Shown here piece after piece: positions 1 through 64,000 of a stretch of DNA of 64,000 bases. The position numbers and the translations under genes were made by a program. The notes below the pieces were generated by a model that saw nothing but the letters and a program-made list of their open reading frames with translations, was not told the origin of the DNA and searched no databases. The stretch lies in contig NZ_CP155073.1 in the NCBI RefSeq assembly GCF_039621805.1, positions 620,001 through 684,000 on the forward strand, written 5' to 3'. How positions within the stretch are numbered: the first letter of the stretch is position 1; each line of letters starts with the position of its first letter. Origin of the DNA: Paraburkholderia sp. PREW-6R. GTDB lineage: Bacteria > Pseudomonadota > Gammaproteobacteria > Burkholderiales > Burkholderiaceae.

Positions 1-767
1 TTTCGCTTGCCGAGGAGCCGCTCATCTCGGCGCTCGTCAACGCGTTCCGTGACGATCTCGTGAATATCCGCTTCATGCCGGACGTGCGCAGCATTGCGCT
101 GTTCGAAGGCAGCGGGCTGATCGAAGTGCTCGGCGTGCCGGCGATCAACCTGGTCGCGTCGCCGCTCTCGGCCAGCTCGATGCTGAAGAAAGAGATCTTC
201 GACCGGCTGTTCGCGCTGGTCGCGCTGGCCGCGCTCGCGCCCGTTCTGCTGGGCATCGCGGTCGCCGTGAAGCTGTCCTCGCGCGGCCCGGTGTTCTTCA
301 AACAGAAGCGAAAAGGGGCGGACGGCCGTGTTTTTACGATCTACAAGTTCCGCTCTATGCGCTTGCATACAGAAGAAAAGGGTATGCTCAGGCAGGCTAC
401 ACGCAATGACCCGCGTGTAACCCGCGTCGGCGCTTTTCTCCGTCGCACCAGTCTTGACGAACTGCCGCAGTTTTTCAACGTGCTGCTTGGGGATATGTCA
501 GTTGTGGGACCGCGTCCTCACGCACTCGAGCACGACGACCTGTATCAGAAAGTGGTCGCGGGCTATATCAACCGTTATCGGATCAAGCCGGGCATTACAG
601 GCTGGGCCCAGATTAACGGATTTCGGGGCGAGACGGACCGACTCGAAAAGATGGAACGTCGTGTTGAACACGACTTGTATTACCTGGGGCACTGGTCGTT
701 CGCACTCGACATGCGGATTATCGGCGCGACGATCGTTGCCGGACTTGGACATCGCAACGCTTACTAA
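1..767 (+). CDS. Undecaprenyl-phosphate sugar-1-phosphate transferase, WcaJ-like (5' partial)
   Basis: The reading frame is open from base 3, so the gene begins upstream of the window. The C-terminal half is a bacterial sugar transferase domain (PF02397 type). It has a membrane segment just before the catalytic part ([20 protein letters not shown]), then KFRSMR, then [21 protein letters not shown]. This family transfers a hexose-1-phosphate, usually glucose, from UDP-sugar to undecaprenyl phosphate at the inner membrane and so starts the repeat unit. The visible N-terminal part fits the CoA-binding-like region of WcaJ and cepacian BceB. It heads a wza-wzc-gmd-fcl block, consistent with priming an exopolysaccharide. 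The sugar specificity is inferred. The initiating GTG at base 60 is an internal codon, not the start. Confidence 0.9.
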
Positions 768-834
768 GCAATTAACGAGCACGCGCGGCTCTGACTCCCA
801 TGTGGACAGGGGCCGTGACGCAAGGAGGAACATC

Positions 835-1974
835 ATGAGCTCACTTGGGGTACGCACAGGAAGTCTCCTGGTTTTCGCAACTGCCGCACTGATTTCCGGT
901 TGCGGCATTGCACCGGGCCAGCGGATGGTAACGCCCGCTACGCTGCAGGATACGGGTGGCGATTTCAGTACTGAAGCCGCCACGCAGCAGACCGTTCCAA
1001 TCACGGATATCAATCTCACGATGCTGCGCAAGCTGCACACGGCGCAAGCGTCCGCGCCGCTGCCGGCGCAGACGCTTGCGCTGTTCGGCAAACCGACGGC
1101 TTACAAGGTCGGGCCGGGCGACGTGTTGCAGATCGTCGTATGGGACCACCCGGAACTGGCGGCCGCACTGGGCCAGCCGCAGCAGAACTCGAAACCGTCG
1201 GACGCCGCACCTGGCTTCCTGATCGACGAGAACGGCGACGTGCAATTCCCGTACGCGGGCAACGTGCACGTGGCGGGCAAGGACGTGACGACAATCCAGA
1301 AGGAATTGCACCGCCGTCTGAGCAATGTCTATCAGAAGCCGGAGGTCACGGTACGGGTCGCTTCGTTCCGTAACGCGCAGGTGTTCGTGGACGGTGAGGT
1401 CCGCACGCCTGGCTCGCAATCGCTGAACGACATTCCGATGTCGCTGATGACCGTGATCAACCAGGGTGGCGGGTTCACGGCGAATGCCGACCGCAGCCGC
1501 GTCGAACTGATCCGCAACGGCACGACGTACCAGCTGAACGTGGACGATCTGATTCGCCGCGGCCGCAATCCGTCGGACATCTACCTGCAGCCGGGCGACC
1601 TCGTGCGTGTGAACTCGCGCGAAGACAGCGGCGTGTACGTGATGGGCGAGGTGAACAAGCCCGCCACGATCCTGCCGATGCGCAACGGTTCGATGACGCT
1701 GTCGCAAGCGATCTCGGACAGCGGCAGCTTCGACTCGAACACGGCGGCGGCGAAACAGCTGTTCGTGATCCGCAATTCGACGAGCGAAACGCCGCAGATC
1801 TATCACCTCGATGCCACCTCGCCGGTATCGATGATCCTCGCTAATCAGTTCGAGCTCGAGCCGAAAGACGTGGTGTACGTCGGCCAGGGCGGACTGGTCC
1901 GCTTCAACCGCGTGCTGAACCTGCTGCTGCCGGCAATCAATGCGGCTGTGACGGGCGCCGTGCTCGCGAAGTAA
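835..1974 (+). CDS. wza: Wza-type polysaccharide export lipoprotein
   Basis: A 379-residue outer-membrane polysaccharide exporter. The start is ATG 835 behind AAGGAGG (822-828). This gives a lipoprotein signal with lipobox LISGC (Cys23) after a hydrophobic core; the longer upstream open frame is not used. The Poly_export domain begins at YKVGPGDVLQIVVWDHPEL and is followed by SLBB-type beta-grasp repeats. A hydrophobic C-terminal helix (RVLNLLLPAINAAVTGAVLA) corresponds to the amphipathic helix that lines the Wza outer-membrane pore. Known role: octameric channel that works with Wzc to export capsule or EPS. It lies between the priming transferase and wzc. No wzb-type phosphatase gene is found between wza and wzc. 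Confidence 0.93.
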   Translation: MSSLGVRTGSLLVFATAALISGCGIAPGQRMVTPATLQDTGGDFSTEAATQQTVPITDINLTMLRKLHTAQASAPLPAQTLALFGKPTAYKVGPGDVLQIVVWDHPELAAALGQPQQNSKPSDAAPGFLIDENGDVQFPYAGNVHVAGKDVTTIQKELHRRLSNVYQKPEVTVRVASFRNAQVFVDGEVRTPGSQSLNDIPMSLMTVINQGGGFTANADRSRVELIRNGTTYQLNVDDLIRRGRNPSDIYLQPGDLVRVNSREDSGVYVMGEVNKPATILPMRNGSMTLSQAISDSGSFDSNTAAAKQLFVIRNSTSETPQIYHLDATSPVSMILANQFELEPKDVVYVGQGGLVRFNRVLNLLLPAINAAVTGAVLAK

Positions 1975-2023
1975 AAACCGCGCAATGTGATCTTGAACCG
2001 CCGGGCTTTGTTGGGTGAAGAAA

Positions 2024-4258
2024 ATGGCAATCAACTTCGAAAACCGCTACACCGATGTGTCCGGGCCGGACGAGCTCCATCTCTCGGACTACCTGCGCAC
2101 GATCGTGCGCGGCTGGCGCACCATTGTCATGGTGACGCTGATCGCACTGGTGCTGGGATGCGCTTATGCGTTCCTTGCGCCGCCCACGTATCGTGCCGAC
2201 GTGCTGTTCCACGTCGAGGACAAGACCGCGAATGCGAACGCGAACGGCAAGGACTCGTTGCCGCCGCTCACAGGCATGTTCGACACGAAGCCGTCTACCG
2301 CGGCTGAAATCGAACTGCTGAAGTCGCGGCTCGTCACCGAAGAAACGGTCAAGACGCTTCACCTCGACATCTCGGCAACACCGCGCTATTTCCCCGTGAT
2401 TGGCGGGGCGATTGCGGGGTTGGTGAACGGGCAGTGGGGCTTCAGGCTGCCGCAGTTCATCAACCTCTCCGGCTATGCCTGGGGCGATGAAAGTATTCAA
2501 GTGTCCCGTTTCGACACCTCGAAAGAGATGTACGACACGACCTTCACGCTGATCGCCGGCAACGACGGCGCGTACGTTCTGCGTGACAAGAACGGCATCG
2601 CGCTCCTGTCCGGCAAGGTCGGCGAAACGGTGCAAACGGATACGGCCGACGGTCCGATCACGTTGCACGTCGACAAGCTGGTCGGTCCCGCTGGTTCGCG
2701 TTTCGAATTGACGCGCGCTTCCACGCTCAGCACCGTCGACCGCCTGCAGAAGCAACTCGTGGTGGCGGAAACCACGCTCCAGTCCGGCGTGATCCGCGCC
2801 AGCCTGGAAGGCAGCGACAGCGCGTTGACGGCTGCGATCGTCAACAGCATGGCACGCGAGTTCGTGCGCCAGGACGTGGAGAGCCGCTCGGCCGAAGCCG
2901 AGCACATGCTGGCCTTCCTCGACCAGCAATTGCCGGGTCTGCGCAAGGAACTCGACGACGCCGAACAGCGTTACAACAAGTTCCGTAATACGCACGGCAC
3001 GGTCGATCTGGGTGAAGAAAGCCGCCTGCTGCTGCAACAGGTCGTCGACAACAAGACGAAGCTGATGGACCTGCAACAGCAGCGCGCGGAGATGTCGCAG
3101 CGCTTTACCCCGCACCATCCGGCGGTAGCAGCCCTCGACGCACAGATCGCCGCACTGGAGGCACAGGCGGCCAACATGAACCGTAGCGTGGCCGTGATGC
3201 CCGATACGGAACAGACGGCGCTGCGCCTGTTGCGCGACGTGCACGTGGATACCGATCTGTACACGAACCTGCTGAACAGCGCGCAGCAACTGCGTGTGGC
3301 GAAGGCCGGCCAGGTGGGCAACGTGCGTGTGGTCGATTACGCCGAAGCGCCCGACGAACCCGTGCGTCCGAAGCGTGTGCTGGCCATCCTGATCGCGCTC
3401 GGCGGCGGCTTGCTGGTGGGCATCGTGCTGACCTTCTTCAAGCGTGCGATGTACGGCGGCGTGGAGCGCCCGGACGAACTCGAAAGCATGCTCGGCGTGC
3501 CGGTGTTCGCTGTGGTGCCGCGCAGCCAGAACCAGTTGCGCCTGCAGGAAAACGTCATGCTGCGTCGTCGCGGACTGCACGTACTGGCTCAGACCGCGCC
3601 GGAAGACATCGCGGTGGAAGGCGTGCGTAACCTGCGCACCTCGCTGCAACTGTCGCTGGATCATGCCGAGAACAACGTGGTGATGATCACCGGTTCGCGG
3701 CCCGATTCGGGCAAGTCGTTCCTCTCCGTGAATCTGTCCGCGCTCGTCGCATCGGCTAACAAGCGCGTACTGATCATCGACGGCGACATGCGCCGCGGCG
3801 ACGTGCACTCCCACTTCGGCATTGCGCATCAACCGGGTCTGTCAGACGTGCTGAGCGGCGGCGATCTTGCGTCGATGATCCAGCGCGACGTGCTGCCGGG
3901 TCTCGATGTGCTGGCCAAGGGCGCGCTGCCGTCGCATCCGTCCGAGCTGCTGATGAGCAAGCGTTTCGAAACGCTGCTCGAAGAAGTGAAATCGCAATAC
4001 GACCTCGTCATCATCGATACGCCGCCGGTACTCGCCGTGACGGATTCGACGGTGATCGGCAGGTACGCGGGCACGACGCTGCTGGTGGTTCGCCACGGCC
4101 GTCATCCGCTGAACGAAGTGACCGAGACCGCCAAGCGTCTGCGTAACGGGGGTGTCGGAGTCAGGGGTGTGCTGCTCACGGACGTGCCGCAGGAAGGCGC
4201 GTTCCTGGGTTCGGGGTATCAAGGTGGTTACTACGGGTACGACAGCATCGCGGGTTGA
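2024..4258 (+). CDS. wzc: Wzc-type polysaccharide co-polymerase / BY-kinase
   Basis: About 744 residues, the usual Wzc size. It has an N-terminal Wzz domain with a first membrane helix (IVMVTLIALVLGCAYAFLAPP), a long periplasmic coiled-coil region with a GNVR-like segment, and a second membrane helix (VLAILIALGGGLLVGIVLTF). The cytoplasmic kinase has Walker A GSRPDSGKS (around residue 560), Walker A' VLIIDGDMRRGD and Walker B DLVIIDTPP. The C terminus is tyrosine-rich (GYQGGYYGYD), the autophosphorylated cluster of these kinases. It controls polymer length and export with Wza. ATG 2024 is preferred; a GTG at 2015 in the same frame is an alternative. Confidence 0.93.
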   Translation: MAINFENRYTDVSGPDELHLSDYLRTIVRGWRTIVMVTLIALVLGCAYAFLAPPTYRADVLFHVEDKTANANANGKDSLPPLTGMFDTKPSTAAEIELLKSRLVTEETVKTLHLDISATPRYFPVIGGAIAGLVNGQWGFRLPQFINLSGYAWGDESIQVSRFDTSKEMYDTTFTLIAGNDGAYVLRDKNGIALLSGKVGETVQTDTADGPITLHVDKLVGPAGSRFELTRASTLSTVDRLQKQLVVAETTLQSGVIRASLEGSDSALTAAIVNSMAREFVRQDVESRSAEAEHMLAFLDQQLPGLRKELDDAEQRYNKFRNTHGTVDLGEESRLLLQQVVDNKTKLMDLQQQRAEMSQRFTPHHPAVAALDAQIAALEAQAANMNRSVAVMPDTEQTALRLLRDVHVDTDLYTNLLNSAQQLRVAKAGQVGNVRVVDYAEAPDEPVRPKRVLAILIALGGGLLVGIVLTFFKRAMYGGVERPDELESMLGVPVFAVVPRSQNQLRLQENVMLRRRGLHVLAQTAPEDIAVEGVRNLRTSLQLSLDHAENNVVMITGSRPDSGKSFLSVNLSALVASANKRVLIIDGDMRRGDVHSHFGIAHQPGLSDVLSGGDLASMIQRDVLPGLDVLAKGALPSHPSELLMSKRFETLLEEVKSQYDLVIIDTPPVLAVTDSTVIGRYAGTTLLVVRHGRHPLNEVTETAKRLRNGGVGVRGVLLTDVPQEGAFLGSGYQGGYYGYDSIAG

Positions 4259-4263
4259 TTGAA

Positions 4264-4294
4264 GCGGCCGCCTGGCAACAGGCGAGGCGGCCGC
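4264..4294 (+). repeat. Perfect inverted repeat between wzc and gmd
   Basis: GCGGCCGCCT (4264-4273) and AGGCGGCCGC (4285-4294) are exact reverse complements around an 11-base loop, just after the wzc stop codon. There is no following T-run, so a classic terminator is unlikely. It could stabilise the upstream mRNA or cause partial attenuation; either role is inference. Confidence 0.6.
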
Positions 4295-4358
4295 CGCACA
4301 CCGCTGTCTAACCGTGCAAAGAGAATAGGACTGCCAAGTTTAATTAGGAGAATCCTCC

Positions 4359-5477
4359 ATGAAACGCAAGATCGCGCTGATTACCGGCATTACCGGACAG
4401 GACGGGTCGTACCTGGCCGAGCTGCTTCTCGAGAAGGGCTACGACGTACACGGCATCAAACGCAGGTCGTCCCTGTTCAATACAGACCGGATCGATCATC
4501 TTTATCGTGATCCCCATGATCCGGAGCAGCGGCTCTTTCTGCATCACGCGGACCTGACCGACTCGACGAGCCTGCTGCGCGTGATCCAGCGTGTCGAACC
4601 GGACGAGATTTATAACCTCGCGGCGCAAAGCCACGTTGCGGTGTCCTTCGAGGAACCGGAATATACGGCCAATGCCGATGGCCTCGGCGCGCTGCGGATT
4701 CTCGAAGCGATCCGGATTCTCGGCCTGCAGAACAAGACGCGCTTCTACCAGGCTTCGACCTCCGAACTGTACGGTCTCGTGCAGCAGGTTCCGCAGTCGG
4801 AGACCACGCCGTTCTATCCGCGCAGCCCGTACGCGGTCGCAAAGATGTTTGCGTACTGGACCACGGTGAACTATCGCGAGGCTTATGGTCTTTACGCGTG
4901 CAACGGCATTCTGTTCAATCACGAGTCGCCGGTGCGCGGCGAGACGTTCGTCACGCGCAAGATCACGCGCGCGGTCGCCCGTATCGCGGTCGGCATGCAA
5001 AAGACGCTGTATCTCGGCAACCTGTCCGCGCTGCGCGACTGGGGCCATGCACGTGATTACGTGGAGATGCAATGGCGCATGCTGCAACAGGAGCAGCCGG
5101 AGGATTACGTCATCGCCACGGGTGTGCAGTACAGCGTGCGTCAGTTCGTTCAACATGCGGCCGCTGAGCTCGGCGTGACCGTGCGCTTCGAAGGCACCGG
5201 CGTGGACGAAGTCGGCATTGTCGAAAAGGTGGAAGGGCGCGAGATCAAGATGTCGCCGGGCGACGTGATCGTGCGGGTCGATCCGCGCTATTTCCGCCCC
5301 GCCGAGGTCGAGACGCTGTTGGGCGATCCGTCGAAGGCGCATGCGAAGCTCGGATGGCAGCCGACCACGTCGTTCGCGCAACTGGTCAAGGAAATGGTGC
5401 GCTCCGACTATCAGATTGCACGCCGTGACGCGCTTGTCACGCTGGCCGGTTTCACCGCGCTTGAACATCACGAGTGA
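4359..5477 (+). CDS. gmd: GDP-mannose 4,6-dehydratase
   Basis: A 372-residue extended short-chain dehydrogenase. The nucleotide-binding motif is [11 protein letters not shown] (residues 9-19), the catalytic segment is ASTSELYG, and Y158-x3-K162 lies in SPYAVAK. The family uses bound NADP+ to convert GDP-D-mannose into GDP-4-keto-6-deoxy-D-mannose, the precursor of GDP-fucose and GDP-rhamnose. The start has TAGGAG upstream. The adjacent fcl makes GDP-L-fucose the likely local product. It is the only gmd in the window, while rmd at 36887 uses the same intermediate, so it may feed both glycan loci. Confidence 0.95.
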
Positions 5478-5482
5478 TCGCA

Positions 5483-6442
5483 ATGGACAAACAGGCACGC
5501 ATCTTCGTCGCGGGGCACCGCGGCATGGTCGGCTCCGCGCTGGTGAGACGCCTGAGCGCAGCGGGTTACGCAAATGTGATCACGCGCACGCGGGCGGAAC
5601 TCGACCTGACCGATCAGGCGGCCGTGGACCGCTTTTTCGAAAGCGAGCAGATCGACGTGGTGCTGCTTGCGGCCGCGCGCGTGGGCGGCATTTTCGCCAA
5701 CGCGTCGCGCCCGGGTGAGTTCATCTATGAAAACCTGGTGATCGAAACCAACGTGATTCACGCCGCGTACCGCGCGAAGGTAAAACGGCTGGTGTTTTTC
5801 GGCTCGTCCTGCATTTATCCGAAGGCGTGTCCGCAGCCGATCCGCGAGGAGTACCTGCTGAGTTCGCCGCTCGAACCGACGAACGAGGCCTACGCGATCG
5901 CGAAGATCGCCGGTCTGAAGCTGTGCGAAGCGTACAACCGCCAATACAGCACGCAGTATGTGTCGCTGATGCCGACGAACCTGTACGGCCCGAACGACAA
6001 CTACGATCTGAACAGCAGCCACGTGTTGCCGGCGCTATTGCGCAAGGCGCACGAGGCGAAGATGAAGGGAGAGCCGACGCTGGCCGTTTGGGGATCCGGC
6101 ACGCCGCGCCGCGAGTTCCTGCATGTCGACGATCTCGCAGCGGCGACCCTCTTTGTGCTCGAACAGAACGTGACGGAAGGGCTCTTCAACGTGGGCGTGG
6201 GGCAGGACCTGTCGATCCGCGAACTGGCGGAATGCATCTGCAAGGTGGTGGGCTTCGAGGGCGAACTGGTGTTCGATGCGTCGAAACCCGATGGCACGCC
6301 GCGCAAGCTGCTCGACGTGTCGCGCCTCATTGCGATGGGCTGGCACGCGACGATCGGCCTTGAAGAAGGCATCGCGGCCACCTACCGGGATTTCATCGCC
6401 ACGCACGCCGGTTCGGTGCCGGCTGCCGCCATGCAGGCCTGA
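5483..6442 (+). CDS. fcl: GDP-L-fucose synthase (GDP-4-keto-6-deoxymannose 3,5-epimerase/4-reductase)
   Basis: A 319-residue SDR with Rossmann motif [10 protein letters not shown] (residues 11-20), a conserved GSSCIYP segment and catalytic YAIAK within [11 protein letters not shown]. The family epimerises C3 and C5 and reduces C4 of the Gmd product with NADPH to give GDP-L-fucose. The ATG at 5483 lies 5 bases after the gmd stop. A GTG at 5474 in frame would overlap gmd by 4 bases and is a possible alternative. The tight coupling with gmd argues that the EPS contains L-fucose, as colanic acid does. The polymer composition is inferred. Confidence 0.94.
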
Positions 6443-6554
6443 ATGCACGAGGCGCCGTTTGTTCGCGGCGCCGGCGGCATCGTTACGTTGAGACGTTGTG
6501 CGCGCGCTCCGGCGCGGGGCACGCAGGGAAGTTTTTTCGAGGAGCGGCATTAAA

Positions 6555-7697
6555 ATGACAGCGTCAGTCACGATCTTCCATAACGTCGTGTGGTCGCGCC
6601 ACAAGGGCGTTGTGTTCTCTGCGTTGCACAATATTTCGGCATCCGGAGCAATTCGTTACTCGATGGTGCAGATCGCGGACACGGAGCACGACCGCATCGG
6701 CTTCTCCGATGTCGACTATTCGTATCACCGTTATCCGATGCAGAAGCTGTTCGACGGCTGCTACGAAGACGTGCCGACCATGAAGATGATCGCGCGGCTC
6801 ACGTGGGAAGTGCTGCGCGCCAAGTCGGATCTCATCGTACTGCCCGGTTATCACCGTCCGGAGTATTGGGCAATGCTCGCCGCCTGCATCGTCACCGGCA
6901 AGCGTCGCGCGGTGTTTTGCGATTCCACCGCACGTGACCGGCCGAAGAAACTGCTCACCTCCATTCCAAAGCGCGTGTTCTTTTCGCTGTGCGACGGCTA
7001 TTTCGGCTTCGGCGAACGCAGCCGCGAATACTTGATGTCGCTCGGTGCGAAGCGCGAGAAGATTTTTATCCCGTGTCAGGCCGCGGCGTTGCCCGGCTCA
7101 TTTTCGCCCGAGCGTGCGCTGGTGGAGCGTACCGCTGCGCGCGCGGGCAACGAACCGGTGTTTCTGTACGTGGGGCGCCTGTCGGAAGAGAAGGGTATCG
7201 GCACGTTGATCGAAGCGTTCGCGGGCGTGCGTCGGCGCATACCCGCGGCGAAGCTGCGCATCGTGGGTACGGGACCGATGGCCGCCGCACTGCACACCAA
7301 GGTGGCCGAGCTTCAATTGACCGATGCGGTGACATTCGTCGGCAGCCTTCAGGACGAGCCGCTCACACGCGAGTATTACGGCGCCACGTGCATGGTGTTG
7401 CCGAGCTACAGCGAACCGTGGGGCCTCGTCGTCAACGAGGCGCTCGCGCATGGCTGCCCGGCGGTGGTGAGCGAGAGCTGCGGTTGCGTGCCCGAACTGG
7501 TGATCGACGGCGTGAGCGGCTATGCGTTCACTGCCGGCGACGTGGCCGGATTGCAGCGCACGATGCTCAAGGCAATGGAGGCGTTTGCCGACGCCGGGGG
7601 CACGGCGCGCCGCTGCATGGATGTGATTCGCCGCTTCGATCCGCCGTCTGCCGCAGCCAATATTGCCCGCGGTTGCGCGCTGATGTTGAGCGACTGA
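6555..7697 (+). CDS. GT4-family glycosyltransferase
   Basis: A 380-residue GT-B fold glycosyltransferase starting at ATG 6555 behind GAGGAG. The C-terminal half has FLYVGRLSEEKG and the nucleotide-sugar site SYSEPWGLVVNEAL, which keeps the EX7E pair of GT4 enzymes. The N-terminal acceptor domain (FHNVVWSRHKGVVFSALH) is not recognised at subfamily level. It sits after fcl and before the wcaI-like gene, so it should add one sugar of the EPS repeat on the cytoplasmic face. Donor and linkage cannot be read from the sequence. Confidence 0.88.
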   Translation: MTASVTIFHNVVWSRHKGVVFSALHNISASGAIRYSMVQIADTEHDRIGFSDVDYSYHRYPMQKLFDGCYEDVPTMKMIARLTWEVLRAKSDLIVLPGYHRPEYWAMLAACIVTGKRRAVFCDSTARDRPKKLLTSIPKRVFFSLCDGYFGFGERSREYLMSLGAKREKIFIPCQAAALPGSFSPERALVERTAARAGNEPVFLYVGRLSEEKGIGTLIEAFAGVRRRIPAAKLRIVGTGPMAAALHTKVAELQLTDAVTFVGSLQDEPLTREYYGATCMVLPSYSEPWGLVVNEALAHGCPAVVSESCGCVPELVIDGVSGYAFTAGDVAGLQRTMLKAMEAFADAGGTARRCMDVIRRFDPPSAAANIARGCALMLSD

Positions 7698-7760
7698 GTT
7701 GCAGGATGGCCGCACGGCCATCTTGTGATCGATCTAGCCCTAACCTGTCTGGCAGCCAAA

Positions 7761-9092
7761 ATGAAGATCCTGATCTACGGCCTGAACTACGCGCCTGAAC
7801 TGACAGGGGCGGGCAAATACACAGCGGAAATGGCCGTGCTGCTGGCAAGCCGTGGACACGACGTGCGCGTTGTGTGCGCACCGCCTTATTACCCGCATTG
7901 GCGTGTGGCGAAAGGTTTCGCCTGGTGGCGTTACAGGCATGAAGTGCTCGACGGCGTGTCGCTGTACCGCGCGCCGCTCTGGGTGCCCTCCAAACCGGGC
8001 GGCGTGAAGCGCATGCTGCACCTCGCAAGCTTCGCGGTCAGTTCGTTGCCGTTGCTGGCGTGGCAGGCGTTGTGGCGTCCTGACGCGGCGATGCTGATCG
8101 CGCCTACGTTGATGTGCGCACCCGGCATGCTGATGCTCGCACGCGCGACGCGGGCGAGTGCGTGGCTGCACATTCAGGATTACGAGGTCGATGCGGCATT
8201 CGACCTCGGCCTGTTGAAAAGCTCGCGCGCCGCGCGCGTGGCGCGGTGGCTCGAGAGCGGCTTGCTCAAGCGCTTCGACGCCGTATCGTCGATCACGAGA
8301 CAGATGAGCACGCGAGCCGCGTCGAAGGGGGTGGACCCGTCGCGCGTCGTGTGTCTGCCCAACTGGGTAGACGTGGCGACCATCTTCCCGCTCGAGCAGC
8401 CGAGCAAATACCGGCTTGAACTGAACATCCCGCCCGAACAGAAAGTGATTCTGTATTCGGGCAACATCGGCGCGAAGCAAGGCATCGAAACGCTCGCGGA
8501 CGCTGCCGCGCTGCTGGCCGATCGAAGCGACCTGACTTTCGTTTTCTGCGGCGACGGCGCGGCGAAAGCCGATCTCATGAAGCGCTGCACCGGACTGACG
8601 AACTGCCTGTTCCTGCCGTTACAGCCGTTCGAGCGCCTCAACGAGTTGCTTAATCTCGCGGACATTCACGTACTGCCGCAACGCGGCGATGCCGCGGACC
8701 TGGTGATGCCGTCCAAACTCACCGGAATGTTTGCGAGCGGCCGCGCTACCGTGGCAATGGCACGGCGCGGCACGGCGCTTTATGAGGCAGTCGCGCCGCG
8801 CGGCGTGGTGGTGCCGCCGGACGATGCGAAGGAACTGGTCGCGGCGATCACCGTGCTTGCCGACGACTCGCAACGCCGCGCGCTGCTCGGCCAGGCAGGG
8901 CGCGAGTATGCGGAGAGGGAGCTGTCGCCGGAGTCCACGATCCGGACCTTCGAAGACCGGCTGAGCCTCTTCTATCGCCAGGACCTGCGCGGCAAGAGCG
9001 TGAAAACCGCGCCGTCGTATTTCGAGCCGAGGCCCGCACCCGTCGCCGCGCCGCAAGCGCCGGCTACTGCAGAGGAAGGCGCGCCGGAGTGA
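7761..9092 (+). CDS. WcaI-like glycosyltransferase
   Basis: A 443-residue GT-B enzyme. Its start (MKILIYGLNYAPELTGAGKY, then PPYYPHW) closely resembles E. coli colanic acid WcaI. The C-terminal donor domain has VILYSGNIGAKQGIETL and DLVMPSKLTGMFASGR, the WcaI-type replacement for a classic EX7E. WcaI is believed to act as a fucosyltransferase in colanic acid assembly. The neighbouring gmd-fcl pair fits a fucose donor here, but that is inference. ATG 7761 is chosen because the family begins with MKIL; an in-frame ATG at 7725 would add 12 unconserved residues. The C-terminal ~30 residues are Ala/Pro-rich. Confidence 0.87.
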   Translation: MKILIYGLNYAPELTGAGKYTAEMAVLLASRGHDVRVVCAPPYYPHWRVAKGFAWWRYRHEVLDGVSLYRAPLWVPSKPGGVKRMLHLASFAVSSLPLLAWQALWRPDAAMLIAPTLMCAPGMLMLARATRASAWLHIQDYEVDAAFDLGLLKSSRAARVARWLESGLLKRFDAVSSITRQMSTRAASKGVDPSRVVCLPNWVDVATIFPLEQPSKYRLELNIPPEQKVILYSGNIGAKQGIETLADAAALLADRSDLTFVFCGDGAAKADLMKRCTGLTNCLFLPLQPFERLNELLNLADIHVLPQRGDAADLVMPSKLTGMFASGRATVAMARRGTALYEAVAPRGVVVPPDDAKELVAAITVLADDSQRRALLGQAGREYAERELSPESTIRTFEDRLSLFYRQDLRGKSVKTAPSYFEPRPAPVAAPQAPATAEEGAPE

Positions 9093-9122
9093 TCCGGTTC
9101 GCGCCCTGTCATGAATGCGAGA

Positions 9123-9620
9123 TCACCACGGGGACTTGTACACGGCATGCTTGCCGGCGTACGGGTCGGCGTAGGCGGTCTTCGCAGCGCCTTCTGGCCG
9201 CATCCCTTCCGCAGCATTCGGGGCGGCACCCTGGCCCGCGACATTGAGCGCACCGTTGTTGCCAGCCGCGCCGTTGCGCTGCTTTTTGCCGGGCGCGGCC
9301 TGCTTGCCCGGCGCGCCGCCTATCGTCATCCGTTGCGTGTCGAGCAGTGCTTCACGCTGGTCGTCGCCAGCGTTGCCTTGCGCTTCTGCTCCATAGCTGC
9401 GCGGTCCGCCGAGCAGATTCGTTTCAGTGCCGCGGCGCGCTGCCTGGCGATTCGCGGGTGTCTGCCCGGCGGCGCCGTAGTCGTTGGCGGGAACCGCGGC
9501 GGGCGCCTGCGCTTGCGCCTGTGCATCCGCACCGCCGTTGTTTTGCGCGAAGGCGGGCAGCGTGTGCGAGGCAAGTGCGACCAGCATCAAGGCAGTCGTT
9601 TGTCGAAGCGAGATATTCAT
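9123..9620 (-). CDS. Small secreted protein of unknown function, antisense to the EPS operon
   Basis: 165 residues on the minus strand, starting at ATG 9620 with GGGGAC upstream. A clear Sec signal (TTALMLVALASHTLPAFA) is followed by a mature part very rich in Ala, Gly, Gln and Asn and without cysteine (from QNNGGADAQAQAQAP onward). It appears disordered, and no domain is recognised. It sits between the wcaI-like and wcaF-like genes but points the other way, so it has its own promoter. An inverted repeat CGATAG-AG-CTATCG (9646-9659) lies 26 bases upstream of its start. A role in the EPS matrix would be speculation. Confidence 0.7.
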   Translation of the reverse strand: MNISLRQTTALMLVALASHTLPAFAQNNGGADAQAQAQAPAAVPANDYGAAGQTPANRQAARRGTETNLLGGPRSYGAEAQGNAGDDQREALLDTQRMTIGGAPGKQAAPGKKQRNGAAGNNGALNVAGQGAAPNAAEGMRPEGAAKTAYADPYAGKHAVYKSPW

Positions 9621-9805
9621 CGTAGTCCCCAAGAAAGTGCAGTCGCGATAGAGCTATCGTGCGCCAACCAGCACGCGCGAAGCCGCCAAAACGCTTGCCC
9701 TCACAGCCAGTACGTGAAGACCAGAAAGGCGTCGCAACATAATGTAAGTGAATGGGCTGGCATGCATGACCATGTTTACCACGCCTTGTGGTTTGGAGAA
9801 AGCTG

Positions 9806-10426
9806 ATGGGTAACATAGCCGACGATCCGCACATTGGACGCGTGCCGAAAAGCAACATTGCGCACGACGACGTTCGCGTCATCGACCTGAGCCTCGCCGG
9901 CAAAGGCAACTACCGGGCGAAGCGCGGCGCGCTGATCGAGCTCATCTGGTTCGTGCTCGAAGCATGTGTGATCAACAACAAACTGCTGCCTTTTTCCGGC
10001 GTGCGCGTCGCGCTGCTGCGCCTGTTCGGCGCGAAGATCGGTACCGGCTGCCGCTTCGTGCATCCGGTGCGCGTGAAGGCGCCCTGGAATCTCGAAGTCG
10101 GCGACAAATGCTGGTTCGGCGTGGATGTGTGGATCTACAACCAGGCCCCGATCCGCATCGGTTCGAATGTCTGCATCTCCCAAGGCACGTTCCTCACGGC
10201 CGGCTCCCACGACATGAGCACGACGATGGATCTGCGCGTCGCGCCGATCGTGATCGAAGACGGTGTCTGGATCACGTCGAAATGTGTCGTGCAGATGGGC
10301 GTGACCATCGGACGCTCCGCCGTCGTGACGCCGATGTCCGTCGTGCATCGGTCACTCGAACCGGGGGGCGTGTATGGCGGAAATCCTTGCCGTTTCATCC
10401 GCAACCGTTTTGATTCCGTTGCCTGA
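9806..10426 (+). CDS. WcaF-like polysaccharide O-acetyltransferase
   Basis: 206 residues. The C-terminal two thirds form a left-handed beta-helix with hexapeptide repeats (IGTGCRF, VGDKCWFGVDVWIYN, IGSNVCISQGTFL, IEDGVWITSKCVVQMGVTIG). The catalytic histidine is probably in TAGSHDMS. This matches the WcaF subgroup that O-acetylates colanic acid sugars with acetyl-CoA in the cytoplasm. ATG 9806 is preceded by GGAGAAAGCTG. It is the first plus-strand gene after the antisense secreted-protein gene, so it needs read-through or its own promoter in 9621-9805. The exact acceptor is unknown. Confidence 0.88.
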   Translation: MGNIADDPHIGRVPKSNIAHDDVRVIDLSLAGKGNYRAKRGALIELIWFVLEACVINNKLLPFSGVRVALLRLFGAKIGTGCRFVHPVRVKAPWNLEVGDKCWFGVDVWIYNQAPIRIGSNVCISQGTFLTAGSHDMSTTMDLRVAPIVIEDGVWITSKCVVQMGVTIGRSAVVTPMSVVHRSLEPGGVYGGNPCRFIRNRFDSVA

Positions 10427-10651
10427 AGCACAGAAGAATAGCCAGATTATTTATACGCTTGAATGGCCCGGGTCGTGACGGTTAAAGGCAGTCGTCGCGA
10501 ATCGGCTCGAGACCGGTATTGGCCGGTTGCACCCGGGGCGGCCCGGATATTCTGGCCGGTCACGACGTTTGCGCGAAGGCGCCCAGCCAGGACTGGCGCG
10601 CGGTCGTCGCAACGCACCCAAGACATGCATGAAGAAGATGGGGAGTAGGGG

Positions 10652-12388
10652 ATGTTCATCGATACTCGCACTGTTGAGCAAAACTCGGTTGTTGAAACAA
10701 CGGTCTGCATCATCGGGGGTGGTGTTGCAGGCATTACGCTCGCGCTGGAAATGTCGCGTGCAGGCGTCGACACATGCCTGCTCGAAAGCGGCGGATTTGC
10801 GCCCGATGACGAAACCCGCGATCTGTATCGCGGCGAAAACACCGGGCTCCCCTACCGATTCGCCGACGGCTCGCGCAGCCGCTATTTCGGCGGCAGCAGC
10901 AACTGCTGGGGCGGTTGGTGTCGGCCGCTCGATCCGTGGGATTTCGAGAAGCGCGACTGGATTCCGCATAGCGGCTGGCCATTTGGCCTCGACGAACTTG
11001 CGCCCTATTACGCACGCACGCATCAGCTGTTGCAACTCGGCCCGCAGAATTTCGACCCCGCTTACTGGGAGCGCGAAATTGGCCGTCCCGATGTGCGCCG
11101 CATTCCGCTGAGCACCGGTGATCTGCGCGACACCGTTGCGCAATTCAGCCCACCGTTGCGCTTTGGCAAGGTGTATCGCGACGAACTCGCCAATTCGAAA
11201 CGCGTTCGCGTGTTTCTGCATGCCAATGTGCTCAACATCGACGCCAATCCGCAAGGCACGTCGATCACCCGCGTGAAGGTCGGCACGTTCACCGGGCGAC
11301 GTATCTCGGTGTCCGCCAAGATTTTCGTGCTGGCTACGGGCGGCATCGAGAACGCGCGGTTGCTGCTCGCTTCGAACAACGTGCAGGCCGCGGGTCTCGG
11401 CAATGCAAACGATCTGGTGGGCCGCTACTTCATGGACCACCCGCGCATGATGTCGGGCAAGGTCCGGATGCGTCCGGGCGTTGCGCGCAACAAGCTGTAC
11501 GACATCAAGTATCACTACCAGAACGTCGCGGTGTCCGCGCACGGCACGAAGATTTCTTCGCAGTTCGCGCCCACCGAGCAGTGGATGAAGCGCGAGCAGC
11601 TGCTGAACTCGCGCGTGTGGCTCTATTCGCGCTGGTATGGCGAGGGCAGCGCAGGCTCGGAGGCGCTGATCCGCTGCAAGGAAGCGCTGATGGGCAAGGA
11701 TCAGCCCGGCCGCAGCATGAAGGCCGATATCGCGACCATGGCCGCGCATCCGCTCGACACGGTGGGTTTTGGTTTGACGCGGCTGTTGCAGTGGCCTGCG
11801 CTGATCACGGGCGTGACGTTGCAGGCGATCGTCGAGGCCGTGCCCGACCCGGACAGCCGGGTCACGCTGTCACCCGACAAGCGGGACCGCTTCGGCATGC
11901 CGCGCGTCCGCGTGGACTGGCGCCTCGGCGATCAGGTGCAGCGCACGTTCGACAAGACGTTCGGGTTGCTCGCGCAGGAGTTGCAACTGTCGGGCGTGGC
12001 GGACACGGTACTGGATGCGCCGCTCGAAGGCCGCACCTGGCCTGCGAAGCTCGAAGGGACGTGGCACCACATGGGCACGACCCGCATGCACGATTCGCCG
12101 CGCGAGGGCGTGGTCGATCGCAACTGCAAGGTACACGGGATGAGCAACCTGTATATCGGCGGCAGCTCGATCTTTCCGACGGTGGGTGCGAATTTCCCGA
12201 CCATCACGATTGCCGCGCTGTCGTTGCGTCTGGCGGGTCATCTGGTCAAGCAGCTCGATTTGCCGGATGTGATCGGCAATACGCGTTACGAGGCCGCGAA
12301 CAGTTCGTCCATGTCGATACAGTCGCCGCACGTGGACACACTGCCGATCGCCGCAGCCACGCTGACGCCGTTGATGAAGGAGCAGTGA
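10652..12388 (+). CDS. GMC-family FAD-dependent oxidoreductase
   Basis: 578 residues. The FAD dinucleotide motif is IIGGGVAGITLALE (residues 20-33), followed by LLESGG. The C-terminal GMC domain has HHMGTTRMHDSP and GGSSIFPTVGANFPTITIA, the expected His/Asn active-site region. There is no signal peptide, so it should be cytoplasmic. GMC enzymes oxidise alcohols such as glucose or choline. Within an EPS cluster it may oxidise a sugar or lipid-linked intermediate, but the substrate cannot be deduced. A 225-bp spacer precedes it, with a GGGGAG site just before the ATG. It is followed by a terminator facing a convergent gene. Confidence 0.88.
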   Translation: MFIDTRTVEQNSVVETTVCIIGGGVAGITLALEMSRAGVDTCLLESGGFAPDDETRDLYRGENTGLPYRFADGSRSRYFGGSSNCWGGWCRPLDPWDFEKRDWIPHSGWPFGLDELAPYYARTHQLLQLGPQNFDPAYWEREIGRPDVRRIPLSTGDLRDTVAQFSPPLRFGKVYRDELANSKRVRVFLHANVLNIDANPQGTSITRVKVGTFTGRRISVSAKIFVLATGGIENARLLLASNNVQAAGLGNANDLVGRYFMDHPRMMSGKVRMRPGVARNKLYDIKYHYQNVAVSAHGTKISSQFAPTEQWMKREQLLNSRVWLYSRWYGEGSAGSEALIRCKEALMGKDQPGRSMKADIATMAAHPLDTVGFGLTRLLQWPALITGVTLQAIVEAVPDPDSRVTLSPDKRDRFGMPRVRVDWRLGDQVQRTFDKTFGLLAQELQLSGVADTVLDAPLEGRTWPAKLEGTWHHMGTTRMHDSPREGVVDRNCKVHGMSNLYIGGSSIFPTVGANFPTITIAALSLRLAGHLVKQLDLPDVIGNTRYEAANSSSMSIQSPHVDTLPIAAATLTPLMKEQ

Positions 12389-12490
12389 ACGCTGCAGAAG
12401 AAGCGAGGGCGTGTGCGCGGTCGGCACCCGCCCTTGCGCGTTTTTACGGGGTCAGGATGTGATGCTGCGGTGAAAACGGCAGCGCAGGAA

Positions 12491-12521
12491 CGAAAAGGGC
12501 CGCTTCATGCGGCCCTTTTCG
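12491..12521. terminator. Bidirectional intrinsic terminator
   Basis: CGAAAAGGGCCGC (12491-12503) pairs perfectly with GCGGCCCTTTTCG (12509-12521) around TTCAT. The stem has A/T-rich flanks, so either strand yields a hairpin followed by U residues. It separates the GMC oxidoreductase from the convergent minus-strand glycosyltransferase. Confidence 0.88.
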
Positions 12522-12540
12522 TATCCGGCGGTCAGCGGTG

Positions 12541-13755
12541 TCAGCGGCCTTGCGGCGTCGCCTCGCGAAACGTGGTGAGTGGAGCGGGATGGCGGTCGTC
12601 GTGACCGCCATTCGTTTCCAGCAAAGCGGTCAATGCGGCCGCCATCGTTTCGATCCTGAAGCGCGAATTGAACGTGCGAGCAGCCTGCACGCGCATGGCC
12701 TCACGCGCCGCGCGATCCATTTCGAGCCAGCGCAGCAGATTCTTTTCCGTGCCGTCGACGGTATCCGCGGCTACCAGCCCCGCACCGTCCATATCGATTT
12801 CGCGCCACACGTTGACCTTGTCGGAGATCAGCGCTGGCAGTCCGCAGCCGAGCGCTTCCGCCACGGCCACACCGAAGTTTTCCTGATGCGAAGGCAGCAC
12901 GAACACGTCGCTCGCATGGAAAGCGCCCCACTTGAGCTCACCTTGCAGCATGCCGGGCAGGCTGACTCGCTGCGAGATGCCGGCAGCCTTCGCTTGCGCG
13001 CGCAGGCTGGTCATCCAGCCGGTTTCATCGGGACCGGCGATCACCAGATGCAGCGCCGGATCGCGGTTCGCCACGCGCGCAAATGCGTCGATCAGCAGAT
13101 CGCAGCCTTTTTTAGCATGCACCCGTCCGAGAAACAGCACGATCCGCTTGTCACGCAAATCCGGCATTTTTTTCAGGAATGCTTCGCGCACGGCTGCCGC
13201 GTCGAGCGGCGGAACGATCGTGCCGAATGGCACGATGCGTTCGTTTGCCCGATAGAGCCAGAACGATTCGCGTGCGCGGGTTCGCTCTTCTTCCGTCGTG
13301 AAGATGACGGCACGTGCGTCGCGCAGCACGCGATATTCGGCCCACGGCCAGTACAACCACTTCTTCAGATGCTTGAGGGGATAGGCCTGCTTGAACCACG
13401 GGTCGAGCATGCCATGCGCGTACACGTAGTAAGGCACGTTGCTGTTGCGCAGCGCTTTCCACGCTGCGAGACCGTGATACTGCCAAAGCCCGTGGACGAT
13501 GACGGCGTCGAAGCGGCGGGCGTTCTCGGCGATCCACGGCGCAAGGCGCTCGCTGTAGCTGTAGCGGTTGCGCGTCGGCCCGAACGCATGCACTGGAAAC
13601 GGAAACGCGGCGAGGTAGGTCGCGCCGGGCGTGTCGCACGTTGCGACCTCGATCGTATGGCCGGCTGCCTGCATTGCCACGCCACTGCGGCTAACGCCTT
13701 CAACCGGACCGCCGTCGCGCGGGTCGACACTTGCAAGAAGGTGGAGGATTTTCAT
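12541..13755 (-). CDS. GT4-family glycosyltransferase
   Basis: 404 residues on the minus strand from ATG 13755 (MKILHLLASVDPRDGGPVEG). It is a GT-B glycosyltransferase. The donor site contains IVLFLGRVHAKKGCDLLIDA and SHQENFGVAVAEALGCGLP, with the EX7E pair present. The N-terminal acceptor half includes IVHGLWQYHGLAAWKAL, seen in several EPS GT4 enzymes. Its start overlaps the stop of the upstream polymerase gene by 4 bases (ATGA), so the two are probably co-translated. The donor sugar is unknown. Confidence 0.9.
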   Translation of the reverse strand: MKILHLLASVDPRDGGPVEGVSRSGVAMQAAGHTIEVATCDTPGATYLAAFPFPVHAFGPTRNRYSYSERLAPWIAENARRFDAVIVHGLWQYHGLAAWKALRNSNVPYYVYAHGMLDPWFKQAYPLKHLKKWLYWPWAEYRVLRDARAVIFTTEEERTRARESFWLYRANERIVPFGTIVPPLDAAAVREAFLKKMPDLRDKRIVLFLGRVHAKKGCDLLIDAFARVANRDPALHLVIAGPDETGWMTSLRAQAKAAGISQRVSLPGMLQGELKWGAFHASDVFVLPSHQENFGVAVAEALGCGLPALISDKVNVWREIDMDGAGLVAADTVDGTEKNLLRWLEMDRAAREAMRVQAARTFNSRFRIETMAAALTALLETNGGHDDRHPAPLTTFREATPQGR

Positions 13756-15257
13756 CGCGCGATATTGGGTCGGTTGCTGTGATGGCGCGGCGCGTTGTGC
13801 GGCACGATCGCCCCGAAATGATTGCTGCCTGACGAGTCCGGCGCTCCATCGCTGACGGTACGCGTCATGCCGAGCGCAGCCGGAAGGTCGGGGCGGCCCA
13901 TGCCCGGATAAATGCGGTCGGGCTGCGCGGGCATCATGCCCGGGCGCGGCGGTCGGGGCCGCGGTGCACGTTTGGTCCGCGCGGGCAACGCGCGCTGCAG
14001 GCGCGCATAGGTGGCCACCATCAATCCGAGCGCCACGCCGAAAACCAGCCCGGAAAATCGTGGCCCGAGCGGATTGCCGCCAATCGACGTTGCCGGCAGC
14101 GCCGCAAACAGCATGATCGCGCGGCCGAGAACCGGCAGCAAAGGCGCGTCCGGTACGACCGAGCGCCAGTGACGGTAGGCGAAGAAGCACACGGCCAGCG
14201 CGGCGAGCGTAGCGAGCGGCATGCCGATGCCGAACAACAGACCGCCTGCGAAGAACTGATAGACCCAGAAGTTGTGACCGGCGGCCCATTCGTTGATCGC
14301 GTAGAAGTCCTGCTCGCTGATCTGGCCGGCGAGGTCCGGCAGATAAAGCGGGGAGTAGCGATAGTAATGTCCATAGCCCTCGCCGAAGAGCACCGTCTCG
14401 GGCGACTGTGTGACCTGGTCGTACTGATCGCGCATTTCCGCGAGGCGGGTGATCGTGGTTGGATCCTTGCCGGTCTTCGTTTCTTCCGACGCGAAAATGC
14501 GCTGTGTCCAGTGGTCGGCCACCGTCGGAAAGCTCAGCGCGGCGACGCCGGCCACGCCCGCGAGCACTGCGCCGACGAGCAGGCCGCGCGTGACCGCGCG
14601 CCACATGTGCTGCGCGGACGGTGCGCTCATCGCCAGTGCGATCACGAAGAGCAGTACGGTGCCCACCAGCAGACTGCGGGTGACGCTCAGCAGTTCGAAC
14701 AGGATCGTGGCGAGGAAGGTCAACACTGAAATCAGCGTGTAGCGCCGCGCGACGACGAATTCGTGCAGCAACACGCCTTGCAGTCCGAGCAGCGTGACCG
14801 AGATGATCCGATAGCGCACGTCCTCCAGATCACCGCCCGTCGCCATGCCGTAGCCGAACGTGAAGAGGGCGCTGATCACGTTGGCGACGAACAGTGCCCT
14901 TTCGAACTGCGAGATCCGGTATTCGCTCCACGGGCGGCACGCCACCAGATAACCCAGCAGGAACAGCACGAAAGGCAGCAGCGTGCGCAGGTAGTTGCCC
15001 GTGTCGTTGTCCTGAAGGATCTGGGCAACAATGCTGCCCGCCACACACAGCATCAGACTGGACGTGACGACCGTTCGCAGCGTGGAACGCTCGCGAAAAC
15101 GCGGAGCGATCAGATAAAGGGCTAGGCCTGCTGCAAAGGCCGGAATAACGAAAACGAACTGGATCAGGTGGCCCGTGTTGGCGTCGGTGGCTTTATAGTC
15201 AAACGCAAGTGGTATCAGAAAGATCCATATCCACGGCGTTGCGTACTGATGGCGCAT
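13752..15257 (-). CDS. Wzy-like polysaccharide polymerase
   Basis: 501 residues starting at ATG 15257 behind GGAGGAAT. There are about 11 hydrophobic helices, with a large soluble loop (around ERIFASEETKTGKDP to YAINEWAAGHNFWV) before the last helices, the usual layout of O-antigen/EPS polymerases. GYGHYYRYSP and the HNFWVYQ segment resemble the conserved loop of the Wzy_C/O-antigen ligase family. The C-terminal ~80 residues are Pro/Arg-rich and probably disordered. In a Wza-Wzc-Wzx context it would join repeat units at the periplasmic face. Polymerase rather than ligase is inferred from context. Confidence 0.82.
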   Translation of the reverse strand: MRHQYATPWIWIFLIPLAFDYKATDANTGHLIQFVFVIPAFAAGLALYLIAPRFRERSTLRTVVTSSLMLCVAGSIVAQILQDNDTGNYLRTLLPFVLFLLGYLVACRPWSEYRISQFERALFVANVISALFTFGYGMATGGDLEDVRYRIISVTLLGLQGVLLHEFVVARRYTLISVLTFLATILFELLSVTRSLLVGTVLLFVIALAMSAPSAQHMWRAVTRGLLVGAVLAGVAGVAALSFPTVADHWTQRIFASEETKTGKDPTTITRLAEMRDQYDQVTQSPETVLFGEGYGHYYRYSPLYLPDLAGQISEQDFYAINEWAAGHNFWVYQFFAGGLLFGIGMPLATLAALAVCFFAYRHWRSVVPDAPLLPVLGRAIMLFAALPATSIGGNPLGPRFSGLVFGVALGLMVATYARLQRALPARTKRAPRPRPPRPGMMPAQPDRIYPGMGRPDLPAALGMTRTVSDGAPDSSGSNHFGAIVPHNAPRHHSNRPNIAR

Positions 15258-15593
15258 TGTTGATTCCTCCCCGTTGCGGTTCATTCGCCGCCGGTCTGTT
15301 GCGGACGGTCTCACATAGATTCATTGTGCGGGAATCGCCCGTCGTGGATGTTGGGTTAACCACGTTCGTCACCAATTGCCTGGGTTCTGGCGACACTGGC
15401 AAGGGTATGCTCTGCAAGACGCGCGCACACTGGAACAGGTTGTCGGTCAATACCTTGAAGTTGGCGCACACGCGCGCATGGCGCCGCCGAATATGCAGAA
15501 AGGGCTTCGTGCCCTCGGAATCGACAGGGACCATTTTGCATGGGATTGGAAGCAGGCGCTCAGCGTCAACTCCGATCGACAGGGGAGAACAAC
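15258..15593. promoter_or_regulatory. 336-bp divergent intergenic region
   Basis: This spacer separates the minus-strand polymerase gene from the plus-strand acyltransferase and must carry both promoters. I see strong ribosome sites at each end (GGAGGAAT on the minus strand, AGGGGAG at 15581-15587). I could not identify a convincing -35/-10 pair or sigma54 site. TGGCAAGGGTATGCT near 15393 resembles a sigma54 site, but its GG-GC spacing is one base short. Confidence 0.5.
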
Positions 15594-16856
15594 ATGAAAT
15601 TAGTCGGCGGGTCGGGACCTGCAAAAGCGGACCGGGCAATCGAGCTCGACTTCGTCCGGGGTATCGCGATCATCGCGGTGATGGGCTTTCACTTTCATGC
15701 TGTTCACACCGGTAATGTCCTGATTCAGATCATCGAGTATCCGCTGAAGAACTTCGGCCGTGAAGGCGTCAATCTGTTCTTCACGCTGAGCGGCTTTCTG
15801 GTTGGCGGCCTGTTGCTTCGACAGTACTCGGAAAAAGGCCACGTCGACGCGAAACGCTTTATCATCCGGCGGATTTTCCGCATCTGGCCTGCTTATTACG
15901 TGCTGATTGCGTTCCATGTACTGGCGGGGCGCCATCCGTTGAACAGCTTTCTGTTCCAGAACCTGACCCATCTGCAGAACTATCTCGGCACTTCCATTTC
16001 GCAGACATGGAGTCTCGCGGTCGAAGAACATTTCTATCTCGTGCTGCCTGCGCTTTTGCTGCTGTTCGCCCGGATGCGACTGCGCGCGTGGACCATTGTG
16101 GGCATTCTCAGCGGGATCTGTGCGGTAGTGCTCATAGCGCGCTGTTTTGCGGTGGCGGGCGGCGACCTCGATGGCGCATTTGCCTATACGCAATACCGTA
16201 TCGACAGTTTGCTCGTCGGCGTGATTCTCGCGGCGATCTACTGGATGAAGCCGGAAGTCTACAAACAGATCGCGCAGCGCAAGTGGATGCTGCTCACTGC
16301 GGTGGCGCTGCTTTGCGCATGGCTTGCGTTCGCGACGAAGAACCTCGCGCTCGACGAAAGCGTCGGCTACACGATTCAGGCCATCGGCTTTGCAGCGTTG
16401 ATCATGTTCACGCTGCAGTACTCGGGTTCGTTGCGCAAGACGTGGCTGTATCGCGGCGTAGCGTGGATCGGTCTCTACTCCTATGGAATCTACCTGTGGC
16501 ACTCGCTTGCGCTCGCGCCTGGCGACATGGTGATCCGCAAGGCGACTGCGCTCGGTCTTCCGCCGAGCGCGATCTGGATCGTCGCGCTGACGTTCCAGTT
16601 CGCCTTTGCGATTTTCATTGGTTACGCTACGACGCGTGCAATCGAGTATCCGTTCCTGCTGTTGCGCAACAAACTGTTCCCGGTGAAGCGCAGCAGCGCG
16701 GTGCGTGACGACGCGCTGCCGGCTGCGGAGGACACAGCGCCGGTCGTTGCCAATGAGGTCGCCACTGTGCGCGAGGAAACGCCGCAAGCAGCGCGCGAGG
16801 AGACGCCGCTCGTCCATCAGGATTTACCGCCGGTAGCGGGCGGGCAGTTATCCTGA
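15594..16856 (+). CDS. Acyltransferase-3 family membrane protein
   Basis: 420 residues starting at ATG 15594. About ten membrane helices follow the family pattern: RGIAIIAVMGFHFHAVH carries the catalytic-type His, then FFTLSGFLVGGLL, then QTWSLAVEEHFYL. These integral enzymes (PF01757) O-acylate surface glycans using cytosolic acyl-CoA. The last ~55 residues form a charged Glu/Ala/Pro-rich tail that looks disordered. It is a single-gene unit in the EPS locus and together with the WcaF-like protein suggests more than one acyl decoration. The acyl group and target are unknown. Confidence 0.88.
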   Translation: MKLVGGSGPAKADRAIELDFVRGIAIIAVMGFHFHAVHTGNVLIQIIEYPLKNFGREGVNLFFTLSGFLVGGLLLRQYSEKGHVDAKRFIIRRIFRIWPAYYVLIAFHVLAGRHPLNSFLFQNLTHLQNYLGTSISQTWSLAVEEHFYLVLPALLLLFARMRLRAWTIVGILSGICAVVLIARCFAVAGGDLDGAFAYTQYRIDSLLVGVILAAIYWMKPEVYKQIAQRKWMLLTAVALLCAWLAFATKNLALDESVGYTIQAIGFAALIMFTLQYSGSLRKTWLYRGVAWIGLYSYGIYLWHSLALAPGDMVIRKATALGLPPSAIWIVALTFQFAFAIFIGYATTRAIEYPFLLLRNKLFPVKRSSAVRDDALPAAEDTAPVVANEVATVREETPQAAREETPLVHQDLPPVAGGQLS

Positions 16857-16909
16857 TGATCGTGCTACGCCGGCAACGGCGCCAGATTGCGTTATAGCGT
16901 CAAAAACAG

Positions 16910-16934
16910 ATCGGCCGTCGCATTGACGGCCGAT
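16910..16934. terminator. Hairpin terminator between convergent genes
   Basis: ATCGGCCGTC (16910-16919) pairs with GACGGCCGAT (16925-16934) around GCATT. On the minus strand it is followed by CTGTTTTTG, a good U-tract for the glycosyltransferase gene ending at 16996. On the plus strand the tract (TGTATTTC) is weaker. Confidence 0.75.
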
Positions 16935-16995
16935 TGTATTTCAGGGACCCGTAGCGGCGATCCGGCTTGCGGATCGGCGTACGAATCAGCTCGGC

Positions 16996-18201
16996 TCAGG
17001 CCATCTGCTGAAGCAGCGTCTGCTTGAACTGGCCGAGCGTGTGGCGCGACATCAGGTCTTCACGCGCCGGGGGCACGTGTTGCGGTTCATGCGGCCACGA
17101 CGTCATTGTCTCGGTGATCGCCTTGCCGATCGAAGCCGAACTCAGGTCGCTCATCACCGGTCCCAACTCGCAGCGCCGGCTGAACCAGCCGATCAGACCA
17201 TCTTCGGTGGCGATCACGGGCTTGCCGAACCGGTAAGCCTGCACGAGCACGCCGCTCATGCCGTAGTGACCTTTGTAGCCGAGCCAGACGGCGTCGCAGG
17301 CGGAAAAGAGATCGCGCTCCATCTCGTTCGAAATGAACGAATCGAGCACGACGGGCGGCGGGTTCAGACTGCGGATGTGATTGCGCATGAAGTGCCGCGT
17401 GCCCGCGTCCTGCTCGCCTGCCACGATCAGCGCGGGAGCTTTGTCCATCCGTGTGAGCGCATGAACGAGTTCGTAGATGCCCTTCCTTTCCGTAATGGCG
17501 CCGTACACGAGCAGATATCGCTGATCGGGCGCGAGGCCGAGACGCGCGCGCGCCAGCGCCGGATCTTCGGCATGTTCATCGGGAAATGGGTCGGCCACGT
17601 AGGCCACTTTCGCGCTGCCTTTCGATGCATGACGCGCGGCCCATTCCGGCAACGTGGGATCGATCGTCAGCAACGTGCGCAAGCCCGTGGTGCGGACCGC
17701 ACGCCGGAAAATAAGCGCCTTGATCGCGTTGACGAGCGGACGGTCGGGCGCCTTGATGCCCACCTTGTGATGATGAAAGGTCGAGCGCATGGTGATGCCG
17801 ATCCAGGGCGTATCGCCGAATGGCGAACCGAGAAAGGGCAGCCCGTAAAAGAAGTAGTCGGCATAGGGCACGACCACGAGACGGATCGACTGCATGCGGC
17901 TGATGATCTTGTGCACGCGCTTGAAGTAGTGATGAAAGCGCGAGTACTGATTGGAGCCGCGCAGGCTTCTGCGAGGCAGTTCCTCAGGATCGACGAAGGC
18001 GATCTGCTGATCCGGGCGATTAGCCTCGCTGATCTGCCGCGCGAGCCGGTGATCTTCATTCGCGCATTCAGTGACGAAAATGCACGGATAGCCCGCCTCG
18101 GCGCACGCTTGCATGGTCCACTCGACATAGCGCCAGCGATGCCCCGTGAGATTGGGTTCCACTATCAGGACGTAGTCTTGTTCCATCGCGTCGGTCGCCA
18201 T
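16996..18201 (-). CDS. Glycosyltransferase, GT-B fold
   Basis: 401 residues on the minus strand. The C-terminal half has YLLVYGAITERKGIYELVHAL and a donor-site region GHYGMSGVLVQAYRFGKPVIA, so a GT1/GT4-like GT-B fold is likely. The usual first Glu of the EX7E pair is not present. The N-terminal half (LIVEPNLTGHRWRYVEWTM) is unusual and not assigned to a subfamily. It is a monocistronic unit divergent from the flippase gene. The start is ATG 18201; ATG 18186 is an alternative, as neither has a strong ribosome site. It probably adds one EPS sugar. Confidence 0.8.
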   Translation of the reverse strand: MATDAMEQDYVLIVEPNLTGHRWRYVEWTMQACAEAGYPCIFVTECANEDHRLARQISEANRPDQQIAFVDPEELPRRSLRGSNQYSRFHHYFKRVHKIISRMQSIRLVVVPYADYFFYGLPFLGSPFGDTPWIGITMRSTFHHHKVGIKAPDRPLVNAIKALIFRRAVRTTGLRTLLTIDPTLPEWAARHASKGSAKVAYVADPFPDEHAEDPALARARLGLAPDQRYLLVYGAITERKGIYELVHALTRMDKAPALIVAGEQDAGTRHFMRNHIRSLNPPPVVLDSFISNEMERDLFSACDAVWLGYKGHYGMSGVLVQAYRFGKPVIATEDGLIGWFSRRCELGPVMSDLSSASIGKAITETMTSWPHEPQHVPPAREDLMSRHTLGQFKQTLLQQMA

Positions 18202-18523
18202 ATTCGTTGTTCGAGATTGCCCATGCGCAGCCCTTCCAGCTGCGCTAGCAGAACAACGTTAGCACTGCCCGACGCGCATGAAACTGTCCATTTGAGCCGC
18301 TCTGTGGGTCAACGTACTAGCGGCCGCTGGTCGAGGCCGAACCGGCCTAGTTGATGGCGGTTGTCGGCGATTGTCTCGCGGTAAGGTCGTGGCTAGTGTT
18401 CGATCAAAACTTCGCCAGCTTGCTGGTGTGACCTAACTCATTATGCGCCGACGGCGTTCGCAGCGATGCTCGACATCCTCGCTGCGCAACCGATCGCGGC
18501 GTTGCGATTCAACGGAGATCAGC
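18202..18523. promoter_or_regulatory. 322-bp divergent intergenic region
   Basis: The spacer between the minus-strand glycosyltransferase and the plus-strand flippase should hold divergent promoters. By eye I found no clear -35/-10 pair and no operator. The upstream in-frame stretch from ATG 18443 encodes an Arg-rich sequence that is probably not translated. Confidence 0.4.
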
Positions 18524-19777
18524 TTGCGGGCGATCAGGCTTCCGGCATTCTCGATAGCGGGCAGTTTCGGTGCGAGTGCGGCAACTTGGGTGTTGTTGCA
18601 GCAGTTCGCCGTGCGCGGGCTCGTGGCTATCAAATTCCTGGCGATTGGCCGCATGCTCGGCCCGGCTGCAATCGGTAGCGTGAGCGTCGCACTGCTTGCG
18701 GTGGCGATCGCCGAGGCACTGTCCGATACAGGGCTCGCGCAGGCGGTGATCCAGGGCGAGCATTCGCCGACGCGCTCCCAGCTCGGCGCGGTTTGGACCA
18801 CGCTGACCGCGCGCGGCATCTTCATCTCGCTGCTGCTGGTGGCGCTCGCGCCGCTGCTCAGCAGCCAGTTCCATCTGAACGGCTCGCTCGTGCTGATTCA
18901 GCTGGCGGCCGCCTTGCCGCTGCTGCGCGGGCTGGCGTCGCCGACCTATTACGTCGTGCAGCGCGAGCGGCGCTTCCAGCATATTGCCGGCGTGGAAGTG
19001 GCGGCATCGTTCGTCGACTGTTCCGTCGGCCTTGGGCTCGCCTATTTCGGTGCCGGTGCGGCTTCGGTGCTGATCGGACTCGTCGCCGGCGAAGCACTGA
19101 AAAGCACGCTGACCTGGGCGACCATGAATCCGCGGCCGCCGGTGCGCCCGGTCTGGTCGGGCATTGGCCAGTACGTCGGCTTCAGCCGCTGGATCTGGGC
19201 CAGCAGCGTGATCAATCTGCTGCTGAACCAGTTCGACAAGGTGGTGGTCGGCAAACTGCTCGGACCGGCTCAGCTCGGCGGCTATCAGATGTCGTCGCGA
19301 CTTGCGCAGATGCTGCTTGCCGACGCCGCGATCGCCATGTCGCAATATCTGTTTCCGACTTTTGCGGCGCATCATCGCAGGAATCCGCAGCAGGCTTCGC
19401 GGCTCATCAGGATCTATCTGCTGGCAGTCGCGGTGGGGCTTGCGGTGTTCGTCGAAGTGCTGCGACTGATCGCCGAGCCGCTCTTTTCGCTGATTCTCGG
19501 CGCGGCCTGGCTGCCGGCCGTGCCGCTGTTCCGGATTCTCGTGATCAACATGGCGATCGGTGCGTTGATCGCGGTGCTGGTGGCGTATCTGCGCGCAGTC
19601 GGCGACGCGAAGGCGACGGTCCACGCGTCCGCGATTCAGGTGGTGGTGCTGCTCGCGAGCGCGCCGCTCGCGGTGCACTACTGGGGCGTGACGGGCATTG
19701 CCTGGTCGATGACACTCGGGCTCGGCTGCGCGGCTGCGTGGATGCTGTTCCGGACGCTGACTGCGAGGACACCGTGA
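18524..19777 (+). CDS. Wzx-like polysaccharide flippase
   Basis: About 417 residues with 10-12 hydrophobic helices and the MOP/oligosaccharide-flippase pattern (AAIGSVSVALLAVAIAEALSDTGLAQAVIQ, then LLNQFDKVVVGKLLGPAQLGGYQ). It moves undecaprenyl-linked repeat units across the inner membrane. I chose TTG 18524 because ACGGAG lies 7 bases upstream and the protein then begins MRAIRLPAFSIAG, typical for a flippase. ATG 18443 would add 27 residues rich in Arg and Ser and has no ribosome site. Its stop codon overlaps the next start by one base. Confidence 0.87.
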   Translation: MRAIRLPAFSIAGSFGASAATWVLLQQFAVRGLVAIKFLAIGRMLGPAAIGSVSVALLAVAIAEALSDTGLAQAVIQGEHSPTRSQLGAVWTTLTARGIFISLLLVALAPLLSSQFHLNGSLVLIQLAAALPLLRGLASPTYYVVQRERRFQHIAGVEVAASFVDCSVGLGLAYFGAGAASVLIGLVAGEALKSTLTWATMNPRPPVRPVWSGIGQYVGFSRWIWASSVINLLLNQFDKVVVGKLLGPAQLGGYQMSSRLAQMLLADAAIAMSQYLFPTFAAHHRRNPQQASRLIRIYLLAVAVGLAVFVEVLRLIAEPLFSLILGAAWLPAVPLFRILVINMAIGALIAVLVAYLRAVGDAKATVHASAIQVVVLLASAPLAVHYWGVTGIAWSMTLGLGCAAAWMLFRTLTARTP

Positions 19778-20853
19778 TGCGTGTTTTTCACCTCGTGCTC
19801 GCGCCGCGTCTGTCGGGCGCCGAAGTCCTCGCGAAAGACCTCGCCCTCGATCAAAGTGCCGAGGGAATGGCCGTGTGCGTGGCATCGCTGTCGCCCGCGC
19901 ACGCCGACTTCCAGTCGCTACAGGATGAGCTGACGGGCCACGGCGTGCAATGCTGGTTTCCGCGGCGGCGGCATCGTCCGCTGCGCAAGTTGTGGAACCT
20001 CTTTGCCGCGGTGCGCCGTTTCCGTCCGGACGTGATCTTCGCGCACGCCACGATCCCGTCGTTCTATGCGCGCTCGCTGCCGTTGGGCGTGCCCGTCGTC
20101 TACGTGATGCATTCGGCGACCAACGACTTCGAGCGGCCCTTGTTCCGGCGTATCGAACATATCCTGTCAGGCCGCGCGCGGATGGTGATCGGCGTGTCGC
20201 AGCAGGGCGTGACCGACTACGTGCAGGCAATCGGCGCGCATCCTTCGATGACCGTCGTGCCCAACGGCGTGGACCTCGCGCGCTTTGCGTTCACGGACGG
20301 CGTCGACTGCAACGACCGGCCGCCGCTTGTCGTGCAGATCGGCCGCTATGCGGCGGTCAAGAACCAGCTGCTGACGGTGCGTGCGTTCAGCGAAGTGCTC
20401 AAACAGGTCGAAGGCGCGCGCCTCGCGCTGTATGGCGTGGTCGAAGATCCGGATTATCAGCGCGCAGTGATCGACCTCACCAAGGAACTGGGCGTCGAGG
20501 ACCGCGTCACCGTGGCGGGGCCTCGTACCGACGTCGCCACGCTTCTGTCCGAGGCGAGCGTGTTCGTCATGCCGTCGCGCTCGGAAGCGCACAGCGTGGC
20601 GTTTCTGGAGGCGCTTGCGTCGGGCGTGCCGATCGTCGCCAGCAAGATTCCGGCGTTCGCATTCGCCAACGGCTTTCCGGGTGTGCAACTGGTGGACACC
20701 GACGATCTGCGTTCTTACGTGGATGCGGTGGTGACTGCGCTCGGACAGAAGCGCGCGCAACGCTCGCTGGCGGGTCTGACGCTCAGGGATACCGCGGACC
20801 GGTATCGGGCGATTGCGCAACAGGTTTCGTCGCTGGCCGTTTCGACGCGCTAG
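19777..20853 (+). CDS. GT4-family glycosyltransferase
   Basis: 358 residues from ATG 19777, sharing one base with the wzx stop (TGATG). The acceptor half opens MRVFHLVLAPRLSGAEVLA. The donor half has VVQIGRYAAVKNQLLTVRAF and SRSEAHSVAFLEALASGVPIVAS, with EX7E intact. The close coupling with the flippase points to the same EPS pathway. The sugar donor is unknown. This is the last recognisable gene of the first polysaccharide locus. Confidence 0.9.
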   Translation: MRVFHLVLAPRLSGAEVLAKDLALDQSAEGMAVCVASLSPAHADFQSLQDELTGHGVQCWFPRRRHRPLRKLWNLFAAVRRFRPDVIFAHATIPSFYARSLPLGVPVVYVMHSATNDFERPLFRRIEHILSGRARMVIGVSQQGVTDYVQAIGAHPSMTVVPNGVDLARFAFTDGVDCNDRPPLVVQIGRYAAVKNQLLTVRAFSEVLKQVEGARLALYGVVEDPDYQRAVIDLTKELGVEDRVTVAGPRTDVATLLSEASVFVMPSRSEAHSVAFLEALASGVPIVASKIPAFAFANGFPGVQLVDTDDLRSYVDAVVTALGQKRAQRSLAGLTLRDTADRYRAIAQQVSSLAVSTR

Positions 20854-20960
20854 CGGCGCGTTCCAGCCTGGCGCGGCTTTCCGGGCTTCCGGCTTCACGT
20901 CGCGCCCGCCCTTCGCCAACGCGAGGCGGCCTCGCGCATAGGCGCTTTCCAAGGGCCCGT

Positions 20961-22049
20961 TTAGTGATGGGCCATCAGATCCCGTAAATCGGCAACAGGC
21001 TCGGGCTGCGGCTCGACGACCGGCGGCGGCACGACCGCGAGCTGCGTCTCGCGCTGGGCGAGGGTCACGAGCTGCTGGGCTTCCTTGCTGCTGGAGTCGA
21101 TCGTTAGCGCGGTGCCGGCGTTGCGCGACACGCAATTCCAGCGCGAAATATAGCCGCAACCTCGAGCAAGGCTCAGCAGCGCGTCGCGTTGCTGTTCGCG
21201 GGCGCTCACCGTGGCGCGCAGGCTCAGCGCGTCACGGTTTCGCGGTTCCTCGGCGATCGCGGCGGCAAGACGTGCCTTGGTCGCCGACAGATTGTTCTGC
21301 TGCAAATTCGCACGCGCGGCTCGCAGATGCCGCGCGACATCCGCGCGGGGCTTGTCGGCCGTCTCGCTGGCCAGCTGGCTGCCTTGGACGCGTGCGCTAT
21401 CAGGCGGCGTTGTTTTCATTGCGGAGGCGGCGGCTGGTCCCGACAGCAAGCCTGCGGCCGAAGCCGACGCTGTCACGCCGCGCCGCTGACCCGGGGCCGC
21501 GGTAACGGCGGGCGCACTTGCCGGCGACTGAATCTGCGCGGGCCGCGCCGGCGCGGTGAACGGTAACGCGGCGACAATGGCCGAGCGCCGCGTGGCAACG
21601 ATCGACGACGGCTGTCCGCTTTGCGTCTGCACCTTGCCGGACACGCCGATTGGCGGCGGCACGCTCGCGTCGTTGCTGTGAATGAACCCAAGATATACCG
21701 CCGACGCCACCAGCAGCGCCGACGCACTGAGGACGAGCGGCTGCCGCATCCTTTGAAGAACAGGCGGAGCAGCCACCGGCTCTTCGAGAAGCGCATACGG
21801 ATGAGTCCGCGCGCTCGACGACGGGCGCCAGATGCGTCGAGCCGGCAAGTGCGTCTCGATCGGCAGCTCGGGGTCGGGCAGGGGAATGCGAAGCTTCGTG
21901 GCTTGCGGGGCAGCGGTCGGACGGGTGCTGAATGAATCGACCTGCGGCGCATGACACGATGGACACGCCGCGAGACGGGGGTCGAGCGGCGCACCGCAGT
22001 GGCCGCATTCGGATGAGTCGTGCTGATCGGAAGTCGGTTCGCTAAGCAT
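20961..22049 (-). CDS. Zinc-ribbon, single-pass membrane protein with TPR-like C terminus
   Basis: 362 residues from ATG 22049. The N terminus holds a CxxC...CxxC zinc ribbon (CGHCGAPLDPRLAACPSC). One membrane helix follows (LVLSASALLVASAVYLGFI), then a long Ala/Pro/Ser-rich linker. The C-terminal part is helical and TPR-like (ARANLQQNNLSATKARLAAAIAEEPRNRDALSL). The order suggests a cytosolic zinc ribbon and a periplasmic helical domain. I do not recognise a named family. It lies upstream-adjacent to a minus-strand exported protein and may be co-transcribed with it. A role as envelope scaffold or sensor is speculation. Confidence 0.75.
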   Translation of the reverse strand: MLSEPTSDQHDSSECGHCGAPLDPRLAACPSCHAPQVDSFSTRPTAAPQATKLRIPLPDPELPIETHLPARRIWRPSSSARTHPYALLEEPVAAPPVLQRMRQPLVLSASALLVASAVYLGFIHSNDASVPPPIGVSGKVQTQSGQPSSIVATRRSAIVAALPFTAPARPAQIQSPASAPAVTAAPGQRRGVTASASAAGLLSGPAAASAMKTTPPDSARVQGSQLASETADKPRADVARHLRAARANLQQNNLSATKARLAAAIAEEPRNRDALSLRATVSAREQQRDALLSLARGCGYISRWNCVSRNAGTALTIDSSSKEAQQLVTLAQRETQLAVVPPPVVEPQPEPVADLRDLMAHH

Positions 22050-22126
22050 TGCCAGTTCGTCTATGCGCACCGAATGCCGGCGCCACCATCGAAAAAACCA
22101 GGCACCGTGCAGGCTTGCCGCCGGGC

Positions 22127-22768
22127 TTACTGGACGACGTAACCCCGCGCCTGCATGCATGCGCCATACGCGGCCCAATATTGTGTCATCGGCGGCTCCG
22201 GTGCAGGCAGCGGCGGCATTTGTGTGCCGCTGCCGACTGCCGCGCTCTGCGCGCCGCTAGCCATAGCGGCTGACGATGCGCCGCTATCCGCGCTCGTTGC
22301 CGTCGCTGAGGCAGCCGTTGCTGAGGCAGCCGTTGCCATGGTAGCCGATGCGCCGGTTGCGGTTGTCGCGGTGGTCGTCGCCTTGCCTCGCGCGTGTGCC
22401 GTGCTCCCGCTTGCCGGCTTCGGCGCTGCGGCCGTGGCGGGCGCTGACGCGCTCGCGTCCGGCGCGCTCATGTCGGCGGGCATGCTCGTGCCGAACGGCG
22501 CCGCCGAGAAACTGCTGGGGGGCAGGGGTGGCCGCGACGGCACACCGGTGGAGGACGTTCTGGTCGCCGCCGGTTGTCGAGGCGGCAGTTGCGACTCGTG
22601 GGCGATATTGACCTTGGTCTGCTTGTTCGCCATGGCGTAGCAGGTCGCCGTATCGATGCTGCGCTGATACGGGCTTTGGCTGCGTACCGGATAGGTGAGC
22701 GGCTGCCATGCAAAAGCAGCACTGCTGAAGACCGCTAAAGTGATTGCTGTATATGTTCTAAGTCGCAT
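22127..22768 (-). CDS. Exported Ala/Thr-rich protein, paralogue of the 23694 gene product
   Basis: 213 residues with a Sec signal (TAITLAVFSSAAFA). The ends are conserved with the product of 23694-24140: near the N terminus YPVRSQSPYQRSIDTATCY, and at the C terminus QYWAAYGACMQARGYVVQ. The middle is a low-complexity Ala/Thr/Ser stretch (ATTTATTATGASATMATAAS) where the paralogue has a glycine zipper. One Cys lies in each conserved end, so a disulfide is possible. Function unknown. It is probably periplasmic or outer-membrane associated. Confidence 0.75.
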   Translation of the reverse strand: MRLRTYTAITLAVFSSAAFAWQPLTYPVRSQSPYQRSIDTATCYAMANKQTKVNIAHESQLPPRQPAATRTSSTGVPSRPPLPPSSFSAAPFGTSMPADMSAPDASASAPATAAAPKPASGSTAHARGKATTTATTATGASATMATAASATAASATATSADSGASSAAMASGAQSAAVGSGTQMPPLPAPEPPMTQYWAAYGACMQARGYVVQ

Positions 22769-23693
22769 CGCAGTCGCTCCCGCAGCGATGTTTAGCCGTT
22801 TGCCGGCATTGTTCTTCGCGGAGTGTTCTGATAGCTGCTAGTTCTGCCGCTGAACAGCGGCTGATTGCCGCGAAGGCTCTTGGTTTCAGCGTAACACCTG
22901 TGGTTGCCGCCGCAGCGATCAGCATAGCGCGCGAAAACGCCATCGTGCAGTCGATTAGCGACACATTCAAAAAATGCATGTGAAAATTCCGCGAAAAAGG
23001 CGAAAAAGCCTGGGAGAATCCCTGGCAATTGCGGGATCGGGGCAGTGTTTCCGGGAGCGGTGAGACCGTAATGAAGTGCGGTGAAAGTGGTTCATTCTTT
23101 CAGTTGCCGCACAGGCCAGAAATGCCGTCGCGCAGGCAAGCCGGAATGGGACATTTTTGGGTCAAAAGTAATTTAACTATTTTTCCGCGCACGTGTATCG
23201 GACGCTCGCCTACCATGACTCATGATGCTGTCGCGATCATGGCTCTCTCCGATCTGGCGGCTCGGGTCGAGCCTTTTTGGCCGCATGGGCCGGCATTGGT
23301 TGCCATTGGCCGCCAGCAAGGATTGCGCGATTTGCAGTGGATTTCGGTTGCCATCGTTGATAAGGGTGACAGAAGTTTCTGGACTCTATTGCGACGCTTA
23401 AATCACCCGGTTTTCCGAGTCGGCTGTTTTCTGAAATCGGCGGAAAGCAGCCGGATGGCGCAACGAACAAAGGCGGTCGAAAGACATTTCGTTGGCTGCC
23501 AATGAACACGTTATTGAGAATTGCAACCTTCATTTGCCATCAATACGCAAGCGTTAATGATTGGCCGTTCGTTCGCTTACGCACGTCGGCGGCGGTTTCA
23601 TTTGTCTTCAACCAATTCAATCGGCGGCGGATCCTCGCTGCCTTGTTGCTGTTTTAACGCCGGGGCGGCGCTTACTTATGTATGGAGAGTGGT
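22769..23693. other. 925-bp region without a convincing gene
   Basis: This is the spacer between the divergent paralogous exported proteins. It is less GC-rich than its surroundings, with an A/T-rich patch near 23155-23195. It should contain both promoters. A 158-residue open frame at 23029-23505 has no ribosome site, no recognisable domain and unusual composition, so I leave it as unlikely coding. A short perfect inverted repeat GCCGCTG-AA-CAGCGGC is visible at about 22846-22861. I cannot assign any further function. Confidence 0.5.
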
Positions 23694-24140
23694 ATGAAGC
23701 GTCTTGCTGTGTTCATGCTGTTGGGTCTTAGTGCAGCAGCGCTGGCTCAGAAGCCAGCCGTATATCCCGCGCATGGTCAGAGCCCGGAGAAGCAGCAGCA
23801 GGACGAAAGCGCCTGCTACACGTGGGCGAAGCAGAACACCGGGATCGATCCCGCGACCGTCGCTCAGGCCGCGCCGCCGCCTGCTCCAACAGGTGCGCGC
23901 GCGGCGGGCGCGGCCAGAGGCGCGGCGGCGGGTGCGATTGTCGGCGACGTGAACCATCACGATGCGGGGCACGGCGCGGCGGTCGGCGCCACGGCGGGCG
24001 TGCTGGCGGGCGGCGTGCGCAGCCGCCAGCAGCACGCGGCGCAGGCGCAGGCCGCGAACACCGGCAAGCAGAACGCAATGAACACATACTGGCATGCGTA
24101 CGGTGCATGCATGCAGGGGCGCGGGTATTCAGTCCAGTAG
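23694..24140 (+). CDS. Exported glycine-zipper protein
   Basis: 148 residues from ATG 23694 behind GGAGAG. A Sec signal (AVFMLLGLSAAALA) is followed by YPAHGQSPEKQQQDESACY. A glycine-zipper segment comes next (GARAAGAARGAAAGAIVG and GAAVGATAGVLAGG). The conserved end is TYWHAYGACMQGRGYSVQ. Glycine zippers of this kind occur in outer-membrane lipoproteins and YMGG-type proteins. There is no lipobox here. It is paralogous to the minus-strand gene at 22127-22768, from which it is transcribed divergently. Likely role: small envelope protein of unknown function. Confidence 0.82.
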   Translation: MKRLAVFMLLGLSAAALAQKPAVYPAHGQSPEKQQQDESACYTWAKQNTGIDPATVAQAAPPPAPTGARAAGAARGAAAGAIVGDVNHHDAGHGAAVGATAGVLAGGVRSRQQHAAQAQAANTGKQNAMNTYWHAYGACMQGRGYSVQ

Positions 24141-24243
24141 CGGCGGCGTGTGCCAACGCCTGGGTGGCCCGAAGGGGCAGCCTGATTCAAGTCAGGCGTG
24201 CTCGAACAAAAGCTAACCGGCGCGGCGGACGTAAGGAGCGAGC

Positions 24244-24639
24244 ATGGTGAAAAGGCAATATGTGTATCGGCGGCTGTTCCTGGCAACCTGCACGCTATTG
24301 CTGTCATTAGCCGCTGGCAGGCCAGCTTTCGCCGACCAGGACATCGCGAATGCGAATGTCGAGACGGCGGCCGAACGCGCGCATTTCGCACACGACTTTT
24401 GCGGCGTCGCGCCCGAGCGCATTACCGCGTATAAAGAGCGCATCAGACAGGTGCAGCACGGCGTCAGCGATTTCGAGCAGCACTGGCAGGCAGGCTGGCG
24501 CCGCATGGACGACGAGAGCACGCAAATGAGTCAACTGCGCGAGGGCGATCCGGCGGAGTTCGCCGCGCGCGTGAAGTCCGACTGTGGCCGGCTCAAGTGG
24601 ATGGCGCAGAACGCAGTGCGTCCACGTTCTTCAAAGTAA
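24244..24639 (+). CDS. Small exported protein of unknown function
   Basis: 131 residues from ATG 24244 with AAGGAGCGAGC upstream. The signal peptide (LFLATCTLLLSLAAGRPAFA) is followed by a compact helical mature domain with two cysteines (HDFCGVAPERITAYKERI and KSDCGRLKWMA) that could form a disulfide. The composition is normal, not low-complexity, so the domain probably folds. No family is recognised. It follows the glycine-zipper gene by about 100 bases and may share its transcript. Confidence 0.78.
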   Translation: MVKRQYVYRRLFLATCTLLLSLAAGRPAFADQDIANANVETAAERAHFAHDFCGVAPERITAYKERIRQVQHGVSDFEQHWQAGWRRMDDESTQMSQLREGDPAEFAARVKSDCGRLKWMAQNAVRPRSSK

Positions 24640-25004
24640 TGGCGGCTTTGTTCCGGAGCTTCGCGGTCCAGACGCGGGAGATTCGGGTCTACGTCAGTCG
24701 CTCTCAATATAGCCGTCACTTGGGTGGGCTGATGACATCGACGCCGGCCACGGCCTGCGCCAGGGATTTCCCTGGCAGGTCTGCGCGGGGAGTCTTCCCG
24801 CGTACCGGCGGCCGCTCGACTACGCGATTTTCCGAGCCCAAACAACTTAAGTGTGGGCACCACAGCGTGCAAGTGATTGTTTTGACGAAGAATCACGACT
24901 GGGCTATCTAGGCCCCGTCGCCGCATGAACTGCCAGTTTGGCGTGCAATTCGCCGGGTTTACACCGACGCACGGCATGATCTTCGCATTTGCCGCGCTTC
25001 CCTT

Positions 25005-25034
25005 CTTGAATTTGTCACCACCGCTCCATATAAT
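25005..25034 (+). promoter_or_regulatory. groESL promoter, sigma70 and sigma32-like
   Basis: TTGAAT (25006-25011) and TATAAT (25029-25034) are separated by 17 bases, a near-ideal sigma70 promoter. The same DNA reads CTTGAA (25005-25010), 13 bases, CTCCATATA (25024-25032), which resembles the heat-shock sigma32 consensus CTTGAA-N13-CCCCATNTA. The -10 overlaps the first base of CIRCE, so HrcA binding would block RNA polymerase. Confidence 0.85.
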
Positions 25035-25060
25035 TAGCACTCACTGCACGAGAGTGCTAA
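25034..25060. promoter_or_regulatory. CIRCE operator (HrcA binding site)
   Basis: TTAGCACTC (25034-25042), nine bases, GAGTGCTAA (25052-25060): an exact match to the CIRCE consensus. HrcA binds it to repress groESL at normal temperature. Confidence 0.97.
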
Positions 25061-25132
25061 CAACATCGCCGGTTGGCTCGGTCAGCCGGGTTTTCTCAGC
25101 GTTCTTCAGTCTCAATCAAGAGAGGAGTATGT

Positions 25133-25423
25133 ATGAACCTTCGTCCTTTGCATGATCGCGTGATCGTCAAACGTCTGGATCAAGAAACCAAGACCGCGTC
25201 GGGCATCGTGATCCCCGAAGCCGCAGCAGAAAAGCCGGATCAAGGCGAAATTCTGGCAGTCGGCCCGGGCAAGCGCGACGACAAGGGTGCGGCAATCGCA
25301 CTCGACGTGAAGGTTGGTGACCGTGTTCTGTTCGGTAAGTATGCAGGCCAGACCGTTAAGGTCGACGGCAACGAACTGCTCGTGATGCGTGAAGAAGACA
25401 TCATGGCCGTGGTGCAGAAGTAA
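25133..25423 (+). CDS. groES: Co-chaperonin GroES
   Basis: 96 residues, the normal GroES length, starting at ATG 25133 behind AGAGGAG. The sequence [15 protein letters not shown] opens the family fold. The mobile-loop region ([17 protein letters not shown]) that docks onto GroEL is intact, followed by [19 protein letters not shown]. It caps the GroEL cavity during ATP-driven folding in the cytoplasm. It is the first gene of a two-gene operon controlled by CIRCE and a heat-shock-like promoter. Confidence 0.99.
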
Positions 25424-25474
25424 GCGCAAAGCCGCTACTTTTCCCGGTCCTATCCACAGAATTCAAGGAGTTAG

Positions 25475-27118
<1,644 letters not shown>

Positions 27119-27158
27119 TTGCCTTTGGGCCTCGTTCGAGGCTCAACGGGAACACATG

Positions 27159-27186
27159 GGGAAGTGCGCTGCGAGGCGCACTTCCC
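27159..27186 (+). terminator. First hairpin after groEL
   Basis: GGGAAGTGCGC (27159-27169) pairs perfectly with GCGCACTTCCC (27176-27186) around a 6-base loop. No T-run follows directly, so it may act as an RNA-stabilising 3' hairpin ahead of the true terminator. Confidence 0.7.
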
Positions 27187-27191
27187 GAAAG

Positions 27192-27219
27192 AAAAACCCG
27201 CGCAAAACGCGGGTTTTTT
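27192..27219 (+). terminator. Intrinsic terminator of groESL
   Basis: AAAAACCCGCG (27192-27202) and CGCGGGTTTTT (27208-27218) form a perfect stem with loop CAAAA, running into a T-tract. It is a classic rho-independent terminator. Confidence 0.95.
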
Positions 27220-27351
27220 CTTTGGAGTGCGCCTGGAACTGAAACGTGGCGAAGGGAAAGACGGGGCGGCGGCGCCAATACCACCAATGGACCTTCGGCA
27301 GGAATTCGGGCCAGCGCGGCAGGGGGCCGCAAAAAGGAGGTGAGCGGTCGT

Positions 27352-28212
27352 CTAATGACGCGCTTCGCCCGGTGCCGCATCCTTGCCGGTGGCGGGCGGC
27401 GTTTCGTCGTCGCTACTGCGGGCCCAGAAGAAGCGATCCGGCATGTACGCGCCCATTCCCGGCCGGAACGCGCTGCGCACGGCCTGGTACAGATACTCCT
27501 GAGCCTCGCGCACCGCTTCGGCCGGTTCCTGGCCATTGGCGAGCAATGCGGCAATTGCGGACCCAAGCGTGTCGGTTAAGCCCATGATCCGGTGGCTGCC
27601 GCGGTCCCACATGTCCTGGCGCAACTGGCCGTCTTCGCTGTAAAGCGTGTTGACGAGGCGGTGAGTGCCCGTTTCCGTCGACAGAATGTATTCGCAGCCT
27701 TGCGACAGCAGGTGCGAAATTGCCGCGTCGAGGCTCGGCGCCTCGGCGTCGCCGTCCGGCTGCGCGAGCGCGAGCAGAGTGGCGGAGTCGGCGACCAGCA
27801 GCGTGGTTTGCGGGGCAAGCAGGTCGGCAATGGCTTCGCGCAGTTCGTCGGCAGCGAGCACATGTTCGTCGTCGAGCGTGAAGTCGGGTGCGAGGATTAA
27901 GGGGATGTCGTCGTAATCGGCGACCACCTCCGCAATTGCGCTCACCACTTCAGCCCGGGTGCACGCGCCGACCTTGAAGGCGGCAATCGGCATGTCTTCC
28001 AGCAGCATTCGCGCTTGCGTCGCGACCACTTCCGGGTCGAGTCCGTTGACTTCGTCACAGGTGGCCGAGTCGCGTACCGTATAACCCGTCAGCACGGAGA
28101 CGCCGTGGCAGCCCATGCTGGCGAGGGTCATCAGGTCGGCTTGCAGGCCGGAGCCGCCAGTGGGATCGGATAGGCCGAAGGTGAGGACAATCGGAGGCGT
28201 GTCGCTGGGCAT
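27352..28212 (-). CDS. ThiD/PdxY-like pyrimidine or pyridoxal kinase family protein
   Basis: 286 residues in the ribokinase-like ThiD family (PF08543). The N terminus LTFGLSDPTGGSGLQADL matches the ThiD substrate loop (normally GSDPSGGAGIQAD). In ThiD the anion-hole motif is GTGC; here the aligned residues are GLTD (211-214), so an Asp replaces the Cys, as in pyridoxal kinases (GTGD). It may therefore phosphorylate hydroxymethylpyrimidine or pyridoxal-like compounds. Annotating it plainly as thiD would be uncertain. It is convergent with groEL and divergent from rubredoxin. There is no TPP riboswitch signature that I can see upstream. Confidence 0.8.
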   Translation of the reverse strand: MPSDTPPIVLTFGLSDPTGGSGLQADLMTLASMGCHGVSVLTGYTVRDSATCDEVNGLDPEVVATQARMLLEDMPIAAFKVGACTRAEVVSAIAEVVADYDDIPLILAPDFTLDDEHVLAADELREAIADLLAPQTTLLVADSATLLALAQPDGDAEAPSLDAAISHLLSQGCEYILSTETGTHRLVNTLYSEDGQLRQDMWDRGSHRIMGLTDTLGSAIAALLANGQEPAEAVREAQEYLYQAVRSAFRPGMGAYMPDRFFWARSSDDETPPATGKDAAPGEARH

Positions 28213-28326
28213 GAAAATTTACGAAAAGGTGCGGTTTTTGGCGCGCTGGTTGCGCAATCGGCTCAATTATGCGGCCTAAACCGCCGCGAAGGCGTTTTTT
28301 CGCATTCTTCGTGCGACGGCGCCCGG

Positions 28327-28342
28327 CCGCTTGCGCAAGCGG
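28327..28342. repeat. 16-bp perfect palindrome
   Basis: CCGCTTGCGCAAGCGG is its own reverse complement and lies in the 287-bp divergent spacer between the kinase gene and rubredoxin. It could be an operator or a chance GC-rich palindrome. Confidence 0.45.
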
Positions 28343-28499
28343 ATGCCGGCAAAGCATGAGCAGGCGCAAAGGAACGGCGGGAAAGCCTCGTCGGAAGCGG
28401 CCGGCACGCGCCGCATGCCTTTCTGATTGCTAGGCATTGGGTCGGCAACACGGTACCATCATGGCTCCCGTTTCCATGGACTCTTTGACGCGACACAAG

Positions 28500-28670
28500 A
28501 TGGAATACCAAAGCTGGATGTGCCTGATTTGCGGCTGGATTTACGACGAAGAAGCCGGTTTGCCGGACGAAGGTATTGCGCCGGGCACCCGCTGGGAGGA
28601 CGTTCCCATTAACTGGACCTGCCCTGAATGTGGCGCGCGCAAAGAAGACTTCGAGATGGTGCAGATCTGA
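28500..28670 (+). CDS. rubA: Rubredoxin
   Basis: 56 residues. The iron ligands are C8-x2-C11 (CLICG) and C41-x2-C44 (CPECG), with the usual WIYDEEAG and PGTRWEDVPINW between them. It is a one-electron carrier in the cytoplasm. ATG 28500 gives exactly the standard length. In-frame ATGs at 28461 and 28476 would add unconserved residues. No strong ribosome site is visible before any of them. Partner proteins are not encoded nearby. Confidence 0.96.
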   Translation: MEYQSWMCLICGWIYDEEAGLPDEGIAPGTRWEDVPINWTCPECGARKEDFEMVQI

Positions 28671-29032
28671 GATTGGACGGGCAGCATAGTGCAGCGCGCG
28701 TGGTGCGTTGCGCAGTAACCCGACAGCGCGCAATTTGGCGCGCGCGCTTTGGCGTACGCGATAGCCATTTGAACGGTCTGGTCTGAATCGAAGCGTTCGC
28801 CACCCGGTAGTCGCCCGTAAGCGGCCGCCCATCCGCGGTCGCCGCCAATCGGTCGCCGCCAGTCGGTCGCAATCGCCCAAAGGGCATGGCCCGATCGTGG
28901 AGCGTCGGAACGTACTCGCTTTCAGTGTGTCGCAACGGTAGTCTGTCTTTTGTGCGTTGCCAGTTCGCGTTCGCCGGGCAGTCAGCGTACGGCGCGCCTC
29001 GCGACCGTCCGTCAGCCTCCCCTTGCCCGCTC
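28671..29032. other. 362-bp spacer without a clear gene
   Basis: Between rubredoxin and the large helical protein. It contains the short tandem repeat at 28836-28871. I see no terminator with a T-run and no confident promoter. An in-frame ATG at 28886 could extend the next gene, but the extra residues look non-coding. Confidence 0.45.
28836..28871 (+). repeat. 14-bp tandem repeat, about 2.5 copies
   Basis: CGGTCGCCGCCAAT (28836-28849) and CGGTCGCCGCCAGT (28850-28863) are followed by a partial third copy CGGTCGCA. Slippage-prone; function unknown. Confidence 0.7.
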
Positions 29033-30445
29033 ATGAACCTTCGAAGCTCCGTCCCCGATTCCCTTGAAGCCCTGCCCAACGCGCGTGGCGGTGCGGTCCG
29101 TACCGCCGAACTCGCGCTGGCCGAGGCGCTGCTCGCGTTCGAGCAGCAGGAGGAAAGTGCGGTGGCGTTGCTGCGCGCGTCGAACGCGCTGCGTAGCGCC
29201 GGCTGGCTGAGCGCGCAACGCTTCGCAGACGCGCTGGTGCGGCTTTCGCCGCTGGCGGCGGGCAACGCCGCAGGAACAGGCGACGCCCGCGCGGCGTTCA
29301 GAGCGGCATTGCGCGACTTTCGCGCCGCGCTCGAGCGGCACAATCTGCGCGAGCTGGCCTGCTCGCCGCTGTTATTCAGCCATTACCGCGCGGTGTGCAT
29401 CCATTTATCCGAGCACACGCCGGGGTCGAGTGCCGCGTTCGAAGACCTCGCATTGGCCGCGCGACCGGTCCCGATCGCGTCGATGCCGGTGCGTTCCGCC
29501 GATCAACTGGCCCTTCTGCGTGCGCGCTACGAGCGTGCGCTGCTGCCGGTACTGCGCTCGCAGCACGATAACGGGCGCACCGCGGTGCGCGCCATCACCG
29601 ATGCGGCGCTCGATGACATCGACGCCGTCCTTGCCGAACTCGCAGGCCCCGATCCTTACGACTTCTGGCGGCTCGCGCAGGCATGCGCGAAGGCATTGCG
29701 CGTGAGCGGCCGTGCTGCGCTCGATGCCGACGGCCGCCGTTTCTATGCCCGCTGCAATCTGGCGCTGGGCGACCATGCGCGCGGCATCGAGCGCGCGCCG
29801 CGCTCGCTGGTGCGCGCCACACTTGCGCTGCTCTGGCGCGACTACGCGTTGTTCGGCGCCGCTGCGGAAGATGCCGGGCAGGTCGAAGTGCTGCGCGACT
29901 ATGGCCTGACGGTCGACTGGCACGTGGCCGCAACGCAGGCATCCGAAATGCTGTGGGAAGCTGGCGTCGCGCAGGCGCAGGCAGTGAGCGCCGACCTGAC
30001 GTCGCAGACGCGCGATCTGGGCGTGCTGACTGTCAACGCGCACGCCTACGAGGATTTTCTGCAAACAGCCGACGCGTCGATTGTCGCGCTGACGGACCAC
30101 GCCCGCGCAGCGGAACAGCCTGAAAAGGCCGACCCGGGCGAGGCGCTGCAAGCCAGCGACGCGGCCTACCGGCTGGGCGCCGCCGCATGCGCGCTTGGCC
30201 TCGGGCACGCAGCGTTGCTCGCCGACGCGCTGGGCCTCGCGTGGCGCCGCCGCGCGCATGCGGGCGTCTCCGCGCCGGCGGTCCGCGCGCACGTCATGGT
30301 CGAGGCACCCGCTGTGAGCACACTGGAGCAGTCGGCCGAAGCGTTGCGCGCGACGCTGCACAAGGTTGCCGCGGGCGTAGCGCCGCCGGTCAGCGGGGAC
30401 GCTTTGGCGGTGCTCACGCGCTCGATCGAGCAGGGCGGACCGTGA
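29033..30445 (+). CDS. Large helical protein of unknown function
   Basis: About 470 residues from ATG 29033. It is strongly Ala/Leu/Arg-rich and predicted helical throughout. There is no signal peptide, membrane helix or catalytic motif that I recognise. Segments such as NLRELACSPLLFSHYRAVCI and YERALLPVLRSQHDNGRTAV suggest stacked helices. The pattern loosely recalls the N-terminal helical part of PilL/ChpA-type chemotaxis proteins, but no Hpt histidine is evident, so this is only a suggestion. It stands between rubredoxin and algH/yqgE. Start uncertain: ATG 28886 is in frame. Confidence 0.7.
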   Translation: MNLRSSVPDSLEALPNARGGAVRTAELALAEALLAFEQQEESAVALLRASNALRSAGWLSAQRFADALVRLSPLAAGNAAGTGDARAAFRAALRDFRAALERHNLRELACSPLLFSHYRAVCIHLSEHTPGSSAAFEDLALAARPVPIASMPVRSADQLALLRARYERALLPVLRSQHDNGRTAVRAITDAALDDIDAVLAELAGPDPYDFWRLAQACAKALRVSGRAALDADGRRFYARCNLALGDHARGIERAPRSLVRATLALLWRDYALFGAAAEDAGQVEVLRDYGLTVDWHVAATQASEMLWEAGVAQAQAVSADLTSQTRDLGVLTVNAHAYEDFLQTADASIVALTDHARAAEQPEKADPGEALQASDAAYRLGAAACALGLGHAALLADALGLAWRRRAHAGVSAPAVRAHVMVEAPAVSTLEQSAEALRATLHKVAAGVAPPVSGDALAVLTRSIEQGGP

Positions 30446-30761
30446 CGGACAACCCGGCAGATCCGGCAAAAACCGGCACGCGCGGGGCACGAGCCACGCC
30501 GGCCCGGCTTGCGGCGCGATGAGTATGCGTTGCCTCACCTCGCTCGAAGCCTCTGGCGCATTTCCGGCGTGGCGCGTCATCCCGCCGGCCTGCAGCGTGG
30601 CCGCGACTCGCGTGCGTGATAGAGTGCAACTAGACTGCAATCTGATCCGCCGCCGGTGACTTGCGGCACGCGTGAACGAACATTAACGAACACTTCAGGG
30701 CGCATGTCGCGGTCACGCCGACAGCCCGCCATCCTGCATCGTCTTTGCTAAAATCCGAACT
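30446..30761. promoter_or_regulatory. 316-bp spacer with candidate promoter upstream of the algH/yqgE gene
   Basis: TGCTAAAAT (TAAAAT at 30749-30754) is a good extended -10 element only 8 bases before the ATG at 30762. A transcript from it would be leaderless or nearly so, and no Shine-Dalgarno is visible. No convincing -35 was found. The rest of the spacer holds no gene that I can see. Confidence 0.5.
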
Positions 30762-31340
30762 ATGTCCAAGAGTACCGATCGCATCAATCTGACCAACCAG
30801 TTCCTGATCGCCATGCCCAACATGGCCGATCCGACGTTCTCGGGAACGGTGGTCTACCTTTGCGATCACAGCGAGCGTGGCGCGCTCGGCCTCGTGATCA
30901 ACCGGCCGACCGACATCGACCTGCAATCGCTTTTCAATCGCATCGACCTCAAGCTCGAGATCGAACCCCTTCTGCATGTGCCCGTGTATTTCGGCGGCCC
31001 GGTGCAAACCGAGCGCGGCTTCGTGCTGCACGAACCGAAAAGCGGCGGCGGTTATACGTCGTCCATGTCCGTGCCGGGCGGTCTGGAAATGACCACGTCG
31101 AAAGACGTGCTCGAGGCGGTCGCCGGCGGCACCGGGCCGGAGCGTTTCCTGCTCACGCTGGGTCATGCGGGTTGGGGCGCCGGTCAGCTCGAAGAAGAGA
31201 TTTCGAAGAACGGCTGGCTCACGGTGGAAGCCGATCCGAAAATCGTCTTCGACGTGCCCGCCGAAGACCGCCTCGAAGCCGCGCTCGCGCTGCTCGGCAT
31301 TTCGCTGTCCATGCTGTCGGGCGAGGCGGGCCACGCATGA
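30762..31340 (+). CDS. AlgH/YqgE family (UPF0301) protein
   Basis: 192 residues, standard for the family. It opens [53 protein letters not shown] and [18 protein letters not shown] are hallmark segments. Function is not well established; in Pseudomonas the homologue was named AlgH. It overlaps ruvX by 4 bases (ATGA), the conserved pairing in many proteobacteria, and begins the pyrimidine operon here. Confidence 0.95.
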
Positions 31341-31763
31341 GCCTCGTAGCCGGACGTGAGGCGACGCTGCTTGCGTTCGACTATGGTGAAAAACGGATTG
31401 GCGTCGCGGTCGGCAATTCGCTGACGCGCAGCGCGCGGCCGCTCGTCATCGTGCCGAACCGCGGCCGCGAATATCGCTTCGAGGCGGTCGGCAAGCTGAT
31501 CGCCGAATGGAAGCCGGACGCGCTGATCGTCGGCTTGCCCATGCATCCGGATGGCGCTCCGCATGAAATGACCCGGCTCGCCACGCGCTTTGGCAATCAG
31601 CTGAATGGCCGCTTCAATCTGCCGGTGACATGGGTGGACGAGCGCTATTCGTCGGTCGAGGCGAAAGCGGGCATTCGCGCCGGCAACGGCCGCGCCGACA
31701 TGCTCGACGCCGAGGCCGCCAGCATCATCCTCCAGCAATATCTAGACGGACTTTCCGACGATC

Positions 31764-31777
<14 letters not shown>
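31337..31777 (+). CDS. ruvX: RuvX/YqgF pre-16S rRNA nuclease, putative Holliday junction resolvase
   Basis: 146 residues with an RNase H-like fold. It has [13 protein letters not shown] with catalytic Asp15, VGLPMHPDG, and [11 protein letters not shown] plus [14 protein letters not shown] carrying the other acidic residues. It is thought to process the 5' end of 16S rRNA. The start is ATG 31337, coupled to the upstream stop. It overlaps pyrR by 14 bases. Confidence 0.95.
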
Positions 31778-32306
<529 letters not shown>

Positions 32307-32461
32307 ACGAGGCGCGAGCCCGAATGCGCGCTCACCCATGCGCAATGCACCCGCATCGCCCAACTCGCGGACCGGTCGCCCCCACGCCGCACCGAAGTCC
32401 CTCACACGCAGCACGCATCGACACCGATCACGTTGAAGCCCGTTTCTGAAGCAGGTACGCC

Positions 32462-33487
32462 ATGAACACCGCCACTCAAGCTCCCACGGATTCCGCCGAC
32501 AGCGCCACCGAGCGCTTTCGCTATGGCTTCCTGAAGGGCAACCCGCAGCTCACGAAAAACGGCGAGCTCAAACATCTTCTGTCGATCGAGGGCTTGCCGA
32601 AGTCGATCGTCAATCACATTCTCGATACCGCCGAACAGTTCGTCAGCGTGACCGATCGTGAGGTGAAGAAAGTGCCGCTGTTGCGCGGCAAATCGGTGTT
32701 CAACCTGTTCTTCGAGAATTCGACGCGCACGCGTACGACCTTCGAAATCGCGGCGACCCGTCTGTCGGCGGACGTGCTGAATCTGAATATCAACGCGTCG
32801 TCCACGAGCAAGGGCGAATCGCTGCTCGACACCATCAACAATCTGTCGGCCATGCACGCGGACATGTTCGTGGTGCGCCACGCGTCGAGCGGCGCGCCGT
32901 ATCTGATTGCGCAGCACTGCGCGCCGCACGTGCACGTGATCAATGCCGGCGACGGCCGCCATGCGCACCCCACGCAGGGGCTGCTCGACATGTACACGAT
33001 CCGTCATTACAAGAAAGATTTCACCGGGCTGCGGGTGGCGATCGTCGGCGACATTCTGCATTCGCGCGTTGCGCGCTCCGACATTCACGCGCTCACCACG
33101 CTCGGCGTGCCGGAAGTGCGCGCGGTCGGCCCGCGCACGCTGCTGCCGGGCGGCCTCGAACAGATGGGCGTGCGCGTGTTCCACAATCTCGAAGAAGGCA
33201 TTCGGGACGTGGACGTCATCATCATGCTGCGTCTACAGAACGAGCGCATGAGCGGCGCATTGCTGCCTTCGGCGCAGGAGTATTTCAAGAGTTGGGGGTT
33301 GACGCCCGAGCGCCTCGCGCTTGCCGCGCCCGACGCCATCGTGATGCACCCGGGCCCGATGAATCGCGGCGTGGAGATCGATTCGCAGGTCGCCGACGGG
33401 CCGCAATCCGTCATCCTGAATCAGGTGACGTTCGGCATCGCGGTGCGCATGGCCGTGATGGGCATTGTTGCCGGCAATCACGACTGA
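32462..33487 (+). CDS. pyrB: Aspartate carbamoyltransferase catalytic subunit
   Basis: 341 residues. The carbamoyl phosphate site is [27 protein letters not shown] and [17 protein letters not shown] are typical, and [12 protein letters not shown] closes the fold. It condenses carbamoyl phosphate and aspartate, the first committed step of UMP synthesis. The next gene encodes a dihydroorotase-like protein without catalytic His residues. That matches the class A ATCase complexes of Pseudomonas, in which PyrB assembles with PyrC'. Confidence 0.98.
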
Positions 33488-33598
33488 GCTTGCCGTTCAC
33501 CCGGCAGGACGCAAAGAACGTATAGACGCACAAACGTACAGACGCACAGGACACAACCCGCACATCACGCGGAACCTGGCTGAACACAAAGGCAGCGC

Positions 33599-34879
33599 AT
33601 GAAGATTCATATTGAAGGCGGCACGCTGATCGACCCGGCAGCGGGTACCGAACAGAAGCAGGACATTTTTATCGCGGCGGGCAAGATCGCCGCCATCGGC
33701 ACCGCGCCCGCTGACTTCCACGCGGAAAAAACGCTCGACGCGAAAGGGCTGTTCGTCGCGCCCGGTCTGGTCGATCTGTCCGCGCGTCTGCGTGAGCCGG
33801 GCTACGAACATAAGGCCACGCTCGAATCGGAAATGGCCGCGGCGCTCGCGGGTGGCGTGACGAGTCTCGTATGCCCGCCCGACACCGATCCGACGCTCGA
33901 CGAACCCGGCCTCGTCGAGATGCTCAAGTTCCGCGCGCGCAATCTGAACCAGGCGCATGTCTATCCGCTCGGCGCGTTGACCGTCGGTCTGAAAGGCCAG
34001 GTCATCACCGAAATGGTCGAGCTGACCGAAGCAGGGTGCATCGGCTTTTCGCAGGCGGATGTGCCGGTGGTCGACACGCAGGTCCTGATGCGCGCGTTGC
34101 AGTACGCGAAGACGTATGGTTTTACCGTGTGGCTGCGTCCCGTGGACGCGTATCTCGGCAAAGGCGGCGTGGCCGCGAGTGGCGCGCTGGCGTCGCGGCT
34201 CGGGCTGTCGCGCGTGCCGGTGTCGGCGGAAACCATCGCGCTGCATACGATTTTCGAACTGGTCCGCGTGACCGGCGCGCGCGTGCACCTGTCGCATGTG
34301 TCGTCGGCGGCGGGCATCGAGTTGATGCGGGCGGCCAAGGCCGAGGGCTTGCCGGTCTCCTGCGACGTCACCGTGAACCACGTGCATCTGATCGACCTCG
34401 ACATCGGCTATTTCGACGCGCAGTTCCGGCTCGATCCGCCGCTGCGTCAACAGCGCGATCGCGAAGCGATTCGCGCGGGCCTCGCCGACGGCACCATCGA
34501 CGCGATCTGTTCCGACCACACGCCGGTGGACGACGACGAAAAGCTGCTGCCGTTCGCCGAAGCCACGCCGGGCGCAACGGGGCTCGAACTGTTTCTGTCG
34601 TTGACGGTGAAATGGGCCGACGAAGCGCGCATGCCGCTCGCGAGCGCGTTGAACCGCATCACCACGTCGCCGGCCAATGTGCTGAACCTGGACGGAGCAG
34701 GTCGCATTGCGGTGGGCGGCGTCGCCGATCTCTGCGTGTTCGATCGCAACGTGCATTGGCGTGTCGAGCCGCGCGCGCTGAAGAGCCAGGGGCACAACAC
34801 GCCGTTCCTCGGCTACGAGCTGCCGGCGCGGGTGCGGGCGACCATCGTGTCCGGTCATCTCGCGTTCGAACAGCGCTAA
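33599..34879 (+). CDS. pyrC': Inactive dihydroorotase-like ATCase subunit (PyrC'/PyrX)
   Basis: 426 residues with the dihydroorotase fold. The metal motif DxHxHLREPG appears as DLSARLREPG, so Ser61 and Arg63 replace both zinc-binding His. Other elements remain (LSHVSSAAG, DVTVNHVHL, DAICSDHTPV). The loss of the HxH pair strongly suggests no catalysis. In Pseudomonas the homologous PyrC' is needed only to assemble active PyrB. It follows pyrB directly, and a separate active PyrC should exist elsewhere. Confidence 0.92.
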   Translation: MKIHIEGGTLIDPAAGTEQKQDIFIAAGKIAAIGTAPADFHAEKTLDAKGLFVAPGLVDLSARLREPGYEHKATLESEMAAALAGGVTSLVCPPDTDPTLDEPGLVEMLKFRARNLNQAHVYPLGALTVGLKGQVITEMVELTEAGCIGFSQADVPVVDTQVLMRALQYAKTYGFTVWLRPVDAYLGKGGVAASGALASRLGLSRVPVSAETIALHTIFELVRVTGARVHLSHVSSAAGIELMRAAKAEGLPVSCDVTVNHVHLIDLDIGYFDAQFRLDPPLRQQRDREAIRAGLADGTIDAICSDHTPVDDDEKLLPFAEATPGATGLELFLSLTVKWADEARMPLASALNRITTSPANVLNLDGAGRIAVGGVADLCVFDRNVHWRVEPRALKSQGHNTPFLGYELPARVRATIVSGHLAFEQR

Positions 34880-34915
34880 CTGCGCGCCTTTGGCCAGTCA
34901 CGGAATGATCCGACC

Positions 34916-35767
34916 ATGAAGCTCGCGTTACGCAAGGCCCGGCTCGTTGCTCATCTGCTGCATGGCATGTGGATCGTCGCCACGCGCTTTCCCCACGCTA
35001 GCGCCGACGTGCGCCGCACGCTGAATCGCGAATGGTCGCTGAAAATGCTGCGGCTGTGCGGCCTGCGCCTCGTCGTGCATAACGACGGCGCGCGGCTCGA
35101 CCGCGGCGCGCTGGTGGTGGCCAATCACATTTCGTGGATCGACATCTACGTGATCAATGCGTGGCGGCCCACGCCGTTCGTCTCCAAAGCGGAGATCCGG
35201 CAATGGCCGGTGGTCGGCTGGCTCGCGCAGCAGCTGGACACGGTGTTCATCCAGCGCGAGAAACGCAGCGACGCGAAGCGCATCATGCATGAACTCTCTG
35301 CGCGCCTGAGCGCCGGCGAGCTGATGTGCGTGTTTCCCGAGGGCACCACGTCCAATGGACTCGCACTGCTGCCGTTTCACGCGAACATGTTTCAGGCCGC
35401 CGTGTCGGCGTCAGCGCCGGTTCAGCCGCTTTGCATCATGTACGAGGACGCAAGCGGCCGGCAGTCGACCGCACCGGCCTATATCGACGACCTGTCACTG
35501 GCCGATTCGTTGAACATGCTGTTAAATCGCGGCCCGTTGACCGCGCACGTGTATGTGGGCGCGCCGCTCGCGCCGGGCGCGGACCGCCGCGCGCTGGCCG
35601 CGCAAGCCGAAGCGGTGATCGGTGCGGCGTTGCGGGAGCTGCAGGGCGGCACCGCACGCGCCGGCGCAATATTGGTGGAGCGGGCGGACTCGCCAGAAAT
35701 CGCGAATCTGGAAATCGACGCGCTGGTCAAGCGGCCCGGTGATCGTCGGCCCGGTCAATCGGCCTGA
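34916..35767 (+). CDS. PlsC-type 1-acyl-glycerol-3-phosphate acyltransferase family protein
   Basis: 283 residues. The catalytic HX4D motif is NHISWID (His71, Asp76), and FPEGTTSNG (140-148) contacts the phosphate. An N-terminal hydrophobic segment (LVAHLLHGMWIVATRF) should anchor it to the inner membrane. The family transfers fatty acyl chains to lysophosphatidic acid or similar lipids. It lies 36 bases after pyrC' and is probably in the same transcript. Whether it makes phosphatidic acid or acylates another lipid is not clear from sequence. Confidence 0.9.
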   Translation: MKLALRKARLVAHLLHGMWIVATRFPHASADVRRTLNREWSLKMLRLCGLRLVVHNDGARLDRGALVVANHISWIDIYVINAWRPTPFVSKAEIRQWPVVGWLAQQLDTVFIQREKRSDAKRIMHELSARLSAGELMCVFPEGTTSNGLALLPFHANMFQAAVSASAPVQPLCIMYEDASGRQSTAPAYIDDLSLADSLNMLLNRGPLTAHVYVGAPLAPGADRRALAAQAEAVIGAALRELQGGTARAGAILVERADSPEIANLEIDALVKRPGDRRPGQSA

Positions 35768-35801
35768 TCATTTGCCGACAACCGGCGGATGCCGGCGAGC
35801 T

Positions 35802-36683
35802 TTAATTCCCGCTGCCGCCGGGTTCGCGGCACGACTCGCAATTCACCTGCGTCAGCGTACGCGCGGCGGGGTCCTGCGTTAGCCGGATGGCGGAGAGCTT
35901 TTCGCCCCACACACAGCCCGAGTCGAGCCCAATCAGATTGTCACGCACGGTCAGACCAAGCGCGGCCCAATGACCGAATATCACGGTGACGTCCGCCGTT
36001 TTGCGCGATGGCACGTCGAACCACGGCATACAACCCGCCGGCGCTGCGTTCAGACCGCCGCTGCTGCTGAAATCCATCGTGCCGTCGGCATGGCAGAAGC
36101 GGATACGCGTCAACGCACTGCACGTGATGCGCAAGCGGTCGATGCCTTTGAGCTTCGGCGTCCAACGGTTTGGCTCGTTGCCATAGAGACCGGCAAGCGT
36201 CTCCTTCCAGTTCGGCGCGCGCAGTGCGCGCTGCAGTTCGTCTGCGAGTTCCAGCGTCAGATTCACGTCCCATTGCGGCAGCACGCCCGCGTGCACCATC
36301 AGCATTCCGTTCTCGAAATGCGCGAGCGGGCGGTGACGCACCCACTCGAGCAGATCGGCGGCGTCAGGCGCGGCGAGAATCTCCTCGATCGTGTCGCCTT
36401 TCTTCGACTTGCGGATGCCCGCCGATACCGACAGCAGATGCAGGTCGTGATTGCCGAGCACCGGCACCGCCCGCTCGCCGAGCGCGATGACATCACGCAA
36501 CGTGGCAAGCGATTCCGACCCGCGGTTGATCAGGTCGCCCGCGAACCAGAGCGGCGTATCGGCAGGCGGTGCGGCCTTGGCGAGCAGTTGCTGGAACGGC
36601 TTGCGGCAACCCTGCAGATCGCCGAAGGCGAGCGGAGCCGGGAGCGGCGGTGACAGCGGGGAAGTCGTGGCGGCGGAGGTCAT
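35802..36683 (-). CDS. apaH: ApaH-like symmetrical bis(5'-nucleosyl)-tetraphosphatase
   Basis: 293 residues of the metallophosphatase fold. It has GDLQGCRKPF (residues 21-30), WFAGDLINRGSESL and VLGNHDLH, the three metal-binding motifs. The family cleaves Ap4A to two ADP and also decaps RNA. The start is ATG 36683, which removes an Arg-rich upstream extension. ATG 36719 is an alternative; neither has a strong ribosome site. It is convergent with the PlsC gene and divergent from rmd, marking the edge of the O-antigen locus. Confidence 0.93.
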   Translation of the reverse strand: MTSAATTSPLSPPLPAPLAFGDLQGCRKPFQQLLAKAAPPADTPLWFAGDLINRGSESLATLRDVIALGERAVPVLGNHDLHLLSVSAGIRKSKKGDTIEEILAAPDAADLLEWVRHRPLAHFENGMLMVHAGVLPQWDVNLTLELADELQRALRAPNWKETLAGLYGNEPNRWTPKLKGIDRLRITCSALTRIRFCHADGTMDFSSSGGLNAAPAGCMPWFDVPSRKTADVTVIFGHWAALGLTVRDNLIGLDSGCVWGEKLSAIRLTQDPAARTLTQVNCESCREPGGSGN

Positions 36684-36886
36684 CGGGGGAAGTGAGTGCG
36701 GTTCGATACAGGCGGTTCGCATAACGTGTGCCGCGTTCGGCGGCGCAACATGCTGGCGTGACATAATAGCCCGTCTGAAGTGCTGCCATCGTGACGCGCG
36801 GCGCCGGCAGCGGCCGGCAAGCCTTAAAGCAGGCTTCGTCCGCGCTATTGCACCACAACAGGATGACCTACGTGAACGGAGCCGGC

Positions 36887-37798
36887 ATGTCGTCTTCTCA
36901 TGCAAAGCAACCGGTGCGCACGCTCATTACCGGCGCCAGCGGTTTTACCGGTCGCTATCTGGTCGAAAACCTGGCGGCGCGGGGTCACACGGTGATCGAA
37001 ACCATCGTCGGGCGCAATGAAGCGGAGACCCCTCTACGGCTCAGGCTCGACGTCACGTCGCCGGAAGCCTGCCGGCGGGTCATTGACACCGCGCGGCCCG
37101 ACTACATCGTGCATCTTGCGGCAATCAGTTTCGTCGGCCACGACGATCCGCTCGACTTCTACCGCGTCAACGTGATCGGCACGCTGAACCTGCTGGAGGC
37201 GTGCGCGGCGGTTGGCCATACGCCGCGCAAGCTGTTGATCGCGAGCAGCGCAAACGTCTACGGCAACGTGGCAAGCGGTGCAATCGACGAGACTTTTCCG
37301 CTTACGCCCGTCAATCATTACGCGGCCAGCAAGGCGGCAATGGAAACGATGGTGCACACGTGGTTCGACCGTCTGCCCATTCTGATCGCGCGGCCGTTCA
37401 ACTACACCGGGCGCGGCCAGGCGTCGAACTTCCTGGTGCCGAAAATCGTCGGGCATTTTGCGCGCCGCGAGCGTTCCATCGAGCTTGGCAACATCGACGT
37501 CGCGCGCGATTTCTCCGACGTGCGCTATGTGGCGAACGCCTACGAAGCGCTGCTCGATTCCGAGGCCACCGCTGCAACGGTCAATGTCTGCACGGGCACG
37601 CCGTACACGCTGCGCGAGATTCTTTTGGCAGCCAGCGACATGACGGGTCATGAACTCGAGGTTCAGATCAACCCGGCGTTCGTGAGGCAAACGGATGTGA
37701 AGATGCTGGCCGGCTCGCCCGCCAGGCTGCGCTCGCTGGCGCCTAAAGTCGAGTCGATTCCGTTCATGGATACGCTGCGCTGGATGCTCGCCGCCTGA
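36887..37798 (+). CDS. rmd: GDP-4-keto-6-deoxy-D-mannose reductase, Rmd-like
   Basis: 303 residues, extended SDR. The start is ATG 36887 with ACGGAG upstream; ATG 36863 is an alternative. NAD(P) motif TGASGFTGRYL (residues 15-25), catalytic YAASK, and ARPFNYTGRGQASNFLVPKI typical of Rmd. It reduces the Gmd product to GDP-D-rhamnose, used in common-antigen-type O-chains. No gmd lies beside it; the only one in the window is at 4359. It opens the second glycan locus. Confidence 0.88.
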   Translation: MSSSHAKQPVRTLITGASGFTGRYLVENLAARGHTVIETIVGRNEAETPLRLRLDVTSPEACRRVIDTARPDYIVHLAAISFVGHDDPLDFYRVNVIGTLNLLEACAAVGHTPRKLLIASSANVYGNVASGAIDETFPLTPVNHYAASKAAMETMVHTWFDRLPILIARPFNYTGRGQASNFLVPKIVGHFARRERSIELGNIDVARDFSDVRYVANAYEALLDSEATAATVNVCTGTPYTLREILLAASDMTGHELEVQINPAFVRQTDVKMLAGSPARLRSLAPKVESIPFMDTLRWMLAA

Positions 37799-38140
37799 AC
37801 CCCGAGGCTGAACGCCTTATTTCGTCAAATCAAGGGTGCCGCACGCGCCGGACTGCCGTAGTCCAGCGAGCGCGGCACTTTCGTTTGGCGCCGCGCTCGC
37901 GGAGCGAACGGCGCGGCGCACGCAATAGAAACGGAAATTGTCAAGCTGTTTCAAGTTGTTAGGGTTCTAGTTTTTGCCCGTTGCGGCTTTATAATCGGGG
38001 ATTCATAAGATTGGCGTCCAAGCGCCTGCCGGCGGTATAGGGCAGGCGCCACGGCAATGACAATAATCGGACACCACAACGCAGGGTGAGCGGATCGGCG
38101 ACCTGATCGCGACCGCCGCCAACCTCTAGAAGGGATTTAC
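37799..38140 (+). promoter_or_regulatory. rmlB promoter and leader
   Basis: 342 bases between rmd and rmlB. A -10 box TATAAT is at 37990-37995; the -35 is poor, so an activator may be needed. Transcription would start near 38002, leaving a leader of about 140 bases. That leader contains the hairpin listed separately and AGAAGGGA before the rmlB ATG. Confidence 0.6.
38022..38049 (+). repeat. Stem-loop in the rmlB leader with an ops-like loop
   Basis: GCGCCTGCC (38022-38030) and GGCAGGCGC (38041-38049) are perfectly complementary around a 10-base loop GGCGGTATAG. The loop starts with GGCGGTA, the first seven bases of the E. coli ops element recognised by RfaH. There is no U-tract. It lies just downstream of the predicted start of the rml transcript. 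Confidence 0.65.
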
Positions 38141-39196
38141 ATGATTCTGGTAACGGGCGGTGCCGGCTTTATCGGCGCCAATTTCGTGCTCGACTGGCTG
38201 AACGCGTCGGACGAAGCGGTGTTGAACGTCGACAAGCTCACGTACGCGGGCAATCTCGGTACGCTCAAGTCGCAGCAGGGCAACCCGAAGCACATCTTCG
38301 CGCGCGCCGACATTTGCGACCGCGCCGCGATGGACGCGTTGTTCGCCGAGCACAAGCCGCGCGCCGTGCTGCACTTCGCCGCCGAAAGCCATGTAGACCG
38401 TTCGATTCACGGTCCGGCCGACTTCGTGCAGACGAACGTCGTCGGCACGTTCACGCTGCTCGAAGCCGCCCGCCACTACTGGAATTCGCTTAACGACGCC
38501 GACAAGGCCGCGTTCCGCTTTCTGCACGTGTCCACCGACGAAGTATTCGGCTCGCTGTCCGCCACTGATCCGCAATTCTCCGAAACCACGCCCTACGCGC
38601 CGAACAGCCCTTACTCGGCCACCAAGGCGGGTTCCGACCATCTGGTTCGCGCCTACCATCACACGTATGGGCTGCCGGTGCTGACCACGAACTGCTCGAA
38701 CAACTACGGTCCGTACCAGTTTCCCGAAAAACTGATCCCGCTGATGATCGCCAACGCACTCGGCGGCAAGCCGCTGCCGGTTTATGGCGACGGTCAGAAT
38801 GTGCGCGACTGGTTGTATGTTGGCGACCACTGCAGCGCGATCCGTGAAGTGCTCGCGCGCGGCACGCCGGGCGAAACGTACAACGTCGGCGGCTGGAACG
38901 AGAAGAAGAATCTCGACGTCGTGCATACGCTGTGCGATCTGCTCGACCAGTTGCGCCCCAAGGCCGACGGCTCGTACCGTGATCAGATCACCTATGTGAA
39001 GGACCGCCCGGGCCACGATCGCCGCTATGCGATCGACGCGCGCAAGCTCGAACGCGAACTCGGCTGGAAGCCGGCGGAAACATTCGAGACCGGTCTTGCG
39101 AAAACGGTTCGGTGGTATCTGGACAATCAGGCATGGTCCGACGAAGTCGCTTCGGGCGAATATCGGAAGTGGATGACGACACAATATGCACTCTAA
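38141..39196 (+). CDS. rmlB: dTDP-glucose 4,6-dehydratase
   Basis: 351 residues. The Rossmann motif is [13 protein letters not shown] near the start. [11 protein letters not shown] carries the Thr-Asp-Glu catalytic trio, and YSATK gives Tyr-x3-Lys. It converts dTDP-glucose to the 4-keto-6-deoxy sugar in dTDP-L-rhamnose synthesis. The stop overlaps the start of rmlD by 11 bases. Confidence 0.98.
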
Positions 39197-40100
39197 GTCG
39201 ACTCCTCCAACGCTGCTGATCACTGGAGCGAACGGACAGGTCGGTTTCGAGCTGCGGCGCAGCCTAGCGCCGCTCGGCCGTGTCGTCGCGCTCGACCGGG
39301 CACGCTGCGATTTGTCTCAGCCCACCCTGTTGCGCGCGCTGGTACGTGAGTTGCGGCCCAATGTCATCATCAATGCCGGCGCTTATACGGGAGTGGACAA
39401 GGCGCAGAGCGATCGGGCGCTCGCGCTCGCTGTCAACGGCGTCGCACCCGGCGTACTGGCCGAAGAAGCGCGCGCGCTAGGGAGCCTGCTTGTCCACTAT
39501 TCGACCGACTACGTTTTCGACGGTACGAAGCAAGGGGCGTATGTTGAGTCCGATGCGGTCGGACCGCTCTCGGTGTACGGCGAAACGAAGCTGGCCGGTG
39601 AGCGCGCCATTGCCGAGGCGGGCGGGTCGTCACTGATCTTCCGCACAAGCTGGGTGGCAGGCGCTCACGGCGCGAACTTTGCGAAAACGATGCTCCGGCT
39701 CGCGCAGGAGCGTGACAGCCTGCGCATCATCGCTGATCAAACCGGCGCGCCAACCATGGCTTCGCTCATCGCAGACGTGACCGCGCAGATCATCGCTCGT
39801 CACTGGCTCGCCGGGAACCCGGCCAACCTGCGCGGCGGCGTCTATCACCTGACCGCAGGCGGCGAAACCAGCTGGCACGGCTACGCGGCGGAAGTGCTGC
39901 GTTATGCGGCTGGACGCGGCGTCGCGTTGAAGGTCGACCCAGTGCGCGTCGAGGCAATCCGGACCAGCGACTATCCGCTGCCTGCGCCGCGGCCCGCCAA
40001 CTCTTGTCTCGATACCACAAATCTGCGCGAGACTTTCGGTATCCACCTGCCGGACTGGCAGCAGGGCGTGCACTATTTGCTCGATCAGCTACTTACCTAA
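39186..40100 (+). CDS. rmlD: dTDP-4-dehydrorhamnose reductase
   Basis: 304 residues. NADPH motif [33 protein letters not shown] and YGETK are family hallmarks. It catalyses the last step of dTDP-L-rhamnose synthesis. It overlaps the end of rmlB, so the two are translationally coupled. The order rmlB-D-A-C matches Salmonella and Pseudomonas; as far as I recall, many Burkholderia have B-A-C-D. Confidence 0.97.
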
Positions 40101-40109
40101 CCTTCTATC

Positions 40110-40988
40110 ATGCGCAAAGGCATTATTCTGGCCGGCGGCTCTGGCACGCGGCTTTACCCGATCACCCGGTCGGTCTCGAAGCAGCTTCTGCCGGTGTACG
40201 ACAAGCCGATGATCTACTATCCGCTGTCGACGCTGATGCTGGCGGGTATCAGAGACATTTTGATCATCTCGACGCCAGAAGACACTTCGCGTTTCGCCGA
40301 CATGCTCGGCGACGGCAGCAAGTGGGGCATTAACCTGCAATATGCCGTTCAGGCCTCGCCGGACGGGCTCGCGCAGGCGTTCGTGATCGGCCGCGACTTC
40401 ATTGCCGGTGATCCGTCCGCGCTGATTCTCGGCGACAACATTTTCCACGGCCACGACCTTGGTCTCGAACTGAATAACGCGTCGCAGCGCGGGTCGGGCG
40501 CGACCGTGTTCGCCTATCACGTGCATGACCCGGAGCGCTACGGCGTCGTTGAATTCGACATGAATTTCCGCGCGCTGTCGATCGAGGAAAAGCCGGCCGC
40601 TCCGCGTTCGAGCTATGCGGTGACCGGCCTATATTTTTACGACAGCCAAGTATGCGACATCGCGGCCGACATCAAGCCGTCGGCGCGCGGCGAACTGGAA
40701 ATCACGGACGTCAACAAGCGCTATCTGGAAGCGGGCCAGTTGGACGTCGAAATCATGGGCCGCGGTTACGCATGGCTCGACACCGGCACGCACGACTCCC
40801 TACTGGAAGCGTCGAGCTTCATCGCCACACTGCAGAAGCGCCAAGGGCTAATGGTCGCTTGCCCGGAAGAGATCGCGTATCGCTCGAAATGGATTAGCGC
40901 CGACCAGCTCGTCGAACTGGCCCGTCCGCTCGTCAAGAGCGGCTACGGCCAGTATCTGCAGCGTATCGTGGCCGAAGCGATCAAATAG
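40110..40988 (+). CDS. rmlA: Glucose-1-phosphate thymidylyltransferase
   Basis: 292 residues. The signature [20 protein letters not shown] binds dTTP, and [27 protein letters not shown] and EEKPAAPRS line the glucose-1-phosphate site. It makes dTDP-glucose and is normally inhibited by dTDP-L-rhamnose. It lies nine bases after rmlD. Confidence 0.98.
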
Positions 40989-40996
40989 GAACAGTG

Positions 40997-41560
40997 ATGA
41001 GTCTGAACGTAATCCTGACGGCCCTGCCGGATGTGCTGATTCTCGAGCCCAAGGTCTATGGCGACGCACGCGGGTTCTTCTACGAGAGCTTTAACGCGAA
41101 GGCCTTTGAGGCCGCCACCGGCCTTAAGCGCGACTTCGTGCAGGACAACCATTCGCGCTCGTCGCGCAACGTGCTGCGCGGCCTGCACTATCAGATCCGC
41201 CAGCCGCAGGGCAAGTTGGTGCGCGTGGTCGCAGGCGAAGTGTTCGACGTCGCCGTCGATCTGCGCCGCGATTCGCCGACGTTCGGCAAATGGATGGGCG
41301 TAACGTTGTCGGCGGAAAACCGGCGGCAATTGTGGGTGCCCGAGGGGTTTGCACACGGCTTTGTCGTAACGTCCGCCACTGCCGAGTTTTTGTACAAGAC
41401 AACCGACTACTGGTATCCGGAACACGAGCGGAGTCTGCTGTGGAACGACCCCGACATCGGTGTCGACTGGCCCATCGAAGGCGAGCCTTCGATGGCGGCG
41501 AAAGACGCGGCAGGCAAGCGCCTCGCCGAGGCGGATGTGTTCCCGGCCGGCGTTTTCTAA
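40997..41560 (+). CDS. rmlC: dTDP-4-dehydrorhamnose 3,5-epimerase
   Basis: 187 residues of cupin fold. FYESFNAKAF, QDNHSRSSRNVLRGLHYQ with the catalytic His, and PEGFAHGFVV define the family. It epimerises C3 and C5 of the RmlB product. ATG 40997 has TAGGAACAG upstream; the GTG at 40994 is one codon earlier. It ends the rml block; a 204-base gap follows. Confidence 0.97.
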   Translation: MSLNVILTALPDVLILEPKVYGDARGFFYESFNAKAFEAATGLKRDFVQDNHSRSSRNVLRGLHYQIRQPQGKLVRVVAGEVFDVAVDLRRDSPTFGKWMGVTLSAENRRQLWVPEGFAHGFVVTSATAEFLYKTTDYWYPEHERSLLWNDPDIGVDWPIEGEPSMAAKDAAGKRLAEADVFPAGVF

Positions 41561-41764
41561 AGCCTGAACGGCATCGCTGCACCCTGCACGTTAGCGCCGG
41601 CCGTTGCCTGCTTGGGACGAATCCGGTCAGAGGCAGGCGTGTAGAATACTTTGAAGTTTTTATGACGGTTTAACTTTCCGTCGATTGCGCGGTCGTGGAA
41701 GGATGGAGCAGTCCATGGTTCGCCTACCATTGGGCGCAGGATTGCATCGACCTAGGGGAAATTT

Positions 41765-43180
41765 GTGAGTCTGATACCTATTATCTTGTGCGGCGGGGCC
41801 GGTTCACGACTGTGGCCAGTCTCGCGTGAACTGCACCCAAAGCCGTTCATCCGTCTTGCCGATGGCGAGAGTCTGCTGCAAAAAGCGTTCTTGCGGGCGG
41901 TGACGCTGCCTGGTGTCGAGCAGGTACTGACGGTCACAAATCGCGAGCTGTTCTTCAAGACCGAGGATGAATTCCGCGAAGTTAACCATACTCACTGCGC
42001 GACGTCGTTCATCCTCGAACCGTTCGGTCGGAACACCGCCGCGGCTGTCGTGGCTGCGGCGTTGCGGGTTGCCGAGGCACAGGGTCCCGAGTCGGTGCTT
42101 CTGGTGCTGGCCGCCGACCATTTGATCACGAACCAGGCCGCCTTCGCCGCAGCGGTCGAGCAGGCCGAAAGCATCGCGAAAAAAGGCAGGATCGTCACCT
42201 TCGGCATTCGTCCGGAGACGCCGGAAACCGGCTACGGCTATATCGAGGCGGACGGCCACCGGGTCGTGCGTTTCGTCGAGAAGCCGTCGCTGGACAAGGC
42301 GCGCGAGTATGTCGAGTCGGGTAACTTCCTGTGGAACTCGGGCATGTTCTGCTTTACCGCGCAGGCCATTCTGCGCGAGTTCGAACTGCATGCCCCGGAC
42401 ATTCTCTCCGCGACCAAAGCTTGTCTCGCCCAGTCGCGCGCCGCGCAGGCGGCCGGTTGGACTCAAGTCGAGTTGGAAGCGAAGCTGTTCGGCGAGGTGC
42501 GCGACGAGTCGATCGACTATGCGATCATGGAGAAAACCGCCGAAGCCGCTGTCGTGCCGTGCGCAATCGGTTGGAGCGACGTGGGTTCGTGGGCGGCCAT
42601 CAGCGAGCTGACCCGGCCGGACGACAACGGCAACCGTATCGAAGGCGATATGCTGCTGCACGACGTACGCGACTGCTACCTGGTCAGCCATGATCGACTG
42701 ATCGGCGCAGTGGGCGTCGAAAACCTGATCGTTATCGACACGCCGGACGCGCTGCTGGTTGCCGATCGCAATCGTGCACAGGACGTGAAGCACCTGTACT
42801 CGGCGCTTAAGGCGCAGGGCCACGAGGCGCACCGGTTGCATCGCACGGTGCACCGGCCGTGGGGTACTTACACGGTGCTGGAAGAAGGGCAGCGGTTCAA
42901 GATCAAGCGCATCGAGGTCAAGCCGGGCGCCAGCCTGAGTTTGCAGATGCATCACCATCGCAGCGAGCACTGGATCGTCGTGAGCGGAATGGCGAAGGTC
43001 GTCAACGGCGAGCAGGAACTCTTTATTTCCACTAACGAGTCGACCTACATTCCGGCAGGTCACAAGCACCGGCTTGTAAATCCTGGCGTGATCGACCTTG
43101 TGATGATCGAAGTGCAGAGCGGCGAATATTTGGGTGAGGACGACATCGTCCGCTTCCAGGACATTTACGGGCGTGCCTGA
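41765..43180 (+). CDS. manC: Mannose-1-phosphate guanylyltransferase / mannose-6-phosphate isomerase
   Basis: 471 residues, bifunctional. The N-terminal nucleotidyltransferase has ILCGGAGSRLWPVSRE (residues 7-22) and FVEKPSLDKA. The C-terminal cupin isomerase has HRPWGTYTVLEEG, QMHHHRSEHWIVVSG and IPAGHKHRLVNPG. It makes GDP-mannose, the substrate of Gmd. The start is GTG 41765 with TAGGGGAAA before it. One base separates its stop from wzm. It is the only manC in the window, so it could also serve the EPS locus. Confidence 0.97.
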   Translation: MSLIPIILCGGAGSRLWPVSRELHPKPFIRLADGESLLQKAFLRAVTLPGVEQVLTVTNRELFFKTEDEFREVNHTHCATSFILEPFGRNTAAAVVAAALRVAEAQGPESVLLVLAADHLITNQAAFAAAVEQAESIAKKGRIVTFGIRPETPETGYGYIEADGHRVVRFVEKPSLDKAREYVESGNFLWNSGMFCFTAQAILREFELHAPDILSATKACLAQSRAAQAAGWTQVELEAKLFGEVRDESIDYAIMEKTAEAAVVPCAIGWSDVGSWAAISELTRPDDNGNRIEGDMLLHDVRDCYLVSHDRLIGAVGVENLIVIDTPDALLVADRNRAQDVKHLYSALKAQGHEAHRLHRTVHRPWGTYTVLEEGQRFKIKRIEVKPGASLSLQMHHHRSEHWIVVSGMAKVVNGEQELFISTNESTYIPAGHKHRLVNPGVIDLVMIEVQSGEYLGEDDIVRFQDIYGRA

Positions 43181-43181
43181 C

Positions 43182-44009
43182 ATGGTCGAACTCGTATCGC
43201 TCGAACGCGGCGGGCAGGAAGACATCACTACCCACACGCGCAACGACGACCTTCTAGTCGGCATCAAGGCGTCGCGCATCTGGGGCACGCTCGGTTGGCA
43301 CGACATCAAGCAGCGCTACCGCCGCTCGGTGATCGGGCCGTTCTGGTTCACGTTGAGCACGGCGATCATGGTCGTGGTGCTAGGAGCGCTCTATTCCACG
43401 CTGTTGCATCAGAACATCAAGGACTATCTGCCGTATCTGGCGGTGGGCCTCGTAGTGTGGCAATACCTCGGCTCGATGGCCAACGAAGGCTGCATGGCGT
43501 TCATCGGCTCGGCGTATCTCATCAAGCAGATCCGGATTCCATTGACGGTTCACGTGTGCCGCATCGCCTGGCGGAATTTCGCGATTCTGCTGCACAGCCT
43601 GCCGGTCGTAATCGTGCTGATGATCACCTTCGGCAAATGGCCGAGCTGGGAATTCCTGCTGGTGCCGGTCGGCCTCGTCGTGCTGCTGCTGCATGGCATC
43701 TGGGTTGGCGTAGCGCTCGGTGTGCTATGCGCGCGTTTCCGCGACATTCCGCCGATCGTGACAAATCTCGTGCAGGTCGTGTTCTTCTTCACGCCGGTCA
43801 TGTGGTCGCCGGAAATCCTAAAGGATCGCGCGTGGGTTGCCGAATACAACCCGCTGTATCATTTGATCGAAACAATTCGCGCCCCGCTCACCGGCCGCCC
43901 GGTTCACTGGGAATCGTGGGCGTGGTCGATCGGTCTGCTCGTTGCTGGTTTTGCTTTTGCGCAGTATCTGATGAGCAGATACCGTGACCGTGTTCCCTAC
44001 TGGCTTTGA
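43182..44009 (+). CDS. wzm: Wzm-type ABC-2 polysaccharide exporter permease
   Basis: 275 residues with six membrane helices, the ABC-2 permease layout. RYRRSVIGPFWFTLSTAIMV is the usual cytoplasmic entry motif, and FFTPVMWSPEIL lies before the final helices. It carries undecaprenyl-linked glycan across the inner membrane with Wzt. ATG 43182 follows the manC stop by one base. Confidence 0.95.
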   Translation: MVELVSLERGGQEDITTHTRNDDLLVGIKASRIWGTLGWHDIKQRYRRSVIGPFWFTLSTAIMVVVLGALYSTLLHQNIKDYLPYLAVGLVVWQYLGSMANEGCMAFIGSAYLIKQIRIPLTVHVCRIAWRNFAILLHSLPVVIVLMITFGKWPSWEFLLVPVGLVVLLLHGIWVGVALGVLCARFRDIPPIVTNLVQVVFFFTPVMWSPEILKDRAWVAEYNPLYHLIETIRAPLTGRPVHWESWAWSIGLLVAGFAFAQYLMSRYRDRVPYWL

Positions 44010-44013
44010 TATT

Positions 44014-44754
44014 GTGAGTTCATTTATCGTTGCACAGGGAATCTCGGTTGAGTTTCCCATCTATGAAAATTCGCACCGATCGCTGAAAAAGGCCGTGCTC
44101 AATCTGACGACAGGCGGCCGCATCGGTCAGGACGCCGGCCGTCACGCGATCGTGTCGGCGCTCGACAACCTGAGCTTCCGTTTTTCGGACGGCGAGCGTA
44201 TCGGGCTGGTCGGCCATAACGGCTCGGGCAAGACGACGCTTCTGCGCACGCTCGCGGGCGTGTACGCGCCTGTGCGCGGCAAGCTCACCATGAACGGCAA
44301 GGTAGCCTCCCTGCTCGACGTGTCGATGGGTCTGGACCCCGACGCCACTGGCTTCGAGAACATCTATCTGCGCGGCATTCTCGACGGCCTCAGACCGGCC
44401 ACGATCCGCAGCAAGGTCGACGACATCGCCGAGTTTAGCGATCTGGGCGAGTACCTGAATCTGCCGGTGCGCACGTATTCGAGCGGGATGATGCTGCGCC
44501 TCGCGTTCGCCATTTCCACCAGCGTCGAAGCGAACATCCTCATCATGGACGAGTGGCTCAGCGTGGGCGACGCCGACTTTGCCGTGAAGGCGGCCGGCCG
44601 GCTCGAGAAGCTGGTCGGCCAGGCGTCCATTCTCGTGCTGGCAAGTCACGATCCCAAGTTGATTTCTCGCGTCTGTACGCGCAAGATCGTCATGCATCAC
44701 GGCAAGATCGTTTCCGATGAACCGGTTGTCGCAACTGCCGATCCGGTCGAATAA
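44014..44754 (+). CDS. wzt: Wzt-type ABC exporter ATPase, short form
   Basis: 246 residues. Walker A GHNGSGKTT (67-75 or so), signature YSSGMMLRLAFA, Walker B ILIMDEWLS. The protein stops right after the nucleotide-binding domain, so the C-terminal carbohydrate-binding domain that reads the cap in E. coli O9a Wzt is absent. GTG 44014 is chosen, as it follows the wzm stop; GTG 43984 would overlap by 26 bases. Confidence 0.94.
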   Translation: MSSFIVAQGISVEFPIYENSHRSLKKAVLNLTTGGRIGQDAGRHAIVSALDNLSFRFSDGERIGLVGHNGSGKTTLLRTLAGVYAPVRGKLTMNGKVASLLDVSMGLDPDATGFENIYLRGILDGLRPATIRSKVDDIAEFSDLGEYLNLPVRTYSSGMMLRLAFAISTSVEANILIMDEWLSVGDADFAVKAAGRLEKLVGQASILVLASHDPKLISRVCTRKIVMHHGKIVSDEPVVATADPVE

Positions 44755-44821
44755 ATCCTATGCGGCGCACGATCCGTTCGGCTGGCGCTCACGTCCTTAA
44801 CAAATGGCCATCTGATTCGAT

Positions 44822-46204
44822 ATGCGAGCTGATCATCCGTTGCTCCGTTATGCGGACCGTTTCTTCGCGCACCAGCCTTTTCGTACACTGAAAGGCATGG
44901 TGGGCGGCTATATCGGCTATCCGATCGCTGAAAAGCAGGAAAAGCGCAGCGTCACGCCGAAGGTCCAAGAGCTGGAGCGTCATTACCAGTTGCCGATGCG
45001 CGAGCGCCGCGCCATTGCCACCGCGCGGCTGCGCGACATGCTCGAATTTGCGGGCGCGAAGGTGCCGTATTACCGCGACCTGTTTCGGGAGCTGAATTTC
45101 GATCCGGCCAGAATCGCCGCAGAGCCGGCACGCTTGCAGGAACTGCCTTACCTGACCAAGAACATCATCCGCGAGCAGGGCGACCGGCTGTTGTCGCGTC
45201 CGCTTTCAGAACTTCGTCACCACGCGTGCAAGACGGGCGGTTCGACCGGCCTTGCCTGCACAGTCTTCTACGACGAAGAAGCGGCGGATTATTCGTCTGC
45301 CGTCACGCGCTATGCGCGCCGGCGCATCGGCAAACGCTCATACCGCAGCGAACTGCACTTTGCCTGCCGTTTCCCAGATGCAGTCGTGCCGCAGTGGCCG
45401 TCGCGCGAAGACTTCAAATGCTTCGTAAATAACCGCAGCAACATCTTTTTCGACCGCATCGACGACGTCGGCCTCGAAGAAATCTGGCAGACACTGCTGC
45501 TGCGCCGCCCGTTTCTCGTGCACGCGCATCCATCCACGATCTACGCGCTCGCCTGCTACATCGAGCGCAAGCAGGGCACGGGCAGCGCGTTCCAGGTGTT
45601 CGAGTCGAGTGGCGAACTGCTCGAACCGCACATGCGCAACGTGATCGGCCGCGTCCTGCAATGCCAGGTGATCGACCGGTACGGCCTCGCCGAACTTGGC
45701 GTGATGGCCTACGAGGTGGACGGCCATGAAGGTGGCTTCAAGATTTTCGAATCGGAAGGCTGGGCCGAAAGCCGTCTCGTTTCCGACAATCCGGACGGCG
45801 CGCACGAACTCGTGTTCACCGGCTTCCGCAATCGCCTGATGCCGCTGATCCGTTACGCCACCGGCGACCTCGCGAAAGTGGAGGAGCGGCGTGACGGTTT
45901 CTTCCTGACCAACGTGGTCGGGCGGATTCACGACGTAGTGCCGATCAACGGTGTCGCGCATCCGACGCACCACATCCAGGACATGCTGGATCACCGCGTC
46001 GGCGGAATCCAGGAGTTTCAGATCGACCTGCGCACCAGCCCGCCCACTTTGCGGGTGGTGCTCGAACCGTGGGCGAACGCGGACGCCACGAAGGGCAAGC
46101 TGCGCGCATTTTGGGGTGAAGGCTTCCAGGTCGCTTTTGTCGGTCACGACGACTTCATTCGTGTCGGCAGCCGGGCTAAATTCAGACACGTGGTGACAGC
46201 ATGA
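44822..46204 (+). CDS. CapK/phenylacetate-CoA ligase-like adenylate-forming protein
   Basis: 460 residues. TGGSTGLACTVFYDEEA is the P-loop of the PaaK/CapK branch of adenylate-forming enzymes. ESSGELLEPHMRNVIG, IDRYGLAELGVMAYE and LIRYATGDLAKVEERRDG complete the AMP-binding fold. CapK-type proteins occur in capsule and O-antigen loci and are thought to activate an acyl or amino acid group. It overlaps the deacetylase gene by 4 bases, which suggests linked chemistry: remove an N-acetyl, then attach another acyl group. The substrate is unknown. Confidence 0.85.
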   Translation: MRADHPLLRYADRFFAHQPFRTLKGMVGGYIGYPIAEKQEKRSVTPKVQELERHYQLPMRERRAIATARLRDMLEFAGAKVPYYRDLFRELNFDPARIAAEPARLQELPYLTKNIIREQGDRLLSRPLSELRHHACKTGGSTGLACTVFYDEEAADYSSAVTRYARRRIGKRSYRSELHFACRFPDAVVPQWPSREDFKCFVNNRSNIFFDRIDDVGLEEIWQTLLLRRPFLVHAHPSTIYALACYIERKQGTGSAFQVFESSGELLEPHMRNVIGRVLQCQVIDRYGLAELGVMAYEVDGHEGGFKIFESEGWAESRLVSDNPDGAHELVFTGFRNRLMPLIRYATGDLAKVEERRDGFFLTNVVGRIHDVVPINGVAHPTHHIQDMLDHRVGGIQEFQIDLRTSPPTLRVVLEPWANADATKGKLRAFWGEGFQVAFVGHDDFIRVGSRAKFRHVVTA

Positions 46205-47766
46205 TTGGCATTCTTTTTCCGCGCAGCGCGCAACAGGCGGCCAAGCTGGTGCTCGCGGCCGTGCGCCGTAGCGTCACGCACGGCCAGGCGAGCGCGATTG
46301 CACGCGCCGACGACTCGGCGCCCTCCATTCGCGTCGCCGTCGATCTGCCCGACGCATGGGGCGACGAACTCGTCGCGTGGCTGCGCGCGGGCGCGCGTAA
46401 GTTGGTGGTGTTTGGTCGCGTGCCGGCGGCGCTCGCCGACTCGCTCGGCTGGCGCTACGCCGAATTTCCGGCAGAGCTGGAGGCGGCGAGCCGCAGCGAG
46501 CCCGCGCCGTCACGCGAGTTCCGCGCAAGCCGAGCGGCCGTCGAATATGGCGAGGCGGCGGCGGTGCTGGGCGCCCGAGCATGGGCGCGTCCCTTCGAAC
46601 GCTTCGATTTCGCCGACGAGTGGAACAACCTGGGCTACGGTGCGATCCGCGCCGACGGCTCGTGCTGGAGCATCGCGCAAGGGCGCGATGCAGGCGTCGC
46701 CGAACTCGCTGCGCTGACCATTGACGGAGCTCGTCATAGCTCGTATGCGGCGCTCGCCGACGTCGGCGCGTCGAGCGTGCTGTGGTTCAATCGTGCGGTC
46801 GGCCCGTGCGATTCGTACGAATGGCGCGTCGTCGAAAACTTCCTGTCCGGCTATCGGGCGGACAGTCTGCCGTGCCAGCCGGTGTTGAGCGAAATCCCGT
46901 ATGGCTACGACGCAGCGATCACCTCACGTCTCGATTGCGACGAAGACGTCGAATCGGCTCGCGATCTGTACATGCTCTATCGCCATCTGAACATCCCGTT
47001 CACGCTAGCGGTCCACACGGTGAATCTCGCCGACGAGCGCAATCATCCGATTCTGCGCGAGCTGCTCGAACACGGCGGCGCGGTGCTGTCGCACACTGCG
47101 TCGCACGCGCCGAACTGGGGCGGCAGCTACGAAGCGGCGCTGCACGAAGGCACGCATTCGGCCAACCTGCTGCACGGCGTGACGGGCCGGCGCGTGCGCT
47201 ATGCCGTGTCGCCGTTTCACCAGTCGCCGGACTATGCGCTGCGCGCGCTCGCGGACGGTGGCTATATCGGCTGCGTCGGCGGCATCATCCGGAACGATCC
47301 CGAATTTGTACTCGCGCGCGGCGGCGAACTCGCCGGCATGCCGCACGGTTTCATCGGCCACAGCCAGCAGTGCATGCTGCACGGCGAATGCATGCTCGCC
47401 GAAGGCGACGCGCTCGCGGTGTTCAAGCAGGCCTTCGACCAGGCCTTCCAGACCGGTACGCTGTTCGGTTACCTGGATCATCCGTTTTCGCCGCGTTACG
47501 CGTATGGCTGGCCCGACGAACCCACGCGCGTTGCGGCGCACCGGGCGTTCCTCGACTACCTGTCGACGCGCGCGTCTAAGCCACTTTTCCTGCACGAAGA
47601 AGCCGCGCTCGATTTCCTGCTGCAACGTTCCCGCGTACAGGTCCGCGAAACCGGCGGCGCGTTCAGCGTGACGCTGCCGGACAGATACGGCGCGGACGGT
47701 CTGCAGGTCGGTATCGAGTATAAAAGACGCCTGCTACCTTGTGTTACTGAGGCCGCGCTTTCATGA
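46201..47766 (+). CDS. NodB-type polysaccharide deacetylase family protein
   Basis: 521 residues. The C-terminal half has the NodB fold: SRLDCDED with Asp245 near the start replaces the usual TFDDG, and SHTASH gives the zinc pair His298 and His302. The N-terminal ~200 residues show no recognised domain. No signal peptide is seen, so it may act in the cytoplasm on a lipid-linked sugar or nucleotide sugar. Its start overlaps the CapK-like gene and its end overlaps wecB (ATGA both times). Confidence 0.82.
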   Translation: MIGILFPRSAQQAAKLVLAAVRRSVTHGQASAIARADDSAPSIRVAVDLPDAWGDELVAWLRAGARKLVVFGRVPAALADSLGWRYAEFPAELEAASRSEPAPSREFRASRAAVEYGEAAAVLGARAWARPFERFDFADEWNNLGYGAIRADGSCWSIAQGRDAGVAELAALTIDGARHSSYAALADVGASSVLWFNRAVGPCDSYEWRVVENFLSGYRADSLPCQPVLSEIPYGYDAAITSRLDCDEDVESARDLYMLYRHLNIPFTLAVHTVNLADERNHPILRELLEHGGAVLSHTASHAPNWGGSYEAALHEGTHSANLLHGVTGRRVRYAVSPFHQSPDYALRALADGGYIGCVGGIIRNDPEFVLARGGELAGMPHGFIGHSQQCMLHGECMLAEGDALAVFKQAFDQAFQTGTLFGYLDHPFSPRYAYGWPDEPTRVAAHRAFLDYLSTRASKPLFLHEEAALDFLLQRSRVQVRETGGAFSVTLPDRYGADGLQVGIEYKRRLLPCVTEAALS

Positions 47767-48878
47767 AAGTATTGGTCGTCATAGGCACCCGCCCTGAAGT
47801 CATCAAACTCGCGCCGATCGTTGCCGCGTTGCGCGGCAAGCTCGACGTGCGCGTATGCAGCACTGGTCAGCATCGCGAGATGCTCGACCAGGCGCTGGAC
47901 TTCTTCGGCATCGCGCCCGACGTTCGGCTGGACTGCATGCGTACTGGGCAGTCGCTGAACGAATTGTCCGCGCGCCTGCTAACGGGCGTCGATCAGGTGC
48001 TGGTCGAAGAGAAACCCGACTGGGTGGTGGTGCAGGGCGACACGACCACGGCGTTCTGCGCCGGTTTCGCGGCGTTCCAGCGTGGTATTGCCGTGGGCCA
48101 TGTGGAAGCGGGTCTGCGCACCGGCAATCTCGCGAGTCCTTTCCCCGAAGAGGCCAACCGCGCACTACTGAGCCGCATTGCAACGCGTAACTTTGCGCCG
48201 ACCGCGCGCGCCCGCGACAATCTGCTGGCCGAAGGCATTCCCGCCGAAAGCATTCTCGTGACGGGCAACTCGATCGTTGATGCTATCGGCCTCGTGCGCG
48301 CGAGGTGGCAGGATACGCCGCCGCAACTGCCGCCCGCACTGTCCGCCGAGGCGCCGCAGATTCTCGTCACCTGTCACCGCCGTGAGAACTTTGGCGCGGT
48401 CATGCTCGACATCTGCCGCGCGCTGCGCAATCTTTGCGGGCGCTATAGCGCCTATCAATGGGTCTTTCCGGTGCACCTGAATCCGCAGGTGCGCAAGCCG
48501 GTCATGAATGAACTCGGCGGCGTTCCGAACCTGCATCTGATCGATCCGGTCGATTATCCGACCAGTCTCTATCTGATTAGCCGCAGCACGCTGATTCTGA
48601 GCGACTCCGGCGGCATCCAGGAAGAAGCGCCGACGTTCGGCGTGCCGGTCGTCGTGATGCGCAATCACACGGAACGCAGCGAAGGCGTGGACGCCGGATT
48701 CGCGACGCTGGCAGGCCAGCAATCCGACAACATTGAGGCCGCGGTGCGCAACTGGCTCGACGCGCCGGCACGCCGCGAAGCGCTCAGACACCAAGTGAAT
48801 CCCTATGGCGACGGGCGCGCGTCGGAACGTACAGTGCAAAGCCTGCTCGGCCAGACGGCGGAGGCTTTCGGTGGTTGA
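47763..48878 (+). CDS. wecB: UDP-N-acetylglucosamine 2-epimerase
   Basis: 371 residues, non-hydrolysing type. GTRPEVIKLAPIVAAL, GHVEAGLRTGN, TGNSIVDA, CHRREN and DSGGIQEEAPTFGVPVVV are the family motifs. It makes UDP-ManNAc. No wecC-type dehydrogenase is in view, so the glycan may contain ManNAc itself. ATG 47763 overlaps the deacetylase stop. Confidence 0.96.
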   Translation: MKVLVVIGTRPEVIKLAPIVAALRGKLDVRVCSTGQHREMLDQALDFFGIAPDVRLDCMRTGQSLNELSARLLTGVDQVLVEEKPDWVVVQGDTTTAFCAGFAAFQRGIAVGHVEAGLRTGNLASPFPEEANRALLSRIATRNFAPTARARDNLLAEGIPAESILVTGNSIVDAIGLVRARWQDTPPQLPPALSAEAPQILVTCHRRENFGAVMLDICRALRNLCGRYSAYQWVFPVHLNPQVRKPVMNELGGVPNLHLIDPVDYPTSLYLISRSTLILSDSGGIQEEAPTFGVPVVVMRNHTERSEGVDAGFATLAGQQSDNIEAAVRNWLDAPARREALRHQVNPYGDGRASERTVQSLLGQTAEAFGG

Positions 48879-50082
48879 CAGGCAAGCGCGTGTCTCGCCC
48901 GGCGACTGCATCATGTTTTCGACAGCGGACTGGGACGAACCCTACTGGACCAACAAGCAGCACACGGCTGCGGTGCTCGCACGCCTGGGCTGGCGTGTGC
49001 TGTACGTGGAAAGCCCGGGCATCCGCTCGCCGCGCATGGCCAGCAAGCGTGACTGGAAACGCCTGTGGCGCCGATTGTGGCGCGGCGTGCAGTCCGTGGT
49101 GCTCGGGGCGCCGCAGCGCGACCACAACATCTGGGTGCTGTCGCCGCTTGTGTTTCCAGCCAAGCATCACTGGCCGTTCATCGGCTCGTTCAACAAGCTG
49201 CTTCTGCGCGGGACGATTGACCGGATGGCAAAGCGACTCGGATTCGACCATCCGGTGGTGTGGACGTATCACCCGTTCATGCTGAACGCCGTGTCGCACG
49301 TGGAGCGCGGCCCGACGGTATATCACTGCGTGGACGATCTGCGCGCGATTCCCGGCGTGGACATTGAAGCCTTCAATCTGGCGGAAGAAGAGTTGCTCAG
49401 GTCGAGTCAGGCGGTGTTCACCACGGCCCACGCACTGAAGGAACGCTGCAAGCGCCTGAACCCGAACACGCATTTCTTCGCAAACGTGGTGGATGCCGAC
49501 CACTTCGAAGCCGCCATGCGCGAAGGCGGGTTGCCCGACGACCTCGAACGGATTCCAACGCCGCGGCTCGTGTACCACGGCGTGTTGTCCGACTTCAAGA
49601 TCGACCTGCCGCTGCTGCTCGAAGTGGCGCGCCGTCGCAAGGACTGGAGCTGGGTCTTCATCGGCGAGGAGCGCGAAGGGCAGCAAAGCCCGCTCGTCGC
49701 CGAACTCAAGCGGTTGCCCAACGTGCATTTCCTCGGTTATCGAAGCTATCAGTCGCTGCCCGAGTATTTGCGCGGCATGCAGGTTGGCCTGCTGCCGACG
49801 CTGTTGAATGAGTACACGCGCTCCATGTTCCCGATGAAGTTCTTTGAATATCTCGCGGCCGGTCTGCCGGTCGTCTCGACGCCGCTCGCGTTTACCGAGC
49901 AGTTGTTCGACGGGCTGGAACTGGGCGGTGACGTGGCCAGCTTCGAGGTGGCCATCGAACGGCAACTGGCGCGCGGTCGGCTGACGCAAGAGGAGGCGCG
50001 CCTGTACGTCGGAGAAAACACGTGGGACGCCCGTACCGCAAAGATGCTCGAATATGTTCAATCGCTGAGACCCGTGTTATGA
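48871..50082 (+). CDS. Glycosyltransferase, GT-B fold
   Basis: 403 residues from GTG 48871 with GGAG seven bases upstream; it overlaps wecB by 8 bases. The acceptor half has IMFSTADWDEPYWTNKQH and VVWTYHPFMLNAV. The donor half has LNEYTRSMFPMKFFEYLAAG, the glycosyltransferase pattern seen with UDP-HexNAc or teichuronic-type enzymes. The ATG at 48913 is an alternative start. Specificity is unknown. Its stop overlaps the next start. Confidence 0.88.
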   Translation: MVDRQARVSPGDCIMFSTADWDEPYWTNKQHTAAVLARLGWRVLYVESPGIRSPRMASKRDWKRLWRRLWRGVQSVVLGAPQRDHNIWVLSPLVFPAKHHWPFIGSFNKLLLRGTIDRMAKRLGFDHPVVWTYHPFMLNAVSHVERGPTVYHCVDDLRAIPGVDIEAFNLAEEELLRSSQAVFTTAHALKERCKRLNPNTHFFANVVDADHFEAAMREGGLPDDLERIPTPRLVYHGVLSDFKIDLPLLLEVARRRKDWSWVFIGEEREGQQSPLVAELKRLPNVHFLGYRSYQSLPEYLRGMQVGLLPTLLNEYTRSMFPMKFFEYLAAGLPVVSTPLAFTEQLFDGLELGGDVASFEVAIERQLARGRLTQEEARLYVGENTWDARTAKMLEYVQSLRPVL

Positions 50083-51056
50083 AAGTGTTGTTTTCAACCT
50101 ATCCCATGGCGTTTCACACGCCCGGCGGCGGCGAAGTGCAGTTGCTTGCTTACGAGAAGCACCTACCGGCGCATGGCGTTGACGTCAAGCTGTTCGACAT
50201 GTGGAAACCGGAGTTCCTGAAGTACGACGTGGTGCATTTTTTCTCATGTATCAGCGGCTCATACCACTTCTGTCACTTCGTCAAGCAACTCGGCTTGCCG
50301 CTCGTCATCTCTTCCAGCCTGTGGATCACCGAGGTAACACGTCATCTCTATCCGATCGATGAAGTCCGCGCGCAATTGAGTCTGGCCGACCGCGTCATCA
50401 CTAATTCGAATCTGGAGAGCGATACGCTCGCGAGCGCGCTCGCATTGCCACGCGAAAAGTTTGCGACGGTCTACAACGGCATCGACGAATACTTCCTCAA
50501 GGACGTTCCGCCCAGCCTGTTCCGCGAGCATTTCGATCTGCCGGGCCGCTTTGTGCTGAACGTCGGCAATATCGAGCCGCGCAAGAACCAGTTGACGCTG
50601 GTGCGCGCTATGAAAGGGCATCCCGACGTCAAGCTCGTGCTGGTCGGCCAGCAGCGCGACCCGGCGTACGCGGCGCAGGTGCTGCGCGAGGGCGGCGACC
50701 AAGTCAGGTATCTCGGCGCGCTGCCGCACAACGAACTGCTGCTGTCGGGCTACGCCGCGTGCGACTTGTTCTGTTTGCCGAGCACGCTGGAGACGCCCGG
50801 GCTCGCCGCACTGGAGGCGTCCGCGCAGGGCGCACCGCTGCTCGTCACGTCCGAGGGCTCGTGCTCGGAGTATTTCGGCGATCGCGCCGCTTACGTGTCG
50901 CCGGATTCTGCGGACTCGGTACGCGATGCCATCGGTGCCATGCTGCAGCACGGCACCGCGCGAGCGGCTGCTGCGGCATCCGCATTTCGTCGCGATGCAT
51001 TCACATGGGCTTCGACTACCGAAGCCTTGCGCCGTATTTATCAAGAACTTGTTTAA
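50079..51056 (+). CDS. GT4-family glycosyltransferase (paralogue of the 59428 gene product)
   Basis: 325 residues from ATG 50079 (ATGA overlap). FSTYPMAFHTPGGGEVQLL, NVGNIEPRKNQLTLVRAM and STLETPGLAALEA, with EX7E intact. The N-terminal TYPMAFHTPGGGE, the IEPRKNQL segment and the overall length match the later gene product at 59428, so the two arose by duplication. It probably adds one sugar of the O-chain. Confidence 0.9.
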   Translation: MKVLFSTYPMAFHTPGGGEVQLLAYEKHLPAHGVDVKLFDMWKPEFLKYDVVHFFSCISGSYHFCHFVKQLGLPLVISSSLWITEVTRHLYPIDEVRAQLSLADRVITNSNLESDTLASALALPREKFATVYNGIDEYFLKDVPPSLFREHFDLPGRFVLNVGNIEPRKNQLTLVRAMKGHPDVKLVLVGQQRDPAYAAQVLREGGDQVRYLGALPHNELLLSGYAACDLFCLPSTLETPGLAALEASAQGAPLLVTSEGSCSEYFGDRAAYVSPDSADSVRDAIGAMLQHGTARAAAAASAFRRDAFTWASTTEALRRIYQELV

Positions 51057-51117
51057 CCAGCAGCGTCCGGCATCGACCGGCATGGATCTGGAAGAATTAC
51101 CAGGAGGCGCAGAGGAC

Positions 51118-52374
51118 ATGAATTCCGGCTTGTTCGCGAACGATAGCGTGCAGAGTCGACCGCATGTGTTGATGGTCACGCACGTTTTGCCCTATCCGCC
51201 GGCAGCGGGCAACGAAATTCGCATCTACAAGATGCTGAAGTGGTTTCGCCGCAAGGGCTACGGCATCACGCTGGTGCTCAAGCCGCTCGGCGACACCGAA
51301 GTCACGAACGAATGCGTGCTCGGCCTGTGCGACGTGGTCGACAACCTGCATATTTTTGACAACCGCGTGATCCCGCCACGTGCCGACGTTGCGAGCGCGC
51401 GCGCGCCGCGTCCGGTCGACACGGATATGGACGATTGCATGCTCGCCCAGATTCAGGACGGCTTCTGTCCCGCGTGGTTCGTCGAGGAAGTGGCGGCGAT
51501 CATCGCGGCAGTGCAGCCGGAAGTCGTGATCGCGCAATACGTGTTCACCAGCCGCGTTCTCGCGTTGCCGGAATGCGGACCGGCGCTACGCGTGATTGAC
51601 GCGCACGATCTATTCTGCCGCAAGCAGGCCACGGTCGAGCAATACGGAATCAAGAACTACGGCCTGAGTCTCACCGACGACCAGGAACGTGGGTTGCTTA
51701 ATCGCTCCGATGTCGTGCTGGCGATTCAGCGCGTCGAGCAGCTGGAAATCGCCAAGCTCGTGCCCGAGCGCAAGGTGCTGCTGGCCAGCTTCGATCTGGA
51801 AGTCCACACCGCAGACCCTCAACGCATGGTGCCCGATCAAGTGCTGATTGTCGCGTCGGGCAATGAATTCAACGTGCGCGGCACGCAGGATTTTCTCGAC
51901 TACACGTGGCCGCTTATCCGCGAGGCCAATCCGAACGCGCGGCTGCGTGTGATCGGGCGCGTCTGTCGCGAGGTGACCTCGGACGATCCGACGGTATCGC
52001 TGCTTGGTTTCGTCGAAAGCCTCGATCTCGAATACCAACAGGCGGCCGTCGTGGTCAACCCGTGCCGTGTCGGCACCGGCCTTAAGATTAAGACGATCGA
52101 GGCCCTTGCGTGGGGCAAGGCGCATGTGGCGTGGCCCTCGGCGGCCGATGGCCTGCGTGAGCTCGGCGACGTCCCGGCGATCATCGCGACCAACGTGGTC
52201 GACTTCGCCGACGCGATCGTGGCCGTGCTGCGCGACGCGAAGAAACGAGAGACGTTGCAGCAGGGCGCCCATCGTTTCATAAGCGGACATTTTGGCGCGG
52301 AACATGTCTATTCCGGCTTGACCGACGCCATCGACGCCACCGTGGCCGGCAACATCGAAAAGGTGCAAAAGTGA
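51118..52374 (+). CDS. GT4-like glycosyltransferase
   Basis: 418 residues from ATG 51118 (GAGG close upstream); ATG 51082 is an alternative. HVLPYPPAAGNEIRIYKML opens the acceptor domain and RVGTGLKIKTIEALAWGKAH is the donor site seen in many O-antigen GT4 enzymes. The overlap with the next gene is 4 bases (GTGA). Specificity is unknown. Confidence 0.87.
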   Translation: MNSGLFANDSVQSRPHVLMVTHVLPYPPAAGNEIRIYKMLKWFRRKGYGITLVLKPLGDTEVTNECVLGLCDVVDNLHIFDNRVIPPRADVASARAPRPVDTDMDDCMLAQIQDGFCPAWFVEEVAAIIAAVQPEVVIAQYVFTSRVLALPECGPALRVIDAHDLFCRKQATVEQYGIKNYGLSLTDDQERGLLNRSDVVLAIQRVEQLEIAKLVPERKVLLASFDLEVHTADPQRMVPDQVLIVASGNEFNVRGTQDFLDYTWPLIREANPNARLRVIGRVCREVTSDDPTVSLLGFVESLDLEYQQAAVVVNPCRVGTGLKIKTIEALAWGKAHVAWPSAADGLRELGDVPAIIATNVVDFADAIVAVLRDAKKRETLQQGAHRFISGHFGAEHVYSGLTDAIDATVAGNIEKVQK

Positions 52375-54311
52375 GTGACAAGATTGCGATCATCGTGACG
52401 CCGGCAGACGGCGCTTATGTCTTGCCGCAACTGGCCTCGCTGAGCGGACACGCCACGAGCATTGTCGCGTTCGTGCACGCGGGCGCGGGTGCCAGCCTGC
52501 CGGAGTCGAGCCCTGCCTGGATGAAGGTCGTCGCTGTCGACACCGTCACGGACTACTATGCGGCGCTGAACCGCACGCTGCATCCGCTGATCGAAGCCGG
52601 AACGGCGGTGCTGTTCGTTTCACCGCACCACGTGTTCGACAACGCGGCGATTGGCACGCTACAGGGCGAGCTCGCCGCGGATTCGCTGTATGGCTTCGCA
52701 CTGCCGCGCACCAACGTAGGCGGCTCGGCGCCGGTGCCGCGTTTGCGCGGCGAAGCGGCGGTCGACGGCCCGCAGGCGTTCGACGCGTTTTTCGACGGGT
52801 TGCCCGCGCGCCTGGGCGGCGGCATTGTGCAGGGCTTGCCCGTGCTGGTGCGGGCGAGTGTGCTCGCCACGTTCGGCCGCCTGAGCGGAAAGAGGTTCGA
52901 CCTCGCCGATGCGCTCGCCACGCTGTTCATCCGCGCGAACCGGCGCGGCTTCAGCGCGGTGGTGTGCAACCGCGCGCTGTTCTTCGTGCCGGAAACCACT
53001 GCCTTCGGCGGGGCGGCCGAGCGGCCAGTGATCGAACGCGCGAAGGACTACTACCGCGCGCTCGACTGGCACGCCGAATTCCCCGAACAGCGTCTGGAAA
53101 AGCTGCTCTGGCATCGCTTGGCTGCAAAGCCGAAGCGCCAGGTGCTGTTCGACATCCGCAATCTCGCGCCGGGATACAACGGCACCGCGCAGCACATCCT
53201 CTCGCTGATGAAACCGCTGTGCGCGCTGGCCGGGCGATTCGGCATCGAGCCGCGCTTCTGGGTGTTGAAGGAGTCGGCAGAATTCCACCGGCTCGACTCG
53301 ATCGCGCCGGGCCAGTTCGTGACCGAGTTGACCAGCGACGATCTGTTCGACGCTAGCATCCGTCTGTCGCAGCCATGGAGCTTCAGCGAATTGCGCGACC
53401 AAGCGTTCCGCTCGATGATTAACATGTACCTGATAATGGATGCGATTGCGTGGGACTGCCATTACATCCGCATGCCTCATATCGACGGCGTATGGCGCAC
53501 GGCGGCCGCGCAAGCGGACGGCTTTGCGTATAACAGCGCGTTCACGCAGCGCGCGTTCCAGGAACGCTTTCCGGACGCGCGCAAGGTTCCCTCGGCGGTG
53601 TCGTACTGCTCTCTCGATCCGTCGGAATACTATGCAGCGGAAGTCGATCCCGCGAAGGCGCGGGAGGCGGCAGCGGCCAAGCCCTATCTGCTGGTGGTCG
53701 GCAATCAGTACTATCATAAGGGGCTGTACGAGGTCGTGCGTGTGCTGGCCGCGGGTTTCCCCGAGACTCAGATCAAGGTGCTAGGCGAGATCAGCGAAGA
53801 GTATCCGAACGTCGAACAAATTCCGTCCGGTTTGATCGCTCATGACGACATCGACCGTCTGTTCCGCGAATGTACGTGTCTCGTGTTTCCGTCGCATTAC
53901 GAAGGATTCGGCTTGCCAATCCTGAAGGCGCTGTCGTTCGGCAAGCCGGTAATCGCGCGCCACAGCAGCCTGCTCGATGAGATCCGCGACCGTGTCAGCC
54001 CCGTCGACGGGATCGTGCCGTTCACGCGCAACACGGAATTGCTGCGCGCAATCGGCGAGGTGCTCGCCCGCGAGTCGCACTGGCGCGCTCAGAAAACCCA
54101 AGCCGCAACGCCGCGCGACGTGCACGACTGGGAGCGCGCCGCGCACGACATCCTGACGCTGTTGGAACGCGGACTCGCCAGCGTGAATGTCGAACGCTGT
54201 GTCGAGCGGCTCGAATTTTTCTATCGCTTCAACCAGTTCGACACGGAACGCGAAGGCTGGAGCAACGCGGACCAAAACAAGATCATCTTCGAGGTGGAGC
54301 TGGAGGAATGA
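52371..54311 (+). CDS. Two-domain glycosyltransferase (degenerate GT2-like N domain, GT4-like C domain)
   Basis: 646 residues from GTG 52371. The first ~240 residues look like a GT-A/GT2 fold (IIVTPADGAYVLPQLASL, then RANRRGFSAVVCNRALFFV) but without a clear DxD, the equivalent stretch reading VSPHHVF. The C-terminal domain is GT4-like (YLLVVGNQYYHKGLYEVVRVL, FPSHYEGFGLPILKALSF). In the EX7E pair the second Glu is Lys. Both catalytic sites are therefore slightly unusual. The next gene overlaps by 4 bases. Confidence 0.82.
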   Translation: MSDKIAIIVTPADGAYVLPQLASLSGHATSIVAFVHAGAGASLPESSPAWMKVVAVDTVTDYYAALNRTLHPLIEAGTAVLFVSPHHVFDNAAIGTLQGELAADSLYGFALPRTNVGGSAPVPRLRGEAAVDGPQAFDAFFDGLPARLGGGIVQGLPVLVRASVLATFGRLSGKRFDLADALATLFIRANRRGFSAVVCNRALFFVPETTAFGGAAERPVIERAKDYYRALDWHAEFPEQRLEKLLWHRLAAKPKRQVLFDIRNLAPGYNGTAQHILSLMKPLCALAGRFGIEPRFWVLKESAEFHRLDSIAPGQFVTELTSDDLFDASIRLSQPWSFSELRDQAFRSMINMYLIMDAIAWDCHYIRMPHIDGVWRTAAAQADGFAYNSAFTQRAFQERFPDARKVPSAVSYCSLDPSEYYAAEVDPAKAREAAAAKPYLLVVGNQYYHKGLYEVVRVLAAGFPETQIKVLGEISEEYPNVEQIPSGLIAHDDIDRLFRECTCLVFPSHYEGFGLPILKALSFGKPVIARHSSLLDEIRDRVSPVDGIVPFTRNTELLRAIGEVLARESHWRAQKTQAATPRDVHDWERAAHDILTLLERGLASVNVERCVERLEFFYRFNQFDTEREGWSNADQNKIIFEVELEE

Positions 54312-57300
54312 AGTTACTGACTCTTTTCGTGCGTTATGGCGACTCGGATTATCAGGGTGCGTTCAAGCGCCTCTGTCAGCTCTATCAACGTATTGAAGGC
54401 CTCGACTACGACGCGGTTCTGATCGACACGGCGTTGCCGGTTGACATGCAGGTGAAGCTCGGACCGAAGATCCTGATGATCGGCGGCAACAACACGCGGC
54501 GTGAGTTCAGCGGTTGGAATACGGCGTTGGAGCGCTTTCCGGACCTGCTCGACGGCTACGACCTCGTGCATATCGTCACGTCTGCGTTTGAGAACGAATA
54601 CAACGGCTTCTACCCTTACATCGAACGTCGCATGCTCTTGTATGCAGCGCGTCATCCCGAAGTCGCGCTCGCGCACGTTGACGCCTATCCGGACGCCGTG
54701 CGCCTGTTCGGCCGCAGCTTCCAGACGTGGGGCTGTTCGAAGTTCATCCTCGCGGCGCCGGAACGCATTCGCCGGCTGGCCACGTTTGTCGGCGACTTCA
54801 GTATCGACGATTTCTTCGCAAAATCGGCGAGCATGCCGTTTCGTCCAAATGCGCCGCTCTCGCAGAACTATCAGCAGCATCTGCTGAACTGGCTGACTGG
54901 CGAAGGGTTGCCGCATGGCCAGTGGCATTCGGTGTTCGAACTGTCCAGCGCCAATCTGCAGCGTTTTCATGCGAAGGCGATGTCGATCATCGACGAGCAT
55001 AGTCTCTCGATGCGTCTGCGCGAAACCGGCGCCCGGATCGTCGATTACACTTGGCTGCATTCGCGCGGCATTGCCGCGAGCGCGTCGCAAATCCCGGACG
55101 AAGTCACGCAGGTCAAGCAGCGCAACCTGTTCCTCTTCAGCAATCCGATCATCGAGTCGCATCTGGACCTGATGGACCGGCCGGAGTCGAACAGTTTCCA
55201 ACAGTTGTTCCACGTCACCGGCGATGCACCGTTCTCGCGCACCGCCGTGGTCGAAGCACTGTGGACCGGCAACCGCGAGTTGCAGAAGTATCTCGATCCC
55301 GACCGTCCGCTGCATAGCGCGGCGATCCACCTGAATCAGGACATGGCGATCGACGGGGAGCAGCGCGAATGGCTGGCGCAGCCCGACGACGAAATCACAC
55401 AGGACAGTATCCTGCCGTTCACGCGCGGTATGCACGCCATTTGGCTGGCGCGCGACGATCTTCGCACATCGTTCGATGTCAACGAGCCGGACGGTCGCCG
55501 CGCGATGAACCGCTGGTGGATCCAGGAAGGCATGCACGACGCCCGTTATGCCGGCTTCGTGGACGCCGGCGCGTATTCCGAGATCGACGCCTTGACCACG
55601 CATGACATACCGCTGCCCATAACGCGCGGCCTGCACGCGGTCTGTGACGCACGTGAGGACATGCGCACGGCGATTGATCTGGCCGCGGCAGCAGGCCGCG
55701 AGGCCTTGCTCTCATGGTGGGTCCGAACGGGCATGCACGAGCCCGAGCTGCGCGGCTTCATGTCGGACGACATTTACGCACAGCCCTCGCCGACCGTCGA
55801 GCAGGATCAGCCGTTACCTGTCACGCGCGGTCTGCACGCCGTGCGCGACGCGCGTGACGACATGCACACGACCATGGATCTGTCGGGCGAAGCGGGGCGG
55901 CGCAGCCTGCTCAAATGGTGGTTGCAGACCGGCATGCAGCAGCCTGCGTTGAGCGGCTTCATGCCGGCCGGTATCTACGCGCAGCCATCGCCCTCGGTCG
56001 AACAGGATCAGGCGTTGCCGATCACGCGCGGCATGCAGGCGGTGTGCCTCTCGCGCGAGGACATGCGCGCGGCCATCGACCTGTCGACTGTGGAGGGCCG
56101 CCGCAAGGCAATAGCGTGGTGGGTGTTGACCGGCATGCATCAGCCCGAGTTGCAAGGCTTCATGCCCGTCGACGCGTATGCGCAGACGTCTCCGGCGGTC
56201 GAGCAGGATCATGCGCTGCCTATTACGTGCGGGCTTGTCGCGCTGCTCACGACCCGCGAAGACCTCGCGAAGCTGGATCTGGGCACGCGCGAAGGACGGC
56301 GGCAACTGATCTGCTGGTGGGTGAACGAGGGCCGTCTCGATACGCGGCTCGCGGGCTTCATGCAGAACGAGATCTACATGCAGCCGGACGCCACGCTGAC
56401 GCAGGACGCGAGCTTGCCGATTACGCGTGGCATGCACGCGATCTGGCTGTCGCGCGACGATCTGCGCGACGTCATGGACATCGCCACGCCCGAAGGCCGC
56501 CAGGCGCTCGCCGACTGGTGGATGCGCGAAGCGCTCTACCGGCCCGACTTCGACTGTTTCGTGCATGCGTCCGTCTATGGCGACCTCGCGGCAGGCGTCG
56601 AGCAGGACACCTTCCTGCCTATCACGCGCGGGATGCACGCACTGCGCAACTCGCGCTCGGACCTGTTGGAATTCGCCGACCTGCGCACGCCGCAAGGGCG
56701 TGCAAGTCTGGTCGGCTGGTGGCTCATGGAAGGCGCGCACGACTCGCTGCTGTCGAGGCTGATTCCCGAGCACATCTACACGGACATCGATCCCGCGCTG
56801 CCGCAGGACGCCGGTATTCCGATCAATCGCGCAATGTGCGCATTCTACGTCACACGGCCCGACGCGCTCGACAACGACCGCGAACTGGGCACGCCGGAAG
56901 CCCGCAAGGCGCTGGTCAAGTGGTGGGTGGAGCAACTGGCGTACGGCACGCTGAGGTTGCCGTTCCGCATGACTGAGACGATGCTGTCGCTCGACGAATC
57001 CGGCTGGATGGTCACGCCCGACGTTGTGCATCCGCTCGCGCTTGCGCTGTACCAGGCGCGTGAAGACCTGCGCAACGCTTTCGATATCGGCACGCCGGAC
57101 GGCCGTAAGGCGCTCAACGTCTGGTTGCACACTTACGGCCGCAACGAAATGAGCGTCAAGATCTATGGCTCGGTCGAAGCCGACGACTCGGGCGCCGAAG
57201 ATGCGTCCGTGAAAGGCGGCTGGCGCGAGGGCGGCGTCAATATCGTCGGGTTCCCGCGCGGCGAACTAGGCATCGGCGAAGACGTGCGGATGGCGTCGCT

Positions 57301-58336
57301 CGCCATGACCACGGTGGATTGCGATCAATGCGTACCGCGTATCTCGCTGCGCATTGGGGCGCGCCAGTCGGACTTGGCGCTGCGCAATTACGAAGTCAAC
57401 ATGCCGCAGTACAAGACCAACCTGATCTTCCTGCCGCACTACGAGACGATCCGGTTGCTAGGCGCGTCCGGCGATTCGATTCTTGGTGGCCGCTACAACA
57501 TCGGTTGTTGGCAGTGGGAACTGCCGCGATATCCGAAGGGGCTGGAGCTTGCGTTGGTCGTGGTCGACGAAATCTGGTCCAGTACCACATTTACCGCCGA
57601 GGCCATGCGCAGTGTCACTGACAAGCCGGTGCTCGTGATGCCGATGGCGGTACATCTGCCGGAGCTGACCCGCGCCTACGTGCGCCCGGAATTCGATCTG
57701 CCTGACAACAGGTTCGTGTTCCTGAACGTGCTAGACGGCAATTCGAGCGTGTACAGAAAGAACCCACTGGCGGTCGTGCAGGCGTTCCAAAAGGCCTTCC
57801 CGCGTGCAGTGGAAGGCGTCCATCTGCTGCTGAAGACGATGAACATGGGCACGCCGTCGGCGCAATGGGACAAAGTGCTGCTCCTGTGCGAGGGCGACCC
57901 CCGCATCTCGATCATTTCGGGCGCGTTGCCGCGTGAAAAGGTCATTGCGCTGCAATCGCTCGCCGACTGTTTCGTGTCGCTGCATCGCGCGGAAGGGTTC
58001 GGGCGCAATATTGCCGAAGCCATGCTGCTCGGCAAGCCGGTCATCGCGTCGAACTTTTCGGGCAATACGGACTTCACCAACGACACGACCGCCTTCATGG
58101 TGGACGGCGAGACAATTCCCGTGCTGCCGGAGCAGTACAGCTTCGGCGCAGGCCAATCTTGGTTCGACGCGGATGTGGACTCGGCCGCCGCGATGATGCA
58201 GCGCTGCTTTCAAGACAAGCCGGAGCGGGACGCGCGCGCGGCCGCCGGTCAGGCGTTCGTGCGCTCGCGCTATGCGCCGGAATCAGTGGGCCGCCGCTAT
58301 CTCGAGCGGCTGCAAACGCTGAAACTGGTGCGCTAG
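54308..58336 (+). CDS. Giant glycosyltransferase with nine tandem ~67-residue repeats
   Basis: 1342 residues. Residues 1-330 form an N-terminal domain without an assigned fold (LLTLFVRYGDSDYQGAFKRL and HIVTSAFENEYNGFYPYIE). From about residue 365 to 945 there are nine repeats of 66-68 residues, each with an ITRGMHAIWLSRDDL-like start and a WW pair followed by GMH. The C-terminal ~370 residues are GT4: GFPRGELGIGEDVRMA (around residue 981), FVFLNVLDGNSSVYRKNP, and EGFGRNIAE with EX7E. It is translationally coupled to its neighbours. The repeats may be a protein or glycan binding scaffold; function unknown. Confidence 0.88.
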   Translation: MKLLTLFVRYGDSDYQGAFKRLCQLYQRIEGLDYDAVLIDTALPVDMQVKLGPKILMIGGNNTRREFSGWNTALERFPDLLDGYDLVHIVTSAFENEYNGFYPYIERRMLLYAARHPEVALAHVDAYPDAVRLFGRSFQTWGCSKFILAAPERIRRLATFVGDFSIDDFFAKSASMPFRPNAPLSQNYQQHLLNWLTGEGLPHGQWHSVFELSSANLQRFHAKAMSIIDEHSLSMRLRETGARIVDYTWLHSRGIAASASQIPDEVTQVKQRNLFLFSNPIIESHLDLMDRPESNSFQQLFHVTGDAPFSRTAVVEALWTGNRELQKYLDPDRPLHSAAIHLNQDMAIDGEQREWLAQPDDEITQDSILPFTRGMHAIWLARDDLRTSFDVNEPDGRRAMNRWWIQEGMHDARYAGFVDAGAYSEIDALTTHDIPLPITRGLHAVCDAREDMRTAIDLAAAAGREALLSWWVRTGMHEPELRGFMSDDIYAQPSPTVEQDQPLPVTRGLHAVRDARDDMHTTMDLSGEAGRRSLLKWWLQTGMQQPALSGFMPAGIYAQPSPSVEQDQALPITRGMQAVCLSREDMRAAIDLSTVEGRRKAIAWWVLTGMHQPELQGFMPVDAYAQTSPAVEQDHALPITCGLVALLTTREDLAKLDLGTREGRRQLICWWVNEGRLDTRLAGFMQNEIYMQPDATLTQDASLPITRGMHAIWLSRDDLRDVMDIATPEGRQALADWWMREALYRPDFDCFVHASVYGDLAAGVEQDTFLPITRGMHALRNSRSDLLEFADLRTPQGRASLVGWWLMEGAHDSLLSRLIPEHIYTDIDPALPQDAGIPINRAMCAFYVTRPDALDNDRELGTPEARKALVKWWVEQLAYGTLRLPFRMTETMLSLDESGWMVTPDVVHPLALALYQAREDLRNAFDIGTPDGRKALNVWLHTYGRNEMSVKIYGSVEADDSGAEDASVKGGWREGGVNIVGFPRGELGIGEDVRMASLAMTTVDCDQCVPRISLRIGARQSDLALRNYEVNMPQYKTNLIFLPHYETIRLLGASGDSILGGRYNIGCWQWELPRYPKGLELALVVVDEIWSSTTFTAEAMRSVTDKPVLVMPMAVHLPELTRAYVRPEFDLPDNRFVFLNVLDGNSSVYRKNPLAVVQAFQKAFPRAVEGVHLLLKTMNMGTPSAQWDKVLLLCEGDPRISIISGALPREKVIALQSLADCFVSLHRAEGFGRNIAEAMLLGKPVIASNFSGNTDFTNDTTAFMVDGETIPVLPEQYSFGAGQSWFDADVDSAAAMMQRCFQDKPERDARAAAGQAFVRSRYAPESVGRRYLERLQTLKLVR
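55400..57150 (+). repeat. Tandem coding repeat, nine copies of about 201 bp
   Basis: The conserved Thr of each ITRG-like motif falls at codons starting 55421, 55622, 55823, 56024, 56225, 56423, 56624, 56825 and 57029, so the period is 201 bp (once 198, once 204). Copies 1-7 keep the core; copies 8 and 9 are degenerate (INRAMCAFY, HPLALALY). In frame throughout. Confidence 0.92.
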
Positions 58337-58345
58337 GGGAGCGTG

Positions 58346-59398
58346 ATGCGACTTTTTATTGCTGCACCCGACATCTGGCCGGGCGACGCCGTTGGCAACC
58401 ATTGCATGAGTTTCGTGCGCAGCGCGCAGCGACTTGGCTATGAAGCCCGCGCGTTCGCGCAGCGTTCTGCCGGCGACGTGTCGCCGATCGACGAATTATT
58501 GTCGGCGGACAAGCCGGGCGGTATCGCCGCTGAAGACACGCTGCTCGTCAGCTACTCGATCCACGATCCGCTGCTCGACCAGTTGCTCGCGCTGCCGGGG
58601 CGCAAGCTCTGCTACTTCCATGGCGTGACCTCGCCGGAACTGTTGCGCGAGTTTGAGCCGGTCACGGCCGACCTGTGCGAGCGTTCGTTCGAACAGTTTG
58701 CGCAGCTAAAAAAGTTCGACGTGCTGATCGCGAACTCGCACGTGACCGCGCAAACCCTGACGCCGTACATGTCGATCGACGACGTGCGGGTGCTGCCGCC
58801 CGTGTCCGCCGACATGGCCGTGTTTTCTCACGTGCCACGGAAGCATGAAAAATCGCCGGACGCGCCGTTCGAGATTCTGGTGGTGGGCCGGGTGGTGCCG
58901 CACAAGCGCATCGAGGATGCGATCGAGGTTCTTGCGCAGGTACGCGAGCGTGGGGTGAATGCACGTCTGTCGATTGTCGGCAGCGCGCCGAATCGCACGT
59001 ATTTGGCGTTTCTGGTCGAACATGCGCGCGCGCTCGGTGTCGACGCGCACGTCGAGTTCCGAGGCATGCTCGACGACGCGAGTCTGTTTCGCGCGTTCGA
59101 CAGTGCCGACGCGTTGCTGTCTGTCAGCCAGCACGAAGGTTTCTGCGTGCCGGTGCTCGAAGCCATGCATCTCGGCTTGCCGGCGCTCGTGCGCGCAGGC
59201 ACGGCCGCGAGCGAGGTCGGCACGGGAGCCGCACCTGAGTTCGCTACGCTCGACGCAGCGTCCGACGCCCTCTGCGATCTGCACGCAAATCCGTCGCGCG
59301 TCGCGAGTCTTGCCGAGGTTGGCCGGCGTCGTGCGGCCGAACTGCTCGCGCAGACTTGCGACGAAGTTTTTGGTGCCATTCTTATGGCGTCGCGATAA
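58346..59398 (+). CDS. GT4-family glycosyltransferase
   Basis: 350 residues from ATG 58346 behind AGGGGAGCGTG. RLFIAAPDIWPGDAVGNHCM opens the acceptor half. ILVVGRVVPHKRIEDAIEVL and SQHEGFCVPVLEAMHLGLP, with EX7E intact, make up the donor half. It follows the repeat protein by 9 bases. Confidence 0.9.
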   Translation: MRLFIAAPDIWPGDAVGNHCMSFVRSAQRLGYEARAFAQRSAGDVSPIDELLSADKPGGIAAEDTLLVSYSIHDPLLDQLLALPGRKLCYFHGVTSPELLREFEPVTADLCERSFEQFAQLKKFDVLIANSHVTAQTLTPYMSIDDVRVLPPVSADMAVFSHVPRKHEKSPDAPFEILVVGRVVPHKRIEDAIEVLAQVRERGVNARLSIVGSAPNRTYLAFLVEHARALGVDAHVEFRGMLDDASLFRAFDSADALLSVSQHEGFCVPVLEAMHLGLPALVRAGTAASEVGTGAAPEFATLDAASDALCDLHANPSRVASLAEVGRRRAAELLAQTCDEVFGAILMASR

Positions 59399-59427
59399 CA
59401 TCGCCTGCCCTTTTGTTGGATGCCACT

Positions 59428-60393
59428 GTGTCAGATCCGCGTGTTTTGATTACCACCTATCATCAGGCCTTCCTCCTCCGGGGAGGCGGTGAATATGAAA
59501 TCTTCTCGATTGCCGACAGCCTGAAGCTGCGCGGGATGATCGTCGACATCTATGGTCCATATTCCCGCTCTCTCGACGACTACGACGTGGTGCTGCATTT
59601 CTCGGTGCACGGCGGCGGCATTGAGCTGCTCAGGGAGATCAAAAGTTGTGGCAAGCCGGTCGCGCTATGGCCGAACCTGTGGGTGCGCGACGCCGCCGAG
59701 GTGCCCGCGCAACTCGTCAACGCCCACGTCGGTCTCGCCGATGCCGTGATCTTCAAGTCGGCGGCGGAGCAGGCGCACTTTAGCCAGCGTTTTGCGCTGC
59801 CCGCAAACAAGGCGCGCCGAGTGACGGCGGGCGCAGATCCGGCGTACCGGCGTCCCGCGCCGCAAGGGCTGTTCAAAAGCCTGTACGGTCTGGAGCGCTA
59901 CGCCATCTGGTTCGGCGTGATCGAGCCGAACAAGAACCAGTTGGCGGCCGTGCGCGCGCTGCGTGAGAAGGGCATTCCGCTCGTGCTGGTCGGCCGCAGC
60001 CGCGAGGAAAGGTATTTCAGGCAGTGCCGCGACGCGGGCGGTGACGGCGTGCTCTTCATCAAGGGTCTGCCGCAAAAGTCGGAGATCGTGCGCGCGGCTT
60101 TGCAGGAAGCGCTGTTCTATATTGAGGTGTCGCACGAGCCGCCCGGTTTGTCCGCGATCGAAGCGGGCCTGTCCGGTTGCCGTTTGCTGCTGAGCGAGTC
60201 GGAGTGGTCGCGCGAGCATTTTGGCGATCTCGCCGTGTACGCCGATCCGTCGGACGAAGCCGACATTGCCCGTGCCATTGACGACGTGCTCGCCACGCCT
60301 GCCGACACCACTACGCTCGTCGACGAGATGAAGCGCTTCTGCCTACCGCAGGCGGTCGATCCGCTCATTGATCTTCTGCGGGACATCGCGTAA
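59428..60393 (+). CDS. GT4-family glycosyltransferase (paralogue of the 50079 gene product)
   Basis: 321 residues from GTG 59428, chosen because the preceding in-frame residues do not look like an N terminus. LITTYHQAFLLRGGGEYEIF, GVIEPNKNQLAAVRALREK and SHEPPGLSAIEAGLSG, with EX7E intact, parallel the gene at 50079. Its stop codon shares a base with the next ATG. Confidence 0.87.
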   Translation: MSDPRVLITTYHQAFLLRGGGEYEIFSIADSLKLRGMIVDIYGPYSRSLDDYDVVLHFSVHGGGIELLREIKSCGKPVALWPNLWVRDAAEVPAQLVNAHVGLADAVIFKSAAEQAHFSQRFALPANKARRVTAGADPAYRRPAPQGLFKSLYGLERYAIWFGVIEPNKNQLAAVRALREKGIPLVLVGRSREERYFRQCRDAGGDGVLFIKGLPQKSEIVRAALQEALFYIEVSHEPPGLSAIEAGLSGCRLLLSESEWSREHFGDLAVYADPSDEADIARAIDDVLATPADTTTLVDEMKRFCLPQAVDPLIDLLRDIA

Positions 60394-61037
60394 TGATTGT
60401 CTACTTGTTCCGGCACGGACGGTCCCAAGCGAACGAAGCCGCGCTCGTGACCGGCACGCCCGCCGACGAACTGAGCGCTGAAGGCATCGCCCAGGCGCAT
60501 CGCACCGCCGAGTGGCTCGCGCAGGCCGGCATCGCTGCCGACCGGTACTACGTCAGCCAGTGGGGCCGCGCGCGGCAGACCGCCGCGATTCTGTATCCTG
60601 ACGCGCATTGGCAGGAAGACACGCGACTTGGCGAAACCCACGCGGGCGAAGTCGCCGACTGGACGCAGGCGAGATTCGCGGCCGCTTATCCGACGTTTCA
60701 TGCCGATCCGTCACAGCACTATCCGGGAGGCGAGTCGCATCTCGAACTGAACGCACGCGCGCTCGACTGGCTGCACGGGCAACTGTCGCAACCGTGCGAC
60801 GCGGTGGCGGTTGCCGCGCATTCCGGGCCGATCTCCTGCATCCTGCAAGACGTGATGGGGATTGGCATGGCGCGGTTTCCGGCGTTCCTGCCGGGTCACG
60901 CGAGTCTGACCGTGATCGAGATGCGCAAACCGTCCGGGGGCGGCGAGTGGAGCGGTCGGCTGCTGGGCTTTTCGATGGGGCCGGTGACGAACTTGGCTGC
61001 CGCCATGCTCGGCCCGCAAAGGCCGCGTGCATCATGA
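60393..61037 (+). CDS. Histidine phosphatase family protein
   Basis: 214 residues of the phosphoglycerate mutase-like fold. The catalytic RHG motif is LFRHGRSQANEA near the N terminus, and the second His is in VAVAAHSGPIS. The family dephosphorylates small molecules or sugar phosphates. It sits inside a glycosyltransferase operon with overlapping junctions on both sides (1 base upstream, 4 bases downstream), so it is probably part of the pathway rather than a passenger. The substrate is unknown. Confidence 0.9.
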   Translation: MIVYLFRHGRSQANEAALVTGTPADELSAEGIAQAHRTAEWLAQAGIAADRYYVSQWGRARQTAAILYPDAHWQEDTRLGETHAGEVADWTQARFAAAYPTFHADPSQHYPGGESHLELNARALDWLHGQLSQPCDAVAVAAHSGPISCILQDVMGIGMARFPAFLPGHASLTVIEMRKPSGGGEWSGRLLGFSMGPVTNLAAAMLGPQRPRAS

Positions 61038-62080
61038 TCAAGACGCTTGCATTGCAACGTGAATCGCATGTGGCTTTCGGCGTGCCATCGCTCTCGGTGG
61101 CCGCGCGCATCACGGAAGTGCTCGAATACATGGAGTCGCGCGGCCAAGTCAGCTTCACGGCGATCTCGGAGAGCGACGAAATAGCGGCGCCCGGTGTCGA
61201 CTGGGCCGACGTGCTGATCTTAAGCAAGCATAGTTCGCCGCAGGCGCTCGCGTTGGTAAAGCGCGCGCGGGCGCGCGGCGTGAAGGTGATCTATGACATC
61301 GACGACTGGATATTCTCATTTCCGAAGTACAGCGGCGGCCAAGTGCACCGCGACCGACACGGGCTGATCCACGAACTGATTTCGTTGTCTGACGTGGTCA
61401 CGGTGGCGAATACCACGCTGATGAATAAGGTGCGCCCCTTTGTGCCGGAACCGGTGCTGGTGCCCAACGGCATGTGGGTCGAAAAGTATCTAACACCTGA
61501 TCAACCTGCTGGCCTTGAAGCGTCGCCGCCGCGCATCGTGTTCACGAACGCCGACTTCCTCAAGATGCAGTCGGCCAAGGACATGCTGCTGACGGCGCTC
61601 CAGGTATTCTTCCTGCGCAACCCGGAGTATGTGCTTGACTTTTACGGCGATCCGTTTCCAGAAATGTTCTCGCTGCCGTTTCTGCACTTCACGAACCGCA
61701 TGCCTTACGCCGAGTACATGCGTGCGCTGGTGTCGGGCCGCTACCAGTTCGCGATCACGCCGCTTGGCAGCAGCGAGGACCAGGAGGCCGCCGAATTCAA
61801 CGCCTGTAAGAACCCGTTCAAGTATCTGAACTACGGCTCGGCGCAGGTGCCCGGCATTTATTCGCAAGCGCCAATTTATGAAAGCAGCGTCGCGCAGGGA
61901 CAAACCGGTCTGCTCGTCAGCAACGATTTCACCGCGTGGGTGGACGCGTTGGAAACGCTGGCCCGCGACGCCGCATTGCGCGCGACGATCCGTCGCAACG
62001 CGTTCGAGGATGTGGTCGACCGGCATCACGTCCGCATGAGCGCTGAAGCGCTCGCCCGTGTAATGACGGGGGGCGCATGA
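61034..62080 (+). CDS. Glycosyltransferase-like protein, GT-B fold
   Basis: 348 residues from ATG 61034 (ATGA overlap with the phosphatase). YDIDDWIFSFPKYSGGQVH is a conserved segment of a GT4-like subgroup that often lies in O-antigen clusters, and PEPVLVPNGMWVEKY marks the domain border. The donor site differs from the standard EX7E (ITPLGSSEDQEAAEFNACKN). Specificity is unknown. Confidence 0.83.
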   Translation: MIKTLALQRESHVAFGVPSLSVAARITEVLEYMESRGQVSFTAISESDEIAAPGVDWADVLILSKHSSPQALALVKRARARGVKVIYDIDDWIFSFPKYSGGQVHRDRHGLIHELISLSDVVTVANTTLMNKVRPFVPEPVLVPNGMWVEKYLTPDQPAGLEASPPRIVFTNADFLKMQSAKDMLLTALQVFFLRNPEYVLDFYGDPFPEMFSLPFLHFTNRMPYAEYMRALVSGRYQFAITPLGSSEDQEAAEFNACKNPFKYLNYGSAQVPGIYSQAPIYESSVAQGQTGLLVSNDFTAWVDALETLARDAALRATIRRNAFEDVVDRHHVRMSAEALARVMTGGA

Positions 62081-63228
62081 ACCGGCGTACCGTGCGCGCG
62101 CTGCACGTGTACCGCACGTATTTTCCCGATCCGCCCGGCGGCTTGCAGGAAGCCATCCGGCAGATTGCGCTCGCGTGTTCGTCGTACGGGGTGGAGTCGA
62201 CGATCTTCACGCTGTCGCCGCAACCGCAGCCAGCGGAAATCCGGCGGCAGGAAGGTGGGGTGATTCGCTGCAAGTCGTATGCGGCGCCTGCGTCGTGCGA
62301 TCTGGGCGGCCCGGAATCCATCGCGAAGTTTCGCGAATTGTCCGCACAGGCCGACGTCGTGCACTTTCATTTTCCCTGGCCGTTCGGCGACGTGCTGCAT
62401 CTGTTCGGTCATCGAAACAAGCCGACTGTTATGACCTATCACTCCGACATCGTGCGGCAGCGTGCGCTCGGCTATGTGTATGGTCCGTTGATGCGGCGCA
62501 CGTTGCGCTCCATGTCGGCGGTGGTCGCAACATCGCCCGCTTATGCGCGAACCAGCGAGGTACTGAGCGGCATAGTCCCGCCGCAGCGTCTGCATGTGGT
62601 CCCGCTCGGTATCGCGGATTACGCCGGTGCCGCAGCCGGGGCTTCAACGGATATTCTGACGCGTCTCTCGCTCGACCGCCGTCCGCTGTTTCTATCGCTG
62701 GGCGTGCTGCGCTACTACAAAGGGCTGCACACGCTGATCGAAGCCGTACCCGGCATCGACGCCGATTTCGTGATCGCGGGTTCCGGGCCCGAGATGGAGC
62801 GGCTGCGCGACCTGGCAGTCCGCCACAAGGCCGACAACGTGGTCTTCGCTGGGCAGGTCAGCGACGAAGAAAAGAACGCGTTGCTCGGCGCGTGCCGGGC
62901 GCTCGTGCTGCCGTCGCAGCTTCGCTCCGAGGCCTTCGGCATGGTGCTCGTAGAGGCCTCGATGTTCGGCAAGCCGTTGATCAGTTGCGAGATCAACTCC
63001 GGCACGAGCTACGTCAACGAGCATGGTCTCACCGGCTTTGTGGTGCCACCCGATGCGCCGCGCGAACTTGCATTCGCAATCCGCGAATTGTTGACGGACG
63101 AGCCGCGCGCGCAGAACATGGGGCGCGAGGCGCGGGCCCGCTACGAGCGGCTGTTCTCCGGTCCGGCGCTGGGCGAGGCGTATAGCAGGATTTATGAGCA
63201 GGTAGTGAGCGGCGAGGCGCGGAGCTAG
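62077..63228 (+). CDS. GT4-family glycosyltransferase
   Basis: 383 residues from ATG 62077, overlapping the previous stop by 4 bases. LHVYRTYFPDPPGGLQEAIR, FLSLGVLRYYKGLHTLIEAV and LRSEAFGMVLVEASMFGKP, with EX7E intact, indicate a mannosyl- or rhamnosyl-type GT4. The donor is inferred only from the sugars made nearby. Confidence 0.92.
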   Translation: MNRRTVRALHVYRTYFPDPPGGLQEAIRQIALACSSYGVESTIFTLSPQPQPAEIRRQEGGVIRCKSYAAPASCDLGGPESIAKFRELSAQADVVHFHFPWPFGDVLHLFGHRNKPTVMTYHSDIVRQRALGYVYGPLMRRTLRSMSAVVATSPAYARTSEVLSGIVPPQRLHVVPLGIADYAGAAAGASTDILTRLSLDRRPLFLSLGVLRYYKGLHTLIEAVPGIDADFVIAGSGPEMERLRDLAVRHKADNVVFAGQVSDEEKNALLGACRALVLPSQLRSEAFGMVLVEASMFGKPLISCEINSGTSYVNEHGLTGFVVPPDAPRELAFAIRELLTDEPRAQNMGREARARYERLFSGPALGEAYSRIYEQVVSGEARS

Positions 63229-63229
63229 A

Positions 63230-64000
63230 ATGATCGAGCATGTCGTGTTGACAGGAGCGAACGGGTTTGTCGGCCAGGCGGTCAGGCGCGCGCTGCTCGC
63301 CTACGGCGCGCAGGTGAGCCTAGTTGTACGGCGGGCGTCGGCCGCGCCGGGTTCCGCGTCGACGCTGGACCCGGCAGCATGCGAAGTGCTCGCGGGCGAC
63401 AATTTCGTCGACATCGGCGTTGCGTGGCCTCCCCGTCTCAAGCCGCATTGCGTAATCCATCTAGCGGCACGCGTGCACATGATGAACGACACATCTTCTG
63501 ATCCGCTTGCCGCGTTCCGCGAAACCAATGTCGCGGGCACGCTGCGGGTTGCGGCGGCCGCGTCGCGTGCCGGTGTGCGACGCTTCGTCTATGTCAGCAG
63601 CGTCAAGGCGGTGGCCGAACGCGACGGCGGTCAGCCGCTCAGCGAGCGCGACCCGACCCATCCCGTCGATCCGTATGGCATTTCGAAGCTGGAAGCCGAG
63701 CTGGCGTTGAGCGCATACGGCGCACGTCATGGGATGGAGATTGTGCTTGTGCGACCGCCGCTCGTCTACGGGCCCGGCGTGCGGGCAAATTTCCTGAGCC
63801 TAATGTCGGTGCTGACGCGCGGAATACCGCTGCCGCTGGGCGCGGTGCAGGCGCGGCGCAGCATGATTTTCGTCGACAACCTCGCCGACGCGCTGGTGGC
63901 GTGCGCGACCAGCACCCACGCCGCCGGCGAAACGTTCCATGTCAGCGACGGCGAGGCCACGACCATTGCCGATTTTATCCGACTGCTGGCGCGCCAGCTT
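63230..64000 (+). CDS. NAD-dependent nucleotide-sugar epimerase/dehydratase (3' partial)
   Basis: 257 codons are visible and the frame runs off the window. The start is ATG 63230, one base after the previous stop. It has VLTGANGFVGQAV (NAD-binding), HLAARVHMMND, YVSSVKAVAE and catalytic YGISK. The HLAARVHMM segment is typical of the WbpV/WbiG-like UDP-sugar 4-epimerase branch, often followed by a WbpL/WecA-type initiating transferase. That downstream gene would be outside the window. Confidence 0.88.
   Translation, partial: MIEHVVLTGANGFVGQAVRRALLAYGAQVSLVVRRASAAPGSASTLDPAACEVLAGDNFVDIGVAWPPRLKPHCVIHLAARVHMMNDTSSDPLAAFRETNVAGTLRVAAAASRAGVRRFVYVSSVKAVAERDGGQPLSERDPTHPVDPYGISKLEAELALSAYGARHGMEIVLVRPPLVYGPGVRANFLSLMSVLTRGIPLPLGAVQARRSMIFVDNLADALVACATSTHAAGETFHVSDGEATTIADFIRLLARQL

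Follow-up and report, generated by a model that had tools for sequence, protein, structure and literature searches.

The window, a stretch of 64,000 nucleotides from Paraburkholderia sp. PREW-6R, encodes a glycosyltransferase in which nine units, each ~67 residues long and arranged in tandem, lie between an N-terminal domain predicted to be GT-A-like and a C-terminal GT4 domain (Table 1). Both the gene and its repeats had been proposed in a sequence-only reading – the open reading frame is exact, nine units were recovered with an HMM built from the units, and the positions of units and domains agree with the array being placed between the two end domains. Our interpretation, which we favour tentatively and hold somewhat short of probable, is that the nine units form a stiff arm that holds the lipid-linked glycan, partner transferases or both by the GT4 site during elongation.

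Table 1. Features of the array gene and its locus (positions in the window)
Feature	Position	Strand	Details
Sugar-nucleotide genes	38141..43180	+	rmlB-like 38141, rmlD-like 39186, rmlA-like 40110, rmlC-like 40994, manC-like 41765; rmlB and rmlA labels based on general Pfam families and gene position
wzm-like ABC-2 permease	43134..44009	+	Pfam PF01061; closest model galactan type
wzt-like ATPase, 256 aa	43984..44754	+	Pfam ABC_tran 60-192
Four GT4-type glycosyltransferase genes upstream of array gene	48805..54311	+	starts 48805, 50022, 50926, 52371
Array glycosyltransferase gene	54308..58336	+	1342 aa, ATG start
N-terminal domain, residues 1-368	54308..55411	+	predicted GT-A-like fold, matched model range ~1-277
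Unit 1, residues 369-435	55412..55612	+	HMM built from units
Unit 2, residues 436-502	55613..55813	+	HMM built from units
Unit 3, residues 503-569	55814..56014	+	HMM built from units
Unit 4, residues 570-636	56015..56215	+	HMM built from units
Unit 5, residues 637-702 (66 residues)	56216..56413	+	HMM built from units
Unit 6, residues 703-769	56414..56614	+	HMM built from units
Unit 7, residues 770-836	56615..56815	+	HMM built from units
Unit 8, residues 837-907, penultimate, divergent	56816..57028	+	HMM match 837-899
Unit 9, residues ~908-962, last, divergent, W-L not W-W	57029..57193	+	HMM match 910-958
C-terminal GT-B / GT4 domain, residues ~973-1342	57224..58333	+	GT4-type profile and predicted GT-B fold
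E-x7-E motif of GT4 domain (EGFGRNIAE, residues 1229-1237)	57992..58018	+	
Downstream genes	58343..63228	+	GT4 58343, histidine phosphatase 60393, GT4 62077
Weak glycosyltransferase candidates	59356 and 61034	+	sub-cut-off matches only

The repeat array and its flanking domains

The HMM scored units 1–7 at 82–97 bits, unit 8 at 48 and unit 9 at 41. The period is 66–67 residues from residue 369 to about residue 962, with the last two units irregular. When residues 369–968 were slid along themselves, the BLOSUM62 total peaked at +748 at an offset of 67, while in 500 of 500 shuffles of the array the total stayed non-positive across all offsets between 30 and 119, and chance repeats were therefore rejected. 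The unshuffled residues 1–368 and 969–1342 also gave no positive total at these offsets. The region is not one known domain devoid of internal repeats, a possibility that the sequence-only reading had raised against itself; nine repeats were confirmed.

Tandem Repeats Finder reported only one repeat in the DNA, at 55622–56086, covering units 2 and 3 with part of unit 4 (a period of 201, 2.3 copies, 75% matches), which argues that most of the array is old. The whole array as a product of recent slippage was rejected on this basis. Pairwise identity is 37–66% among units 1–4, 6 and 7 (unit 5, one residue shorter, was compared ungapped), and units 8 and 9 are divergent from the others. The tryptophan pair that had been read in each unit is found in units 1–8, and breaks down in unit 9. 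In five of five unit pairs compared, dN was lower than dS (dS near saturation; no significance test): 0.20 and 1.09 for units 2 and 3, 0.24 and 1.45 for units 2 and 4, 0.29 and 0.79 for units 3 and 4, 0.63 and 1.62 for units 6 and 7, and 0.50 and 0.96 for units 1 and 6.

No match for the units above cut-off was found in Pfam, NCBIfam or PADLOC. With the unit profile as query, no PDB sequence matched at E up to 10, and with a single-unit protein, L082, none did at E up to 0.1. A defence-system protein was rejected, as PADLOC gave none, and TPR membership was rejected because Pfam gave no TPR family at E up to 10 and the period is 67, not 34. A match to PF10410 DnaB_bind (E 0.046, below cut-off) was taken as chance; several relatives carry PF10410 DnaB_bind as a precomputed label. 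A search of the whole host genome with the array matched the array gene only. Literature searches found no publication on the 67-residue repeat, which does not itself establish that it is unpublished. The repeat is absent from the profile libraries searched and would serve annotators as a marker for such enzymes.

The C-terminal domain is a sugar transferase by sequence family, and agrees with GT4 in each of the three features tested: profile, fold and the E-x7-E motif, which is the usual catalytic motif of GT4. The N-terminal domain, left unassigned in the sequence-only reading, is now predicted from its structure model to be a GT-A-like glycosyltransferase, and presumably is active as one. 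Six of its residues (D125, H207, D229, E230, H231 and W249) are invariant in 22 aligned sequences.

The protein was modelled in two parts, residues 1–636 and 637–1342, and the 67-residue units are predicted to be helical. Units 1–4 were modelled as repeated helices at unit positions 5–13, 15–20, 26–38 and 52–56, and the longest modelled helix has 13 residues in units 1–4 and 18 in units 5–9. Block pLDDT is mostly >90 in units 1–4, mostly 82–96 in units 5–7, and lower in units 8–9. The pTM values are only 0.52 and 0.55, and the models do not fix how the array runs in space; we infer that the units stack into a single continuous arm. Enzyme domains filled the lists of fold-search matches for both models, so that the lack of an array match in these lists carries no weight.

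Copy number, unit conservation and other architectures

With the array region as query, 28 proteins were retrieved, the window protein among them, with 3–15 units each and 193 units in total; the array itself was the seed, and the set is biased towards array carriers. The search with the N-terminal domain covered proteins of ~200–637 residues, a range that a GT-A plus GT4 protein lacking the unit would escape. Twenty-six of the 28 proteins and three named loci made up a comparison of 29 rows. The non-array parts total 729–765 residues in these rows, and the number of units is 3 (4 rows), 4 (4), 5 (1), 7 (6), 8 (8), 9 (4), 11 (1) or 15 (1). Copy number thus varies among relatives, as the sequence-only reading had expected.

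Copy number clusters when the proteins are placed on a tree built from the sequence outside the array. It needs 10 changes there, compared to a mean of 18.7 in shuffles, with 7 as the minimum, and none of the 200 shuffles was as low as 10. It is stable in one clade, where all 7 rows (six of them named Burkholderia) have 8 units, and in a second, where all 3 rows (two of them named Cupriavidus) have 7. It differs between some close relatives. The window protein has 9 units and P0002 has 7, with both flanks 90% identical; P0020 has 5 units and P0027 has 3, and the three first units of P0020 are each 97–99% identical to the one first unit of P0027. In Azoarcus P0019, units 3–5 are 97–100% identical. 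Three close pairs differ by exactly two units (9/7, 5/3 and 11/9), which may be chance.

Among 20 proteins that have at least five units, the end units were kept by position: first, penultimate and last units had their best match at the corresponding position of a different protein in 17, 18 and 18 of the 20 cases, respectively. Of the 105 inner units, 85 were closest to an inner unit and 4 to a first unit of a different protein, while 16 were closest to a unit of their own protein. Descent of the last unit from the single-unit type is unsupported, as the single units' mean score was 1.47 against last units and 1.45 against first units.

Spacing within arrays is tight – of 148 steps in 30 proteins, 140 measure 66 or 67 residues, excluding the step to the last unit, which ranges from 37 to 67 residues. 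Position 35 is a tryptophan in every unit counted. In the window-type architecture, W36 is present in all 178 non-last units but in only 1 of the 30 last ones; it is also present in 137 of 137 units of a second architecture (units before GT4, no N-terminal domain), and in none of 8 plus none of 36 units from proteins with one or two units. These counts are drawn from related proteins; the 36 single-unit proteins are close kin from one seed, and one protein was counted twice in the single-unit sample, as L080 and as P0035. Being kept in arrays and absent from single- and two-unit proteins, W36 appears tied to array membership, and its pattern is compatible with a contact present within arrays. 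The rule is not clean, however: last units of the second architecture also keep W36 (19 of 19), which counts against the arm.

The units of single-unit proteins are homologous to those of the array and keep W35, R29 and D16, but position 36 is F, Y or L rather than W, and there is one unit each (two in L079) compared to nine in the window protein.

The second architecture was read in 19 proteins as whole ORFs, from 18 genomes, one of another genus. All 19 have an array that starts within 22–37 residues of the N-terminus, with 5–10 units, and all 19 match the window's GT4 domain; none matches the window's N-terminal domain. Spacing is looser here, with most steps at 66–72 residues and the first at ~106. 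A search of the genus matched 72 of 144 genomes, many via the GT4 domain alone, and matches to the array, as read from the match rows, were found in 29 of the 144, the window and P. caffeinitolerans included. Searches of genomes with the unit profile, in which the best 15–20 candidates per genome were scored, gave at least 6 of 299, at least 7 of 398 and at least 9 of 398 genomes positive, counting the window's own.

Single or paired units, which the sequence-only reading had mentioned for some bacterial glycosyltransferases, were found in other bacterial proteins, several of them glycosyltransferases. A search of the phylum gave seven proteins with one or two units, three of which have a GT4 domain by Pfam. 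The other four (L082–L085) have no Pfam match; support for a link between unit and glycosyltransferase therefore comes from the other proteins, which counts against the arm. L080 has one unit, flanked by an N-terminal part without a profile match and by a GT4 domain. A search seeded with L080 gave 36 proteins with one unit each (L080 and P0035–P0069 are Tahibacter-type GT4 proteins), though the query region contained the unit, and its presence in 36 of 36 is by construction. The N-terminal domain also stands alone, in six proteins of 283–397 residues, and two genomes encode it in ORFs of 279 residues that lie a few kilobases away from the array gene.

The polysaccharide locus

The contig that carries the array gene measures 3.45 Mb, in a genome of 7.0 Mb. 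The ATG of the array gene shares 4 bases with the end of the glycosyltransferase gene just upstream (52371–54311), overlapping its stop, and the next ORF starts at 58343. The sequence-only reading had counted eight other glycosyltransferases in the locus; six are supported by Pfam at cut-off, and the two at 59356 and 61034 are weak candidates. The locus also encodes a PaaK-like ligase, a deacetylase-like protein and a member of the UDP-GlcNAc 2-epimerase family. Between 38141 and 63228, each of the 22 segments used as queries has a collinear match both in P. caffeinitolerans and in Cupriavidus gilardii, including the segment at 61034, with identities of 79% and 77%, respectively, in an in-frame comparison.

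The wzm-like permease matches NCBIfam NF050109 with an E value of 6.7e-81 and 272 bits, the cut-off being 380. The match of the wzt-like ATPase to NF050108 covers residues 19–244 and is below its cut-off. Pfam and NCBIfam profiles gave no C-terminal carbohydrate-binding module in this ATPase; Wzt has ~258 residues in P. caffeinitolerans and ~269 in C. gilardii. A chain-terminating kinase, methyltransferase or Kdo transferase had no Pfam match in the array protein, and its N-terminal domain had no profile match. The other genes of the locus were scanned with Pfam profiles, and some of them with NCBIfam profiles.

Possible roles of the array and comparison with known systems

In the tentatively favoured interpretation, the nine units, predicted to be helical, between the predicted GT-A domain and the GT4 domain would form a stiff arm that keeps the lipid-linked glycan as it grows, or partner transferases, or both, beside the GT4 active site, and chain elongation would supply the Wzm/Wzt-type exporter. 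Copy number would set the arm's reach or its number of binding positions. The modelled helices, the even unit spacing, the W36 pattern, the stable copy number of two clades, dN below dS and the collinear locus agree with such an arm. Docking or chain-holding appears the most economical of the roles that had been offered for the array. The range of 3–15 copies within one family is wide, which argues against an arm that needs a given length.

A protein ruler, in which unit count determines how far apart two active sites stand and hence the modal chain length, would be a helical-repeat counterpart of WbdD and WbbB. We consider it unlikely. It would fit an array placed between a predicted and a sequence-supported glycosyltransferase domain, a copy number that varies while the remainder of 29 proteins is nearly constant, and an exporter locus, as coiled-coil rulers are established for ABC-transporter O-antigen pathways (PMC11231755). 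Against it, the modelled array has no long helix, the Wzt is short (in the two relatives as well) and lacks the carbohydrate-binding module, Pfam recognised no terminator domain in the array protein, and the arrays of the second architecture have no domain in front of them. A ruler had been suggested for this array; in the established sense, with a coiled coil in a chain terminator and a Wzt module, it fails on the coiled coil, as judged from the modelled helices, and on the module. It is also quite unlikely that each 67-residue unit is a fixed step between two sugar-adding sites, with copy number setting glycan length; if true, such a ruler would work without a coiled coil or recognition of a terminal cap.

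The units could instead merely separate the end domains, under a loose constraint on length. The position of the array, the single unit of L080 and the wide range of copy number all agree with this, but a pure spacer is weakened by the 19 of 19 second-architecture proteins in which no N-terminal domain stands in front, and W35, the unit spacing and the excess of dS over dN between units also speak against it, making it improbable. Neutral growth and shrinkage by unequal recombination would explain the in-frame changes among close relatives (P0020 and P0027; P0002, with two units fewer than the window) and the near-identical units of Azoarcus P0019. As a full account it is very doubtful: copy number clusters on the tree, the end units are kept by position, and dN is lower than dS.

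How glycan polymerases hold their chains and control length is a live question where Wzt lacks a carbohydrate-binding module. Such a module is carried by Wzt in all the terminated examples of PMC11231755. In Klebsiella O2a, whose exporter has no such module, export is coupled to extension, and chain lengths depend on stoichiometry (PMC11231755). With a natural series of 3–15 units, near-constant flanks and a collinear locus, the effect of arm length is directly testable.

Like the window protein, WbdD and WbbB are enzymes of Wzm/Wzt-dependent pathways with a spacer that varies in length (PMC11231755). They have a coiled coil, while the window array was modelled with short helices only, and the window protein differs further in having no recognised terminator domain and a Wzt without the carbohydrate-binding module. 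ORF7 of Klebsiella O4 (GT137) also has helical repeats in an ABC-dependent O-antigen glycosyltransferase; it is a terminator enzyme with a TPR-like helical bundle before a coiled coil, and no 67-residue array is described for it in the available part of PMC11231755.

The closest functional parallel found is the capsule polymerase CpsD of Actinobacillus pleuropneumoniae (Cps3D, Cps7D), which also has a long helical repeat domain fused to glycosyltransferase modules (PMC11666461). Its TPR domain varies in length by serotype (14 helices and a small one, compared to 20), and truncation of this domain severely hampers processive elongation (PMC11666461). There are differences: the window units recur every 67 residues and fit no TPR model; the window array lies between domains, and is N-terminal only in the second architecture; and CpsD has two GT-B modules (PMC11666461), while the window protein is predicted to have GT-A plus GT4. 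The order in CpsD, TPR and then glycosyltransferases (PMC11666461), is that of the second architecture, which favours an elongation arm. By this analogy, we infer that the arm may serve elongation as the TPR domain of CpsD does.

Unit number among relatives

Three close pairs have unequal numbers of the ~67-residue units, and in each the gap is exactly two units (9/7, 5/3 and 11/9). The sequences behind these pairs are the window array protein and its relatives P0002, P0020, P0027, L034, P0009 and P0011. The longest array among the relatives found, 15 units in a protein of 1766 residues, belongs to a metagenome relative (P0003). The two long antisense ORFs of the window (see table) are probably incidental, a consequence of the repeats and the base composition.

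Features discussed in this section and below
Feature	Coordinates	Strand	Remarks
PaaK/AMP-ligase-like protein	44822-46204		Within polysaccharide locus; NCBIfam matches, all below cut-off
Antisense ORF, 440 residues	54314-55636	(-)	Opposite array gene
Antisense ORF, 438 residues	55814-57130	(-)	Opposite array gene

Single-unit proteins

Four proteins from the phylum search, L082-L085, carry one unit each, which in L082-L084 lies at the C-terminal end. They are 426-462 residues long, except L085 (761), and have similar N-terminal parts (e.g. FTICSRNYLAYAL). A Pfam search of all four and an NCBIfam search of L082 and L085 gave no match; the four are apparently an unnamed family.

The polysaccharide locus

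Some genomes with the second architecture (5-10 units near the N-terminus, followed by the GT4 domain) have part of the ligase, deacetylase, epimerase and glycosyltransferase complement of the window locus in the vicinity of their own array gene. The ligase-like protein, which had no Pfam match at E 0.001, perhaps activates an acyl or amino-acid decoration. Gene order across the locus (38141-63228) is collinear with that in one further Paraburkholderia (P. caffeinitolerans) and one Cupriavidus (C. gilardii), whose ligase-like counterparts are 80% and 79% identical, respectively.
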